Positions 1 to 64,000 of a DNA stretch of 64,000 nucleotides are shown here, one piece after another. The position numbers were made by a program, and so were the translations under genes. Under the pieces are notes generated by a model, which made no database searches, was not told the origin of the DNA, and was given only the letters and a program-made list of their open reading frames with translations. Numbering within the stretch: the first letter of the stretch is position 1; each line of letters starts with the position of its first letter. Source of the DNA: Chlorophyllum brunneum (taxonomy: Eukaryota > Basidiomycota > Agaricomycetes > Agaricales > Agaricaceae); contig OY756147.1 in NCBI GenBank assembly GCA_963576785.1, positions 62,001 to 126,000 of the forward strand. The letters run 5' to 3'.

Positions 1-2807
1 AAAAAAAAAAAAAAAAACTCACAACATTCAGAAAACTCCATATCCTCAGCCATCCTCTGCAACATACTCGTCGGCTCATTAAAAAACACAGGAAAACTAA
101 TCCTCGTCAAATCCTTCCCAATACTATGTTTCAACACACTCCATAAACTCGTCGGCGGTCTCTCATCAGCCATATCCAACTTGTTCCTAACAACTTCATA
201 CCCCTTATACGGCTTCATAAACACATACGGCGGAAGATACGCTGGTGATACCGGCGGAGGCGTAGATAACCCCGTTGATAAAAGCGATGGCGCTACGATT
301 AGATTCAGTATATTATTCGAATCGATAGCGTCGAAAAATTCATCTTCGCCTTCGCCTTCTGAACTGTATTCATCATCCACTACCGCGATTTCATTATTTC
401 CCAGTTTAATCGTCTCAACTGTTGATGTCCGTTTACGCACTTCACGTCCCGTGGTAGGCCTAACCGTAAACTGCGATTCCGTTTGAGTTTTCGCCAATGC
501 CGGGGGGGTAGACACAGTCTGAGCCGGGGGAGACTGTACAACAGGTCGATCCAAAACCGCTTCCTTTCCTTTACCCTTCTCTTCTTCCTCCTCAACGACA
601 GGTTTCACAGGTTTCAACGTCGAGTACCTCCCACTCCCTCTCCTCCTCCCTTCACCGGGCATCCCTAACCCAACAACACCTCCTCTCTCAACAACACTTC
701 CAAAAGCCTCGCTAGCGCCAAACACTCTACTCCCCCTTCTTCTCGACCTAACCCTCAACTCTTCTTCCAATTTCGCTCCCTCCTTCACAACCGTCGCCAA
801 ACTCTCTTCCCAAACCCCCTGTCTCGCTCTTTCAGAAGCCAATTGCTTTCTATACCATTCTTCTCGTTCTTTCGACATGGTAGTGTATTCGGTTATAAGC
901 GTGTGAAGCGTCGAGATGCATTCAAGAAGAGTTGATTTGGTTTCGTTGGAAGCGGTGGAAGGAGTGGATTTGCTGGACGTTGAGGATTTGTTGGACGTCG
1001 ATGTGACAGAGCGTGATGCTGATATCGCTTGTGGTGGTGGAACCGCCGTCACAGGACCCTGCAGCGATGCTAAGAAACCAGCCAACAACCTCTGCGTAGC
1101 TTCCACTTGCGCAACCATCGAATTCGCTTGCAGTTCGAAAACACCACCCTCTCCATACGGTGGATGCTGTCGATTGCCAGTATCGGCGGAAGAACTATCA
1201 TCTTCCTCATCCTCCTCGTCTTCTTCACCTTCGGTGTCCTTTGGCCCGTTACCGATATCGGAAGCATTCGGGTCAACGCTAAGAGCAGCGTTAATCGACT
1301 CCACATCCCCTCCAGCAGTCGTACTCCTCCTACTAAGCGATGGTGCATGTCCCGTCCCACTCGGAGGTCGCTTAATGACAGTATTCGAGTACGAATGCAC
1401 AGACCTCGAACTGTCCTCGCTCTGCCTCTTACTCATGACCTCGGCCGTATCACCATCCCTCCTAGCCCATTCGATACTCTTATTCACAGCTTGAATCCAT
1501 CTCGCAGCTTCAACAGGGTGATTCGCTCGTATATACCATTTCTGTACTGCGGAAGAGGAGTGGGAAGTAGTCAAGGGAGGAAGAGATTGGATTTCGAATC
1601 GTGTACGATGTTGTTCGTTTGGTTTAATCAATGCATTTTTCATTGAGATTGAGCCTCGGGATGTGATTGATTCGTCATCTTGATGGCGGTAATCTATAAT
1701 ATATTTAATTCGATGGATTAATACGAGTGAGGACGAGAGACGTACATGAGAGAACACCATGGGCGAGGACAAACCAGCGGGTGCTGTATCCCCTGGCCAC
1801 GTTTGTATATTTGTTCAAATATCCTTTCAACGTTGGTGGTTCTGATATGGGCATAGGAGCCTGTATCAGCGATCGGTCGTGATTCGCAACTGACCGCTGT
1901 ATATAAGCATCTCATTAATCATACCCAGAAATCTACTCACACTGACGCAAGAAAACTCTGACTTTATCATCCTTCCCCGCACTCTCATACGCCATCTTAC
2001 CCCTCCTATTCCTCACAAACACATCCGCTCCAGCACGAACAGCCAACTCGATCAATCGCAGATCTTTTCGTCTTGCAGCTTCATGCAAGAGCGACGAACC
2101 CGAAGCGTCATCAAGATAGGAGAGATTGACAAAAGTGATTCGGGGTGATTCGAGGAGATGAAGAAGAGCAGGAGATGGTTGGTCGGTGGCGGGTGCGAGA
2201 ATGTACGAGCGCAGCAAAGAACGATAAGATGCGTTCAAGAACGACCGTGAATCTAAGACTCTGTTCAGAACACAACACTTGGAGGGGTGACAGAGACGCA
2301 CCATCGATAGCTTTACCAACCTCCTTACCCTTTGCCACATCCCTACACGTTCGACCCTGCCCATCTCGCAAACTATCATCCACCCCTTCTTGCTCCAACA
2401 ACAAATTCACTATATCAACTCGACCCAAAGACGCAGCGAGATGCAGCGGGGTCGTTCCCGACCCAGGAGGATGTACACCATTCGGTGAAATGGCACGATG
2501 AGAAAGGAGAAGCGCAGCTGTTTGCACTTTATCTACTATCAGGCCAGCGCCTAAAATTAAGGAATATTAACACTCACATGAAGCACATCTGACAGCCAAA
2601 TGCAACGCGGCAGCTGAGCAATCAATCTCAACCGACGACGAACAACTGCTCCGCCGGTCTTTCCCAATCTCCGTCAGAAACGGATGGATAAGCGCAGGGT
2701 CACCTGGGTTCCATTAGTATAGACTCAGGGTGCAATGTATAAGGCTTACCGCTGCGGAGGGCGGCTAGGAGCTTGACCTGGTAGACAGGCTCTAGCTGGT
2801 CAGTCAT
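1..2807 (-). CDS. SWH1/OSH1-like oxysterol-binding protein with ankyrin and PH domains (3' end outside window)
   Basis: Predicted lipid-transfer protein of the OSBP/ORP family, expected to work at ER-Golgi or ER-plasma membrane contact sites. Start ATG is at 2807-2805. Exons by GT-AG, branch sites and phase: 2807-2750, 2703-2578, about 2526-2302 (acceptor ambiguous within 42-60 bp), 2252-1941, 1889-1746 and 1693-23; introns 46, ~51, 49, 51 and 52 bp; a further intron runs off the left edge through a poly-T tract. About 845 residues are visible. N-terminal ankyrin repeats include GSGTTPLHLAA and GSSLLHEAARRKDLRLIELA. A PH domain (about 255-350) has LKGYLNKYTNVARGYSTRWF, VLSYYRHQDDE and KWYIRANHPVEAARW. 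A coiled-coil-like stretch lies near 560, a FFAT-like motif DEFFDAID (VAP binding) near 744, and the OSBP domain starts with SLWSVLKHSIGKDLTRISFP. Order and motifs match fungal Swh1/Osh1. Codons look intact and CpG is abundant, unlike the transposon island to the right. Confidence 0.92.
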
Positions 2808-3299
2808 TGTAGGAAGCAACAAACACAGCCATGACGCTGTCACATCGACCCAAATATAGTAACCCGACTATATATAATATGTATATACACACTCTCTCCG
2901 AATCCACAAAACCATTTCCTATACGGTGATGCTGCCCAAGCTCAATCAATGACTTCTCTGAGCTGTTGTGCATATCAAGTATTCCAACCATCATTCACTT
3001 GAATACATCATACTCCATAAACTCGGATCTCGGAGGTTCATCCTGAGGCAGTGTCAACGGTGCGAATGGAGTAAATCAAAGAACAAGACGAAGCCGAGGA
3101 AAATCACCACTCCCACAAAACGTTTGGTCAAATGCAGTTAACGTACGAATGAAGAATGAGTCTCGAAATGCTGACGAACTCTTCTTGAGCCCCCGAATAG
3201 TCGAGTAAGCCACATGGCAATAAACCCAGAGCTTCATATCCCCGTTCCTCGCATCGCCACGAGAGTGATATGCCGGCAGTGGTTCTCGGTCCATGTTTC
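2808..3299. other. Intergenic stretch upstream of the OSH1-like gene
   Basis: No coding region is supported here. It should hold the promoter of the minus-strand OSH1-like gene. It contains one copy of a 17-bp motif (2825-2841) that recurs at 5382-5398. Confidence 0.5.
2825..2841. repeat. 17-bp motif ACAGCCATGACGCTGTC, copy 1
   Basis: Identical to 5382-5398, with degenerate similarity continuing outward (AACA before; GACC and an ATATA-rich run after). The core ACAGC-catgac-GCTGT can form a 5-bp-stem hairpin. The two copies bracket the NACHT relic. Role unknown. Confidence 0.6.
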
Positions 3300-4264
3300 T
3301 CGGTGTCTGTATATACAGATCTTCAAATGATGCCTTCGGACGTAAAGCAAGCGATCATACCATTTGGTGCCTCCTCAAGGACCCTACGTACACAAGAACT
3401 CGTCCGTCGCATTACGGACATCTGAGACCATCCAAAGTCCTTGAAGTTTATGAAAAATCGGAGCCCACTGTATCGAGCCTTGTCCAGTGTAGGGACATCA
3501 AGGACCGAGTGGAGGTAATACATTGTATCATGGGCAGCATCTTTCGTCATCCTTTTCGCCGCTCGGAGGCATAGAACTTTCGATCATCAGGAGGAGCAAC
3601 TTTCGAGCATCAACCGTGCCGTCAGCAGGGATATTGGTCAGAATACGGCTGTACAACGCATCAAGAACCGCCATCGCATGTGGCTTGCCCTCCACAAGCC
3701 ACTTCGTGTTCATATCAACGACGTCCAACACCTTCTCAAGCTGCAATACTGGGTTACCGTAGGCTGAATCGTCGATGAATTTGACCACTGTGGAGGTATA
3801 CACCAATAACTCTTTCGAACTACAGGCGAGTTTCAGGGGATCGCATTCTATAGGCCATTGCCGGCGGTGTTTGATATCGGCGATTTCATTTGGGTCTTCT
3901 TTAACTCGCTGCGGAGAAAACGCTCGACGTCTTCGCAAGCCTGTTTAGCATCAACCTCCATCACTTCTCTCATATATGCCAGCGTAACTTCAGCGCGAGA
4001 GAAGAATACCATGATATGAGGCTCCGGACCACTGGCGGTAACACATACAAGAGGGGAGGTAGGATATGTGATGCAAAAATTAGAGATGAGTCCGAGGAGC
4101 TCGCACTGGACATGATGGGCCAGACCACCGATTAGGATCAAGGAGCGGCTACAACGAAAGCTTTCCAACCGGTGCATAAACGGCTCAATGATGAAAGGAT
4201 GCTGGAAATCTCGTGGAGATGCAGAGGAACCCGAGGATGGTGGATGGGATGTCGGGTCAGACAC
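3300..4264 (-). pseudogene. NACHT-domain NTPase (NLR-like) fragment
   Basis: Reading leftward from 4264, the translation resembles the C-terminal half of the NACHT proteins expanded in Agaricomycetes. It starts in one frame with SLILIGGLAHHVQCEL, VCVTASGPEPHI and DVERFLRSEL. It shifts frame near 3.9 kb into CSSKELLVYTSTVVKFIDD, AYGNPVLQLEKVLDVVDMN, TKWLVEGKPHAMAVLDALYS and RILTNIPADGTVDARKLLL. It shifts again near 3.55 kb into LHSVLDVPTLDKARYSGLRF. No Walker A P-loop is visible upstream, so the NTPase cannot be complete. Two frameshifts without convincing introns make this a decayed fragment. Intact homologues are STAND-type NTPases often linked to non-self recognition, which is family knowledge rather than something shown here. 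It lies between two copies of a 17-bp motif. Confidence 0.72.
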
Positions 4265-6002
4265 ACGTTGGGTCGTGCGATGATGGAATCTGACAGCATT
4301 GAAGGCGCAGAGATAGTTATTGACGAGAGATCGGGTCCTTCATCATCTGGTGATGAGAGAGTATCAACAGGACCAGATACGGATTGGGGGGTCAAGCGAT
4401 TGAGAGAGATGGTAGGAGTTTGGTCCTTTTTGCTGAGGAAGCTTGAACGCGAAGGTGAAGAAACTGGTGTTGAGGTCCCAATGTATGGACTGGGTAATTC
4501 TGCTGTCGAGACCGAAGACTATTTTGTCATGAACGGCCGTTTGAGTTTACCATGGAAACGGACGTCTTCCCCGCGAAAGCGTCCAATAATATCTTCACAA
4601 GAACCCTGGGTGGCGTCAGATTGGTAGCTAGAGCACAAGATATGACGACGCACAAGAAAAAGGTCGTCGATGTCTGCAACCTGCATCAACACGACGATTT
4701 CGTCCCCCTAAGCAGACATGTGTGAGCCTCTGCAGCACAAGAACAAAGGGAGACCTGCCTCTAGGAACATGAGTTCATCCGAATTTTGGGTAACACAGTC
4801 GCAGACTGCAGTGCATTTTCCTATACCAACCTTTGCAGCAAAGCAAGTCCAGCGAGCGAGCTGGGCGGCGTCCATGGAGGACGATGAGAAGACCGGGACA
4901 TGCAGATCAATATTTTGTGCAAGAACAAGACGAGTACCGCCCGCGTTTAACTGTCTCTGCTACATCTACAGCGTCGATCGAAAGACTGATGTTTCGGGGC
5001 GGTCCCTCGAAGCGGCCCGTTGAGTATTTGTGTGCGGGTCCAATTACCGCACAATGTCCGACCGACGAAGGGCCCGTGGGATGAGGCTCTTTCGAAAGCA
5101 CCTATCGCTGTAGTTGAAACGGCTAAGCTAGTCGCGGGGTCGTTGGTCACAAACCATTCGACGAAGAAAGACAGTTCCATAAGTATGGAGGAGTGAAAAC
5201 GTACGAGGAAATTTTGAAAGAGCGACCTGGCCAACGACAGGGTCATGCTGATCATTCTCGACCTCTCTGGCCAAAATTTTCTCCTCAGCCTGGGGCAGCA
5301 TGCTTCACGATTGAATGTCGATGGGTATAATCCTGTCTTGAACCGATCTAGTAGTGCAACCGCTCAGTCGAAGTAACATCTACAGCCATGACGCTGTCGT
5401 ATTGACCTATATATGTCTGTAAAATCGACAAGCCACGTGCTGCATTATTCCAAAATACCCGGTACACGCCCAAACCGGGAAAATGTTGACACAGTGTGAG
5501 CATGTCACGCATGAAACGGCGCAGCCTCACATGGAGGGAATGTGAACTCACGTTGTTGCCAAGGTGGAATCGCCCTAATAGAGTCCTGACACAATTTGGT
5601 GTCGTCACAACATTTTTGGTTTACATGTACGCTACGTGGTCGGGTACATCTACCCAATATTTAGTAAGGCCCCAACATCTAACTTAGTTCTATGGTTACG
5701 AGATGATCCAACATGATCCCACTATGACCAAACAACCAGGGAATGTGAATCCCAGGCCCCACCCGGCTGTGACAATCCTTTTGAGATGTGAGTTTGAGTC
5801 TACCCGACATATGTACATACATGAAATCTGCCTTGGCTCCTTGTGAGGGAAGAATGATGTAATACCGGTACATGAATGAATCATACTTCCACCGCCATAA
5901 ATTTGTACCCTCAAAATGAATTTCATATATGTAGGCCCCGACATTAATGCCATGAATCAACATGACATTCATAGAACAAACAGATAATGATGTAATGAGT
6001 AA
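4265..6002. other. No recognisable gene
   Basis: Short open frames occur on both strands but none shows a family motif, codon pattern or plausible splice chain that I recognise. The stretch from 4265 to about 5300 keeps the high CpG of the host-like region and may include decayed 5' parts of the NACHT gene. From about 5690 composition drifts toward the transposon island. The left end of the DNA transposon starting with the accessory gene at 6003 probably lies here, but I could not locate its terminal inverted repeat. Confidence 0.5.
5382..5398. repeat. 17-bp motif ACAGCCATGACGCTGTC, copy 2
   Basis: Second copy of the motif at 2825-2841, same orientation, 2557 bp away. Confidence 0.6.
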
Positions 6003-7063
6003 CTATGATGACAACGCAGTAGTAAGGCTATCATCAATGACTTGTTGGAAGTCACCAGAGTCTGCTGGAATCGTATACTTCGGACCCATAACACTGCCGA
6101 TCATCATGCAGGACTCCTACAAGGATCCTGGCTCAGACATAAGTAACAAAAAGGTGGACAATCAAGGGAGGAAACACACCTGCGGATGCTGTCAGATTTA
6201 TACTCAGCCATCCTCCGGTAGTGGTTCAGATGGCTGTCAACCTCATCCCAGTAATTAGGTCCCCTAACATTAGGGTAGATCTTCTGCTAGTAAAAAAGGC
6301 TCAACAAAGGTCTTTAAATTGAAATATGTGGACATACCATAACCGCGAGACATGCACAAAGTGGAATGGAAACTGTTAGCTGAGACCCCTCGATGATCTT
6401 GTGGGCAAGTGTATAGATTGACCAATCCTTCGCAATACTCTCACTAATCTAGATATAGTTTAGGAGGACTGAAGATGGAATAGAAAAACTGACTTACAAT
6501 TCTCTTGATCTGAGCACAAGCTTGTATGAGCTTGTTACCAATGGCTGCTTTGACAAGGCCCAAGGCATATGGGTCTCGGTTAAGGTTGGTGGGTATATTG
6601 ATGTTGTGTTTTTGTATAATAGCCTTTCATTGTTCAGTTACAACAGGGTATACATGAAGTGGAACTGACTTACCAGGACATGGTCAGTGGGTGTATTGTC
6701 CTTATATGCACTGAGGTTTTCTGATAACAAAACACCGAGAGCATAGCTCTCAATGGTGTCCTAATACTCTTGTCAGATAATGCAATAAAGAATGAATTTT
6801 CACTCACATTCAAAGGTCTAGTAATGGTGAAAGGTGGCCAGCTCAACAGAACCTCTTCGAGTTTATTCTGTGCTGAATAAAACTCAACAAGGAGTATGCC
6901 AAGTTGAAGAACCATGGAGTTCTGCTTGTATCAATATACAGAGGGAAAGTAAGAATATAAGTCTTATAGTCACAAAGGTCTCAGCTTCAGTGACCTGGTA
7001 TGGATGGAGCTTTTGATGGAACACAAGGTGGCCTATAGTAGCAACTTCATTTCTCTGAGAGGT

Positions 7064-7068
7064 GGATG
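7064..7068. repeat. Target-site duplication GGATG, left of copia-1
   Basis: GGATG at 7064-7068 is repeated at 14601-14605, directly outside the two LTRs. Confidence 0.95.
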
Positions 7069-7631
7069 TGTTGAAGTTTCGGACATATTCTAGAAATAGA
7101 CTATGAAGTCATAATAGACTGATTCGTTACTTTCTAGTAACTTCATTCCGTAGTAACTTCCTATGAGTTGCTCTGCATACGATGAGAGTCATAAGTACTT
7201 GATAGATTATTCTACATAGTACCAATGACTAGATACTACATTCCGCAGTACTCTGCAGGCACTACGCCGCAGTTAAAGAGAGTCATAAGGAACAATCCAT
7301 GCAATGCTAGTATTTTATGTAGTATAACTCGTCTATGTTACAATATGTATATAAACCCCATGTAGCAGACCTAAGTTCTGCATCTTGTTCAATCGAACAA
7401 CTTCTTCATCATTGCCTATCTCTTTGAGTACAACACCTCAATCGATTTAATCGACTTCGACCTCTACTTAACTGACATTAACCGCTTCATCAATAATATC
7501 TGTCTATCCGAACTACCTTACTACAGGTATCAGATAAAAGCTTATTATCTCGGTGAGTAGACCCTACGTTCTCTCCCACTGCATTTACTGCTGCCCCTAG
7601 CAAACAACTCGTTACGGTCGTTTCCTCAACA
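7069..7631 (+). repeat. Copia-1 5' LTR
   Basis: 563 bp, TGTTGAAG to CTCAACA. A TATA-like TATGTATATAAACC lies about 285 bp in and probably directs transcription. It is nearly identical to 14038-14600. Confidence 0.95.
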
Positions 7632-7645
7632 GGTTATGGGCCCCG
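7632..7645 (+). promoter_or_regulatory. Copia-1 primer-binding site (half initiator tRNA-Met type)
   Basis: GGTTATGGGCCCCG directly follows the LTR. Its complement corresponds to the anticodon arm of eukaryotic initiator tRNA-Met (GGGCTCATAACC), with one position that would be a G-U pair. Drosophila copia is primed by such a cleaved half tRNA. No TGG-type site for an intact tRNA 3' end is present. Confidence 0.7.
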
Positions 7646-9077
7646 GTAGCCTTACCGATGGTTAAACCATTATCATCCCCTCCAACTGAGATAGGATGAT
7701 AGGGCTTTACCTGACAGAGTTATCCTTATATTTAATCATTGCTGATACGAGAATTTTCTTCTAGAAAGAAATACACTCGATGAAGATATTATGTCTACCA
7801 ATAATATCGTCGCTAGTTTACCTAAGCTCAATGGGCCTAAGAACTACGCGTTCTGGTCTAGAAGGCTTCAGGATGCCCTAACCCTCATTTCTGTTACTGG
7901 TTCTGACCAGTCCGGATGGACTGTGACAGACCAGAATCTCTCTCCTGCGAATCCTACCACCTTAACGGAGGAGGATAGAAGGAGAGAACAATTGAGAGGA
8001 CAGGCATTGGCTGTTATTAATGGCACCTTACCTGATTCCCTGTTACTCCATGGGCATGATGCTCCTGGATTCCTCTGGACTGATTTGAAAACCCGCTTTG
8101 GGACACCTTCTCCTGCCGCGGTGTATTCAATTCTCCAAAGAATGTTGCAAAAGCACATTTCAGGAAATCAAGATCCAGCAATGGATCTAGCTGAATTGAG
8201 AACAATGGCTTCTCAATTAGAAACAGCTAAGGTAAAATTGCCAGAAGTTCTTGGCGCGATGATCGCTTTGAAAGCATTACCACCGGATTGGAATGCAGTG
8301 GCCCAAACAACATTGGCAAATAATCACGATGTTGTAGATATGACCTGGGAGGTAGTTCAGCAGGCTATAAATGCTGAGTGGTCAAGACGTGAAGGATCAA
8401 GACCTAACATGTCTAACCCCCAAGCATCTTTTGCCGCAACCGCTAACTACCAAACTCGCCCTCAGGGCAATATCCCCAGGACTCGCCCTGGACCACCCTG
8501 GAACCGCTTCCACCCTGGAGGCGATACGAGGGCCCAGCCTGCGAGAGGTCCTCGCCACCCTGCCAATCCAAGTGGGCAGCCCCCTCAGCCTTCTCCCCCT
8601 TCTCCTACCTGGATTAATGTCCAGAAGAAGAAGAAGAAGCCCAAAAAGCGCCAGGGTAAACCCCAGGCCCACATGGCGGAAGCCATGGTGGGCTTCGCCG
8701 CTGCCACAGAACCGGCGGTCCATCACTTCACTGGTCCAGGGATGACCCCCTTCGACCTGATGAGGCACATGGACGCGCCTCGACCCGTTCCCGCTCCCGC
8801 TCCTCTGACCACTCGTGTACTTGTGAGTGAGAGACCAAAACCACTTACTTGGGTTAATCCCAAGAAGGTCCAGCAGGCACGAGAGAACGCTCATGCTGAG
8901 CTCGAGAAAAAGGTGCGTGCTGAAGCACGAAACTTATGTTTCACCGCCTTCCTCGAAAACTCACTGCGGATCCAACAGGTGACCACCTGGCGCGACCGCG
9001 TCACTGGTCCTTTGCCCATACAAATAGCGAAGAAACGTGCCCTCGATCGTTATGATCGACGGATGCACGAGGTCTCT

Positions 9078-9329
9078 CACCCCCGTGCCCCGAAAGGACG
9101 ATCGGTGACACCGCCCGGTGCACCTTCGGTTCCTTCTGGTCACCCCCGTGCCCCGAAAGGACGATCGGTGACACCGCCCGGTGCACCTTCGGTTCCTTCT
9201 GGTCACCCCCGTGCCCCGAAAGGACGATCGGTGACACTGCCCGGTGCACCTTCGGTTCCTTCTGGTCACCCCCGTGCCCCGAAAGGACGATCGGTGACAC
9301 CGCCCGGTGCACCTTCGGTTCCTTCTGGT
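9078..9329 (+). repeat. Four tandem 63-bp repeats in copia-1 gag spacer
   Basis: Four head-to-tail 63-bp units encode 21-residue repeats rich in Pro, Gly, Ser, Arg and Lys (core PRAPKGRSVTPPGAPSVPSG). Units are identical except for one C-to-T change in the third. The repeat keeps the reading frame, so copy number can change without disrupting Gag. Confidence 0.95.
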
Positions 9330-9997
9330 CACCCCCCAGGTTGTACCTGTGAGGGACACACGAGGGTAAGTAAATGGTTCACTAAAAATAGTAACCCCGA
9401 TATTAACGTGACCCGCATCCGTTTTGCTTTTCTCTTACCACATGGTTCGCCATACGCCTTATTGATTTCTCCCAAATTTGGGAATAAACTCAATTTGGTA
9501 ATGCATCATGTGGTAAAGATTCCTAGCATGGACTCTGTCGCCCAGGGCGACTCGCTTGAACCCGGAGAGGTTCGGCCGTACTACCTTCCTCCTCCGGAGG
9601 AAATAGTAGCTCTAGTCGTCAGGACCTACGAAGAGGAGTTTCCTCCTCTTCCTCGGGCCTCCCCTCCTATGGAGCGCTTTCAGAGTAAGAAATTCTCTCT
9701 TACTCAGAAGAACAAGACCGCTGATAGGCGTCCTGCCACACTTTCAGTATTGGTAGACGAAGCCTTCAAATGGCTTGAGAGCGAGAAGGAGGTCGATGAC
9801 CTCATAGCGCCAGCTCAGGATGTCGCCTACGACATCCGCGACCCCAGGAACCCTGCAAACGTCGCAGGACCCTCTTCTGGGCCTCTCCCCAAGTCTCCGA
9901 AGTCCGAACCTTTTGCTTCGGCACCTCAATCTGAGGTGTCACTTGGACTCTCGTCGACCGACTACGGGAGCGACTTCAAGAAGAAGGGAGGAGCTGG

Positions 9998-10046
9998 GTA
10001 CGTGATCAATTCGATCTCAGATACTCTTACTAACCCTGATACACAG
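9998..10046 (+). other. Predicted 49-bp intron at the copia-1 gag/pol junction
   Basis: Donor GTACGT, perfect branch site TACTAAC and acceptor ACACAG lie within 49 bp, the same size as introns of the host gene in this window. The segment is also open in the gag-pol frame. Removal shifts the frame and adds 28 codons, including a lysine-rich run (CKKKGKGKGKERRG), before TAA at 10129-10131. Spliced RNA would thus give Gag alone and unspliced RNA Gag-Pol. Confidence 0.7.
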
Positions 10047-13000
10047 TCCTGTCACCAACATGCCGACCGGCCATCTTTGCAAGAAGAAGGGCAAGGGCAA
10101 GGGGAAAGAACGTCGGGGGCCGGGCTTGTAAATACGCAATTGGGATCTATAGGATCCCATAATCATGTATTTGTTTTGTGCGAATCAATAAATAAGAAGT
10201 GTTTTAACACTTCTCAATTTTCTTGTTTCTCCACGCGCATGCCCGATCAGTATTTAAGAGTACCGGATCAATTTAGATCTCGATCACAAAGCAATGATCA
10301 AAGCATAACACCACTAGAAGAATATAGTGACGTATGGTTATTAGACTCAGGGGCATCATGTCATTACACCCCTTATGCGGAAGACTTTATCAACTTCGAA
10401 GAACTCGAAGTTTCGATCCCAATTAAGACAGTAGGAGCACATGGCCCCTACCTTAATGCAGTTGGTCTTGGCGCAGTTATGCTTAAGCATAGAGTCTATA
10501 ACAGGAAGACTGACAGCGTTCAACCAACGCAGATATTAATATATCCAGTCTTCCTTCTAAAAGGAACCTCTGAACGACTAATGTCAGTGGGACAGTTATG
10601 CCAGGATGGCAAAATTGTTAGAACAGATGCCAACGAATCAGTAGTAGTTGATAGCGAAGGAAATGCTATTCTTCAAGCATATCCTTCAGCAAGTCGCAAC
10701 ACTACTTTACATTTTGTTAATACAAAAATTGTACACTCGGAACAAGCAGCTATGACTGCAGATCCAATCGTTGGCTACAAAGTTGTACATGTGAGATTAG
10801 GACATCCCTCTAATCGTATCCTCAATCACTTTGAGAAAAATACGATTGGGTTTACTCCGGTGCGAATTCCCGAGCAAAAACCAGTCTGTGACGGTTGTGC
10901 CAAGGGAAAGATGCACCAGAAACCCTTTAGAGAGAACCCTACACGCACAAAGCGTCCATTCGAAAGAATACACTCGGATTTAGTTGAACTTCCGATTCTT
11001 TCTTACCATAAATTTAAATGGGTCATGACCATAATGGACGACTTTTCCTCTCATGGATGGATTCGCTTCCTCCATAAGAAATCAGAAGCAGCAGAAGAAA
11101 TGAAAAATTTCATTGCCTTAATTCAGACTCAATACGAGACTAAATTAAAATATCTCTGCACTGATAGAGGAGGAGAGTATGCAACTGACGAGTTGCAATC
11201 TCATTTGTGCTCATTAGGGATTATACATGAGACCAGTGCACCGCACATACACCAACAAAATGGTTGAGCGGAACACTTGAACCGAACTCTAATGGATAAA
11301 GCAGAAGCCATGCGGCATCATGCTTGTATTCCTGATGGTTGGTGGGAGTTTTCTATAGATCATGCGATACATATCTATAATAAAACACCGGTATCACGGC
11401 TCATGTGGAAAACACCTTATGAAGTGTTGAATCAGAAGATTCCAGACATCTTCAAAGAGAGAGTCTTTGGCTGCGGTGCTTATGTCTTTCTCCCAAAAGA
11501 GATAAGAGACAATAAACTGACAGCAAAGTCAGAACTCATGATTTTCCTTGGTTGGACATCAGACAGGAAAAATTATCGTTTCATGAGGCACCTAAATGGA
11601 AATGTAATCTATACATCTCCAACAGCCGTATTCAGCGAAGAACACTTCCCTAAATGTGTTGGGAAGAAGCGAGAAGAACAGATGAACCAACCATCATCTT
11701 CTACTTCTCGAAGTACACCTTCGGAAGTTATTGTCTTCCATGCTCCAGATCCATCTACTGGTTTACCTATTGATAAACCACCAAGCCCTATTCCCCGAAC
11801 TTCTCCCGGAAGTTCTCCGGAAGAAAGGACTTATAGATCTGTACATGGACGAATTCCAACTCCTTTCCCTGAACCTAAAAAGAATAAAGGAAAGGGAAAA
11901 GCACCGAATATCGATACCGATGTTCAGGAGGAGTGGGATGGTATTGTGCAAAACATTCTCTTTCCACTAAGAGAAGCACAAACACCAGAAGACGATGACA
12001 GTGATGGATTATCATATGCTGATCCACCTAATCACCCTGAAGGTCCGAACCATCCACCTTCTCAAAGAGATGATCCAGATGTACAACCATTCATACCCTA
12101 CACCCCTGTCGAAGATGATCGGGATGCTGGTCCTTCTGTACCACGAGGTCACTCGGATCAAATACTGGTTCCTGAAATACCTCAGAGACCGCAAAGAACC
12201 AGAAAAGTACCTGAACATCCAGGAAACTTCTATGCTACAAAGCATCCGACCAAAATACTCCAGGACTATGAGATGTTCCAACCTCCTAAGTCGAAATTAA
12301 CAAGTTCTACAAGTAGACTTGTTAGACAAATTCGATCAGAGGCTTCCAAACCTGGAATAATCGATAGACATTCTCAGCATGAAGCTTCTACATTAGAAGA
12401 CTTATGCAGAGAAGGAGGAGTAGGGATGATCGATTATCTGTGCGCTCAAAAAGTCGAATCACCATTAGTTCCTATTTCTTTCAAGGATCTAAATCGACTA
12501 CCATCAGAAGAGAAATCTAAATGATGGAAAGCGTGCTTAGAAGAGTTAAATTCACTCAAACAAAGACATGTTTATGACTTAGCTAAACTTCTGCCTGGAA
12601 GAAAAGCTGTCAAAAATAGATGGGTCTTTACACCCAAATCAGATGGTCGATACCGTGCTCGACTAGTAGCAAAAGGATTCTCTCAGATAGAGGGAATTGA
12701 TTACGATGAACTATTTTCACCAGTAGTCCGTTATGAGACAGCACGACTCATATTTGCAGTCGCTGCCCTCAACGATTGGGAGATGCTCAGTTTAGATGTT
12801 AAAACTGCTTATCTCTACGGAAAACTGGATGAAGAACTCTATATGGAACTTCCAGAAGGTTTCAATACAGGTCGTGGTAATTTGGTTTGGAAGTTAAACC
12901 GAGCCATTTATGGATTAAAGCAATCTGGACGACAATGGTGGAAGGAATTGACTAAGTCAATGACCGACCTAGGATTTGTCCGATCCAAACTAGATGCTGG

Positions 13001-14030
13001 AGTCTATTATTACTACGACCCTGAAACCAAAGAGCTTATTATAGCTCTGGTCTATGTAGATGACTCAATGTTCGTCGGAATTAGAGGCTCTAGACTTCTA
13101 TATGAGAAGCGAGCACTCTTTATGAAGAAATGGGAATGCCGAGACCTTGGTCCAACCAAAGAGTTTCTTGGTATGAAAATTTCGCGAAATCCTATAAACC
13201 GATCAATCACCCTAGACCAAATGGATTATCTAGGAAAAGTTCTTGATCGATTTAATATAATTGGAAAGAAAGAAATACCATTACCAAATGGATTTATCTT
13301 CGAATCCAATACAGGAAAAGCAACACCTGACTTCATAAAGAGGTATCAACAATTAGTAGGATCGGTTATGTATCTGATGATAGGCAGTCAGCCCGACATA
13401 GCTTTCGCCACTGTCAAACTATCACAACATATGACCAATCCAACTAAAGCGCATTACAATGCAGGCTTACATTTGCTAAAGTATCTTAATGCTACTCGCA
13501 AATATAGAATTACCTATAATAGAAGTTCTATGCAAGGCCTGAATGCCTTTTCCGACTCTGATTGGGCTGGTGATCCAATTAGTCGTAAATCTGTAACTGG
13601 ATATTTCTGTTTGTTAGCTAGCGGAGCTATCGCTTGGTTAAGTAGGAAACAGAAAACTGTTGCATTATCTTCCACTGAAGCCAAATATATGGCTTTGTCA
13701 GATTGCAGTCGACAACTTGTTTGGACTGTTAATTTATTGGAAGAAATTGGTATCCAATCATTAGCCCCTTATCTCTTCGGTGATAATAAGGGTTCAATAT
13801 TTTGGGCCAGAAATCCAGTAACAGAAAAATGATCAAAACACGTCGATGTCAAATACCATTACATCTGTGATTTGGTAGAAGACGGAAAAATTGAAATATT
13901 CTCTGTGAAAGGCACTGAAAATCCTGCCGATATTCTCACAAAGAATTTAGACAAAATTAAATTCAATCTATTCCGACCTCGCCTTGGCTTGACGTTTGAG
14001 TGATTAAAACTCTATATCAATACAGAGCAA

Positions 14031-14037
14031 GGAGGAG
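14031..14037 (+). promoter_or_regulatory. Copia-1 polypurine tract
   Basis: GGAGGAG lies immediately upstream of the 3' LTR, the expected plus-strand primer for reverse transcription. Confidence 0.75.
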
Positions 14038-14600
14038 TGTTGAAGTTTCGGACATATTCTAGAAATAGACTATGAAGTCATAATAGACTGATCCGTTACT
14101 TTCTAGTAACTTCATTCCGTAGTAACTTCCTATGAGTTGCTCTGCATACGATGAGAGTCATAAGTACTTGATAGATTATTCTACATAGTACCAATGACTA
14201 GATACTACATTCCGCAGTACTCTGCAGGCACTACGCCGCAGTTAAAGAGAGTCATAAGGAACAATCCATGCAATGCTAGTATTTTATGTAGTATGACTCG
14301 TCTATGTTACAATATGTATATAAACCCCATGTAGCAGACCTAAGTTCTGCATCTTGTTCAATCGAACAACTTCTTCATCATTGCCTATCTCTTTGAGTAC
14401 AACACCTCAATCGATTTAATCGACTTCGACCTCTACTTAACTGACGTTAACCGCTTCATCAATAATATCTGTCTATCCGAACTACCTTACTACAGGTATC
14501 AGATAGAAGCTTATTATCTCGGTGAGTAGACCCTACATTCTCTCCCACTGCGTTTACTGCTGCCCCCAGCAAACAACTCGTTACGGTCGTTTCCTTAACA
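14038..14600 (+). repeat. Copia-1 3' LTR
   Basis: 563 bp; eight transitions and no transversions or indels relative to the 5' LTR. Confidence 0.95.
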
Positions 14601-14605
14601 GGATG
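14601..14605. repeat. Target-site duplication GGATG, right of copia-1
   Basis: Matches 7064-7068. Confidence 0.95.
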
Positions 14606-14827
14606 TTGACAGCTCATGGGTGTCTGCCTCTGATGACACATCTTGATGTGTTATTTCATTACCCCACTTCCCAGTTGGAGTCATGTCATGATTGCTCAAG
14701 CTATTAAGACCTTCTTCACCTTCATCCTGTAGATAGCAATGGATGTCATCATCTTCAGAGAGCACAGATTGCAGTTCTGGGCTTGTGGGTACTGAGAGCT
14801 GAGGTGAAGAGGACATGCTGAAGAAGG

Positions 14828-14896
14828 TGTTATGGATTTGGCTACTAAGGGCAATTGAAAAGAATGCAACCTCTAGAGTATGGCCTTAATACCTAT
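14828..14896 (-). repeat. D5 solo LTR, left piece
   Basis: TGTTATGGATTTGG... is the U5 end of a minus-oriented D-type (gypsy B) LTR, preceded by target duplication GAAGG (14823-14827). It is cut at CCTAT by B0 and resumes at 43885. It begins 12 bp upstream of the accessory-gene start codon at 14816. Confidence 0.9.
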
Positions 14897-14900
14897 TGTT

Positions 14901-15536
14901 ATGTCCAAACCTTGAACCTATGTCAGAGGTTATGACAAATTCCCAGAAGCAATACCACTTGTCCCACTACCATGATCCAACAATGCCATCATCAACTCTC
15001 TACTTTGACTAGCCTGGAAATATGCACCATACTTACATATATGCAACACTGATGGACTCTACCTATGCACCATCGAGAACAACCTCTATGGCACCTGGAA
15101 TAATGGTTGGAAAGTATGACCAACTACTAAAGAAACTATGCAGTACATTCACCCCTATATGTACACTTGTGGTCCAGCACTCGAAGCACTCATTCACCAA
15201 CAAGTTGCTGATGGAATCTATTGCATAGAGATGTGATCTAGGGACTTATCACCAGATGATGAACCTGCCATACCCAACAGTGACAGTGATAACTCTCCCT
15301 ATCCACTATTACAATCTACTTGAGCCTTTGTTGAGTCACCCGGGTCTTATCTCTCCAAAGAACAAATTGCATCAATGTCATCCTTATCATCCGACTCCGA
15401 TCATCCTATGGATACAGTTCTTCCATTGCCACTGTCATTATCATTGCCCTCTACCACTTTGTCCTGCATGTTTTGTGACTGCAGCTATTCTGATAAATCT
15501 CCATCATCATCATCTGAGATCTCTGAGAATGAGTAA
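14901..15536 (+). pseudogene. U3-encoded part of gypsy B third gene (D1 copy)
   Basis: Frame of 636 bp beginning four bases into the LTR and ending SEISENE-stop. It keeps the shared blocks DKFPEAIPL, WKYAPYLHICNT, LYLCTIENNLYGTWNNGW and LIHQQVADGIYCIEM, then a Ser/Asp-rich tail. Several TGA codons interrupt it at positions that are CGA or CAA in other copies. Function unknown. Confidence 0.7.
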
Positions 15537-15675
15537 GCACTTACCCATTTCATCTTCATCAGTTTCATCTTGCTCTATATTTAGTTGTTTCACCCTTATC
15601 AGTTTCATGCCTATCTTTAGTAGTGTTTTGTCTTCAGTTTCATATCTATCAGTTTTACATTGTGAAACTTGTTTC

Positions 15676-15969
15676 TGTTACGAACTATAGATAGACCGTT
15701 CATTCCTATCTTGTGCCCGTCACCTCGTGTACTCTCATACTTGTTTTACTTCTCGTTTCACTCCCTGTTTCACCCCTAGAGGCTATGCCTCCCATCTGAC
15801 TCATTTACTCCTCTCTCTTATTATTAGCTATCACCGTTAGTATATAAAGTATAGTAATACTTGATGTATTCCTTACACTTTACTAATCGTATCATCCCTT
15901 CTTCCTTTCTCTACTTCCTTTCCTTTATCCAAAAGCTTACAACCTGAGTCAGAGACTAAGGTCGTAACA
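15676..15969 (+). repeat. Gypsy A1 5' LTR
   Basis: 294 bp with TATATAAAG at 15841 and, about 34 bp downstream, ACACTTTACTAA (15875-15886), the predicted transcript start and partner of the PBS. It carries GTTTCAC motifs, one mutated to GTTTTAC. Confidence 0.95.
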
Positions 15970-15970
15970 T

Positions 15971-15982
15971 TTGGTAAAGTGT
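15971..15982 (+). promoter_or_regulatory. Gypsy A1 primer-binding site, self-complementary type
   Basis: TTGGTAAAGTGT lies one base after the 5' LTR. It is the exact reverse complement of ACACTTTACCAA in the 3' LTR (22030-22041) just below the TATA box; the 5' LTR copy has one C-to-T mismatch. The arrangement equals Tf1/sushi self-priming. Confidence 0.75.
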
Positions 15983-16062
15983 CATTCGACTCACCTTGCA
16001 AGAGAGGTGCCACTATTCGTAACTAGGCTTGGAATAATAGCCTCCGACCAGGACAATAGTAT

Positions 16063-17307
16063 ATGAGCAGCAGTAGCTCATCGAGAACACCGAGAAGACA
16101 CAGAGCTCCGAGACCAACAGACATCCAGGGTTCACCCATTGCAACAGGATCCAAACAATCAACAGAATCAGAAATCCCTGAAGGCCTTAAACGGCAGAAA
16201 TCTGAACACAGTGTAGACGAGAGTACAGCTCTATTTGAAACCGAATTCGACATAGAAGTCGCCGAGAACACATCCGATATAGATATCACCGAGACCTACG
16301 AGAAAGAATCTGAACACAGCACAGACGAGGAACTAGTCCCATCTGAAGAAGAAATCGACACAGAAGTCGCTGACGCCATAGCCAATATAGAAATTGCTGA
16401 GACCCATGGAAACGAACACAGCAAACCAGAAACAGAACCAGAGATGACAGAAGAAATCAACATCCCAAAGAACCTAGCCCCAGAGCCAGGATATTTCAAT
16501 GGAGAAAGAACCAGATTTGATGATTGGTGGAGAGCAATATCCTTATGGTTGATGTTCAACAAGATAAAAGAAGAAGAACAGAAGATAGTAGCAATTCTGG
16601 CAAGAATGAAAGGGGGGCTAGCAGGCCCTTACACCAATACGCAGCTACAAGCCATTCAGAACAAGAAAACACCAGATTGGGATGACTTTACAAAGGAAAT
16701 AGAGGCCACATTTTCCTTGGGAAATAGGAAAGCCATAGCAGAAGGAGAAATCGAGACGTTCAAGCAAGGGAAGAAGAACATGGCAGATTTCCTAATCAAA
16801 TTTGAGGCATTAAAAGCCCAAGCGGGGACAGACGACACCCATGCAATATTCCTCCTCAAACGCCACACCAGAGCAGACATCATCCGAACCATAGTAGGCT
16901 ACCCGACAACCTCCGTCCCAACAACATACAGCAAGTGGAAAACTACAATCCTTGCAGTAGGACAGGGGTATGAAGCAGCGGACATCACCTGAGGAGATGT
17001 CAGAACCACCACCGGAGTTACTTATGGAGGTAGAGGACAACCCATGGAGATAGGAAGACAAAAAGCAGATACTGATCAAAATGGAAAACCGAGGTGCTAC
17101 AACTGCAACCTCTATGGACACATTGCCAAATACTGCAGGAAGAAGACGAAAGTCACATACACCAAGATAACATGTTACAATTGTGGCAAACAGGGCCACA
17201 TCTCGAAGAACTGCTGGGTGCCCAAGAAAGCGCATATCAGAGAGATCAACGAGGACGAGGAACAAGAAATGGAGGAGAAAGAGGATTTTGTCAAAGGCTC
17301 CAAGTAG
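16063..17307 (+). pseudogene. Gypsy A1 gag
   Basis: Structural protein forming the virus-like particle. It has an acidic N-terminus with an imperfect internal duplication (SEHSVDES... and SEHSTDEE..., about 37 residues each), a retrotransposon Gag domain (GYFNGERTRFDDWWRAISLW, FLIKFEALKAQA) and two CCHC zinc knuckles (CYNCNLYGHIAKYC, CYNCGKQGHISKNC). TGA at 16990-16992 interrupts the frame; gypsy A2 has an arginine codon there (DIT-R-GDVRT). Gag ends with TAG 17305-17307. Pol lies in the -1 frame, open from at least 17094, but I see no classical slippery heptamer. Confidence 0.92.
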
Positions 17308-20300
17308 GCGCAAACCTGCGAGCCATTAAACCTAGAGTTTCTGTTTTATCCCACAATAGACGATATGTAATCCCCCAGAAATGAAACTCTACACGCGAAC
17401 TTCTCCTCGACTCAACAATCTAGACAAGAAAAGGATGCAGACCAATTACAACCCTTGTAGACTCCAGATGCACCCACACGTGCATAGCACAACGAACGAT
17501 AGATGAAGAACAGATCCCGACTAAACCCCTGGAGACCCCGATCAGAGTAATCAATGCCGATGGAACAGAAAATAAAAAAGGAGAGATAACGGACAAAGCA
17601 CAACTGGTATTAAACAATGGCAACCACATGGAACAAATCGACGCACTAGTAACACAATTGGAAAGTGCAGACTTATATCTCGGACACAACTGGCTAGTCA
17701 AGCATAACCCGGAAATCGATTGGAACAATCACGTCATACGATTCACCAGATGCCCAGACAATTGCAAAATATCACATAGCAATATATGGTTCAACGAGAG
17801 AATACGGACAGTCAAGGAACACATTGAAGAGAAAAAGGCGGACCGGACGAATGACGAAGATCTACCACCATACCTCCGACGATACACCCACCTATTCAAC
17901 AAGAAAAACTTCGACAAACTACCTGAACACATGGTATGGGACCACGAGATAAATCTGTCCGAAGATGCACCCCCGGTACTACAGTCCAAGGTCTACCCAA
18001 TGACAATAACGGAGAAACAGGAACTACAGAAGTTCCTTGACAAGAATCTTGCCTCAGGACGAATCAGACCATCACAATCCCCCTATGCCACCCCATGTTT
18101 CTTTATACCAAAAAAGGATGGAACAAAACGCCTGGTACAGGATTACAAAAAGCTGAATGAACACACCATCAAGGATAAGATGCCACTCCCACTCATAGGA
18201 GAAGTCCTAGACCGGCTAAAGGAGGCGAAGGTGTTCAACAAGCTTGATATCATTTGGGGATATAACAACGTCAGGATCAGAGACAGGGATGAATGGAAGG
18301 CAGTGTTTGTAACAAACAGTGGATTATTCGAACCTACAGTCATGTTCTTCAGGATGAGCAATTCCCCGGCGACCTTTCAAAGGATGATGAACACGGTATT
18401 TCAGGAAATGTTACATGAGGGAACGCTTGTCAACTACATGGACAATTTTGTCATTCCGGGAACCACACAGGAAGAACTCGAGGAAAGAACAACATGGTTC
18501 TTAGATATTGCAGCCAAGCACCAACTTTACTTCAAATGGTCAAAATGTGTGTTCGATGTGAAGGAAATACCCATATTGGGCTTTATAGTTGGACAAGGCA
18601 GTGTTAAAATGGAGGAAGAGAAGGTGAAAGCAGTAAGAGAATGGCCAACACCCAAATCTGTAAAAGACGTCGAAAAATTCCTGGGTTTTGCAAACTTCTA
18701 CCGACGATTCATACAAGACTTCAGTAACATAGCAACACCTCTACACAAGCTGAAGAAGAAAGATGCACAATGGTCATGGTCAGAATGACAACAACAGGCG
18801 TTTGAGAAGATCAAGGAAAAGATCACGAACAAACCAGTATTAGCAATGCCTCAGGACAAAGGACAATACAGGGTAGAAGTGGATGCGTCAGGATACGGAG
18901 TAGGAGCGGTATTACCATAAAACCAGAATGACCAGTGGCACCCAATCGCCTTTCACTCGAGAACAATGACACTAGCAGAATGAAACTACCAAATCTATAA
19001 CAAAGAACTACTAGCAATCCGAGAAGCAATCAAAACGTGGAGACAATACCTACTTGATGCCGACAAACCATTTGAGATATGGATGGACCACAAGAACTTA
19101 GAATACTTCAGAAAACCACAACAACTCACAGGACAACAGGCAAGATGGCAACTGGAATTACAGGAATATCGCTACACACTAAAACACATACCCGGGAAGA
19201 TGAACACGAAAGCAGATGTGCTATCAAGACTAGCAAAAACAGACACAACCAGAGACAACACAAATATCACGCTATTACCTGACCACCTATTCAATAACAC
19301 TATCACCGAGATCAGACAAATTTGGGAAATATCGGGGGAAGAAGACCTGAAACACCGATTACGAAAGGAGCAAAGAAGAGAAACACAATGGCTGAGAGAA
19401 AAAGAGAAACGACCAGAGGAGATATGGGAAACGGATGGATTACCTATGTTCGAAGGAAGAATATATGTACCACCAAATACTGAGTTACGCCAAGAAATAC
19501 TCCAACAACACCATGACAAAACGGACGTAGGACACCTGGGACAGCACAGAATGATCGAACTCCTCAAAAGGACATATTGGTGGCCACAAATGTGCAATGA
19601 TGTTAAACGATACATCAAGGGATGCGACATATGTCAGTGAAACAAGATACTCCGGACATGACCTACCACACATCTCCATCCACTACCAATACCCACCAGA
19701 CCATGGGAAGAAATATCAATTGACATGATAGGACCACTACCAGAATCAGACGGATATGATGCGATACTTGTCATTGTTGATCATTTCAGCAAAATGATCA
19801 GACTACACGCAGTTAACACCACCCTATCATCCAAAGAGTTAGGAGATATTTATTGTGACGATATATGGGGACAACATGGGATACCCCGCAGGATCATCAG
19901 TGACAGAGGTCCACAATTCGCATCAAAATTCATGGCAGAACTTTGCAGAGCAACCGGCACCCAACGTAACCTATCCACGGCATACCATCCACAAACAGAC
20001 GGTCAGACAGAGTGCATCAACCAGGAGGTCGAGGCATACCTCAGAAACGTAATCAACCATGTGCAGGACAACTGGAAGAAATGGCTCAGCATAGCAGAAT
20101 TCCAGTACAACGATAAAACACATAGTGCCACAGGACATTCACCATTCCAGATAGTATATGGACGACACCCATGGAAAGGGGATATCTCAAACACAGTCAA
20201 GGCACCTGCCATCACGGAGCGAATACAGGAGTTACAGGACATGCGCCAAGAGACGATCAAAATGCTACAACAGAACCAAATGCAAATGGAGAAATGGAAT

Positions 20301-20789
20301 AGCACAAAACCAGAACACGAGTACAAGGCAGGAGACCAAGTTTGGCTCGAAGCAGACAATATTAGGACAACAAGGCCGACAAAAAAACTTGATCACAGGA
20401 GATACGGACCATTCCGGGTAAAAGAGAAAATAGGTGAAACAAGCTACCGACTGGAGCTACCTGAAACATGGGCAATACACGATGTGTTTAACAGCAGACT
20501 CCTCTCCCCCTATCACAAACCCAAGTATGACAGCCAGTGCACTCCACCACCACTGATCCCCGAGATAATCAATGATGAGGAACACTACAAGGTAGATGAA
20601 GTCCGAGGACACTGCACAAAGGGAAAACGAAAACAGTACCTAATACACTGGAAAGGATATACGTCCGAAGAAGATACATGGGAAGATGAAGCAAATCTGG
20701 AAAATGCCAAGAAAGCAGTACAAGAGTTTATGAGCAAGATTTCGAGGATGAAACCTATAAAAAGAGGAGGTAAAAAGCAGCAATTATGA
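17301..20789 (+). pseudogene. Gypsy A1 pol (protease, RT, RNase H, integrase, chromodomain)
   Basis: One frame with stops at 17382, about 17421, 18786, about 18918 (TAA), a TGA near 18980 and 19638. The protease motif reads LVDSRCTHT instead of DSG (A2 keeps LVDSGCTHT). RT has FIPKKDGTKRLVQDYKKLNE and MFFRMSNSPATFQ; its catalytic box is YMDN instead of YMDD, so RT should be dead. RNase H follows (VEVDASGYGVGA, MDHKNLEYF). Integrase has the zinc finger (HHDKTDVGHLGQHR ... CDICQ) and a core with DMIGPLP, SDRGPQFAS and QTDGQTECINQE. The C-terminus is a chromodomain (QYLIHWKGYTSEEDTWE), which in chromoviruses can guide integration to marked chromatin. Most stops are TGA where arginine is expected. 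Confidence 0.93.
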
Positions 20790-20886
20790 ACAACAGACCT
20801 CGCATTCCAAGCAACCACTACACTCAACACATCACTTGCTGTATCCACTTCACCCTCGACTTTGCCAACTATCTTCATAACACACC

Positions 20887-21723
20887 ATGCCTGCCGAACG
20901 CCAACTTACTCCATACCCCTACCTTAAAGAATTCGATGAACTCGTCCCAGAAAGAACCAGCCATGAGGAGCTCGTGGAAGGAGAAACCCTAGTCAACACC
21001 ATGATACTATTGGGTGCAGCAGTGAAAGCAACCCAAGAAGGCACATCTAAAATAATGGATACCCTATCCAACGCCACTCCAAGACTCAACCAGTTTATCA
21101 TCGACAAAGGAAGGAGAGACCAATTGGAGAGACACCTATACGAAATCAACGACAACCTGCAACTTATTGTCATCTCCAATATGCGAGCTTGAATGCACAG
21201 CATCCTCGTAGCCCTAGCCGAACGGCTCAATACGTACAAGTCAAGGAGTACAGACAACTTCTCCCACCATATTGTCAACTGACTACTTGTTAGTAACGAC
21301 CCGTTCCCCATCCAACATCACATCTGTCACAAATGCGAACAAAAGACACAGGAAGCAACAGCTGCCGACCAACTACTTCACCCCAACATTGAAGAAGAAG
21401 TGGCCCATCTACAAACCATCCTCACCACGGTAGTACCCCCCATCACACCTATGACCTTCCACCCACTGCAAGGATATAGCACACTGAAGTCGGAAGGTGA
21501 AAAGGACAACGAATACTGGAGGAGTATAGTGCACAAGCTCTTAGGCAATCACACCAACGATAACACCACATACAACAATCACACCCACTTTCTGTTTAAA
21601 GAAGGACCGCCTCATGCACCCCTCTGGATCGGCTTAAGATGTGTCGACAAAGCACCTCTCATTGGAGGAAACAAGAAGGACTTGGCCAGAGCTCTGGGAG
21701 CTGCCATACCTATGAATGAGTAA
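20887..21723 (+). pseudogene. Gypsy A1 third gene downstream of pol
   Basis: A frame of 279 codons starts at ATG 20887 (MPAERQLTPYPYLKEFDELV), 98 bp after pol, and ends at TAA 21721-21723, 107 bp before the 3' LTR. TGA interrupts at 21190-21192 and near 21281. The C-terminal block YSTLKSEGEKDNEYWRSIVH ... HFLFKEGPPHAPLWIGL aligns with the product at the same place in A2 (YLTLKDGGQFEENYWEEIIH ... IALFRGGQDHAMPPFGL). I see no signal peptide or membrane segment and no known domain. The location is that of env in retroviruses, but envelope features are absent. Function unknown. Confidence 0.75.
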
Positions 21724-21830
21724 ATTTGCATCGCGTCTTCCTGCCTTCCCCAAATTCTGTATGCTTTATTTTACAAAGGACCTTTACAGTAATATGCATC
21801 ATGAGGACATGAAGCTTGAAAGGGAGGTAT

Positions 21831-22124
21831 TGTTACGAACTATAGATAGACCGTTCATTCCTATCTTGCGCCCGTCACCTTGTGTACCCTCATACTTGTT
21901 TCACTTCTCGTTTCACTCCCTGTTTCACCCCTAGAGGCTATGCCTCCCATCTGACTCATTTACTCCTCTCCCTTATTATTAGCTGTTACCACTGGTATAT
22001 AAAGTGTAGTAATACTTGATGTATTCCTTACACTTTACCAATCGTATCATCCCTTCTTCCTTTCTCTACTTCCTTTCCTTTATCCAAAGGCTTGCAACCT
22101 GAGTCAGAGACTAAGGTCGTAACA
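21831..22124 (+). repeat. Gypsy A1 3' LTR
   Basis: 294 bp. It carries three GTTTCAC motifs spaced exactly 12 bp apart (21898, 21910, 21922) and ACACTTTACCAA at 22030-22041. Confidence 0.95.
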
Positions 22125-22486
22125 GTTTCAGTCTCATTATCTATATTCCGTAGTATTTATAGAAAAGAAGTAGTTAGTATAAATAGCCGACTGTATTAGG
22201 AAGTCAAAGCTTAAGCTTTGATCTTCTATAGGGATAGCCTTTTTGATCACCCAAGAAGAGTTTCCATTGACAGTTGCTGTCAATCAATAGAAGATTGCCT
22301 AACCGCTTATTCTCTACTCGCCCTCATCACTTAGAGCTACAAGATAAACAGGATTCCCATTTCTTGGTTGAGTAATGACAGTTTGATAACATTTGCTTAT
22401 CTGGTTACTTGGCTGAGATAGGTATTAAGGCCATACCCTAGAGGTCATATCCTCTTTGATTGCCCTTAGTAGCCAAATCCATAACA

Positions 22487-22605
22487 CCTATCTCAAAGCT
22501 TCTGCTGAGTCATTTTGGCATAGGGAACAAGAACCCCAGTATTATCTGTATCATTGCCATTGTCGCTGAACAGGGATAATATCTTCCTACATCATTGCCA
22601 CTGTC
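22487..22605 (+). other. B0 leader fragment between its 5' LTR and B1
   Basis: 119 bp of untranslated leader, including a decayed PBS (TCAAAGCTT at 22493-22501) and the CTGTC target copy at 22601-22605. It continues at 35104, as shown by colinearity with the uninterrupted B1 leader near 33.83-33.96 kb. Confidence 0.85.
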
Positions 22606-23717
22606 TGTTATGGATTTGGCTACTAAGGGCAATCGAAGAGGATGCAACCTCTAGGGTATGGCCTTAATACCTATCTCAGCCAAGTAACCGGATAAGCAAA
22701 TGTTATCAAACTGTCATTACTCAACCAAGAAATGGGAATCCCATTTATCTCGTAGCTCTGAGTGATGAGAGTGAGTAGAGAATAAGCAGTTAAGTAATCT
22801 TCTATTGATTGACAGCAACTATCAACAGAAACTCTTCTTAGGTGATCAAAAAGGCTATCCCTGTAGAAGATCAAAGCTTAAGCTTTGACTTCCTAATACA
22901 GTCAGCTATTTATACTAACTACTTCTTTTCTATAAATACTACAGAGTATAGATAATGAGACTGAATCATGTTTCACAATGTGAAACTGATAGATATGAAA
23001 CTTCAAGGTGAAACACTACTAAAGATAAATGTGAAACTGATAAAGATGAAACAGCTAAACATAGAGCAAAATGAAACTGATGATGGTGAAACAGATGAGT
23101 GCTTACTCATCCTCAGAGATCTCCGATGATGATGATGGAGATTCATCAGAACAGCCACAGTTGCAAGACACGTAGGTAGAAGATGATGATGACGATAGTG
23201 GTGATGGAAGAACTGCATTCATAGGATGGTTGGAGTCAGATGATAGAGATGACGTAGATGCGATTGGTTCTTTGGAGAGATAGGACTTGGGTAACTCGAC
23301 AAAGGCTCGAGTAGATCACAATAGTGGATGAGGAGAATTGTTGCTGTCACTACTGGGTACGGTGGGTTTGTCATCTGGTGATAAGTCTTTAGGTCACATT
23401 TCTATGCAGTAGATTCCATTGGCAATTTGTTGGTAAATGAGCACTTTGAGCACTGGACCACAAGTGTACATGTAAGGGTGGATGTACTGTATAGTTTCTT
23501 CGGTCATGCTTTCCAACCATTGTTCCAGGTGCCATAGAGGTTGTTCTCGATGGTGCATAAGTAGAGTCCATCAGTGTCACATACATGTAAGTATTTCCAG
23601 GCTAGTCAAAGTAGAGAGTCAATAACAGTGTCGTTGGATCATGGTGGTGGGACAAGTGGTATTGCTTCTGGAAAATTGTCATAACCTCTGATGTAGGTTC
23701 GAGGTTTGGACATAACA
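22606..23717 (-). repeat. B1 3' LTR (D2)
   Basis: 1112 bp. It holds the tail of the third gene (with small deletions), a cluster of TGAAAC motifs (22970-23096), a TATAAATA box and the AAGCTTTGATC start-site region. Confidence 0.93.
22970..23096. promoter_or_regulatory. Cluster of TGAAAC (PRE-like) motifs in D-type LTR
   Basis: Within about 127 bp there are seven TGAAAC hexamers plus one in inverse orientation, including the palindrome GTTTCACAATGTGAAAC (22970-22986). TGAAAC is the core of the pheromone-response element bound by Ste12-type factors. Equivalent clusters occur in the other D LTRs. Confidence 0.6.
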
Positions 23718-25145
23718 TTATTCCCTTTGTTAGTAATGAATTCTATTTTGTTACATTCAATCTTAGGCAGTTGGTAGTAAGGACTATCCTCAGGGAGTTC
23801 TTCTACTCCATATAGTTCGACAGGTCAGTATCTAATGTGATTGGCCACTTCCAACATCTGAGAAGGGATCCTTGTAATGGCCTTTGTCCTGGTAGGTCGA
23901 GGTGGCAGATGGTAAAGGGAGCAAGATGCCGCTTCGGGCCCTGGTGGTGGTAGTTCTAGAGTACCAGTGTCCATTGGAATGGGAAGGCCCGAGCCTAATA
24001 GTACAATAGCTTCGAGTACTTGCTCCATTTCTGGAACTGTGAACACAGCTGATGATCTCATTGAGTCAATTGTATAGTTCTTACATGTCAGGATCCAGCT
24101 GTTGGGTTTGATAAGCCAGAGTGGTAGTTTGGCCATATCATTGATCATAGTTGGGTTGGCTTTGTAGTACAAGTTGAGTATTTCGAGGTTGGGTGCTTTG
24201 TATGGGCTGCCTATGAACTTGTGAAGTTGGGTTAATTGTTGCTGTAGTGTAGGAAATCTGGCAGAGTCTTTTGTTTTCACAGTCATAATACCAGTGATGA
24301 TCTCGGATAGCCCGGTAATAGTTGAGTGGAACTGCAGGTAGTTCATGCTCATATTGAGGTAGATCATGATGTGTAGGGTGGCCTTGGACAGGCATAGGTT
24401 TGACAAGTCTACGCTCCATTCGGGTGTCAGTCTGAACCAGAGTTGATTGATGAGTTGGATTGCCATCATTAGTGGCATCATGGAAAGGAAGGCCTCAAGG
24501 GATTCTCAATGTGGGATATATGGGGCGAGGCTCTGGTGGAGGTTCTTGAGACTGGTCATTGTTTCGAGTGGGTAGTTGGGGAATGTCAGGAGTTGATAGA
24601 GGGCTGCCTTGGCCATGTGCGCTAAGGGTAGTGCTGATTGAGTGACAGAGAAGTTGATAGGAGTGTTGAATGCATTGCAAATCCTCATGTACTCCATTGG
24701 GTAGAGTGTGGCTAGTAAGGATGTCATAGCTTTGTTGTATGGTGTAGGTGTATCGACTAAGCATTTGCATATTATGAAGGCAAGCAGCAAGCAAATTCCT
24801 GTATTCATCGCAATGGGCAACAGATATGTTATCCCCTCGTAGATCAGGGTAGTGATTGGATAGTTGTCTTTTGATAGTGTTTCGAAGTTGTAGGCAGGCG
24901 GTGTCACATGCAGATTCAATATCAAGTAGGGGAGGGATGGTATGCGGCTGTAATCCAATGGGCTGGATAAATTCCTTGTTGTTGAGGGTGATGGAATACT
25001 TGGGCAATAAGTGAAGGATATTATCAAGGTCTGGCAATACAGGCAGTCCATTGATAATGTTGGCAGCAATCTCAGTGGTATTAATAACAGTAGCTGTAGT
25101 GGCTGGTACTGAGGCTGGGTGAGTATTGGAAGCATTGAGAGACAT
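23103..25145 (-). pseudogene. Gypsy B1 third gene, running from pol into the 3' LTR
   Basis: Starts at ATG 25145 (MSLNASNTHPASVPATTAT), eight bases after the pol stop. One frame runs to about 24.24 kb, then continues in a neighbouring frame; the same shift exists in B0, so it is ancestral or programmed. The second part (LHKFIGSPYKAPNLEIL, AKLPLWLIKPNSWILTCKNY, MEQVLEAIVLLGSG) passes TGA 23827-23825, then reads VEELPEDSPYYQLPKIECNK and NKGNNV-MSKPRTY straight over the LTR boundary (23717) into the U3 frame. Stop is TAA 23105-23103. D2 has a 7-bp deletion in the U3 part. Total length is about 680 codons. No known domain is recognised; the tail is Ser/Asp/Glu-rich. The position recalls accessory genes that overlap the 3' LTR in some retroviruses, but no homology is implied. 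Confidence 0.75.
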
Positions 25146-25152
25146 GGGGAGC

Positions 25153-28100
25153 TCAGATGTTGTGAGCTCTTTTATAGGTCTCAAGTATGTTCTTTACATT
25201 TCGGAGGTTTGATGCAGGTTCCCATGAATTTTCGGAAGTGTGGTAGCCTTTCCACTTGATTAGGTATCTGAAACAATTATTTACCCTTTTATGGTGAAGA
25301 ATGGCCTCGACTTCATATTCTTCTTGATCATCAACAAGGAGAGGGAGGGGTTGAGACATGTGTTGTCCATAGATTGTGTTTTTGATTGCAGGGGTAAGGA
25401 GAGAGGCATGAAACTTGTTATAGATCTTCCATGTTTCAGGTAATTTTAGCTGAAACACAATGGGTGAGATCTTCTTGACAATTGTAAAAGGTCCTTCTCT
25501 TCTTTGGATGATTTTCCTATTTGCAAAGTTTATTGGTAGGTGTTTGTTTTCTAGCCAAACTTTATCCCCTTCATTAAAGTTTGGTAACCTATAATTTGCA
25601 GTTTGTTTGGCCATGATTTCACAGGCATGGTTGTGTGCTTCAAGGGCTCAATGTCAAGCATCAGATAGTTTCTTGAGGCAATCCTCAGTGGCAGGGACAT
25701 TTGTTGGTTCCAGAGTAGTGGGAAATGATTTTGGTGCATAGCCATAGAGTAGCTGGAAAGGTGACTCTTTTTGTCCAGCATGGGGGTGGTTGTTATGAGC
25801 AAATTCATAGAGTGAGAGGAACTTTGCCCAATTGTTTGGTTGAGCTGAAGTGGCAAGTGCTAAATATAGCTCAATTTCCTGATTGATCTGTTTGGTTGAT
25901 CCGTTGGTTCGTGGGTGATAGGCTGTTGAATAGGCAGGGTCGATGTTAAGTAGTTTATAGAATTCTTGCATTACTTTGGCAGTAAATTGCAGATCTCGGT
26001 CAGAGATGATTTTGTTAGGTATGCCATATTTGGCAAAGAGGTGGTCAACCAATAGCTGCACAATCTGTTGTGCATTGGCACTTTTGGTAGTTGGCACTAG
26101 AATTATCCCCTTTGATAATCCATGGTCTACTATGGATAAAATACAATCATATCCTTGCAATAGGGGGAGATCAGTGATAACGTCCATTGATATCTGGGAA
26201 AATGGATGGGTTGACTTGGGTGTGGGAATAGGTTGTAGTGGTGGTTTTGTTGGGTGATGGTTAATCTTGAATTGCTGGCATCTCGGACATCCAGCAATAT
26301 ACTTGCAGACATAGTCCTTGATTCCTAGCCAATAGGTATAATCCAATATCTTGGATAGGGTAGCTGCTGCTCCTGGATGGAGGTTTGGTAAGGTGTCATG
26401 GGTGTGTTCAGTGATCCGGTGATTTAATACAGGGTTATTTGGAATGATGACTCGGTTGGCATTGTGTGGGAGATCACCATTGGGTGTCTCATCAAGGTCA
26501 GGGTCGATCATATCATGATGTTGACGTACTTCGTCAAGATCAGCCTCAGTGAGGAGGTGCACTATGGTACCATCGAATATGGTCACTTTCTGGTTGTCTT
26601 TGTCATCAGGAGTATGGTCAGGTTATCGTGATAATGCATCGGCTGGGCCATTCTTTTGGCCGGGTATATGCTTAACCTTCAGCTGAGGTTTGAAGTGTTC
26701 CATATAGGCTGCCCAATGGGCTTGGCATCAGTTAAGGGTTTGGGGTTCCTTGAATTGGGATAAGTTCTTGTGATCACTCCATACAATGAATTCATGTTTG
26801 GCTCCTTCCAAATGGTGGCACCATTCTTTTAAGGCTCATATGATAGCTAGCCATTCTTGCTCTGAGCAGTAGTAGTTTTGTTCTTTCGAGTTAAATACTC
26901 TGGAGATAAAGGCAATTGGGTGCTTTACTCCATTATCATCACGTTGGGTGAGGATGGCTCCTGAGGCATATACAGAAGTGTTAGTTTCAATTTCAAAAGG
27001 TTTGTCAGGATCTGGCACAATTAAGATAGGCTTCTCCATGAAGTGTTTCTTCAGATCTTTGAAGGTGGTTTGGTGCTCATTGGTTCAATAGAATTTAATG
27101 TTCTTGGACATGAAAGAGTTTAGCAGTACAGTATGTCATGCATAATTCTTGATAAATCTTCTGTAGAAGTTACAGAATCCAATAAATTTTCGCACATCAT
27201 GGGTCATTTTGGGTAGTGGCCAATTCTTGATTCCTTCAAGTTTGGCTGCATCCATTTCAATGGATGATAGGGAGTTTACAGCACTGAGGTACTTGAGGCA
27301 TTGTTTCTCGAATTCACATTTCTCAGGCTTGAGAAATAGGTCATGTTCATGAAGTAGTTTTAATACTTCACAGGTAAGGCATCAGAGTTCTTTTTGTGTT
27401 TTGGCATGTATGAGAATATCATCCATGTATACAAGGACTCCTCCTTTATCAATTAAGAGGCAGAATATGTGGTCCATCATGGATTGGAAAGTGGCTGGGG
27501 AGTTGTACATCCCAAAAAACATCACAGTTGGCTCATATAGGCCTTTTGGTGTTCTGAATGTGGCTTTCCATTCATTGCCTTTTTGGATGCAGATATTGTT
27601 GTATCCGGCACATACATCAAGTTTGGTAAACCAATTTGATCCTTTAGGTTTGTTGAGTAGTGATGAAATGAGTGGGATTGGGTATGTATTCTTGATGGTG
27701 TGACTATTGAGATATTGATAGTCTTGACATGGGCGGAGTTTTCCATCTTTCTTCCCTACAAAGAAGAAAGGTGAGACCATAGGTAATTTCAATCATTGAA
27801 TATAACCTTTGGTTAGGTTCTCCTTGATGAATTTATTGAGTTCATTAGTCTCTTGGGGTGATAGTTGATAAGCAGGTTCAGCTTTTGGTTTGAAAGATTC
27901 TTTCATCTCGATTTTGTAATCCCATGGTCAAGTGGGTGGGTATCGTGAAGTAGCTTGTTCACTGAATATATTGAGATAGTCATGAAAATCGGCTGGTACA
28001 ATTTTCAGAGGGTCAGTCTCTTTTGTCTCTCCATATTGCTGGGCAATAAACTGGGAGGCATTGGCTTTGAAGTTTATTTCTTCAAATGTGGCAGGTTCAA

Positions 28101-28600
28101 GGTAGATGTGGTTCACTTGTTTGGCTTTGTTTGCACTATCATCCATGGAGGTGATGAGGCAGTTGAGCTGGGGGTTGTCGATAAATGGGGTTCTCCATTT
28201 CATAGTTTTCCTTGACAAATCTACTTCTGGATCAAATTGCAATAGCCAGGGCATTCCTAAGATTAGGCATAGCATTCCTAGTCCAATGATTCTTGGTTTT
28301 AGAATCATTTGTTGTCCATCTATAGTGAGTCTAAGGATGGCATCATAGGTGGCTTGTCCTTGTCCATTGGTGGTTCCATTGGCATTAAGGATGGTGACTG
28401 ATGTGTCAAGTGGATGGGTTGGTAGGTTCCATTGTTCTACAAGAGATGGGTCGATGTAATTTCTAGCTACTCCTGAATCTAGGAGGGCAAGGTGTTTGGT
28501 AGTTGTGCTAGGTAAGTGGACAGTAGTTGGAACATAGATAGTATTGTTCTTTGGAACAATGTTAATGGTGGTGATTTGTTCAGTATCAGGTTTGCAAGAT
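25153..28600 (-). pseudogene. Gypsy B1 pol (protease, RT, RNase H, integrase, chromodomain)
   Basis: One frame, interrupted mainly by TGA. Protease is ALLDSGVARNYIDPSL. RT has [32 protein letters not shown] and an intact VYMDDILIH box. RNase H has FEIETNTSVYASGAIL and WSDHKNLSQF. Integrase has the zinc motif around HPGAAATLSK ... CPRCQQF, core SMDVITDLP and ISDRDLQF; the third catalytic residue is lysine (STKQINQE) where B0 keeps glutamate. Chromodomain reads EEYEVEAILHHKR and FRYLIKWKGYHTSENSWEP. TGA positions match expected arginines (PPT-stop-PWD, II-stop-ALKEW, DA-stop-H-stop-ALEAH). TGA at FY-stop-TNEH corresponds to a usual tryptophan. Confidence 0.92.
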
Positions 28601-29944
28601 GGCTTGGGTTAGGGGTAGTCATCATGTTGTGGCATTGAATAAGAAATCTGCAGTTTCTTTATAGTTTGAGATCTAAACACAGTAGCTAGTCTCTTCAGAC
28701 AAAAGACTTGATTAGGTCTTCATTGGGATGACTATCTACAATATTGAAGAGTTCTTCTATCTCTTCATCAGAGGGGTCTTCTATTATATTTGTAATTTGG
28801 GTAGACTTGAATTGTTGCTTACTTCAGTCAAAGCATTTGGACTTATAAGCAGCATTCTTTGATATGCTGGCGCAGTTCTTTCCATGGCTTTGTTATGGGC
28901 AATTTCTGGAGAAATGTCCAGCAGATTTGCATGTGAAACATTTTTGCTCATTGTATAACTTCCAGAGTTTGGGTGATAAGATAGCATTGAGTTGGGCTGT
29001 GGCAAGTTTTGTGGCCATGCAGGCAACTTGCTGGATAGTTGCATTCAAATATTCATCATTGTCTGATGATGCTTCTTCCTCAGATTCTTCTCCTTCAACA
29101 TCAGATCCTTCTCCTATTGGGTAAAGATTATTGAGCTGCTGCTCAAGGATGTGGTCGACATCCATGGGACCATAGCCTAGGGGTTTACTGCTTCTTTGAG
29201 TTGGCTGGTAAGGTCTTGCATAAGACATCAAACTTGATGCTTTTGGAGTGTGATATTTCAAGCAATAGGAGGTATGTCGTACTGAGTGACAATGTCCTGT
29301 TGAGCTAAAATTCTCTTGTAGGTGTGCTATTGTTGCTACATTTCACATGGCTGTATACCAAGCATTGATGTCATTTGGGGTGGGGTTCTGACTGTAGACA
29401 AGCCTTTTGTAATACAGATCCAGTCTTTTAATGAAGAACATAATTTTGGTCTCTGCATGGGTGATTCCAGCTTGGGTACACATATTCTTGAATTGCTCAA
29501 CATAGACTGCAGCAGGTCGTCCATTCTAGGTGACATTAGATAGTTGATCGATGGCAACGAGGGTGTCATTTGCTGGCAGGAATAAAGTGTCAAGTTCTGT
29601 GAGGAACTGTTCAATGGTCTAGGTGGGACTGAAGACATTGTTGGTAGTGTGTGAAATGGTGTAGGCTTGTTTCCATTCCCTGGCCAATTCTTCCATACTA
29701 AGGAAGGTGTACATGATCTTGGACTTGTTATTTGGTGGATTGTTGGGCTGTGATGCAAAGTAGATCTGGAGGTTCTGCTTCCAGTTGGGATAGTCAAGCA
29801 GGTCACTGTAGAAAACAGCGGGCTTTGGGAGCTTGGGGTCTGGCATGTTTGATCCTGTGGGTGAGTTTGGTGGCAAGCTTGCTGGGGAGTTTGATGGGGA
29901 CAATTGGTGGGTTTGTGGCTGTTGGGTTGTCCTGAGTGTGATTG

Positions 29945-29962
29945 GAAGTCCTGGTATTCTGG
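29945..29962. repeat. LINE-1 target-site duplication, left copy
   Basis: GAAGTCCTGGTATTCTGG, repeated exactly at 32612-32629 after the poly-A tail. Confidence 0.97.
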
Positions 29963-32611
29963 CCCAATTCTTCCCCTCCCTCAACCACGATCTCCTTATC
30001 GAAATTCTATGAAGACAAGGATTTCCCCCTCAGGTCGCCGCGTTCTTCAACAACTACCTCAAGGAACGCCGCACCACCTACCGGTGGAACAATGAGACTT
30101 CCCCAGAATTTGACGCAGTGGTAGGAGTAGGTTAGGGCTCAGCTCTCAGCCCTATTCTCTCCGCTTTATTCCTCGCCCCCCTCTTACACGTCTTTGAAAC
30201 CCGTATGGAGGAACACCATGACAAGTGGGACTTTGATGTCCTGTCATTCGTCGATGACGGCACTTTAATCGTGCAATCCCCATCTCTGGAGAAGAACGTG
30301 GAAATCCTGCAACACATGTACCGTGAAATGGAGTGGCTCATGAACGAATTCGGCCTGGAAATTGAACACAGCAAGTCCAAGATCTTTCACTTCACACGTG
30401 CAAGACAGGACTCGAATCCCTCAATTGACTTGGGATCCCCGCCGTTCATGGGTCGCAACCCCCTCAAACCGAAGACCCATTGGCAGTACCTCGGCTTTTA
30501 CTTTGACTGGACATTGACCTTCAAAGAACACGTTCGATTCTATTCCGCCAAGGTGACTTCCACCATCAAGGCGATGAAGATGCTGGGAAACTCCATCAGA
30601 GGTCTATCCCCCAGCAACAAGAGACTACTCTACCGTTCGTGTGTTGTACTGGTTGCGACATATGGATTCCGACTATGGTTTCATGATCGATCCCGTACCA
30701 AGGGAACTTGTGAGATCCTCAACAAAATGCAACAAAGGGCGGCACTCTGGATTACTGAGGCCTTCCGTACTTCTCCCACCAGTAGTGTAGAGTCCCTCGC
30801 GGGGCTTATGCCCATCAAACTACATCTCCGAAAGTTGGCCGAATGACAATCATCGAGGCTTCATACATTGGACGATAAACATGCATTGGCAAGATTGACG
30901 AAAGAGTATCATTCTTCCCCCTACTGACTTCACATCAAGAACTTCACGGAGGTTCAGAAGAAGAAGACACTTGGAGCTGTGATGGACTTTTCACGCCCCA
31001 CCCCCGAGACTCGGTATATAGAACATTTTAATTCCGTTTCTAAATCTCTCTGGCCCGGACGTAGGTTACTTGACCATTTTTCTACTAATGTAACTTTTAT
31101 AGGATTCAACCGGGACAACCCTCACCTCTCAAAGACACTTTGGGACGATGTAATGACGAATGCGACGATGGATGCAAAAGCCATCACGATCGGTACGGAC
31201 GGCTCAGTCCATCCCAACCCCAACCCGCTTGCCAGCCAGTTTACGGTGGCAGCCACCATTTGACATCTTGACAGCAGGAGCTCTATTATGAAGAGACTCG
31301 GAGGAACAATGTCGACGGACACAGAACTGGTGGCGCAGTACTTAGGTATCACCAAGGTGCTCGCCACTGCCGACTATGACTAGGTTGAGCACATTCACGT
31401 GTTCACCGACTCCATCGTGGCCTCCTGGCTCCTACTCGACTGTTCACCACATTCATGCCAACAACAGTCCATCCTCACCTCGAAGGCGCTCCTGGCTTGG
31501 TTCAACAAATCAGACCAGCACCACCTTTCGTTTTACCACACGCCGTTGAAATGCAAGTATGGAATACAAAAAGCCACACACGACTGGATCCAAACGGTCG
31601 CCTGGCCTAACCGGGGTCGAAATCACCGAGTACCGAACTCGCTCAACTACCTTTGCAAGAAGTCCGCCAAACACGCCATTCACACATGGCAGGCCATGTT
31701 CAGGTTCAAGAACTACAGCGGTAGCTCCTTCCTCCACCTTCCGGTGCGAGCGAATGGGGCCTCCGCCCTACCGTCGCACATCAAATCCGGTCCATGGATA
31801 CGAGAATGTGGATACCAGCCCCAGCTCTTCGCAAGAGCTTGTCGCACCATACTTTGCCACGCCCCGATTGGAGAATATCGACTACAATTCTTTCCTAACA
31901 AGGATCTTTCGTGCCACCACTGCAACAGTCAAATGGTGCAAACGAGGTCACACATCCTGTATCGTTGCAACAACTTCGATCACCACTTTGGCGTCGACAC
32001 AATCAAGACCCTTGTCAACTTCTTGCGCCGCAACCCCTCTGCATTCAGCTTCCCCCCAGAACCTGATCGCCCTCGTATCCGTGCTGGTTCCATCCCACCG
32101 TTACATCGCCATCAAGTCCAAAGGAGGTTTGGGTCTGCGCCTGCATAGAATCCTCTTCTTTTCTCTTTTTTCTTTTGCTCTCCCGGTTATGGATTTCCAA
32201 TTCATTTCTCTATCTCCCCATTCCCTTGCTCGTCTACTATTTTATATAGTTTTCATTCTACTTCCATCTCTCCCGTGGTGCCCAGATAAATACCCACCCA
32301 CACGCTATGTACCGTTTGATGTTTCCCCTTGTGATTGCGAGTCGGTAGTTTCTCTTCTATCAATCTCTCTCTCTCACTCTCTCTCTTTCCGAATTCCCTT
32401 TCTTCTCACTTTTCGCTAAACATCATAGGTACCAAACATCTCTCTAGTGTACGCGCTAGATGTCAACGAGTCTTGTGGGGTTTGTTTACTTGTAGTTTAC
32501 TTTCCCTTCTCCGAACATTCTGTACATTCTACCTTTGTATGTATGTACATGCAGACTGCGTTCGAGCACCGCTATATAAATTGTTGATTAAAAAAAAAAA
32601 AAAAAAAAAAA
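29963..32611 (+). mobile_element. LINE-1: 5'-truncated non-LTR retrotransposon with poly-A tail
   Basis: 2649 bp, perfect 18-bp TSD, 22-base A tail (32590-32611) and truncation within the RT domain: the hallmarks of target-primed reverse transcription. The coding part is GC-rich compared with surrounding gypsy B. A CT-rich microsatellite lies in the 3' UTR near 32360. Confidence 0.97.
29965..32148 (+). pseudogene. LINE-1 ORF2 remnant (RT, RNase H, zinc knuckle)
   Basis: A single frame to TAG 32146-32148 with internal TGA or TAG codons near 30013, 30133, 30844, 30925, 31261 and 31381. RT motifs: QFFPSLNHDLLIEIL, GSALSPILSALFLAPLL and the catalytic FVDD in LSFVDDGTLIV. RNase H motifs: TIGTDGSVHPNPN, STDTELVAQYLGI and VFTDSIVASW. 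A C-terminal CCHC-like knuckle is CHHCNSQMVQTRSHILYRC. Domain order fits Tad1-type fungal LINEs. N-terminal endonuclease and fingers are missing through 5' truncation. Stops again fall at expected Arg or Gln codons (EIL-stop-RQG; VG-stop-GSALSP with CAG-to-TAG). Confidence 0.9.
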
Positions 32612-32629
32612 GAAGTCCTGGTATTCTGG
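32612..32629. repeat. LINE-1 target-site duplication, right copy
   Basis: Exact copy of 29945-29962. Confidence 0.97.
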
Positions 32630-33947
32630 TCATCTGCTGGTGGGTACTGGGAGGTACCACTGGTTGGGTTGTCTGGTAGCTGGTAGCTGGTAGACTGATA
32701 GTTGGTCGTCTGGCTGGTCTAACTTTGTTGAGCTTCCCTTTCTCTTTGTTCTTGGAGTAGCTGGAGGGCTCCAGCGAGTGGGTTTGGTGAGTTTGATATG
32801 TTGTTGTCGAATTTGTATCAGGGCTCAAGTTCTGGTGTCTGGGGTGGTAGCTCTTCAGAGTGCTCACTTCCATGTTCAGAGTGCTCAGGGTTGTCTGAGT
32901 GTTCAGACTCGGTAGAGATGGTTTTTCTGTACTGTCGGTCGGACTGCTGGGATTGCTGGGATTGCTGTGATTGTTGTCTTGAGGTCCCTTGTTGTGCCCA
33001 GTCAGATTGCATGTAAGCAGGTGTCTGATAAGACTCTGAACTCTGTCTTGGGGCAGGTTCACTGGTTCTAATCCTACTAGCTGTGGTGCTAGTCAAGGGT
33101 CATTCAAAGGGTTAGGAAGTGGTTGAGGTAGACTGTTGGATAGAGGCTGGTGGGGAATATTGAACTGGTTCTGGGTTTTGCCAGGAGGTTCATTGAGTAG
33201 GCTCAACACTGTAAGGCTCTACAGCCTTGGATTGCGATCTAGTCCTGTAGACCGGAGGTGCAGGTAGAGTAGTCTCCTTTTGCTTTGCACAATGTTGGAC
33301 TCGTTCAATCTTGACTGAGTTGCACCTTTATCTCACTGACAATTATTTGCAACTTCTTCCTATACTTCCTGGGAATACACAACAGGTTTCGAGGGCATCC
33401 TCTACTGAGTGCTTTCGCTTTTCAAGGGAATCCGTTACTGGCATAACAGAAACAAGGTGTGATGTATTTTCATGGTTGCTAGTATTGTCTGGCTGACTAG
33501 ACGGCAGCCACTCGGTTTAGCTTCTCTATGGATGGCTTCTCTGTAGCCTAGTAGTTGTGACCTTCTGTTCCTTCTGGGTCTTCTTTCAACTGGAGTACTT
33601 CTCAACAGCAATCCAGAGGCAGGACGCATGGCAGGCAAGTTTCTCTTCTTCTCAAGAAGGAAACCACAAAGTTGGTCAATAGCGTACATTCTATGAGCGG
33701 GTCTTTGTGCTTAGCCCTACTAACTTGAGGGGTACTCCAGGTACTGGCAGGTGCAGTGTGGGTCCTATGTGACTGATAGCAAGTTACGCTCCTATGTGGC
33801 AGATAGGCACTGTGTACAACTCTTCTCAGCTTCCTGTAACAGCGACAATGGCAATGATGTAGGAAGATGTTATCCTTGTTCAGCAACAATGGCAATGATG
33901 CAGATAACACTGGGGTTCTTGTTCTCTATGCTGAAATGACTCAATGG

Positions 33948-33959
33948 AAGCTTTGATCT
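33948..33959 (-). promoter_or_regulatory. Gypsy B1 primer-binding site, self-complementary type
   Basis: On the minus strand AGATCAAAGCTT lies two bases after the 5' LTR. It is the exact complement of AAGCTTTGATCT inside the LTR (34224-34235), about 28 bp below the TATAAATA box (34263-34270). Confidence 0.72.
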
Positions 33960-33961
33960 AT

Positions 33962-35098
33962 TGTTACGGATTCAGCTACTAAGGGCAATCGAAGAGGATG
34001 TGACCTCTAGGGTATGGCCTTAATACCTATCTCAGCCAAGTAACCGGATAAGCAAACATTATCAAACTGTCATTACTTAACCAAGAAATGGGAATCCCAT
34101 TTATCTCGTAGCTCTGAGTGATGAGAGTGAGTAGAGAATAAGCAGTTAAGTAATCTTCTATTGATTGACAGCAACTGCCAACGGAAACTCTTCTTGGGCA
34201 ATCAAGAAGACTATCCCTGTAGAAGATCAAAGCTTAAGCTTTGACTTCCTAATACAGTTGGCTATTTATACTAACTACTTCTTTTCTATAAATACTACAG
34301 AGTATAGATAATGAGACTGAATCATGTTTCACAATGTGAAACTGATAGATATGAAACTTCAAGGTGAAACACTACTAAAGATAAATGTGAAACTGATAAA
34401 GATGAAACAGCTAAACATAGAGCGAAGTGAAACTGATGATGGTGAAATAAATAAGTGCTTACTCATCCTCAGAGATCTCCAATGACAATGATGGAGATTC
34501 ATCAGAACAGCTACAGTCACAAGACACATAGGATGAAGTGGTAGAAGATGATGATGACGACAGTGGTGATGGAAGAACTACATCCATAGGATGGTCGGAG
34601 CCAGATGATAGGGATGATGTAGATGTGATTGGTTCTTTGGAGAGATAGGACTTGAGTGACTTGACAAAGGCTCGAGTAGATCACAATAGTGGATGAGGAG
34701 AATTGTTGCTGTCACTACTGGGTACAGCAGGTTTGTCATCTAGTGATAAGTCTTTAGGTCACATTTTTATGCGGTAGATTCCATCGGCAATTTGTTGGTG
34801 AATGAGCACTTCAAGCACTGGACCACGAGTGTATATGTAAGGGTGGATGTACTGCATAGTTTCTTCGGTGGTTGGTCATGCTTTCCAACCATTGTTTCAG
34901 GTGCCGTAGAGGTTTTTCTCAATGGTGCATAAGTAGAGTCCATCGGTGTCACATATGTATAAGTATGGCACATATTTCCAGGCTAGTCAAAGTAGAGAGT
35001 CAATAACGGTGTCGTTGGATCGTGGTGGTGGGACAAGTGGCATTGCTTCTGGAAACTTGTCGTAATCTCTGACATAGGTTTGAGGTTTGGACATAACA
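33962..35098 (-). repeat. B1 5' LTR (D3)
   Basis: 1137 bp. The U3 reading frame runs 35094-34459 (636 bp). It has a TGAAAC motif cluster, TATA box at 34263-34270, and termini TGTTACGG on the plus strand and TGTTATGTCC on the minus strand. Confidence 0.93.
34459..35094 (-). pseudogene. U3-encoded frame, D3 copy
   Basis: 636 bp, same start (four bases into the LTR) and same C-terminus (EISEDE) as the other copies; interrupted by TGA codons only. Shared blocks include DKFPEAMPL, YLYICDTDGLYLCTIE and LIHQQIADGIY. Confidence 0.7.
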
Positions 35099-35103
35099 CT
35101 GTC

Positions 35104-36154
35104 ACTATTACAGGAAGCCAAGAAGAGTTGTACACAGTGCCTATCTGCTGCATAGGAGAGTAACTCGCTATCAGTCACATAGGACCCACACTGCGCTTCC
35201 CAGTACCTGGAGTACCCCTCAAGTTAGTAGGGCTAAGCACAAAGACCCACTCATAGAACATATGCTATTGACCGACTTTGTGGTTTCCTCCTTGAGAAGA
35301 AGAGCAACTTGCCTGCCACACAGAATGGACAACCCACCACAGTCTATGTTGAGCAATTCAAGAATATGTGTACCCAAGCTGGAATCACCCATGCAGAGAC
35401 CAAAATTATGTTCTTCATTAAAAGACTGGATCTGTATTACAAAAGGCTTGTCTACAGTCAGAACCCCACCCCAAATGACATCAATGCTTGGTATACAGCC
35501 ATGTGAAATGTAGCAACAATAGCACACCTACAAGAGAATTTTAGCTCAACAGGACATTGTCACTCAGTACGACATACCTCCTATTGCTTGAAATATCACA
35601 CTCCAAAAGCATCAAGTTTGATGTCTTATGCAAGACCTTACCAGCCAACTCAAAGAAGCAGTAAACCCCTAGGCTATGGTCCCATGGATGTCGACCACAT
35701 CCTTGAGCAGCAGCTCAATAATCTTTACCCAATAGGAGAAGGATCTGATGTTGAAGGAGAAGAATCTGAGGAAGAAGCATCATCAGACAATGATGAATAT
35801 TTGAATGCAACTATCCAGCAAGTTGCCTGCATGGCCACAAAACTTGCCACAGCCCAACTCAATGCTATCTTATCACCCAAACTCTGGAAGTTATACAATG
35901 AGCAAAAATGTTTCACATGCAAATCTGCTGGACATTTCTCCAGAAATTGCCCATAACAAAGCCATGGAAAGAACTGCGCCAGCATATCAAAGAATGCTGC
36001 TTATAAGTCCAAATGCTTTGACTGAAGTAAGCAACAATTCAAGTCTACCCAAATTACAAATATAATAGAAGACCCCTCTGATGAAGAGATAGAAGAACTC
36101 TTCAATATTGTAGATAGTCATCCCAATGAAGACCTAATCAAGTCTTTTGTCTGA
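35104..36154 (+). pseudogene. Gypsy B0 leader and truncated gag
   Basis: Leader sequence resumes at 35104 after B1. At about 35.33 kb it jumps to mid-gag relative to B1, so the N-terminal half of gag is deleted. The remainder (35309-36154) keeps YVEQFKNMCTQAGITHAETK, the CCHC knuckle CFTCKSAGHFSRNC and the acidic tail, with the same TGA and TAA positions as B1. Confidence 0.88.
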
Positions 36155-38817
36155 AGAGACTAGCTACTGTGTTTAGATCTCAAACTATAAAGAAACTGCA
36201 GATTTCTTATTCAATGCCACAACATGATGACTACCCCTAACCCAAGCCATCTTGCAAACCTGATACTGAACAAATCACCACCATTAACATTGTTCCAAAG
36301 AACAATACTATCTATGTTCCAACTACTGTCCACTTACCTAGCACAACTACCAAACACCTTGCCCTCCTAGATTCAGGAGTAGCTAGAAATTACATCGACC
36401 CATCTCTTGTAGAACAATGGAACCTACCAACCCATCCACTTGACACATCAGTCACCATCCTTAATGCCAATGGAACCACCAATGGACAAGGACAAGCCAC
36501 CTATGATGCCATCCTTAGACTCACTATAGATGGACAACAAATGATTCTAAAACCAAGAATCATTGGACTAGGAATGCTATGCCTAATCTTAGGAATGCCC
36601 TGGCTATTGCAATTTGATCCAGAAGTAGATTTGTCAAGGAAAACTATGAAATGGAGAACCCCATTTATCGACAACCCCCAGCTCAACTGCCTCATCACCT
36701 CCATGGATGATAGTGCAAACAAAGCCAAACAAGTGAACCACATCTACCTTGAACCTGCCACATTTGAAGAAATAAACTTCAAAGCCAATGCCTCCCAGTT
36801 TATTGCCCAGCAATATGGAGAGACAAAAGAGACTGACCCTCTGAAAATTGTACCAGCCGATTTTCATGACTATCTCAATATATTCAGTGAACAAGCTACT
36901 TCACGATACCCACCCACTTGACCATGGGATTACAAAATCGAGATGAAAGAATCTTTCAAACCAAAAGCTGAACCTGCTTATCAACTATCACCCCAAGAGA
37001 CTAATGAACTCAATAAATTCATCAAGGAGAACCTAACCAAAGGTTATATTCAATGATTGAAATTACCTATGGTCTCACCTTTCTTCTTTGTAGGGAAGAA
37101 AGATGGAAAACTCCGCCCATGTCAAGACTATCAATATCTCAATAGTCACACCATCAAGAATACATACCCAATCCCACTCATTTCATCACTACTCAACAAA
37201 CCTAAAGGATCAAATTGGTTTACCAAACTTGATGTATGTGCCGGATACAACAATATCTGCATCCAAAAAGGCAATGAATGGAAAGCCACATTCAGAACAC
37301 CAAAAGGCCTATATGAGCCAACTGTGATGTTTTTTGGGATGTACAACTCCCCAGCCACTTTCCAATCCATGATGGACCACATATTCTGCCTCTTAATTGA
37401 TAAAGGAGGAGTCCTTGTATACATGGATGATATTCTCATACATGCCAAAACACAAAAAGAACTCTGATGCCTTACCTGTGAAGTATTAAAACTACTTCAT
37501 GAACATGACCTATTTCTCAAGCCTGAGAAATGTGAATTCGAGAAACAATGCCTCAAGTACCTCAGTGCTGTAAACTCCCTATCATCCATTGAAATGGATG
37601 CAGCCAAACTTGAAGGAATCAAGAATTGGCCACTACCCAAAATGACCCATGATGTGCGAAAATTTATTGGATTCTGTAACTTCTACAGAAGATTTATCAA
37701 GAATTATGCATGACATACTGTACTGCTAAACTCTTTCATGTCCAAGAACATTAAATTCTATTGAACCAATGAGCACCAAACCACCTTCAAAGATCTGAAG
37801 AAACACTTCATGGAGAAGCCTATCTTAATTGTGCCAGATCCTGACAAACCTTTTGAAATTGAAACTAACACTTCTGTATATGCCTCAGGAGCCATCCTCA
37901 CCCAACGTGATGATAATGGAGTAAAGCACCCAATTGCCTTTATCTCCAGAGTATTTAACTCGAAAGAACAAAACTACTACTGCTCAGAGCAAGAATGGCT
38001 AGCTATCATATGAGCCTTAAAAGAATGGTGCCACCATTTGGAAGGAGCCAAACATGAATTCATTGTATGGAGTGATCACAAGAACTTATCCCAATTCAAG
38101 GAACCCCAAACCCTTAACTGATGCCAAGCCCATTGGGCAGCCTATATGGAACACTTCAAACCTCAGCTGAAGGTTAAGCATATACCCGGCCAAAAGAATG
38201 GCCCAGCCGATGCATTATCACGATAACCTGACCATACTCCTGATGACAAAGACAACCAGAAAGTGACCATATTCGATGGTACCATAGTGCACCTCCTCAC
38301 TGAGGCTGATCTTGACGAAGTACGTCAACATCATGATATGATCGACCCTGACCTTGATGAGACACCCAATGGTGATCTCCCACACAATGCCAACCGAGTC
38401 ATCATTCCAAATAACCCTGTATTAAATCACCGGATCACTGAACACACCCATGACACCTTACCAAACCTCCATCCAGGAGCAGCAGCTACCCTATCCAAGA
38501 TATTGGATTATACCTATTGGCCAGGAATCAAGGACTATGTCTGCAAGTATATTGCTGGATGTCCGAGATGCCAGCAATTCAAGATTAACCATCACCCAAC
38601 AAAACCACCACTACAACCTATTCCCACACCCAAGTCAACCCATCCATTTTCCCAGATATCAATGGACGTTATCACTGATCTCCCCCTATTGCAAGGATAT
38701 GATTGTATTTTATCCATAGTAGACCATGGATTATCAAAGGGAATAATTCTAGTGCCAACTACCAAAAGTGCCAATGCACAACAGATTGTGCAGCTATTGA
38801 TTGACCACCTCTTTGCC

Positions 38818-38832
38818 AAATATAGCATACCT
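38818..38832. repeat. LINE-2 target-site duplication, left copy
   Basis: AAATATAGCATACCT, matching 40964-40978 (AAATATAACATACCT) with one transition. Confidence 0.9.
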
Positions 38833-40963
38833 TTTTTTTATTTTTATTTTTTTATCATCAATATTTAAAGTAGGGCTCGAACACAGTCTGCCCCCTATAC
38901 CTACTACAAGTATAATACAGGGCTCTCCAACCTACACCTCAAGAACTTTATCGATGGAGTAGTACATTAAACTACAAGTGTATGTAGACTAGAGAGTCTG
39001 ATAATACAGTAGAGAATAGATGGAGGAACTACTCAACACAATTGATCAGCACCCTCGCCCTCCTCCTCCGAACTCTTGTCTCCTCATAGTGACCCTGGAT
39101 CCAGCCAACTTGGAAGTGGTGGGCCCAGAACAAGCATTTTGGCTCATTTGCTGCATGATCTCCACTACAGTTTAAGTAGTGGGTAGTATGGGGGCACAGC
39201 ATGCCCTCAGGAGTAGCAGAGATGGGGGGTTCAGCTTTGGCATTACCCTTACAGCATCCAGAAAGGAGACAGTGGTGCTCCACTTGGTGGGGACCTCTGC
39301 AACGGGGGCACTTGAGGCCTTTGGACCTACAGGCAGAAGTCGGATGGCCCCATTTCCAGCAACAACTATACTGGGGGTCCCAGGGTTTGCACATGCAAGT
39401 TTGATGAGGCATTCATAGCCAGCAATATAGACATGTTTGCCAGCAAGTTTCTTGGTGGCAGCTCCAGACTGAGAGTCCCAGACATCAAACCAAACAGTGG
39501 CTGAGTCTGAGCAGTGGGAGTTCTTCATAAGATGCGGAGTGTCTGCAAGTTCAAGTAAAGGGAGGTGAGAGGCCTTGAGTGCCTCAGTAATTTTGGCAAC
39601 TAAAATATGGTGAGTAGTGCCAAGGGCTTTGAAGAGAATGTCCAGGACCCTCAGATAGGACTTGAACCTAGGGAGAGCAGCTGCAACTGGGGTCTCAAGA
39701 TCCAGGAGCCACTTGGCAGTATCAGCAATGAGGGTAATCTCATCAGTGGAGGGGACAGCAGAGGTGGTGACAGTAATACCACCATAAGCAGAGCATGCCC
39801 CATCTGCCTGGAGGGCAGACTTGGCATGGAGGAGGGTGTCATTAGCACTTTTGATGAGTGCTGGGAAGTCAACATTAGTAGTCCTAGCATCAAGTGCTAG
39901 GAGGATTTGGTGGTGGTTGGGACCAGCAGTGGTAGAGTGCATCTTGGGGGTGCATTTAGGAGGTGATGTGGCAGCCTGGTGTACTGCCATGATGTAGTCT
40001 GGGGGAAGGTGAGGAAATGCCTTGGTCACATGGACCAAGGTAGCAGGATCAGTAGTGGCAGCAGCAGCATAGGACTTCTTGGTTGGCCCTGGTATAGGAG
40101 AAATAGGGGCAGTGGGCACTGATGTGCATGCTGGCCTTGAGCAATGGGGGTCTTCTGAGAGCCTAGAGGGGGGACCATAGGAGGAGGGAATGTATGATAT
40201 CCTTTTATCATGCATAGGGACAGGGGGGACTAGTAGGGTCACAGAGGGCTGTGAAATACCAGGCATAGTCACATCACTGCTTACTTCAGTGGATCCATGG
40301 GATGGAGAGAGGGACTGTGGGGGGACAGGGGCAACTGGGGGAGAAAGCTGGATTGCCACTTCCTGGCACAGGGCAGCAATAGAGATGTCCTTCCCAAGGT
40401 AGGAAGAGTGGAATGACCTTTTGAGGATTCCAAAGCAAATACAGTAGGAAAGAAAGCCACTGCAGGCATCAAGAGTGGAGGAGAACATTGCGGATCTAAG
40501 CAAGTGAGACAAAAGCCTGACTAACATGTAAGGTTATATTGGACTGGAAAGAGGTCTAGCCAAATGTTCCAAGCTGACTGCTGAACCAGACAGCACATGG
40601 GGTAGAAGTGGTGGGGGTCAAGGGAGGAATGAGAGGCTCAGTCAATGATGTGGTATGAGGAAGGGGTAGTGCTTCAGAGACACTGGACTCCATTCCAGCT
40701 TCAATATCTGCCTCCAATCCTGATGGTCTGACAGTAGATCCTGTGAAGGAGGCCGCTCTGGCTCTCTTCTGCTCGTACTTCAGTTGTGACCTGGACTTGT
40801 CACTGGGGCCAGTGGCAGTCCCATAGAAGGACTCAGAGGTAATCTCCTCATCCCAGAGTGAGTTGGGGATACTGATGTTTCTAGACATAGTGTAGCTAAT
40901 CTCTTGTCCATGTCAAGCACCTATCCAAAAGAGGAAGGTGGTGGTAAGAGATTAAGAAGGATG
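38833..40963 (-). mobile_element. LINE-2: ORF1-only non-LTR element
   Basis: 2131 bp, minus orientation, A-rich 3' tail (poly-T on plus at 38833-38853) and 15-bp TSD. It carries an ORF1-type protein but no RT frame: ORF1 is followed by only about 200 bp before the tail. The 3' terminal region resembles that of LINE-1. Confidence 0.88.
39029..40888 (-). pseudogene. LINE-2 ORF1 (Gag-like, zinc-knuckle protein)
   Basis: RNA-binding ORF1 protein of a Tad1-type LINE. The N-terminus starts at 40888 (MSRNISIPNSLWDEEITSE); the central part in another frame includes KSYAAAATTDPATLVHVTKA, LALDARTTNVDFPALI and KWLLDLETPVAAALPRFKSY. The C-terminus returns to the first frame with cysteine/histidine knuckles (CCWKWGHPTSAC, CPRCRGPHQVEHHC, LNCSGDHAANEPKC) and a basic end. 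Two frame changes (near 40.53 and 39.41 kb) break the product unless there is an intron at the first. The roughly 50 residues before SSYLGKDISIAALCQ may be noncoding. Confidence 0.82.
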
Positions 40964-40978
40964 AAATATAACATACCT
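40964..40978. repeat. LINE-2 target-site duplication, right copy
   Basis: AAATATAACATACCT; see 38818-38832. Confidence 0.9.
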
Positions 40979-41849
40979 AACAAGATTATCTCCAACTGAG
41001 ATCTGCAATTTACCGCCAAAGTGATGCAAGAATGCTATAAACTACTTAACATTGACCTTGCCTATTCAACAGCCTATCACCCACAAACCAATGGATCAAC
41101 CGAACAGATCAATCAGGAAATAAAGCTATATTTAGCACTTGCCACTTTAGCTCAACCAAACGATTGGGCAAAGTTCCTCTCACTCTATGAATTTGCTCAT
41201 AATAACCACCCCCATACTGGACAAAAAGAGTCACCTTTCCAGCTACTCTATGGCTATGCACCAAAATCATTTCCCACTACTCTGGAACCAACAAATGTCC
41301 CTGCCACTGAGGATTGCCTCAAGAAACTATCTGATGCTTGACATTGAGCCCTTGAAGCACACAACCATGCCTGTGAAATCATGGCCAAACAAACTGCAAA
41401 TTATAGGTTACCAAACTTTAATGAAGGGGATAAAGTTTGGCTAGAAAACAAACACCTACCAATAAACTTTGCAAATAGGAAAATCATCCAAAGAAGAGAA
41501 GGACCTTTTACAATTGTCAAGAAGATCTCACCCATTGTGTTTCAGCTAAAATTACCTGAAACATGGAAGATCTATAACAAGTTTCATGCCTCTCTCCTTA
41601 CCCCTGCAATCAAAAACACAATCTATGGACAACACATGTCTCAACCCCTCCCTCTCCTTGTTGATGATCAAGAAGAATATGAAGTCGAGGCCATTCTTCA
41701 CCATAAAAGGGTAAATAATTGTTTCAGATACCTAATCAAGTGGAAAGGCTACCACACTTCCGAAAATTCATGGGAACCTGCATCAAACCTCCGAAATGTA
41801 AAGAACATACTTGAGACCTATAAAAGAGCTCACAACATCTGAGCTCCCC

Positions 41850-43879
41850 ATGTCTCTCAATGCTTCCAATACTTACCCAGCCTCAGTACCAGCCACTACA
41901 GCTACTGTTATTAATACCACTGAGATTGCTGCCAACATTATCAATGGACTGCCTGTATTGCCAGACCTTGATAATATCCTTCACTCATTGTCCAAGTATT
42001 CCATCACCCTCAACAACAAAGAATTTATCCAGCCCATTGGATTACAGCTGCATACCATCCCTCCCCTACTTGATATCGAATCTGCATGCAACACCACCTG
42101 TCTACAACTTCGAAACACTATCAAAAGATGACTATCCAATCGCTACCCTGATTTACGAGGGGATAACACATCTGTTGCCCATTGTGATAAATACAGGAAT
42201 TTGCTTGCTGCTTGCCTTCATATTATGCAAATGCTTAGTTGATACACCTATGCCATACAGCAAAGCTATGACATCCTTACTAGCCACACTCTACCCAATG
42301 GAGTACATGAGGATTTGCAATGCATTCAACACTCCTATCAACTTCTCTGTCACTCAATTAGCACTACCCTTAGCACACACAGCCAAGGCAGCCCTTATTG
42401 ACTCCTAATGTTCCCCAACTACCCACTTGAAACAAGGACCAGCCTCAAGAGCCTCCACCAGAGTCTCACCCTGTATATCCCACATTGAGAATCCCTTGAG
42501 GCCTTCCTTTCCATGATGCCACTAATGATGGCAATCTGACTCATCAATCAACTTCAGTTCAGACTGATGCCTGAATAGAGCATAGACTCATTGAACCTGT
42601 GCCTGTCCAAGGCCACCTTGCACATCATAACCTGCCTCAATATGAGCATGAACCATCTGCAGTTCCACTCAACTATTACTGGACTATCCAAGATTGTCAC
42701 TGGTATCATGACTGTGAAAACAAAAGACTTTGCCAGATTTCCTATACTGTAGCAACAATTAACCTGACTCCACAAGTTCATAGGCAGCCCATACAAAGCA
42801 CCCAACCTCGAAATACTCGACTTGTATTACAAAGCTGACCCAACTATGATCAACGATATGGCCAAACAACTACTCTGGCTTATCAAACCCAATGGCTGGA
42901 TCCTGACATGCAAGAACTATACAATTGACTCAATGAGATCATCAGCTATGTTCACAGTTCCAGAAATGGAGCAAGTACTCGAAGCTATTGTACTATTAGG
43001 CTCAGGCCTCCCTACCCCAATGGACACTGGCACTCCAGAACCACTACCACCAGGACCCAAAATGGCATCTCACCCCCTCTACCATCTGCCACCTCGACCT
43101 TACCACCCTACCAGGATGAAGGCCATTACGAGGATCCCTTCTCAGACATTGGAAGCAGCCAATCACATTAGATACTGACCCGTCAAACTATATGGAGTAG
43201 AAGAACTCCCCGAGGACAGTCCTTACTACTGACTGCCCAAGATTGAATGTAACAAAATGGAATTTGTTACTAACAAAAGGAATAATGTTATGTCTGAACC
43301 TCGAACCTATGTCAGAGGTTATAACAATTCCCAGAAGCAATACCACTTGTCCCACCACCACAATCCAATGATGCCATCATCAACTCTCTACTTTGACTAG
43401 CTTGGAAATACACACCATACTTACATGTATGCAACACCAATGGACTCTACCTATGCACCATTGAGAACAACCTCTATGGTGCCTGGAATAATGGTTGGAA
43501 AGCATGACCAACTACCAAAGAAACTATGCAGTACATCCACCCTTACATATACACTCGTGGTCCAGTGCTCGAAGTGCTCATTCACCAACAAATTGCCGAT
43601 GGAATCTATTGCATAGAAATGCAACCTAAAGACTTATCACCAGATGACAAACCCACTGTACCCAGTAGCGACAGTGACGACTCTCCCCATCCACTATTGC
43701 GATCTACTCGAGCCTTTGTCAAGTCACCCAAGTCCTATCTCTCCAAAGAACCAATCACATCTACATCATCCCTGTTTGATAACATTTGCTTATCCAGTTA
43801 CTTGGCTGAGATAGGTATTAAGGCCATACCCTAGAGATCGCATCCTCTTTGATTGCCCTTAGTAGCTGAATCCATAACA
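41850..43879 (+). pseudogene. Gypsy B0 third gene, running into the 3' LTR
   Basis: Starts at ATG 41850 (MSLNASNTYPASVPATTAT), shortly after the pol stop, colinear with B1. The first part ends at TGA 42129-42131. The frame change near 42.75 kb is shared with B1. The distal part passes TGA 43176-43178; 37 codons later it meets the LTR ATG at 43290 in frame (KRNNV-MSEPRTY). In this LTR a 1-bp deletion and a larger internal deletion end the homology, so this copy cannot be complete. Confidence 0.72.
43286..43879 (+). repeat. B0 3' LTR (D4), internally deleted
   Basis: 594 bp from TGTTATGTCTG to CCATAACA. About 500 bp are missing between the middle of the U3 frame and the U5 region. It keeps the unmutated codons CGA at 43700-43702 and 43709-43711. 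Confidence 0.9.
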
Positions 43880-43884
43880 CCTAT

Positions 43885-44957
43885 CTCAGCCAAGTAACTG
43901 AATAAGCAAGTATTATCAAACTGTCGTTACTTAACCAAGAAATGGGAATCCCATTTATCTTGTAGCTCTGAGTGATAAGGGTGAGTAGAGAATAAGCAGT
44001 TAAGCAATCTTCTATTGATTGACAGCAACTATCAACAGAAACTCTTCTTAGGTGATCAAAAAGGCTATCCCTGTAGAAGATCAAAGCTTAAGCTTTGACT
44101 TTCTAATACAGTTGGCTATTTATACTAACTACTTCTTTTCTATAAATACTACAGAGTATAGATAATGAGACTGAAACATGTTTCACAATGTGAAACTGAT
44201 AGATATGAAACACAAGGCAAAATGTTACTAAAAATAAACATGAAACTGATAAAGATGAAACAGCTAAGTATAGAACAGGGTGAAACTAATAACGATGAAA
44301 TGGATGAGTGCTTACTCATTCTTGAAGATCTCAGATGATGACAATAGAGATTTATTGGAACAGCTGCAGTCACAAGATGTGTAGGATAAGGTGGTAGATG
44401 ATGACAATAATGGCAATAATGGTAGTGATGGAAGAATTGCATCCATAGGCTGATTGGGATCAGATAACAGGGACAACATTGATGTAGTTAGTTCTTTGGA
44501 GAGGTAAGACTTGGGTGACTCAACAAAGGCTTAAGTGGATCACAATAGTGGGTGGGGAGAGTTGTTACTGTCACTACTGGGTACAGCAGGTTCATCATCT
44601 GGTGATAGGTCCTTTGGTCACATCTCTATACAATAGATTCCATTGGCAATTTGTTGGTGAATGAGTACTTCAATTACTGGACCATGAGTGTACATATGAG
44701 GGTAGGTATACTGTGTTGTTTCTTTGGTAGTAGGTCACACTTTCCAACCATTATTCCAAGCGCCATAGAGGTTGTTCTCGATGGTGCATAGGTAGAGTCC
44801 ATTGGTGTTGCATACATGTAAGTATGGTACATATTTCCAAGCAAGTCAGAGTAAAGAGTCAATAATGGCATCATTGGATTGTGGTGGCAGAATGAGTAGT
44901 ATTGCTTCTGGGAACTTGTTGTAACCTCTGATGTAAGTTTGAGGTTCAGACATAACA
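43885..44957 (-). repeat. D5 solo LTR, right piece
   Basis: Continues 14828-14896 after B0. It ends ...GACATAACA followed by GAAGG (44958-44962), matching 14823-14827. No internal region is attached, so it is a solo LTR. Its U3 frame runs 44953-44312 (642 bp) with several TGA and one TAA. The TGAAAC cluster is present. Confidence 0.9.
44312..44953 (-). pseudogene. U3-encoded frame, D5 copy
   Basis: 642 bp from the ATG four bases inside the LTR to TAA. Frame length is preserved in spite of several stop codons. Confidence 0.65.
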
Positions 44958-44962
44958 GAAGG

Positions 44963-47900
44963 GAGTGGTGGTGAGAAAAGACAGGTTGTAGTTCAAAACC
45001 TGTTTGTTCTACTTTAAATAGGAATAGATTGAATTCAAAAGAAACTCACACAAAATCAGCCCACTTCTTCACTTAGCTTATATCCCATGCACAGACAAAA
45101 GAAGGGCTGCTTGCCACCAGGTAAAAAAACAAAGCAGAGACAGTCATAGACTTACCTTATCATATAAATGTTGAAACCAGAGAAGATGGTCAGGTGTGTT
45201 GTCTCATCTACCTTGAATATGGTGGCTTGTCAGTCCAGAAGGATTGGATCCAGCTGAAAAGCCTAAAAATTCATTGGATGAGTGCTGCTCACCAGTACTC
45301 AGTATTGGTTCAAGAAGAAAATAGGAAAACAAACCTTCAGGCTAAAGCCAACACCACTCCTATCAAACCTCATCCTATTCCAACAAGTTCCATACAAAAC
45401 CTTGATAAATGGACCTGCCATGCTATCCATGAGACAAAGAGTGATGAGAATGATTTCTGGGCAGCATTCAATACAGGCCCAAGCCCTGATGTAGGGTCAC
45501 TTGGATGAACTGTCACAGAGCTTCAAGTGTACTTGGAAGTACGTCTTGATGTGTAACTTTGGCAATAGAGTTCTAAGCTAGAGGAAAATAATGTGGTCAT
45601 AGAGAAGAGTGTACCATTTGACAATATTGGGTTGGAGTATCAGCCCAATACTGAGATGGATAATTTTCAGCTTAGTCTTCGTAAGTTATATGAACAACAT
45701 GAAAGTAAAATCACTAAATTTCTACTATCAGCACAAGGAAACCCAGACAATGATGATGTCTGGAGTCCTTACCCATCAAAGTTGTTGTTTCTACTTGACA
45801 CAATTGATAGCTTGCCTTGCTTGTGTATATCAAGCTCTATGATGAAGCTTATACTGTGGCTCCTTTGGATGTGTAGGATCTGGGATGTACCTTCATATAA
45901 AAAGCTCTGTAAGGTACAAGAAGATGTCTGACATGATACTGGAGTACAAACATACCATTGTAAAACACTGAAAGGAAACTTGTTCTCCTTCAATAATCCA
46001 TGAGCTTTGATAGCAAATATAAGCCACATATTACTCATAGCCAGTATAAGAAACTCACATTAAGTATATAGGACTGGTCTAATCCATTGATCTCTTTACA
46101 TATTTGAGTCTATCCTGTTATTCCCCATAATGGCATAGTATTTGAGATCTGGCATGTATCAAAGTGGAGGAAAGATATGGACCGCCATTTGCTAAGTCCC
46201 ATGTATATGTTCAGTGACCATCACTACTACATTGATGAGCCAGCATTGATGGAGGATGGTAAGATGGTAGTACCTGTTTATTGGCTCGAAAATAAAGCAG
46301 ATGGCAGCATTTGGGCAAATGTATAGGCCATCAAATTTAATAATAATGTAAGTGCACAGGTCCCAGACAGTGAAAAATTCACTCACTGTGTTTATTCAAA
46401 ACAGAATCTAGCCACCATTGATGATTACAAGACGTTACCCATCCAGGCAAACAAACTGTGTCAGAATATGCTTGATCTTCTAGACTGGAATATGGTTCCC
46501 ATGTGGTGTTCAGTAACAACAGCTGCTGGTTATTCCCAATGAATGCCAAATCCTGACCAGGTACTTGCCCAAGGAGACCCACTCTACACAAGCTTCATTG
46601 ACATATTCAGTAATGATGTTTTGGGAAATCAATCTAAAAGCTGGAATAAACATTGGAATATATACATAACTCACTGAAACCTCCCATGTGCCCTTCCGCA
46701 GTAGCAGTACAATATTCATTTCATATCAACATCATCCCATGCATCTGTTCCTGAACAGTTTCAGAGTATACACAAGATGATCAAGTAAGTGGTTGAGTAA
46801 CAAAGAGTGGACCTAGACTTATGTCATACTGATGGATGTCCAATCAGGTCAACATATGTCAATCCAGTGCAAGTGAAACAGAGACTGACTGATGAACACA
46901 TCTGCTTCAAGATATGGTGTCACTGTGAGCCTGGAGACAACCTGTCACAAAGTGAGATATGTGGCCACATTGGTAGCAATGGGAATTTTCCCTGTCAGAA
47001 GTGCTGTGTAGGAGGGACACAGAAGGAAAAGGAAACTGATCAAGGCTATATTTTGTTCTTCAAGATACAACCTGTATGTATGTGGATCATATACCATACT
47101 TATTCCTGGCAGGGAGGTCCTCTGCATTCAGGTCATGAGACTCTTTATGAAGTTGAGAAACAGATTTATGTGGCTTACTGCAGTGTAGCGTAGTCTGTAA
47201 AAGATTTTCAGTCCACTCAAGGCATTAAGGATGCCTATACACAATACTGGATAAATGAACTTATTACCCACTCCAGAGACTTCCAAAAAGAGAACCCTGG
47301 TGTACCAGTCTCCAAGATACAGAACATTTTGATGAATTAGGTAACAAATAACAGATTGCTTGTATACAACAATTATTTACTTGTTGAAGGTACTTTCTAC
47401 TGTCTTTATCTGATTTAAATGCACTGATAGGATGCTATCAGACTGGAATATTGCTCAAGACACACCTCTCGAGCTTCTTCATACTGTTTTACTTGGGATC
47501 ATCAAATATCTGTGGCATATGACATTCACTTCATTCAGTACAGATAATAAAAAGAAATACATAGCTCAGCTACAAGCAACAGAAAAGTCAGGCTTATTGA
47601 TTGAGCCAATTCAAGCTAGCTACATCATGCAGTATGCAAACTCACTTGTGGGCCAGCAGTTGAAGATTCTTGCCCAGGTTAATGCATTTCATGTATATGA
47701 TCTTGTGAACAAAAATATTTTGGCTCTCACATATGCTGTTGGAGAACTTACTGCTCTCCTCTGGTTTCCTGAAATTCGAAACATGAATAGCTATCTGGTC
47801 TGTCCACCAAAGCTCTTCTATGATAGCTACTCATTATATCCTAGGCCAATGTTGAAATTGCTGTTGCAAATGTTCTTGATCTTGCTACTGATCTTGATCC

Positions 47901-48857
47901 ATCAAAAGTCATAAAGAAAATCAAATACCATCTTCTTGTTCATGCCTGTGATGATATAAGGTGATTTGGACCACTTGTCGGTGCTATCACCAAAAGTCAT
48001 GAATCCTTCAATTCTGTTTTTTGATCATGCTCAGTTCTTTCAAACCACCTCACACCTAGCCATGATATTGCATATCAGTTGGCACAGCAAGAAACAGTGA
48101 AACATATTATAGCTGGTGGTCATTACTATTCACAATCATTGAAAGAGTGGATGACTGCTGGGTCAGAGGTATAGGATTTTATGTCACTGAACATGGCACT
48201 TCAATCAATGTATGGATGGCCCAAAGTCAACCCAAAAACTGTCACTGGTAAGATCTAGATGTTATGTTTATCATATACTGGGTGTTCACCATGATTTGTC
48301 TTACTCTAATGGTTAGGAACAGTCTACCTTGAACTACAAAAGGCAAACAATGCTAGTACCATTTCCTATGCCAAGCTACCTTGGAGTACAATGCATGGAC
48401 CAGACATTATCAATCAACAACCCGCATGGACCATGGAACTTTGGTACCATTGCAAGGGTATAGTTTCCCAGTACAATGACACTTGTATCATTGGTTTCTG
48501 GGTGTTTGCGATGTCTCCTTTTGTGCCAGATAGTACAATCACAGGCTGTATTTTGCAGATACTCTGCAATATCGGTTGTGATTCCTCCACTCTTGTTCTC
48601 CTTGATGTATTTGAGATCATGTCAGTATGTCATACAGTATTTGGTATGCCTATTTTGGCCCAGCCATTTGGTGAAGAGAAGATTATTGCAGTCCCTGGAA
48701 ATGTGAGTTCTTTCAACCCTGATGGCACAGAGACAGTAATACATGTCTAACCTAGGATATACTCTTCAACTATAATGTACAACATGACTGTTACACTGCT
48801 CAATGCACCACCAGTGGAAAACAAGTTGTGATGCAAGAATGTACTGAGAGTGGGACC
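44963..48857 (+). pseudogene. DNA-transposon transposase (basidiomycete CACTA/Plavaka/KDZ-like), truncated
   Basis: Plus-strand, broken over several frames with many stops, but recognisable from end to end. Blocks: WIQLKSLKIHWMSAAHQYSV (N-terminal); WSPYPSKLLFLLDTIDSLP and LMKLILWLLWMCRIWDVPSY; KWRKDMDRHLLSPMYMFSDH and [40 protein letters not shown] and [33 protein letters not shown] (zinc-like); GIKDAYTQYWINELI; AQDTPLELLHTVLLGIIKYL; IMQYANSLVGQQLKILAQVN; AVGELTALLWFPEIRN; FGPLVGAITKSHESFNSVF. The C-terminal part includes TCIIGFWVFAMSPFVPD and QHDCYTAQCTTSGKQ, which ends at the copia-2 LTR. I recall this architecture from Agaricomycete transposases; superfamily placement is uncertain. It is divergently arranged with the accessory gene at 6003-14816. 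Confidence 0.78.
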
Positions 48858-49300
48858 TGTTAAATAGTACAGTAACACATAGTAGCAGATGGATGATCTG
48901 ACTTACTGATAGTGTAGGTTAGTAAACAGTAAGTGAACTAAGAGTTGCTGAGAGAGTCAAGTAGAGCAAGGTAAGTAATCGAGTAGATTAGCTTCTGAAA
49001 TAAAGGGAATATATACTGCTTTATATACTAAATGTCTGGGTAGCAAACCCTAAGACCTATGAGTAATAGTAGGCATAATCATGTCAGTAATAACACTAAA
49101 GTCCCTTGAAACACTGCGATACATCAGTGGTGTCCAGTAGTATAATTGGAGCAACAAAGTATCAGTCAGCTCATTAGATACACAAGGAAATGGTGCATAA
49201 TGTGAGTCAGAGGGTGCAGCCTCAATAACAAATATTAGATGAATAATTACTGTAGAGCTAGTCATATGGAATGCAGCTATAGTAAGCACAAATGACAACA
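48858..49300 (-). repeat. Copia-2 3' LTR
   Basis: 443 bp; on the minus strand TGTTGTCATTTGTGC ... TATTTAACA. It is preceded (minus) by polypurine CTAGGAGGAG (49310-49301). A TATATAAAG-type box is visible inside. It interrupts the transposase gene. Confidence 0.8.
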
Positions 49301-49415
49301 CTCCTCCTAGCTCAAAGTGTGATATGAATCAAGCACTGAACTGAATAGGTAAATAATTGTGACATCATTGAAATTTAACAGTGTTCAGACTTTTTGTACA
49401 GGTGTCAGCAAAGTT

Positions 49416-51125
49416 TGTTATGGATTTGGCTACTAAGGGCAATCGAAGAGGATGCAACCTCTAGGGTATGGCCTTAATACCTATCTCAGCCAAGTAACCG
49501 GATAAGCAAACGTTATCAAACTGTCGTTACTCAACCAAGAAATGGGAATCCTGTTTATCTCGTAGCTCTGAGTGATGAGGGTGAGTAGAGAATAAGCAGT
49601 TAAGCAATCTTCTATTGATTGACAGCAACTGCCAACGGAAACTCTTCTTGGGCAATCAAGAAGGCTATCCCTGTAGAAGATCAAAGCTTAAGCTTTGACT
49701 TCCTAATACAGTTGGCTATTTATACTAACTACTTCTTTTCTATAAATACTACAGAGTATAGATAATGAGACTGAATCATGTTTCACAATGTGAAACTGAT
49801 AGATATGAAACTTCAAGGTGAAACACTACTAAAGATAAATGTGAAACTGATGAAACAGTTAAACATAGAGCAAAGTGAAACTGATGACGGTGAAATAGAT
49901 GAGTACTTACTCATCCTCAGAGATCTCAGATGATGATGATGATGGAGATTCATTGGAATAGCTACAGTCACATGACACATAGGATGAAGTGGTAGAAGAT
50001 GATGACAACAATGGTGGCGATAGAAGAACTGCATCCATAGGATGATTGGAGTTGGGTGATAGGGATGATGTAGATGTGATTGGTTCTTTGGAGAGATAGG
50101 ACTTGGGTGACTTAACAAAGGCTCGAGTAGATCACAATAGTAGATGAGGAGAATTGTCACTGTTACTACTGGGTACAGCGGGTTCATTGTCTGGTGATAA
50201 GTCTTTAGGTCACATTTCTATGCAATAGATTCCATTGGCGATTTGTTGGTGAATGAGCGCTTCGAGTGCTAGACCGCAAGTATACATGTAGGGGTGGATG
50301 TACTACATAGTTTCTTCAGTAGTTGGTCATGCTTTCCAATCATTATTCCAGGTGCCATAGAGGTTGTTCTCAATGGTGTATAAGTAGAGTCCATCGGTGT
50401 CACATACATGTTGAGGAAACAACCATAACAAGTTGTTTGCTGGGGGCAGCAGTAAACGCAGTGGGAGAGAACGTAAGGTCTACTCACCAAGATAATAAGC
50501 TTCTATCTGATACCTGTAGAAAAGTAATTCGGATAGACAGATATTATTGATAAAGTAGTTGGTGTCAGAGGTGTAGAGACTAAAGTCGAGTAAATCAATG
50601 TTAGTATTGTACTCAAAGAGATAGGCAATGATGAAGAAGTTGTTCGATTGAACAAGATGCAGAACTAGGTCTGCTATATGGGGTTTATATACATATTGTA
50701 ACATAGGCAAGTCATACTACATAAAATACTAGTAATGCATAGATTGTTCCTTATGACTCTCTTTAACTGTGGCGTAGTGCCTGCAGAGTACTGCGGAACA
50801 TAGTATCTAGTCATTAGTACTATGTAGAATAATCTATCAAGTACTTATGACTCTCATTGTATGCAGAGCAACTCATAGGAAGTTACTACGGATTGAAGTT
50901 ACTGGAAAGTAACGGATCAGTCTATTATTATCATAATGATTTCATAGTCTATTTCTAGAATATGTCCGAAACTTCAACAATACATGTAGGTATGGTGTGT
51001 ATTTCCAGGCTTGTTGAAGTAAAGAATCGATAACGGCATCGTTGGATTGTAGTGGTGGGACAAGTGGTATTGCTTCTGGGAACTTGTCATAATCTCTGAC
51101 ATAGGTTCAAGGTTCAGACATAACA
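49416..51125 (-). repeat. D6 solo LTR containing a copia-1 solo LTR
   Basis: Minus-oriented D-type LTR inserted in the copia-2 RNase H. Flanks are AAGTT (left) and GGGTT (right), a possible duplication differing by two transitions. The U3 frame is 51121-49907, which is 639 bp once the solo LTR and its 5-bp duplication are removed. TGAAAC cluster present. Confidence 0.85.
50409..50979 (-). repeat. Solo LTR of copia-1 family in D6
   Basis: 571 bp, TGTTGAGG ... ACTTCAACA on plus, flanked by ATACA on both sides (50404-50408, 50980-50984). Confidence 0.93.
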
Positions 51126-51774
51126 GGGTTCTTCTCAGACTCCACATAAAATAGTTCTATTTTGCCTATCTTAACAAGTTCATGGATGAAATGCCAGTGA
51201 ATTGCAACATGTTTAGATCGATGTTCAACAACCAGGTTAGAAGCCCAGAAGGTCAATCCTAGATTATCACATATGAGATGTGGAGCAGACTGTTCGAACC
51301 CAATCTCACCTAGCAGCTGATAAATCCAAATCAGTTGATGAAATGTCTTGCACATGGCAATGTACTCAGCTTCTGTGGTTGATAGCACTGTAGTGGCTTA
51401 TTGGCAACTCAACCAGGAAACTAGTCCATTGGCAAACAAGACTAGATTGCTGGAAGTAGACTTACATATAGCAAGACATCCCACAGAGTCAGAATCAGAG
51501 AAGCCTTGAATAGACTTCTGTAATTGCCCATTAGAAATGAAGCAGTAGCATTGTGTGCTCAGAAGATAGTGGCACAAGTATAAACTGTGCTTGTAATGCT
51601 CCTCTGAAGGACTAGCCATCTGCTGACTGAGTTTCACAATATCAGATTGCAAGCCAATCATGAGATACATCAGGAATCCAACTAGTTGTTGGTACTTCTG
51701 ACAGGACTCAGGATCAACAGTACCCTTATAGGACAGGAAGGCACATCCTGCTGGAAGAGGCATTTGAGTTGGCC

Positions 51775-52213
51775 TTACTTGACAAAAGCTTGAGTAGATT
51801 GCAATAGCAGATAGGAAGAGTCATTACTGTCACTGCTGGGTACAGTAAGTTCATTGTCTGGTGATAAGTCTTTTGGTTGCATCTCTATACAATAGATTCT
51901 ATTGGCAACTTGTTGGTGAATGAGTACTTCAAGTACTAGACCACAGGTGTACATGTAGGGGTGGATGTACTGCATTGTTTCCTTAGTAGTAGGTTGCACT
52001 TTCCAACTATTATTCCAAGCACTATAGAGGTTGTTCTTGATAGTGCATAAGTAGAGCCCATCAGTGTCACATACATGCAGGTATGGCATGTATTTCCAAG
52101 TAAGGTGAAGTAGGGAGTTGATAACAGTATTGTTGGATTATAGTAGCAGTACAAGTGGTATAGCTTCTAGGAATTTATTGTAATCTCTAACATGGGTTTG
52201 AGGTTCAGACATA
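51775..52213 (-). repeat. D7: partial D-type LTR
   Basis: About 439 bp covering the U3 start (TGATATGTCTGAACC on minus, first bases altered) through the middle of the U3 frame. The rest is lost at the copia-2 junction. It keeps CAA at codons that are TGA in most other copies. Confidence 0.8.
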
Positions 52214-53524
52214 TCACCTATACTAACTTTGAAAGCTTTAAGTACTATTTCTATAGGAAAAGTAGCAGCTAGTATTATCAACCAGATTCCTGAAGAACAC
52301 CAATTGGAAGTAAAGAATGCATTTTTGGATTTTTAAATCTGGAGACCAAGACAATAGAATTGGAATCTTCCTCTCCTTTACTATCAATCAATCTCATTTA
52401 TTTTCCCCAACCTATCAACAATCATTTTATATTTCTTCTATTAAAAATCCATTCAGAAAAAACTCCAAAGCCATTCAAAGTTACTACTCTAATTGACTCT
52501 GGAGTACAAGAAAATTTTATTGACAAAGAATATGTCAATAAACATGGTTTAATTATTAAAAATCTCAAAACACCAATCATCCTATGATATACTGATGGGT
52601 TATCAAACCCCAATGCCACTGTCAAGAATTACACCATTTTAAATACCATCATTGATAACAAAACCTGTCAAGTTTAAACCCTAATCACCCAATTAGCCTT
52701 GAAAGATATTATTCTAGGAATACCCTTCCTTGAACAATGTAACCCTAATATAAACTGGCAATCAAGAATATTTCAATAGAAAACCAACCAATATGAACAA
52801 GAACTTTTTCACTCATTACATTAACCTGTTAATATAGGATCAATCACTTTAAATCATCTTGCTGTTCTCAATAAAATGGAAGAATTAATTGGCAATCTAA
52901 TCCTCCCAGATATTATGAATTACCAAAATCATACAATGAATATTCAAATTGTCAAGAAATAGAAAGAATTATCAAATTGAATTATAAGTCAGCTATAGCT
53001 GCTAAGTTAGCTAAAGCCAAACTTAACAATAACAAGAAAGAATTTTGACTACTGAAGAATTTGCTAAAATACTCGATGACAAGAAATCCAAATAATTTCC
53101 CTCTTCAAGATCATATAATTATAAGATAGACTTAAAATCTGACTTTAAGCCTTATAAAGAAAAAGCATTTTAACTCTCCAATACCAAAAAGAAGTCATTA
53201 AACAATTCCTTGAAAAAAATCTTTGAAAAGGTTATATTCAAAAATCCAAATCACCAATAGCTTCCTCTCTTTTTTTTGTAAGAAAGAAAGATGGAAAACT
53301 TTGATCCTACCAAAATTACAAATATCTAAACAATTATACCATCAAGAATGCCTATCCATTACCCCTTATATCCAACATACTAGACAAATTAAAAAGTGCA
53401 AAATATTTCACCAAACTCAATATCTGACCAGGATACAATAATATTTGTATCTGCAATAGAGACCAATGGAAAGCAGTATTTTCTACCAAATTTGGTCTTT
53501 ATGAACCAATAGTTATAGATTAAC
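52214..53524 (+). pseudogene. Gypsy C, left part (protease and first half of RT)
   Basis: AT-rich and much older than A or B: TAA, TAG and TGA stops plus frameshifts. Protease block: PFKVTTLIDSGVQENFIDKE. RT blocks: [32 protein letters not shown] and FTKLNI-stop-PGYNNI in broken frames. The left end and LTR are not found. Interrupted at TTAAC (53520-53524) by gypsy A2; continues at 59574. Confidence 0.75.
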
Positions 53525-53797
53525 TGTTATGACCTTAGTCTGAGACTCAGGTTGCAAGTCTTTGGATAAAGACAAGGAAGTAGAGAGAAGAGTAAGGGAT
53601 GATACGATTGGTAAAGTGTAAGGAATACATCAAGTATTACTACACTTTATATACTAGTGGTAAGAGCTAAGAATAAGGGAGCAGAGTAAAGGAGTCATAG
53701 GGATGAGTAGAACAAGTCAGTAAGAGTAGGATACATAGGAATGATAAATGTGATGGGCGCATGATAGGAATGTACTGTCTATCTATAGTTCATAACA
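53525..53797 (-). repeat. Gypsy A2 3' LTR
   Basis: 273 bp; lacks a 32-bp segment present in the 5' LTR. Confidence 0.92.
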
Positions 53798-53902
53798 ATA
53801 CCTCGCTTTTTACTTTCATGACCCCATGAAATACCGTAGTCTACTTGTCATCTTGTTCTTTGTGTAAGGTGTTAACAAGTTGACGTTTGGTAGGACCAAT
53901 CA

Positions 53903-54715
53903 TCAGGGTTCCTGATTTGCATCGACATCCAATCCAAAAGGGGGCATGGCATGGTCTTGGCCTCCTCTGAAGAGGGCTATGGTGCATCCTTTGAACGTAG
54001 CTGTATCATTTGTTTCGGCTGCAATGAGGTTGTGTATTATCTCTTCCCAGTAGTTTTCTTCGAACTGTCCTCCATCTTTGAGTGTGAGATAAGATGGGGG
54101 TGGGTTGAATATTGTTGGTTTGGGTGGCGGGTCCATATCAGGTAGTTGAATAAGGAGGTGGTCTACTTCATCTCACATATCCGGTTCCATTAGATGGTCT
54201 GGAACTGATTTGTCAATTCCCTCCATTCCTTTGTCTAGCCAGTCCTGTTCATCATCTTTGTGGTAGGGTGGCTTGTCAGGTAAGGTAGTGGGGATGTATG
54301 AGTCGAGATCCATTAGTCTCCATGCAAGTCTGTAGGTGGGATTATTGGTGGGGTGATTGAGTCTTTCGCCTGTCATGATTAATGCACTTTGGATGCATTT
54401 CTTTGCATCAGAGTGCACTAGTACGTTGAGGTCGGTGGCTGCTTTATCTAATAACTCCTTCATAAGTTTGTGTTTCCCAGTTGACATGGTGGCGGGGAGG
54501 GCTCTAGTAGTGGTGATGAGTAGAATGCGGCTCAGGGCTTTGGCTTGGATTTGGAGGTTGTTGATAGCATGGGCAATGTATGTGAGTCCTTTGCTTGTGG
54601 TGGTATAGTGTTTGATTTGCTCTTTGGTAGACTGGGCATCGAGGAGGTTGTTGAGTTCTTGTTCAGATTCTGTGTCATTGGCTGGGAAAGGGGTGGGCTT
54701 GTGTTCAGTGTGCAT
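53903..54715 (-). pseudogene. Gypsy A2 third gene
   Basis: From ATG 54715 (MHTEHKPTPFPANDTESEQE) to stop 53905-53903, about 270 codons with one internal TGA near 54175 (EPDM-stop-DEVDHLLIQLP). The N-terminal half looks helical (NNLQIQAKALSRILLI); the C-terminal block YLTLKDGGQFEENYWEEIIH ... TIALFRGGQDH is shared with A1 and with A3. Unknown function. It lies between chromodomain and 3' LTR, as in A1. Confidence 0.75.
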
Positions 54716-54812
54716 GGTGCGTTGTGAAGGTAATCAGCAAAGTTTAGGGTGCAGTGGATACAGCGTGAGGTGCATCAAGTGTAGTAATCTCTTGTAACAC
54801 GAGGTTTGTTGT

Positions 54813-57800
54813 TCATAATTGTTGCTTTTTACCCCCCCTTTTTATAGGTTTTGTCCTCGAAATCTTGTCTAAAAATTCTTGAACTGCCTTCTTAGCATTT
54901 CCCAACTCTGACTCATTCTCCCATATGTCTTCCTCGGAGGTATACCCTTTCCAGTGCACTAGGAATTGCTTTTGTTGTCCTCTTGTGCAGTGTCCTCGGA
55001 TCTCTTCTACCTCATATTGTTCTTCATCGTTGATGATCTTGGGCATCGGTAGTGGTGGGGTGCGCTGGCTGTCAAACTCGGGTTTTCGATAGGGGGAGAG
55101 GAGTCTACTGTTAAACACATCGTGTATCGCCCATGTTTCAGGTAATTCCAATTGGTAGCTTGTTTCGCCTATTTTTGTTTTTATCCTGAATAGTCCATAT
55201 CATTTGTGATCCAGCTTTTTGGTTGGTCTTGTTGTCCTGATATTACTTGCTTCAAGCCAAACTTGTTCTCCTGGAGTGTATTCGTGTTCTGGCTTTGTGC
55301 TATTGCGTTTCTCCATTTGTTCCTGACTGCATTGTAACATTTTTGTCATTTCTTGTTGCATGTTTTGTAACTCTTGTATTTGTTCCGTGATTGCAGGTGC
55401 TTTGGTGATGCTCATTATATCTCCTTTCCAAGGGTGTCATCCATAAACTATTTTGAATGGTGAATATCCGGTAGCTGTATGGATTTTGTCATTGTATTGG
55501 AATTCTGCTGCGGCTAGCCATTTTTTCCAATTGTCTTGAGCATGGTTTATTACATTTCTGAGGTATGTTTCAACCTCCTGGTTGATGCACTCTGTTTGAC
55601 CGTTGGTTTGTGGATGGTATGCCGTGGACAAGTTTCACTGAGTTCCTGTTGCTCAGCATAATTCTGCCATGAATTTGGATGCAAATTGTGGTCCTCTGTT
55701 GCTGATAATTCTGCAGGGTATTCCATGTGTTCTCCATATGTCATCTCGATAGATATCTCCTAGCTTCTCGGATGTTAAGATGGTGTTGACTGCATGCAAT
55801 CTGATCATTTTGCTAAAACAATTGACTATGACAAGTATTGCATCATATCCTTCTGATTCTGGTAGTGGTCCCTTTGGTCCCTTCTCTTTTTCTTTTAGCC
55901 ATTGTGTTTCCCTTCTTGTCTTCTTTTGTATTTGGTGTTTCAGATCTTCTTCTCCTGAGATTTCCCAGATTTGTCAGATCATGGTAATCATACTTTTGTT
56001 GAATAAGTGGTCGGGTAGTAAGATGATGTCAGTGTTGTCTCAAGTAGTGTCCATTTTTGTTAGTCTTGACAAGATGTCGGCTTTCGTGTTGGTTTTTCCG
56101 GGGATATGTTTCAGCGTGTAATGGTATTCTTGTAGCTCCATCTGCCACCTCGTTTGTTGTCCTGTGAGTTGCTGTGGTTTTCGGAAGTATTCCAGGTTTT
56201 TGTGATCAGTCCATATTTTGAATGGTTCATCTGCATTGAGTAGATATTGTCTCCAGGTCTTGATTGCTTCTCGAATTGCAAGTAACTCTTTATCATAGAT
56301 TTGATAGTTTCGTTCTGCAGGTATCATTGTTCTTGAATGGAACACGATTGGGTGCCAGTTTTCTTCTTGTTTTTGTGACAATACTGCTTCTACTCCATAC
56401 CCCGATGCATCCACTTCTACCCTGTATTGACCTTTGTCTTGTGGCATTGCTAGTACCGGTTTGCTTGTGATTTTTTCTTTGATCCTTTTGAAGGCTTGCT
56501 GCTGTCATTCCTTCTATACCCATTGCATGTCTTTTTTCTTCAACTCGTGTAGTGGGGCTGCTATGTTGCTGAAGTCATGAATGAATTGTTAGTAGAAGTT
56601 TGCAAATCCTAGGAATTTCTCAACATCTTTTAGGGATTTGGGTGTTGGCCATTCTTTCACCGCTTTCACTTTCTCCTCCTCCATTTTAACGCTGCCTTGT
56701 CCAACCACAAATCCTAGTATAGGTATTTCCTTTGCATCAAATACACATTTTGATCTCTTGAAGTATAGTTGGTGTTTCGCTACGATGTCAAGAAATCATT
56801 TTGTCCTGTCTTCAAGTTCCTGTTGTGTGGTCCTGGGTATGACAAAATCATCCATGTAGTTCACGACTGCTCCTTCATGTAGCATATCTTGAAAGACTGT
56901 GTTCATCATCCTTTGGAATGTTGCTGGTGAGTTACTCATTCCAAAAAACATGACCATTGGTTTGAATAATCCGTTGTTCATTACGAATGCTGCTTTCCAT
57001 TTATTGCCTTCTCTTATTCTAACATTATTGTATCCCCAGATGATGTCGAGTTTGTTAAAGACTTTCATGTTCTTGAGTTTGTCAATAACTTCGCTTATGA
57101 GTGAAAGTGGCGTTTTGTCTTTGATTGTGTGTTCATTTAGCTTTTTGTAGTCTTGTACCAGTCGTTTGGTTCCATCTTTTTTGGGTATGAAGAAGCATGG
57201 TGTAGCGTAGGGGGATTGTGATGGTTGAATTCATCCTGAGGCAATATTTTTGTCAAGGAATTTTTGTAGTTCTTGTTTCTCCATTAATGTCATTAGGTAG
57301 ACCTTGAACTGTAATACTAGTGGTGCATCTTCTGTCAAGTTTATTTTGTGGTCCCATATCATATGTTCTGGTAGTTTGTCGAAGTTCTTCTTGTTGAACA
57401 GGTGTGTATATGGCTGCAGGTATGTCGGTAGGTCCTCTGGGTTTGTTTGGCTGGTTTTCTTTTCCTCTATGTGTTCTTTTACTGTGCATATTCTTTTGTT
57501 GAACCATATATCGTTGTGGTGTGTGGTGCAGTCCTTCGGGCATCTATTGAAGCATACTATGTTGTTTGTCCAGTCGATTTCTGGATTGTGCTTGACTAGC
57601 CAGTCATGTCTGAGATATAGGTCCGCACTTTCCAGTTGTGTTACCATTGCTTCAATTTCTTCCATGTGTTTGCCATTGCTTAGTACCAGTTGTACTGTAT
57701 CTGTTATTTCTCCCTTCTTGTTTTTGGTTCCGTTGGCATTGATTACTTGTATTGGGGTTTCAAGGGGTTTGGTCATGATCTGTTCTTCTTCTACTACCCT

Positions 57801-57950
57801 CTGTGCTATGCACGTGTGTGTACATCCAGAATCCACCAGTGTGGTGATTTGCTTGGGTCCTTTTTTTGTTCTGATTGTTGAATTGAGGAGAAGTTTGTGC
57901 ATCGAGTTTTGTTTTTGTGGGATCACATATTATCTATTGTGAAATAAAAC
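54813..57950 (-). pseudogene. Gypsy A2 pol
   Basis: Protease TTLVDSGCTHTCIA (intact DSG). RT has IWGYNNVRIREGNKWKAAFV, MFFGMSNSPATFQ and intact VNYMDDFVIP. RNase H has VEVDASGYGVEAVLS and WTDHKNLEYF. Near 55.87 kb KEKEKGPK joins directly to GPLPESEGYDAIL, so roughly 100 codons present in A1 are missing, removing the integrase zinc finger and first catalytic Asp. Distal core (QTNGQTECINQEVE) and chromodomain (QFLVHWKGYTSEEDIWE) remain. Several TGA and one TAG interrupt the frame. Confidence 0.9.
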
Positions 57951-57985
57951 AGAAACTCTAGGTTTATTGGCTCATGGGTTTGCAC

Positions 57986-59170
57986 CTACTCGGAGCCTTC
58001 GACAAAATCCTTTTTTGTCTCTTCTTCTATCTCCTCAGTAACCTCCCTGATGTGCACTTTCTTTGGTGCTTTACAGTTCTTCGAGATGTGGCCTTGTTTG
58101 CCACAGTTATAGCATGTTATTTTGGTGTATGCTATCTTTGTCTTCTTGCGGCAGTATTTGGCAATGTGCCCATAAAGGTTACAGTTAAAACATCTTGGTT
58201 TGCTGTTCTGATTGGTGTTTGCCCTTTGTCTACCAATTTCCATTGGTTGTCCTCCACCTTCATAGGTGACTCCTGTGCTTGTTCTGACATCTCCCCGTGT
58301 GATGTCTGTTGTTTTGTATCCCTGTCCTACTGCAAGGATGGTATTTCTCCATTTGCTGTATATATCTGGAATTGAGGTTGCTGGGTAGCCTACAATAGCT
58401 TAGATAATGTCTGCTCTAGTGTGTCGTTTGAGGAGGAATATGGCATGCACATCATCTGTTCCTGCTTGGGTTTTCAATACTTCGAACTCTATTAAGAAGT
58501 CTGTGGTGTTCCTCTTTTCCTGTTTGAACAACTCAATTTCCCCTTCTGCTATTGCTTTTCTATTCCCCAAGGAGAAGGTGGCTACCATCTCCTTTGCAAA
58601 GTCATCAAATGCTGGCATTTTCTTATCTTGAATCATTTGTAATTTGGCATTGGCATAGGGACCTGTGAGTTCCCCTTTCATTCAAGCTAATATTCCAATT
58701 ATCTTTTGCTCGTTGTCGTCGATTTTGTTGAAGAGTGTCCATAAGGACATCGCTCTCCACCAATCATCAAACTTGGTTCTATCTCCATTGAAATATCCTG
58801 GTTCTGGGGCTAGGCTTTTTGGGAAGTTGATTTCATTGGCCATCTCTGATTCTGTCTCTGGTTCGCTATGTTCGTTTTCGTAGGTCTTGGTGACTTCTAT
58901 GTTAGATGTGGCTTCGGCAATTTCTGTATCGAATGGGGTCTCGGCAACTTCTATATCGAATGTGGTCTTAGCAACTTCTGTGTTGAATAGGTTCTTGAAA
59001 AGAGCTGTGTCTTCTTTTATACTGTGGTCAGATTTCTGCCGTTTAAGGCCTTTAGGGATTTCTGGTTCTGTTCATCGTTTGGATCCGGTGATTACTGGTA
59101 ATCCCTGGATGTCTGTTGGTCTCGGAGCTCTTGGTCTTCTTGGTGTTCTTGATGAGCTACTGCTGCTCAT
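57986..59170 (-). pseudogene. Gypsy A2 gag
   Basis: Starts at ATG 59170 (MSSSSSSRTPRR) and ends at 57986. Gag domain (LTGPYANAKLQMIQDKKMP, FLIEFEVLKTQAGTD) and two CCHC knuckles (CFNCNLYGHIAKYC, CYNCGKQGHISKNC). TGA codons occur in the N-terminal part and at ILA-stop-MKG, where A1 has arginine. Confidence 0.88.
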
Positions 59171-59250
59171 ATACTGTTGTCCTGGTTGGAGGCTATTATT
59201 CCAAGCCTAGCTACGAATAGTGGCACCTCTCTTACAAGGTGAGTCAAATG

Positions 59251-59262
59251 ACACTTTACCAA
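59251..59262 (-). promoter_or_regulatory. Gypsy A2 primer-binding site, self-complementary type
   Basis: On minus TTGGTAAAGTGT, exact complement of the LTR segment at 59347-59358, same arrangement as A1. Confidence 0.75.
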
Positions 59263-59263
59263 A

Positions 59264-59568
59264 TGTTACGACCTTAGTCTGAGACTCAGGTTGCAAGTCT
59301 TTGGATAAAGACAAGGAAGTAGAGAGAAGAGTAAGGGATGATACGATTGGTAAAGTGTAAGGAATACATCAAGTATTACTACACTTTATATACTAGTGGT
59401 AAGAGCTAAGAATAAGGGAGCAGAGTAAAGGAGTCATAGGGATGAGTAGAACAAGTCAGTAAGAGTACAGCCATAAGGGATGAAATAAGGAGATAAAACA
59501 GATACATAGGAATGATAAATGTGATGGGCGCATGATAGGAATGTACTGTCTATCTATAGTTCATAACA
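59264..59568 (-). repeat. Gypsy A2 5' LTR
   Basis: 305 bp, starts (minus) TGTTATGAAC and ends CGTAACA. Confidence 0.92.
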
Positions 59569-59573
59569 TTAAC

Positions 59574-61720
59574 CAGTTCTTCTGCTATATTCCAATCTAT
59601 GATGAAATATTTTTGGATGCATGATTAACCAATGCTTAATCATAGTCTATATGGAGGACATCCTTATTTTTGTACCAACAATTGAAGAACTGGACAAAAG
59701 AACAAAACAAGTACTCTAATATCTAGAACAAAATAACTTATATCTTAACAGAGAAAAATACAAATTTGAAACTCAAAAGCTCAAATACCTAGGATTCATC
59801 ATTACACCCAGAAAAGTAGAAATGGATCAAACCAAGCTCAATAGCATATATAACTGGCCACAACCAAAAACATCCGAAAATTCATGGGATTTGCAAATTT
59901 CTATCACAAAATTATCCACTATTATGCCAATATTGCAACATTACTTAATGGCTTACTATCAAAGAGCAAAACCTTTGAATGGACACCCAAATCTGATCAG
60001 TCATTCAATGAATTAAAGCATAAATTCACTAAAAAACTAGTCCTTATTATCCTAGACCAGACCAAATTATTTGAAATTGAATACAACACTTCAAAATATG
60101 CCTCTGGCACTATCCTTACTCAGAAAGATACCAATGGAAACTGACACCCAGCCTTATTCTTCTTCAAAACATTCTCACCATCAGAAAGAAATTATAATAT
60201 TCACAACTAAGAATTGCTTTCAATAATAAGAGCATTAGAAGAATAGTAACATTATTTGGAAGAAGCAAAACACCAAGTGGTAATCCAATTAGACCATCAA
60301 AATTTAACCTTTTGGAAAAAGCCCCAAAAGATTAATAGATGACAAGCTAGATAGTACAATTACTTAACAAGGTTCAACTTTAAAATTGAACATGTTCCCA
60401 AATCAAAAATACTAGTAGCAGATACATTATCTCAATGACCAGACTATATCCCAGATAAAGACCATGATAATGAAGATATTACAATAGTCCTAGACAAAGT
60501 CTTTATCAATATTATTGACCAAGACCTTCAAAATGCAATTATCCAGTCAACAAAATACAATATCCTATCAACCAATGCTTTACAAGCATTAAACAAGAAA
60601 CCAGAACTAGTTGATAAAAGATATTCAATATATCAAGCACAATAAGAAACTCTATTCCTCTACAACAACAAAGTTGTAATTCCTGATGATATACAACTAA
60701 AAAGGCAAATACTAGAAAAATACCATGACAATCCTATTGCAGGACATCTAGGCAAACAAGAAACTTATTGCTTAGTCAAGAAAAATTACTACTGGCCAGG
60801 AATGACAACCTTTGTATGAAACTATGTGAAAAAACATCTAATTAATCTCCTATTATCACTAATTGATCCTCCCAACTCAACAAAATCATTTTCCCAAATT
60901 GCAATGGATCTAATAACAGATTTACCTCCATCAAAAGATTATGACAACAAAAAATATAATTCTATTTTGTCTATTATAGACTATGGACTTTCAAAAGGAA
61001 CTGTTTTCATCCCTACTAACAAGAATTCAACTGCCAGAGCCATTGCATTATTATTCCTATCGAAATTCTTTCCTCAATATGGATTACCAGACAAGATAAT
61101 ATCTGACAAAACCCAAGATTTTCAGCAAAATCAATAAAAGCATTAATGAAAGAACTCAATATTAAACAAGCATTCTCTACTGCCTTCCATCCTCAAATGG
61201 ATGGAACTACCAAACAATTTAACCAAGAAATTGCAGCATATCTAGTGCTGTATACATCTTATAACCCAACCAATTAGGTTAAATATATTTCTATTCTTGA
61301 ATTTACCCATAACTCAAGACTTTATTCAGAACAAAAATAAACCCCATTTGAACTAATTATGGGATACAATCTACAAGGCATACCAGGAATAATTGAAGCT
61401 CCAAATATACAGTCATCTGAAGAAAGACTCCAAACCCTTGATTATGCTAAAAACAAAGTAATTGCAGCACATAAAATAGCTCAAGAACATATGAAGAAAT
61501 GCATTACCTCCATCTTTAAATCCTTTACCCTTGGTTAGAAGGTATGGTTGGAGTTCCAGAACCTGAAACTTGTGTATCTATCCAAGAAAATAGCACCAAA
61601 AAGAGAAGGCCCATATAAAATAGGGCAAGTTATTTTTCCAATGACATATAAACTCAAACTTCCTCAAATAGAAGATATACCCAGTATTTCATGCCACTCT
61701 TCTTACTCCATACCAAGAAA
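59574..61720 (+). pseudogene. Gypsy C, right part (second half of RT, RNase H, integrase)
   Basis: Continues 52214-53524. The RT catalytic box reads YMED (IVYMEDILIFV) instead of YMDD. Then GFANFYHKIIHYYANIATLL, RNase H remnants (FEIEYNTSKYASGTILTQKD), integrase zinc region (HDNPIAGHLGKQET) and core (QIAMDLITDLPPS, SIIDYGLSKGTVFIP, YGLPDKIISDK). It ends near YKLKLPQIEDI, where A3 begins. All three stop codons and indels occur. No LTR was identified. Confidence 0.78.
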
Positions 61721-62150
61721 ATGAAATTCATGGTGGTCTTGTCCTCCTCTAAAGAGGGCAATGGTATGTCCTTTGAATATAGTGGTGTCATTTGTTTCTG
61801 CTGCAACTAGGTTGTGGACTATCTCTTGCCAATAGTTGTTATTAAGTTGTCCTCCTTCTTTGAGCATGAGGTAAGATTGGGGTAGGTTGAATATGATGGG
61901 CCTTGTTGGTGGGTTGAAGTTAGGGACGTGGATTAGAAGGTGATCTACTTCATTTCTCATATCTGGTTCCATTAATTGTTTGGCTACTGATTTCTCAATT
62001 CCTTCCATTTCTTTGTCTAGCCATTCTTGTTCATCTTCTCTGTAGTACAGCAGTTTATTGGGTAAGGTGGTGGGGGTGTATGAGTCAAGGTCCATTAGTC
62101 ATTGGGTAAGTTGGTATGTCAGGTTGTTGCTTGAGTCAGTAAGATAGCTG
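61721..62150 (-). pseudogene. Gypsy A3 third-gene fragment, distal part
   Basis: Minus-strand frame with MDLDSYTPTTLPNK, EWLDKEMEGIEKSVAKQLME, YLMLKEGGQLNNNYWQEIVH and TIALFRGGQDH, clearly homologous to the A2 third gene. Interrupted by D8 and continued at 63865-64000. Confidence 0.8.
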
Positions 62151-62154
62151 TGTT

Positions 62155-62793
62155 ATGTCTGAACCTCAGACCTATGTTAGAGGCTATGACAAATTCCCAG
62201 AAGCTATACCACTATTACTACCACCACAATCCAATGAGGCTATCATTGACTCCCTCCTCCACCTTGTATGGAAATATGCACCATACTTGCATATATGCAA
62301 CACCAATGGACTCTACTTATGCACTATCGAGAATAACCTCTACAGCACCTGAAACAATGGTTGGAAAGTGCAACCCACCACCAAAGAGACAATGCAGTAT
62401 ACCCATCCCTACATGTACACTTGCAGTCCAGCACTTAAAGTGCTCATTTACCAACTACTCGCCAATGGAATCTATTGTATAAAAATGTGACTGAAAGACT
62501 TGTCACTAGATGATGAACCCACTGTACCCAGTAGTGACAGCAATAACTCTCCCCATCCATTACTACAATCCACTCAAGCCTTTGTCAAGTCAACCAAGTC
62601 CTACCTTTCCAAAAAACCAATCATATCAATATCATTCTTATCATCTAACTCTGATCAGCTTATGGATGCAGTTCTTCCATCACCACCATCGTTGTTATCA
62701 TTATCCACTACCTCATCCTACATGTCATGTGACTGTAGCTGTTCCAATGAATCTCCATCATCATTATTATCTGAGATCTCTGAGGATGAGTAA
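62155..62793 (+). pseudogene. U3-encoded protein of gypsy B family, best-preserved copy (D8)
   Basis: 639 bp, 212 codons plus TAA, starting four bases inside the LTR (TGTT-ATG). Only two stops interrupt it: TGA replacing a Trp codon (NLYST-stop-NNGW) and TGA at a codon that is CAA in D4 and D7. The N-terminal two thirds looks globular (YVRGYDKFPEAIPLLLPPQS, VWKYAPYLHICNTNGLYLC, MQYTHPYMYTCSPALKVLI); the last third is rich in Ser, Asp and Glu and ends LSEISEDE. No signal peptide, membrane segment or known domain is seen. In complete gypsy B elements this is the C-terminal part of the third gene. Function unknown. Confidence 0.75.
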
Positions 62794-63131
62794 GCACTCA
62801 TCCATTTCATCTTCATCAGTTTCACTTTGCTCTATATTTAGTTGTTTCACCTTTATCAGTTTCACATCTATCTTTAGTAGTATTTCATCTTGAGTTTCAT
62901 ATCTATCAGTTTCACATTGTGAAACATGTTTCAGTCTTGTTATCTATACTCTGTAGTATTTATAGAAAAGAAGTAGTTAGTATAAATAGCCGACTGTATT
63001 AGGAAGTCAGGGCTAAGCTTTGATCTTCTACAGGGATAGCCTTCTTGATCATCCAAGAAGAGTTTCCATTGACAGTTACTGTCAATCAATAGAAGATTGC
63101 TTAACTGCTTATTTTCTACTCACCCTTATCA

Positions 63132-63702
63132 TGTTGAGGAAACAACCGTAATGAGTTGTTTGCTGGGGGCAGTAGTAAACACAGTAGGAGAGAACATAGG
63201 GTCTACTCACTGGGATAATAAGCTTCTATCTGATACCTGTAGAAAGGTAATTCGGATAGACAGATATTATTGATAAAGTGGTCGGTGTCAGAAGTGTAGA
63301 TGTCAAAGTCGAGTAAGTCGAGACTGGTATTGTACTCAAGAAGATAAGCAATGATGAAGAGGTTATTCGATTGAACAAGATGCAGAACTAGGTCTGCTAC
63401 ATGGGGTTTATATACATATTGTAACATAGGCAAGTCATACTACATAAAATACTAGCAAAGCATAAATTGTTCCTTATGACTCTCTTTAACTGCAGCATAG
63501 TGCCTGCGGAGTACTGCGGAATGTAGTATCTAGTCATTGGTACTATGTAGAATAATCTATCAAGTACTTATGACTCTCATTGTATGCAGAGCAACTCATA
63601 GGAAGTTACTATGGAATGAAGTTACTGGAAAGTAACAGATCAGTCTATTATTATCATAATGACTTCATAGTCTATTTCTAGAATATGTCCGAAACTTCAA
63701 CA
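63132..63702 (-). repeat. Solo LTR of copia-1 family in D8
   Basis: 571 bp, flanked by TATCA and CATCA; uninterrupted D LTRs read CATCA here, so the left copy has one transition. Confidence 0.92.
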
Positions 63703-63864
63703 CATCACTCAGAGCTATGAGATAAACAGGATTCCCATTTCTTGGTTGAGTAATGACAGTTTGATAACATTTGCTTCTCTGGTTACTTGGCTGAGATAGG
63801 TATTAAGGCCATATCCTAGAGGTCACATCCTCTTTGATTGCCCTTAGTAGCCAAATCCATAACA

Positions 63865-64000
63865 GATTGAGCCTTTTACCTGTCATAACTAAGGTACTTT
63901 GGATGCATCACTTTGCATCAGAGTGTGCCAATACATTGAGGTTGGTTGCTACTTTATTCAATAACTCTTTCATGAGTTTGTGCTTTCCAGTAGATATGGT
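63865..64000 (-). pseudogene. Gypsy A3 third-gene fragment, proximal part (leaves window)
   Basis: Homologous to the A2 third gene around residues 74-118 (HKLMKELLDK, CIQSALIMTGERLN equivalents). The rest of A3 lies beyond the right edge. Confidence 0.75.

What the first reader, a model, noticed from the sequence alone, without database searches (positions are those of the whole stretch)
23103..25145. Gypsy B third gene reads in frame across the pol-side/LTR boundary into U3
In B1 and again in B0 (41850-43290) a frame downstream of the chromodomain continues, apart from TGA codons, over the internal/LTR junction into a frame that starts four bases inside the LTR (TGTT-ATG). In B0 there are exactly 37 codons between the last internal TGA and the LTR ATG. 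A retrotransposon gene whose 3' part is carried in the 3' LTR recalls accessory genes overlapping U3 in MMTV and lentiviruses; I know of no such case for a fungal chromovirus.
Basis: partly seen in the sequence, partly recalled or inferred. Interest (0 to 1): 0.88.

Follow-up and report, generated by a model that had tools for sequence, protein, structure and literature searches.

The report
Retrotransposon gene running into its LTR
In this genome, old copies of one mobile element carry an unknown gene after the polymerase gene that continues into the element's own terminal repeat and bears the marks of past selection, a layout best known from complex retroviruses.

Summary
Confirmed and extended. 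In the gypsy B chromovirus a frame after the chromodomain crosses the polypurine tract and LTR edge and runs 211 codons into U3, to a TAA kept in 20 of 22 copies at LTR position 640, upstream of a TATAAA near 829. It was coding: without CpG codons the nonsynonymous/synonymous ratio in the LTR part is 0.42 (0.31-0.60), like the pol end (0.50); the other forward frames there are 0.99 and 1.28, and the LTR after the TAA is 0.95. In-frame stops are mostly CGA-to-TGA decay (138 of 166 cells at CGA columns). Openness alone is weak evidence. A second frame (ATG 25145) is the constrained one just after pol and avoids TAA/TAG for 1.3 kb, suggesting two overlapping accessory genes, or one gene with a frame switch. 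The pieces searched have no relatives outside this genome. A sister family has an unrelated post-pol ORF that stops before its LTR. Plant CRM chromoviruses already carry gag-pol into the 3' LTR, so the layout has precedent; a separate U3-crossing gene in such an element was not found in the papers searched. None of 26 aligned copies is intact in this frame; expression is untested.

The parts
22606..35098 (-). gypsy B copy B1, outer limits (3' LTR end to 5' LTR start); longer than the about 9.85-kb copy of L046/L011, so probably holds an insertion (not examined)
   Evidence: LTR ends; LTR repeats; length of the other copy
25153..25614 (-). end of pol: Tf2-type SH3 and chromodomain
   Evidence: Pfam PF00385 E 3.2e-15, PF24626 E 2.6e-12
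24495..25145 (-). frame 1 ORF ('ORF3'), ATG 7 bases after the pol stop; 216 codons open in B1; in 22 copies no near-fixed stop for 440 codons except at codon 94
   Evidence: selection; stop avoidance
23718..23728 (-). polypurine tract AAAGGGAATAA lying inside ORF4 codons, directly before the LTR
   Evidence: sequence; copies compared
22606..23717 (-). 3' LTR of B1, TGTTATG...TAACA; its first part (U3) encodes the ORF4 tail
   Evidence: GCAGG target duplication and 95% 5'/3' LTR identity shown in the copy L046/L011
22909..22914 (-). TATAAA downstream of the ORF4 stop, so that the ORF4 tail lies upstream of the putative promoter, in U3
41850..43776 (+). B0 copy of the same region: frame 1 ATG 41850, LTR start 43286, LTR ATG 43290; broken; LTR end not determined

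Best explanation
Gypsy B is a chromovirus with at least one accessory protein gene after pol. The last 211 codons of that gene (about a third) lie in U3, so the polypurine tract and the first bases of the LTR are also codons. Genomic RNA should start after the TATA box in the 5' LTR and end in the 3' LTR (R-U5-gag-pol-accessory-U3-R), so it carries one complete copy of the gene; reverse transcription copies the tail into both LTRs, and only the copy in the 3' LTR is joined to its 5' part. The layout most likely arose when the LTR start (the polypurine tract) came to lie inside an existing coding region. Upstream, a second frame starting at the first ATG after pol overlaps the LTR-crossing frame; I take them as two overlapping genes, expressed by reinitiation, leaky scanning or a spliced mRNA. 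The LTR-crossing protein is probably a regulatory or assembly factor (one hydrophobic segment, very acidic serine-rich tail), not an envelope. Shown: position, frame, stop, LTR structure, past selection. Inferred: transcript layout, origin, expression route, function.
For: Frame 2 ratio in the LTR part 0.42 (0.31-0.60), first half 0.31 (0.18-0.55), second half 0.52 (0.36-0.74); frames 1 and 3 there 0.99 and 1.28; LTR after the TAA 0.95; pol end 0.50 (CpG codons left out, 22 copies). Codon-position test P 6.6e-6 against 0.86 beyond the stop. No near-fixed stop (19 or more of 22 copies) in frame 2 from 1211 to 3274 (L011 coordinates), against 26 in frame 3 before the LTR. 138 of 166 frame-2 stop cells sit at 14 columns where CGA and CAA are also seen. 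TAA at 3275 in 20 of 22 copies, TGA in one, a gap in one. Natural stop-free stretches cross the edge in L011 (524 codons) and L021 (318). Polypurine tract, TGTTAT...ATAACA ends, GCAGG on both sides, 1137-bp LTR in L046/L011. Of 17 LTRs examined, 15 have TATAAA, 11 of them at LTR 828-829. Frame 1: ratio 0.34 (0.20-0.64) at 1201-1440, and, CpG included, 0.30 at 1201-1320 and 0.43 (0.25-0.79) at 1561-1725; TAA/TAG in frame 1 over 1484-2520: 1.0 against 8.3 expected from synonymous shuffles, 21 of 22 copies at P<=0.05, while TAC/TAT are not depleted (20.9 against 14.8); the depletion ends at the near-fixed TAG at 2521.
Against: None of 26 aligned copies has frame 2 open from start to TAA, so this is past selection, not present function. 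All copies are one family in one genome, and related, so tests over 22 copies are not 22 independent tests. An antisense frame that shares the wobble position also gives 0.46, and is excluded only by its near-fixed stops (20 internal, 9 in the LTR). Openness at the junction alone is not special. The second half of the tail is weak on its own (P 0.11, or 0.045 with singletons dropped). Frame 1 has TGA at codon 94 in 19 of 22 copies, its ratio from 1726 to 2250 is about 1 and over all of 1484-2520 is 0.93 (0.68-1.32), and TAA/TAG are also somewhat rare in frame 1 of the LTR part (4.1 against 7.4), where no frame-1 gene is claimed; so frame 1 may have been shorter, or a frame switch may join it to frame 2. 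Frame 2 before 1440 shows no constraint (1.25), so the start of the LTR-crossing protein is not settled. No RNA or protein data.
Confidence: 0.85

Rival explanations
1. One gene only: translation starts in frame 1 at ATG 25145 and moves by a +1 shift (or a short intron) near codon 80-94 into frame 2, which then runs into the LTR; the downstream part of frame 1 is a relic. This rivals the two-gene reading, not the LTR-crossing itself.
For: Frame 1 constrained and frame 2 not before about 1440; frame 2 constrained after. Frame 1 has TGA at 1480 in 19 of 22 copies, followed by C, and frame 2 is open there.
Against: Frame 1 ratio at 1561-1725 is 0.43 (0.25-0.79), past the stop; frame 1 avoids TAA/TAG up to 2520; two copies have CAA and one TAA at 1480, and CAA beside TGA points to an ancestral CGA.
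Confidence: 0.35
2. The LTR part is non-coding U3 and only looks open because of base composition; the gene ends at or before the LTR.
For: Another frame is as open at the junction; LTR diversity is higher than internal diversity.
Against: Codon-position pattern and ratio in the LTR, which are absent past the TAA.
Confidence: 0.06
3. An envelope-like gene whose 3' end overlaps the LTR.
For: Position after pol; one hydrophobic 19-residue segment (mean hydropathy 2.3).
Against: No Pfam match for the pieces tried (one sub-cutoff DUF5715 hit, E 0.23, in a B1 piece); no hydrophobic segment in the last 111 residues of L009 (maximum 0.43), which are 29% serine and very acidic.
Confidence: 0.07

Closest known systems
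CRM-clade plant chromoviruses and some Beta vulgaris Bingo elements, with gag-pol extending into the 3' LTR (PMC3605345, PMC3059260; passages seen)
   Same: Chromovirus; coding sequence crosses the polypurine tract and runs into the 3' LTR.
   Different: There the ORF is gag-pol itself and in CRM group A the LTR encodes the CR motif. Here pol with its chromodomain ends about 1.4 kb before the LTR and a separate, overlapping gene crosses.
Lentiviral nef and MMTV sag (recalled, no call)
   Same: Separate accessory gene after the other genes whose 3' part lies in U3; in HIV the polypurine tract is inside nef (recalled).
   Different: No Pfam match of the pieces searched to any family; not known to be infectious; no env gene found by Pfam in the pieces scanned; expression unknown.
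Additional ORF3s of bdelloid LTR retrotransposons (PMC5408684, passages) and antisense ORFs of plant Retand elements (PMC11963269, abstract)
   Same: Extra ORFs between pol and the 3' LTR.
   Different: No LTR overlap in what I saw of them; Retand ORFs are antisense; bdelloid ORF3s have recognisable domains or TM features.
Sister chromovirus family A of the same genome (window 15676-22127; L063)
   Same: Also carries an ORF after pol (278 aa from ATG in L063).
   Different: It ends about 108 bases before a 297-base LTR and shows no similarity to the B pieces compared.

Membership tests
Ty3/gypsy chromovirus | RT, integrase and C-terminal chromodomain in pol | tested here: met
   RVT_1 E 1e-20, RVP_2 2.3e-5, Integrase_H2C2 1.5e-14; SH3_Tf2-1 and Chromo
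Ty3/gypsy chromovirus | LTRs with inverted ends, polypurine tract, short target duplication | tested here: met
   TGTTAT...ATAACA, AAAGGGAATAA, GCAGG on both sides in the one copy examined for this, L046/L011
CRM-type chromovirus with gag-pol in the LTR | gag-pol ORF itself crosses into the 3' LTR and encodes its chromodomain or CR motif there | tested here: not met
   pol stops at L011 1193, ORF3/4 begin at 1201/1211, LTR at 2638
Retroviral U3-overlapping accessory gene (nef/sag type), as a layout | separate gene starting upstream of the polypurine tract and ending in U3 before the promoter | tested here: met
   ORF4 stop at LTR 640, TATAAA at LTR 828-829 in 11 of 17 LTRs; the promoter itself is inferred from the TATAAA
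Retroviral U3-overlapping accessory gene (nef/sag type), as a homologue | sequence homology to nef or sag | tested here: not met
   0 Pfam families at E<=1 for L011:1295-2746, for the L021 tail piece (72 aa) and for L009's last 111 residues; PDB: best E 0.93 and 0.81, unrelated names
Retroviral U3-overlapping accessory gene (nef/sag type), as a homologue | expression from a spliced subgenomic mRNA | not testable with these tools
   no RNA data
Env-like third gene | signal peptide, ectodomain, C-terminal transmembrane segment | tested here: inconclusive
   one internal hydrophobic segment, none in the last 111 residues of L009; no signal-peptide or TM predictor run

The most novel reading that the evidence does not exclude
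A fungal-type chromovirus evolved, independently of retroviruses, a pair of overlapping accessory genes after pol, one of which uses the polypurine tract and more than half of the LTR as coding sequence, so that the gene's tail lies just upstream of the promoter in every LTR and each full LTR in the genome carries a piece of a gene.
Probability: 0.5. Interest if true: 0.75.

Novelty: new variant of a known kind. Interest (0 to 1): 0.6.

Why it matters
Accessory genes overlapping U3 and each other are seen as marks of complex retroviruses. Selection on such a layout in a chromodomain retrotransposon would show that it can arise without an infectious lifestyle, and gives a testable case of how LTR borders move into genes. 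It also warns that LTRs and solo LTRs can be miscalled as genes, or real genes cut at the LTR, in fungal annotation.

Tried and rejected
Homologues: L011's 484-residue open piece (of which 35 residues are LTR-encoded) gave none at E<=10 among 4663 word candidates, although the same database returned 3526 relatives of this element's protease/RT; the absence is limited by the five-residue word rule, and the LTR-encoded tail alone was not searched there. One scan of viral contigs with the same piece: no match. PDB: best E 0.93 for that piece and 0.81 for the 72-residue L021 tail piece. Pfam: 0 families at E<=1 for L011's piece, B1's and L015's frame-1 pieces and the L021 and L009 tail pieces; a B1 frame-2 piece had DUF5715 at E 0.23, below its cut-off. 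AlphaFold2: mean pLDDT 33.1 alone and 34.5 with 8 sequences, too poor for a fold search, so none was made. Diverged copies mapped (8 loci, 4 of them counted) gave too few fixed differences. Codon usage against pol did not separate the frames. An old relative with about 50% identity in the pol end (C3, L062) gave no match to the third-gene pieces better than E 0.5. TpA avoidance as the cause of the missing TAA/TAG in frame 1 was rejected because TAC/TAT are not depleted.

Rows dropped: of 44 matches (40 of 265 candidates scored), 40 regions were fetched; 26 were aligned (the rest were shorter than 3550 bases, and L041 was left out); searches used 23 (L018, L022, L027 left out for large gaps) and searches used 22 (L031 left out too). 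L006 was left out of the whole pi table. Ratios include CpG codons and count only codon pairs with one difference.

Full report
Where it is. The window lies in an unnamed 38.9-Mb, 14-contig genome, and the B1 stretch has 44 matches there, a lower bound. The element is a chromovirus: weak, sub-cutoff Ty3-capsid match, protease, RT, integrase zinc finger, SH3 and chromodomain. In one copy (L046 with L011) the LTR is 1137 bp, TGTTAT...ATAACA, 95% identical between its two ends, flanked by GCAGG, with AAAGGGAATAA directly before the 3' LTR. Coordinates below are those of L011: pol stop 1191-1193; ATG of frame 1 at 1201; ATG of frame 2 at 1211; LTR from 2638; LTR ATG 2642; TAA 3275. In B1 these last five are at 25145, 25135, 23717, 23713 and 23105 on the minus strand.

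The observation. In copies without indels the LTR ATG is exactly 477 codons after the frame-2 ATG (positions). Frame 2 has no near-fixed stop (19 or more of 22 copies) between 1211 and 3274, against 26 in frame 3 and 20-26 in each reverse frame before the LTR. Its stops are mostly decay: 138 of 166 stop cells in 22 copies are at 14 columns that also hold CGA, and all 14 also hold CAA, the pattern of CpG deamination on either strand. The other 28 cells are scattered TAA, TAG and TGA. At 3275 there is TAA in 20 of 22, TGA in one and a gap in one. L011 keeps a natural stop-free stretch of 524 codons and L021 one of 318 across the LTR edge. Openness over the edge alone is not diagnostic: of the 30 copies with a recognised junction (of 40), 15 are open for 60 codons or more in the gene frame, but 22 are in frame +1.

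The test. With CpG sites left out, polymorphic sites at frame-2 codon positions 1, 2, 3 are 51/165, 60/188 and 87/161 in the LTR part (P 6.6e-6; 1.8e-4 with singletons dropped), and 118/143, 114/142, 114/142 in the LTR after the TAA (P 0.86). The nonsynonymous/synonymous ratio in the LTR part is 0.42 (0.31-0.60) for frame 2, 0.99 for frame 1 and 1.28 for frame 3; in the LTR beyond the TAA 0.95; at the pol end of the same copies 0.50 (0.35-0.74). The LTR part is thus about as constrained as the end of pol. An antisense frame with the same wobble position also scores 0.46, but has 20 near-fixed stops before and 9 inside the LTR. The first half of the tail carries most of the signal (P 1.3e-6); the serine-rich second half is weaker (P 0.11; 0.045 with singletons dropped).

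A second frame. Just after pol, frame 1 and not frame 2 is constrained: 0.34 against 1.25 at 1201-1440. Frame 1 stays free of near-fixed stops to 2521 except at 1480, where 19 of 22 copies have TGA, 2 CAA and 1 TAA. Keeping the frame-2 protein and shuffling its synonymous codons, 8.3 TAA/TAG are expected in frame 1 over 1484-2520 and 1.0 are seen; TAC/TAT are 20.9 against 14.8, so TpA avoidance does not explain it; frame 3 shows no such depletion (13.6 against 13.8). The depletion holds in three blocks (z -1.9 to -2.1 each) and ends at 2521. Against it: with all three stops counted the effect is smaller (6.9 against 11.8, 12 of 22 copies at P<=0.05), because TGA is not depleted (5.9 against 3.5), which I put down to CGA decay; and in the LTR part, where no frame-1 gene is claimed, TAA/TAG are also somewhat rare (4.1 against 7.4; 5 of 22 copies at P<=0.05). 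The frame-1 ratio, CpG included, is 0.43 (0.25-0.79) at 1561-1725, about 1 from 1726 to 2250 and 0.69 (0.45-1.08) at 2251-2520; nine blocks in three frames were looked at, so single blocks should be read with care. I favour two overlapping genes; a single gene with a frame switch near 1440-1480 is the main rival.

What the protein may be. No Pfam match at E<=1 for the L011 piece or the tail pieces, no PDB relative, no homologue of the L011 piece in the large protein set, no usable fold. The natural stretches show one hydrophobic segment and, in the last 111 residues of L009, all encoded in the LTR, 29% serine with 19 acidic and 5 basic residues. I guess a regulatory or assembly factor; this is inference.

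How it would work. The stop is at LTR position 640; of 17 LTRs examined 15 have TATAAA, 11 of them at 828-829, so the tail is in U3 if this is the promoter. By the standard replication scheme (established knowledge), genomic RNA then holds one full gene and reverse transcription puts the tail into both LTRs; dozens of further matches in the genome begin at the LTR start and hold the tail only.

What is known. Plant CRM chromoviruses carry gag-pol into the 3' LTR, and so do some Bingo elements of Beta vulgaris (PMC3605345, passages; PMC3059260, passages). Extra ORFs between pol and LTR are known in rotifers (PMC5408684, passages) and plants (PMC11963269, abstract; PMC7264820, passages). A survey of LTR elements in fungi says that members usually encode two ORFs, gag and pol (PMC3248453, passages); the fungal chromovirus crapaud is drawn with two (PMC10787394, passages). 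In the seven searches that were answered (listings seen) I found no separate U3-crossing gene in a fungal chromovirus; most subscription papers are not in that library.

Limits. One family in one genome; no copy intact in frame 2 among the 26 aligned; the evidence is of past selection.

Noticed in passing
window 15676-22127 (+), and L063: A second, abundant chromovirus family (many copies with a long open pol frame) also has an ORF after pol, 278 aa from its ATG in L063, ending about 108 bases before a 297-base LTR; no relation to the B pieces compared, and one 93% identical protein (P0121, full length) in the protein database.
   Followed up: partly
window 14897-22486: A B-type LTR appears to be split by insertion of the family A element (LTR parts near 14897-15676 and 22127-22486).
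   Followed up: no
window 26017-29535 and 35314-38832: Inverted repeat of 3519 bases with 100% complementarity between the B1 and B0 copies, which in two other stretches are 97% and 89% complementary; suggests recent duplication or gene conversion.
   Followed up: no
window 7068-14336: Young-looking copia-type element (300-base direct repeats, 99%) with a 1158-codon ORF holding gag and integrase domains and a tandem array of 63-base units at about 9014-9391 inside it.
   Followed up: partly
L011 coordinate 1480 (window 24866-24864 in B1, CAA there): TGA in 19 of 22 copies with CAA (2) or TAA (1) in the rest and no CGA left, unlike the other CGA sites of frame 1 nearby, which keep all three states; either a stop in the source lineage or a frame-switch site.
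   Followed up: partly
L011 coordinates 3175-3195: Several copies differ by 3, 6 or 9 bases in the serine-rich tail tract, although one has 31 extra bases and one lacks 17; mostly frame-keeping length changes in the LTR.
   Followed up: no
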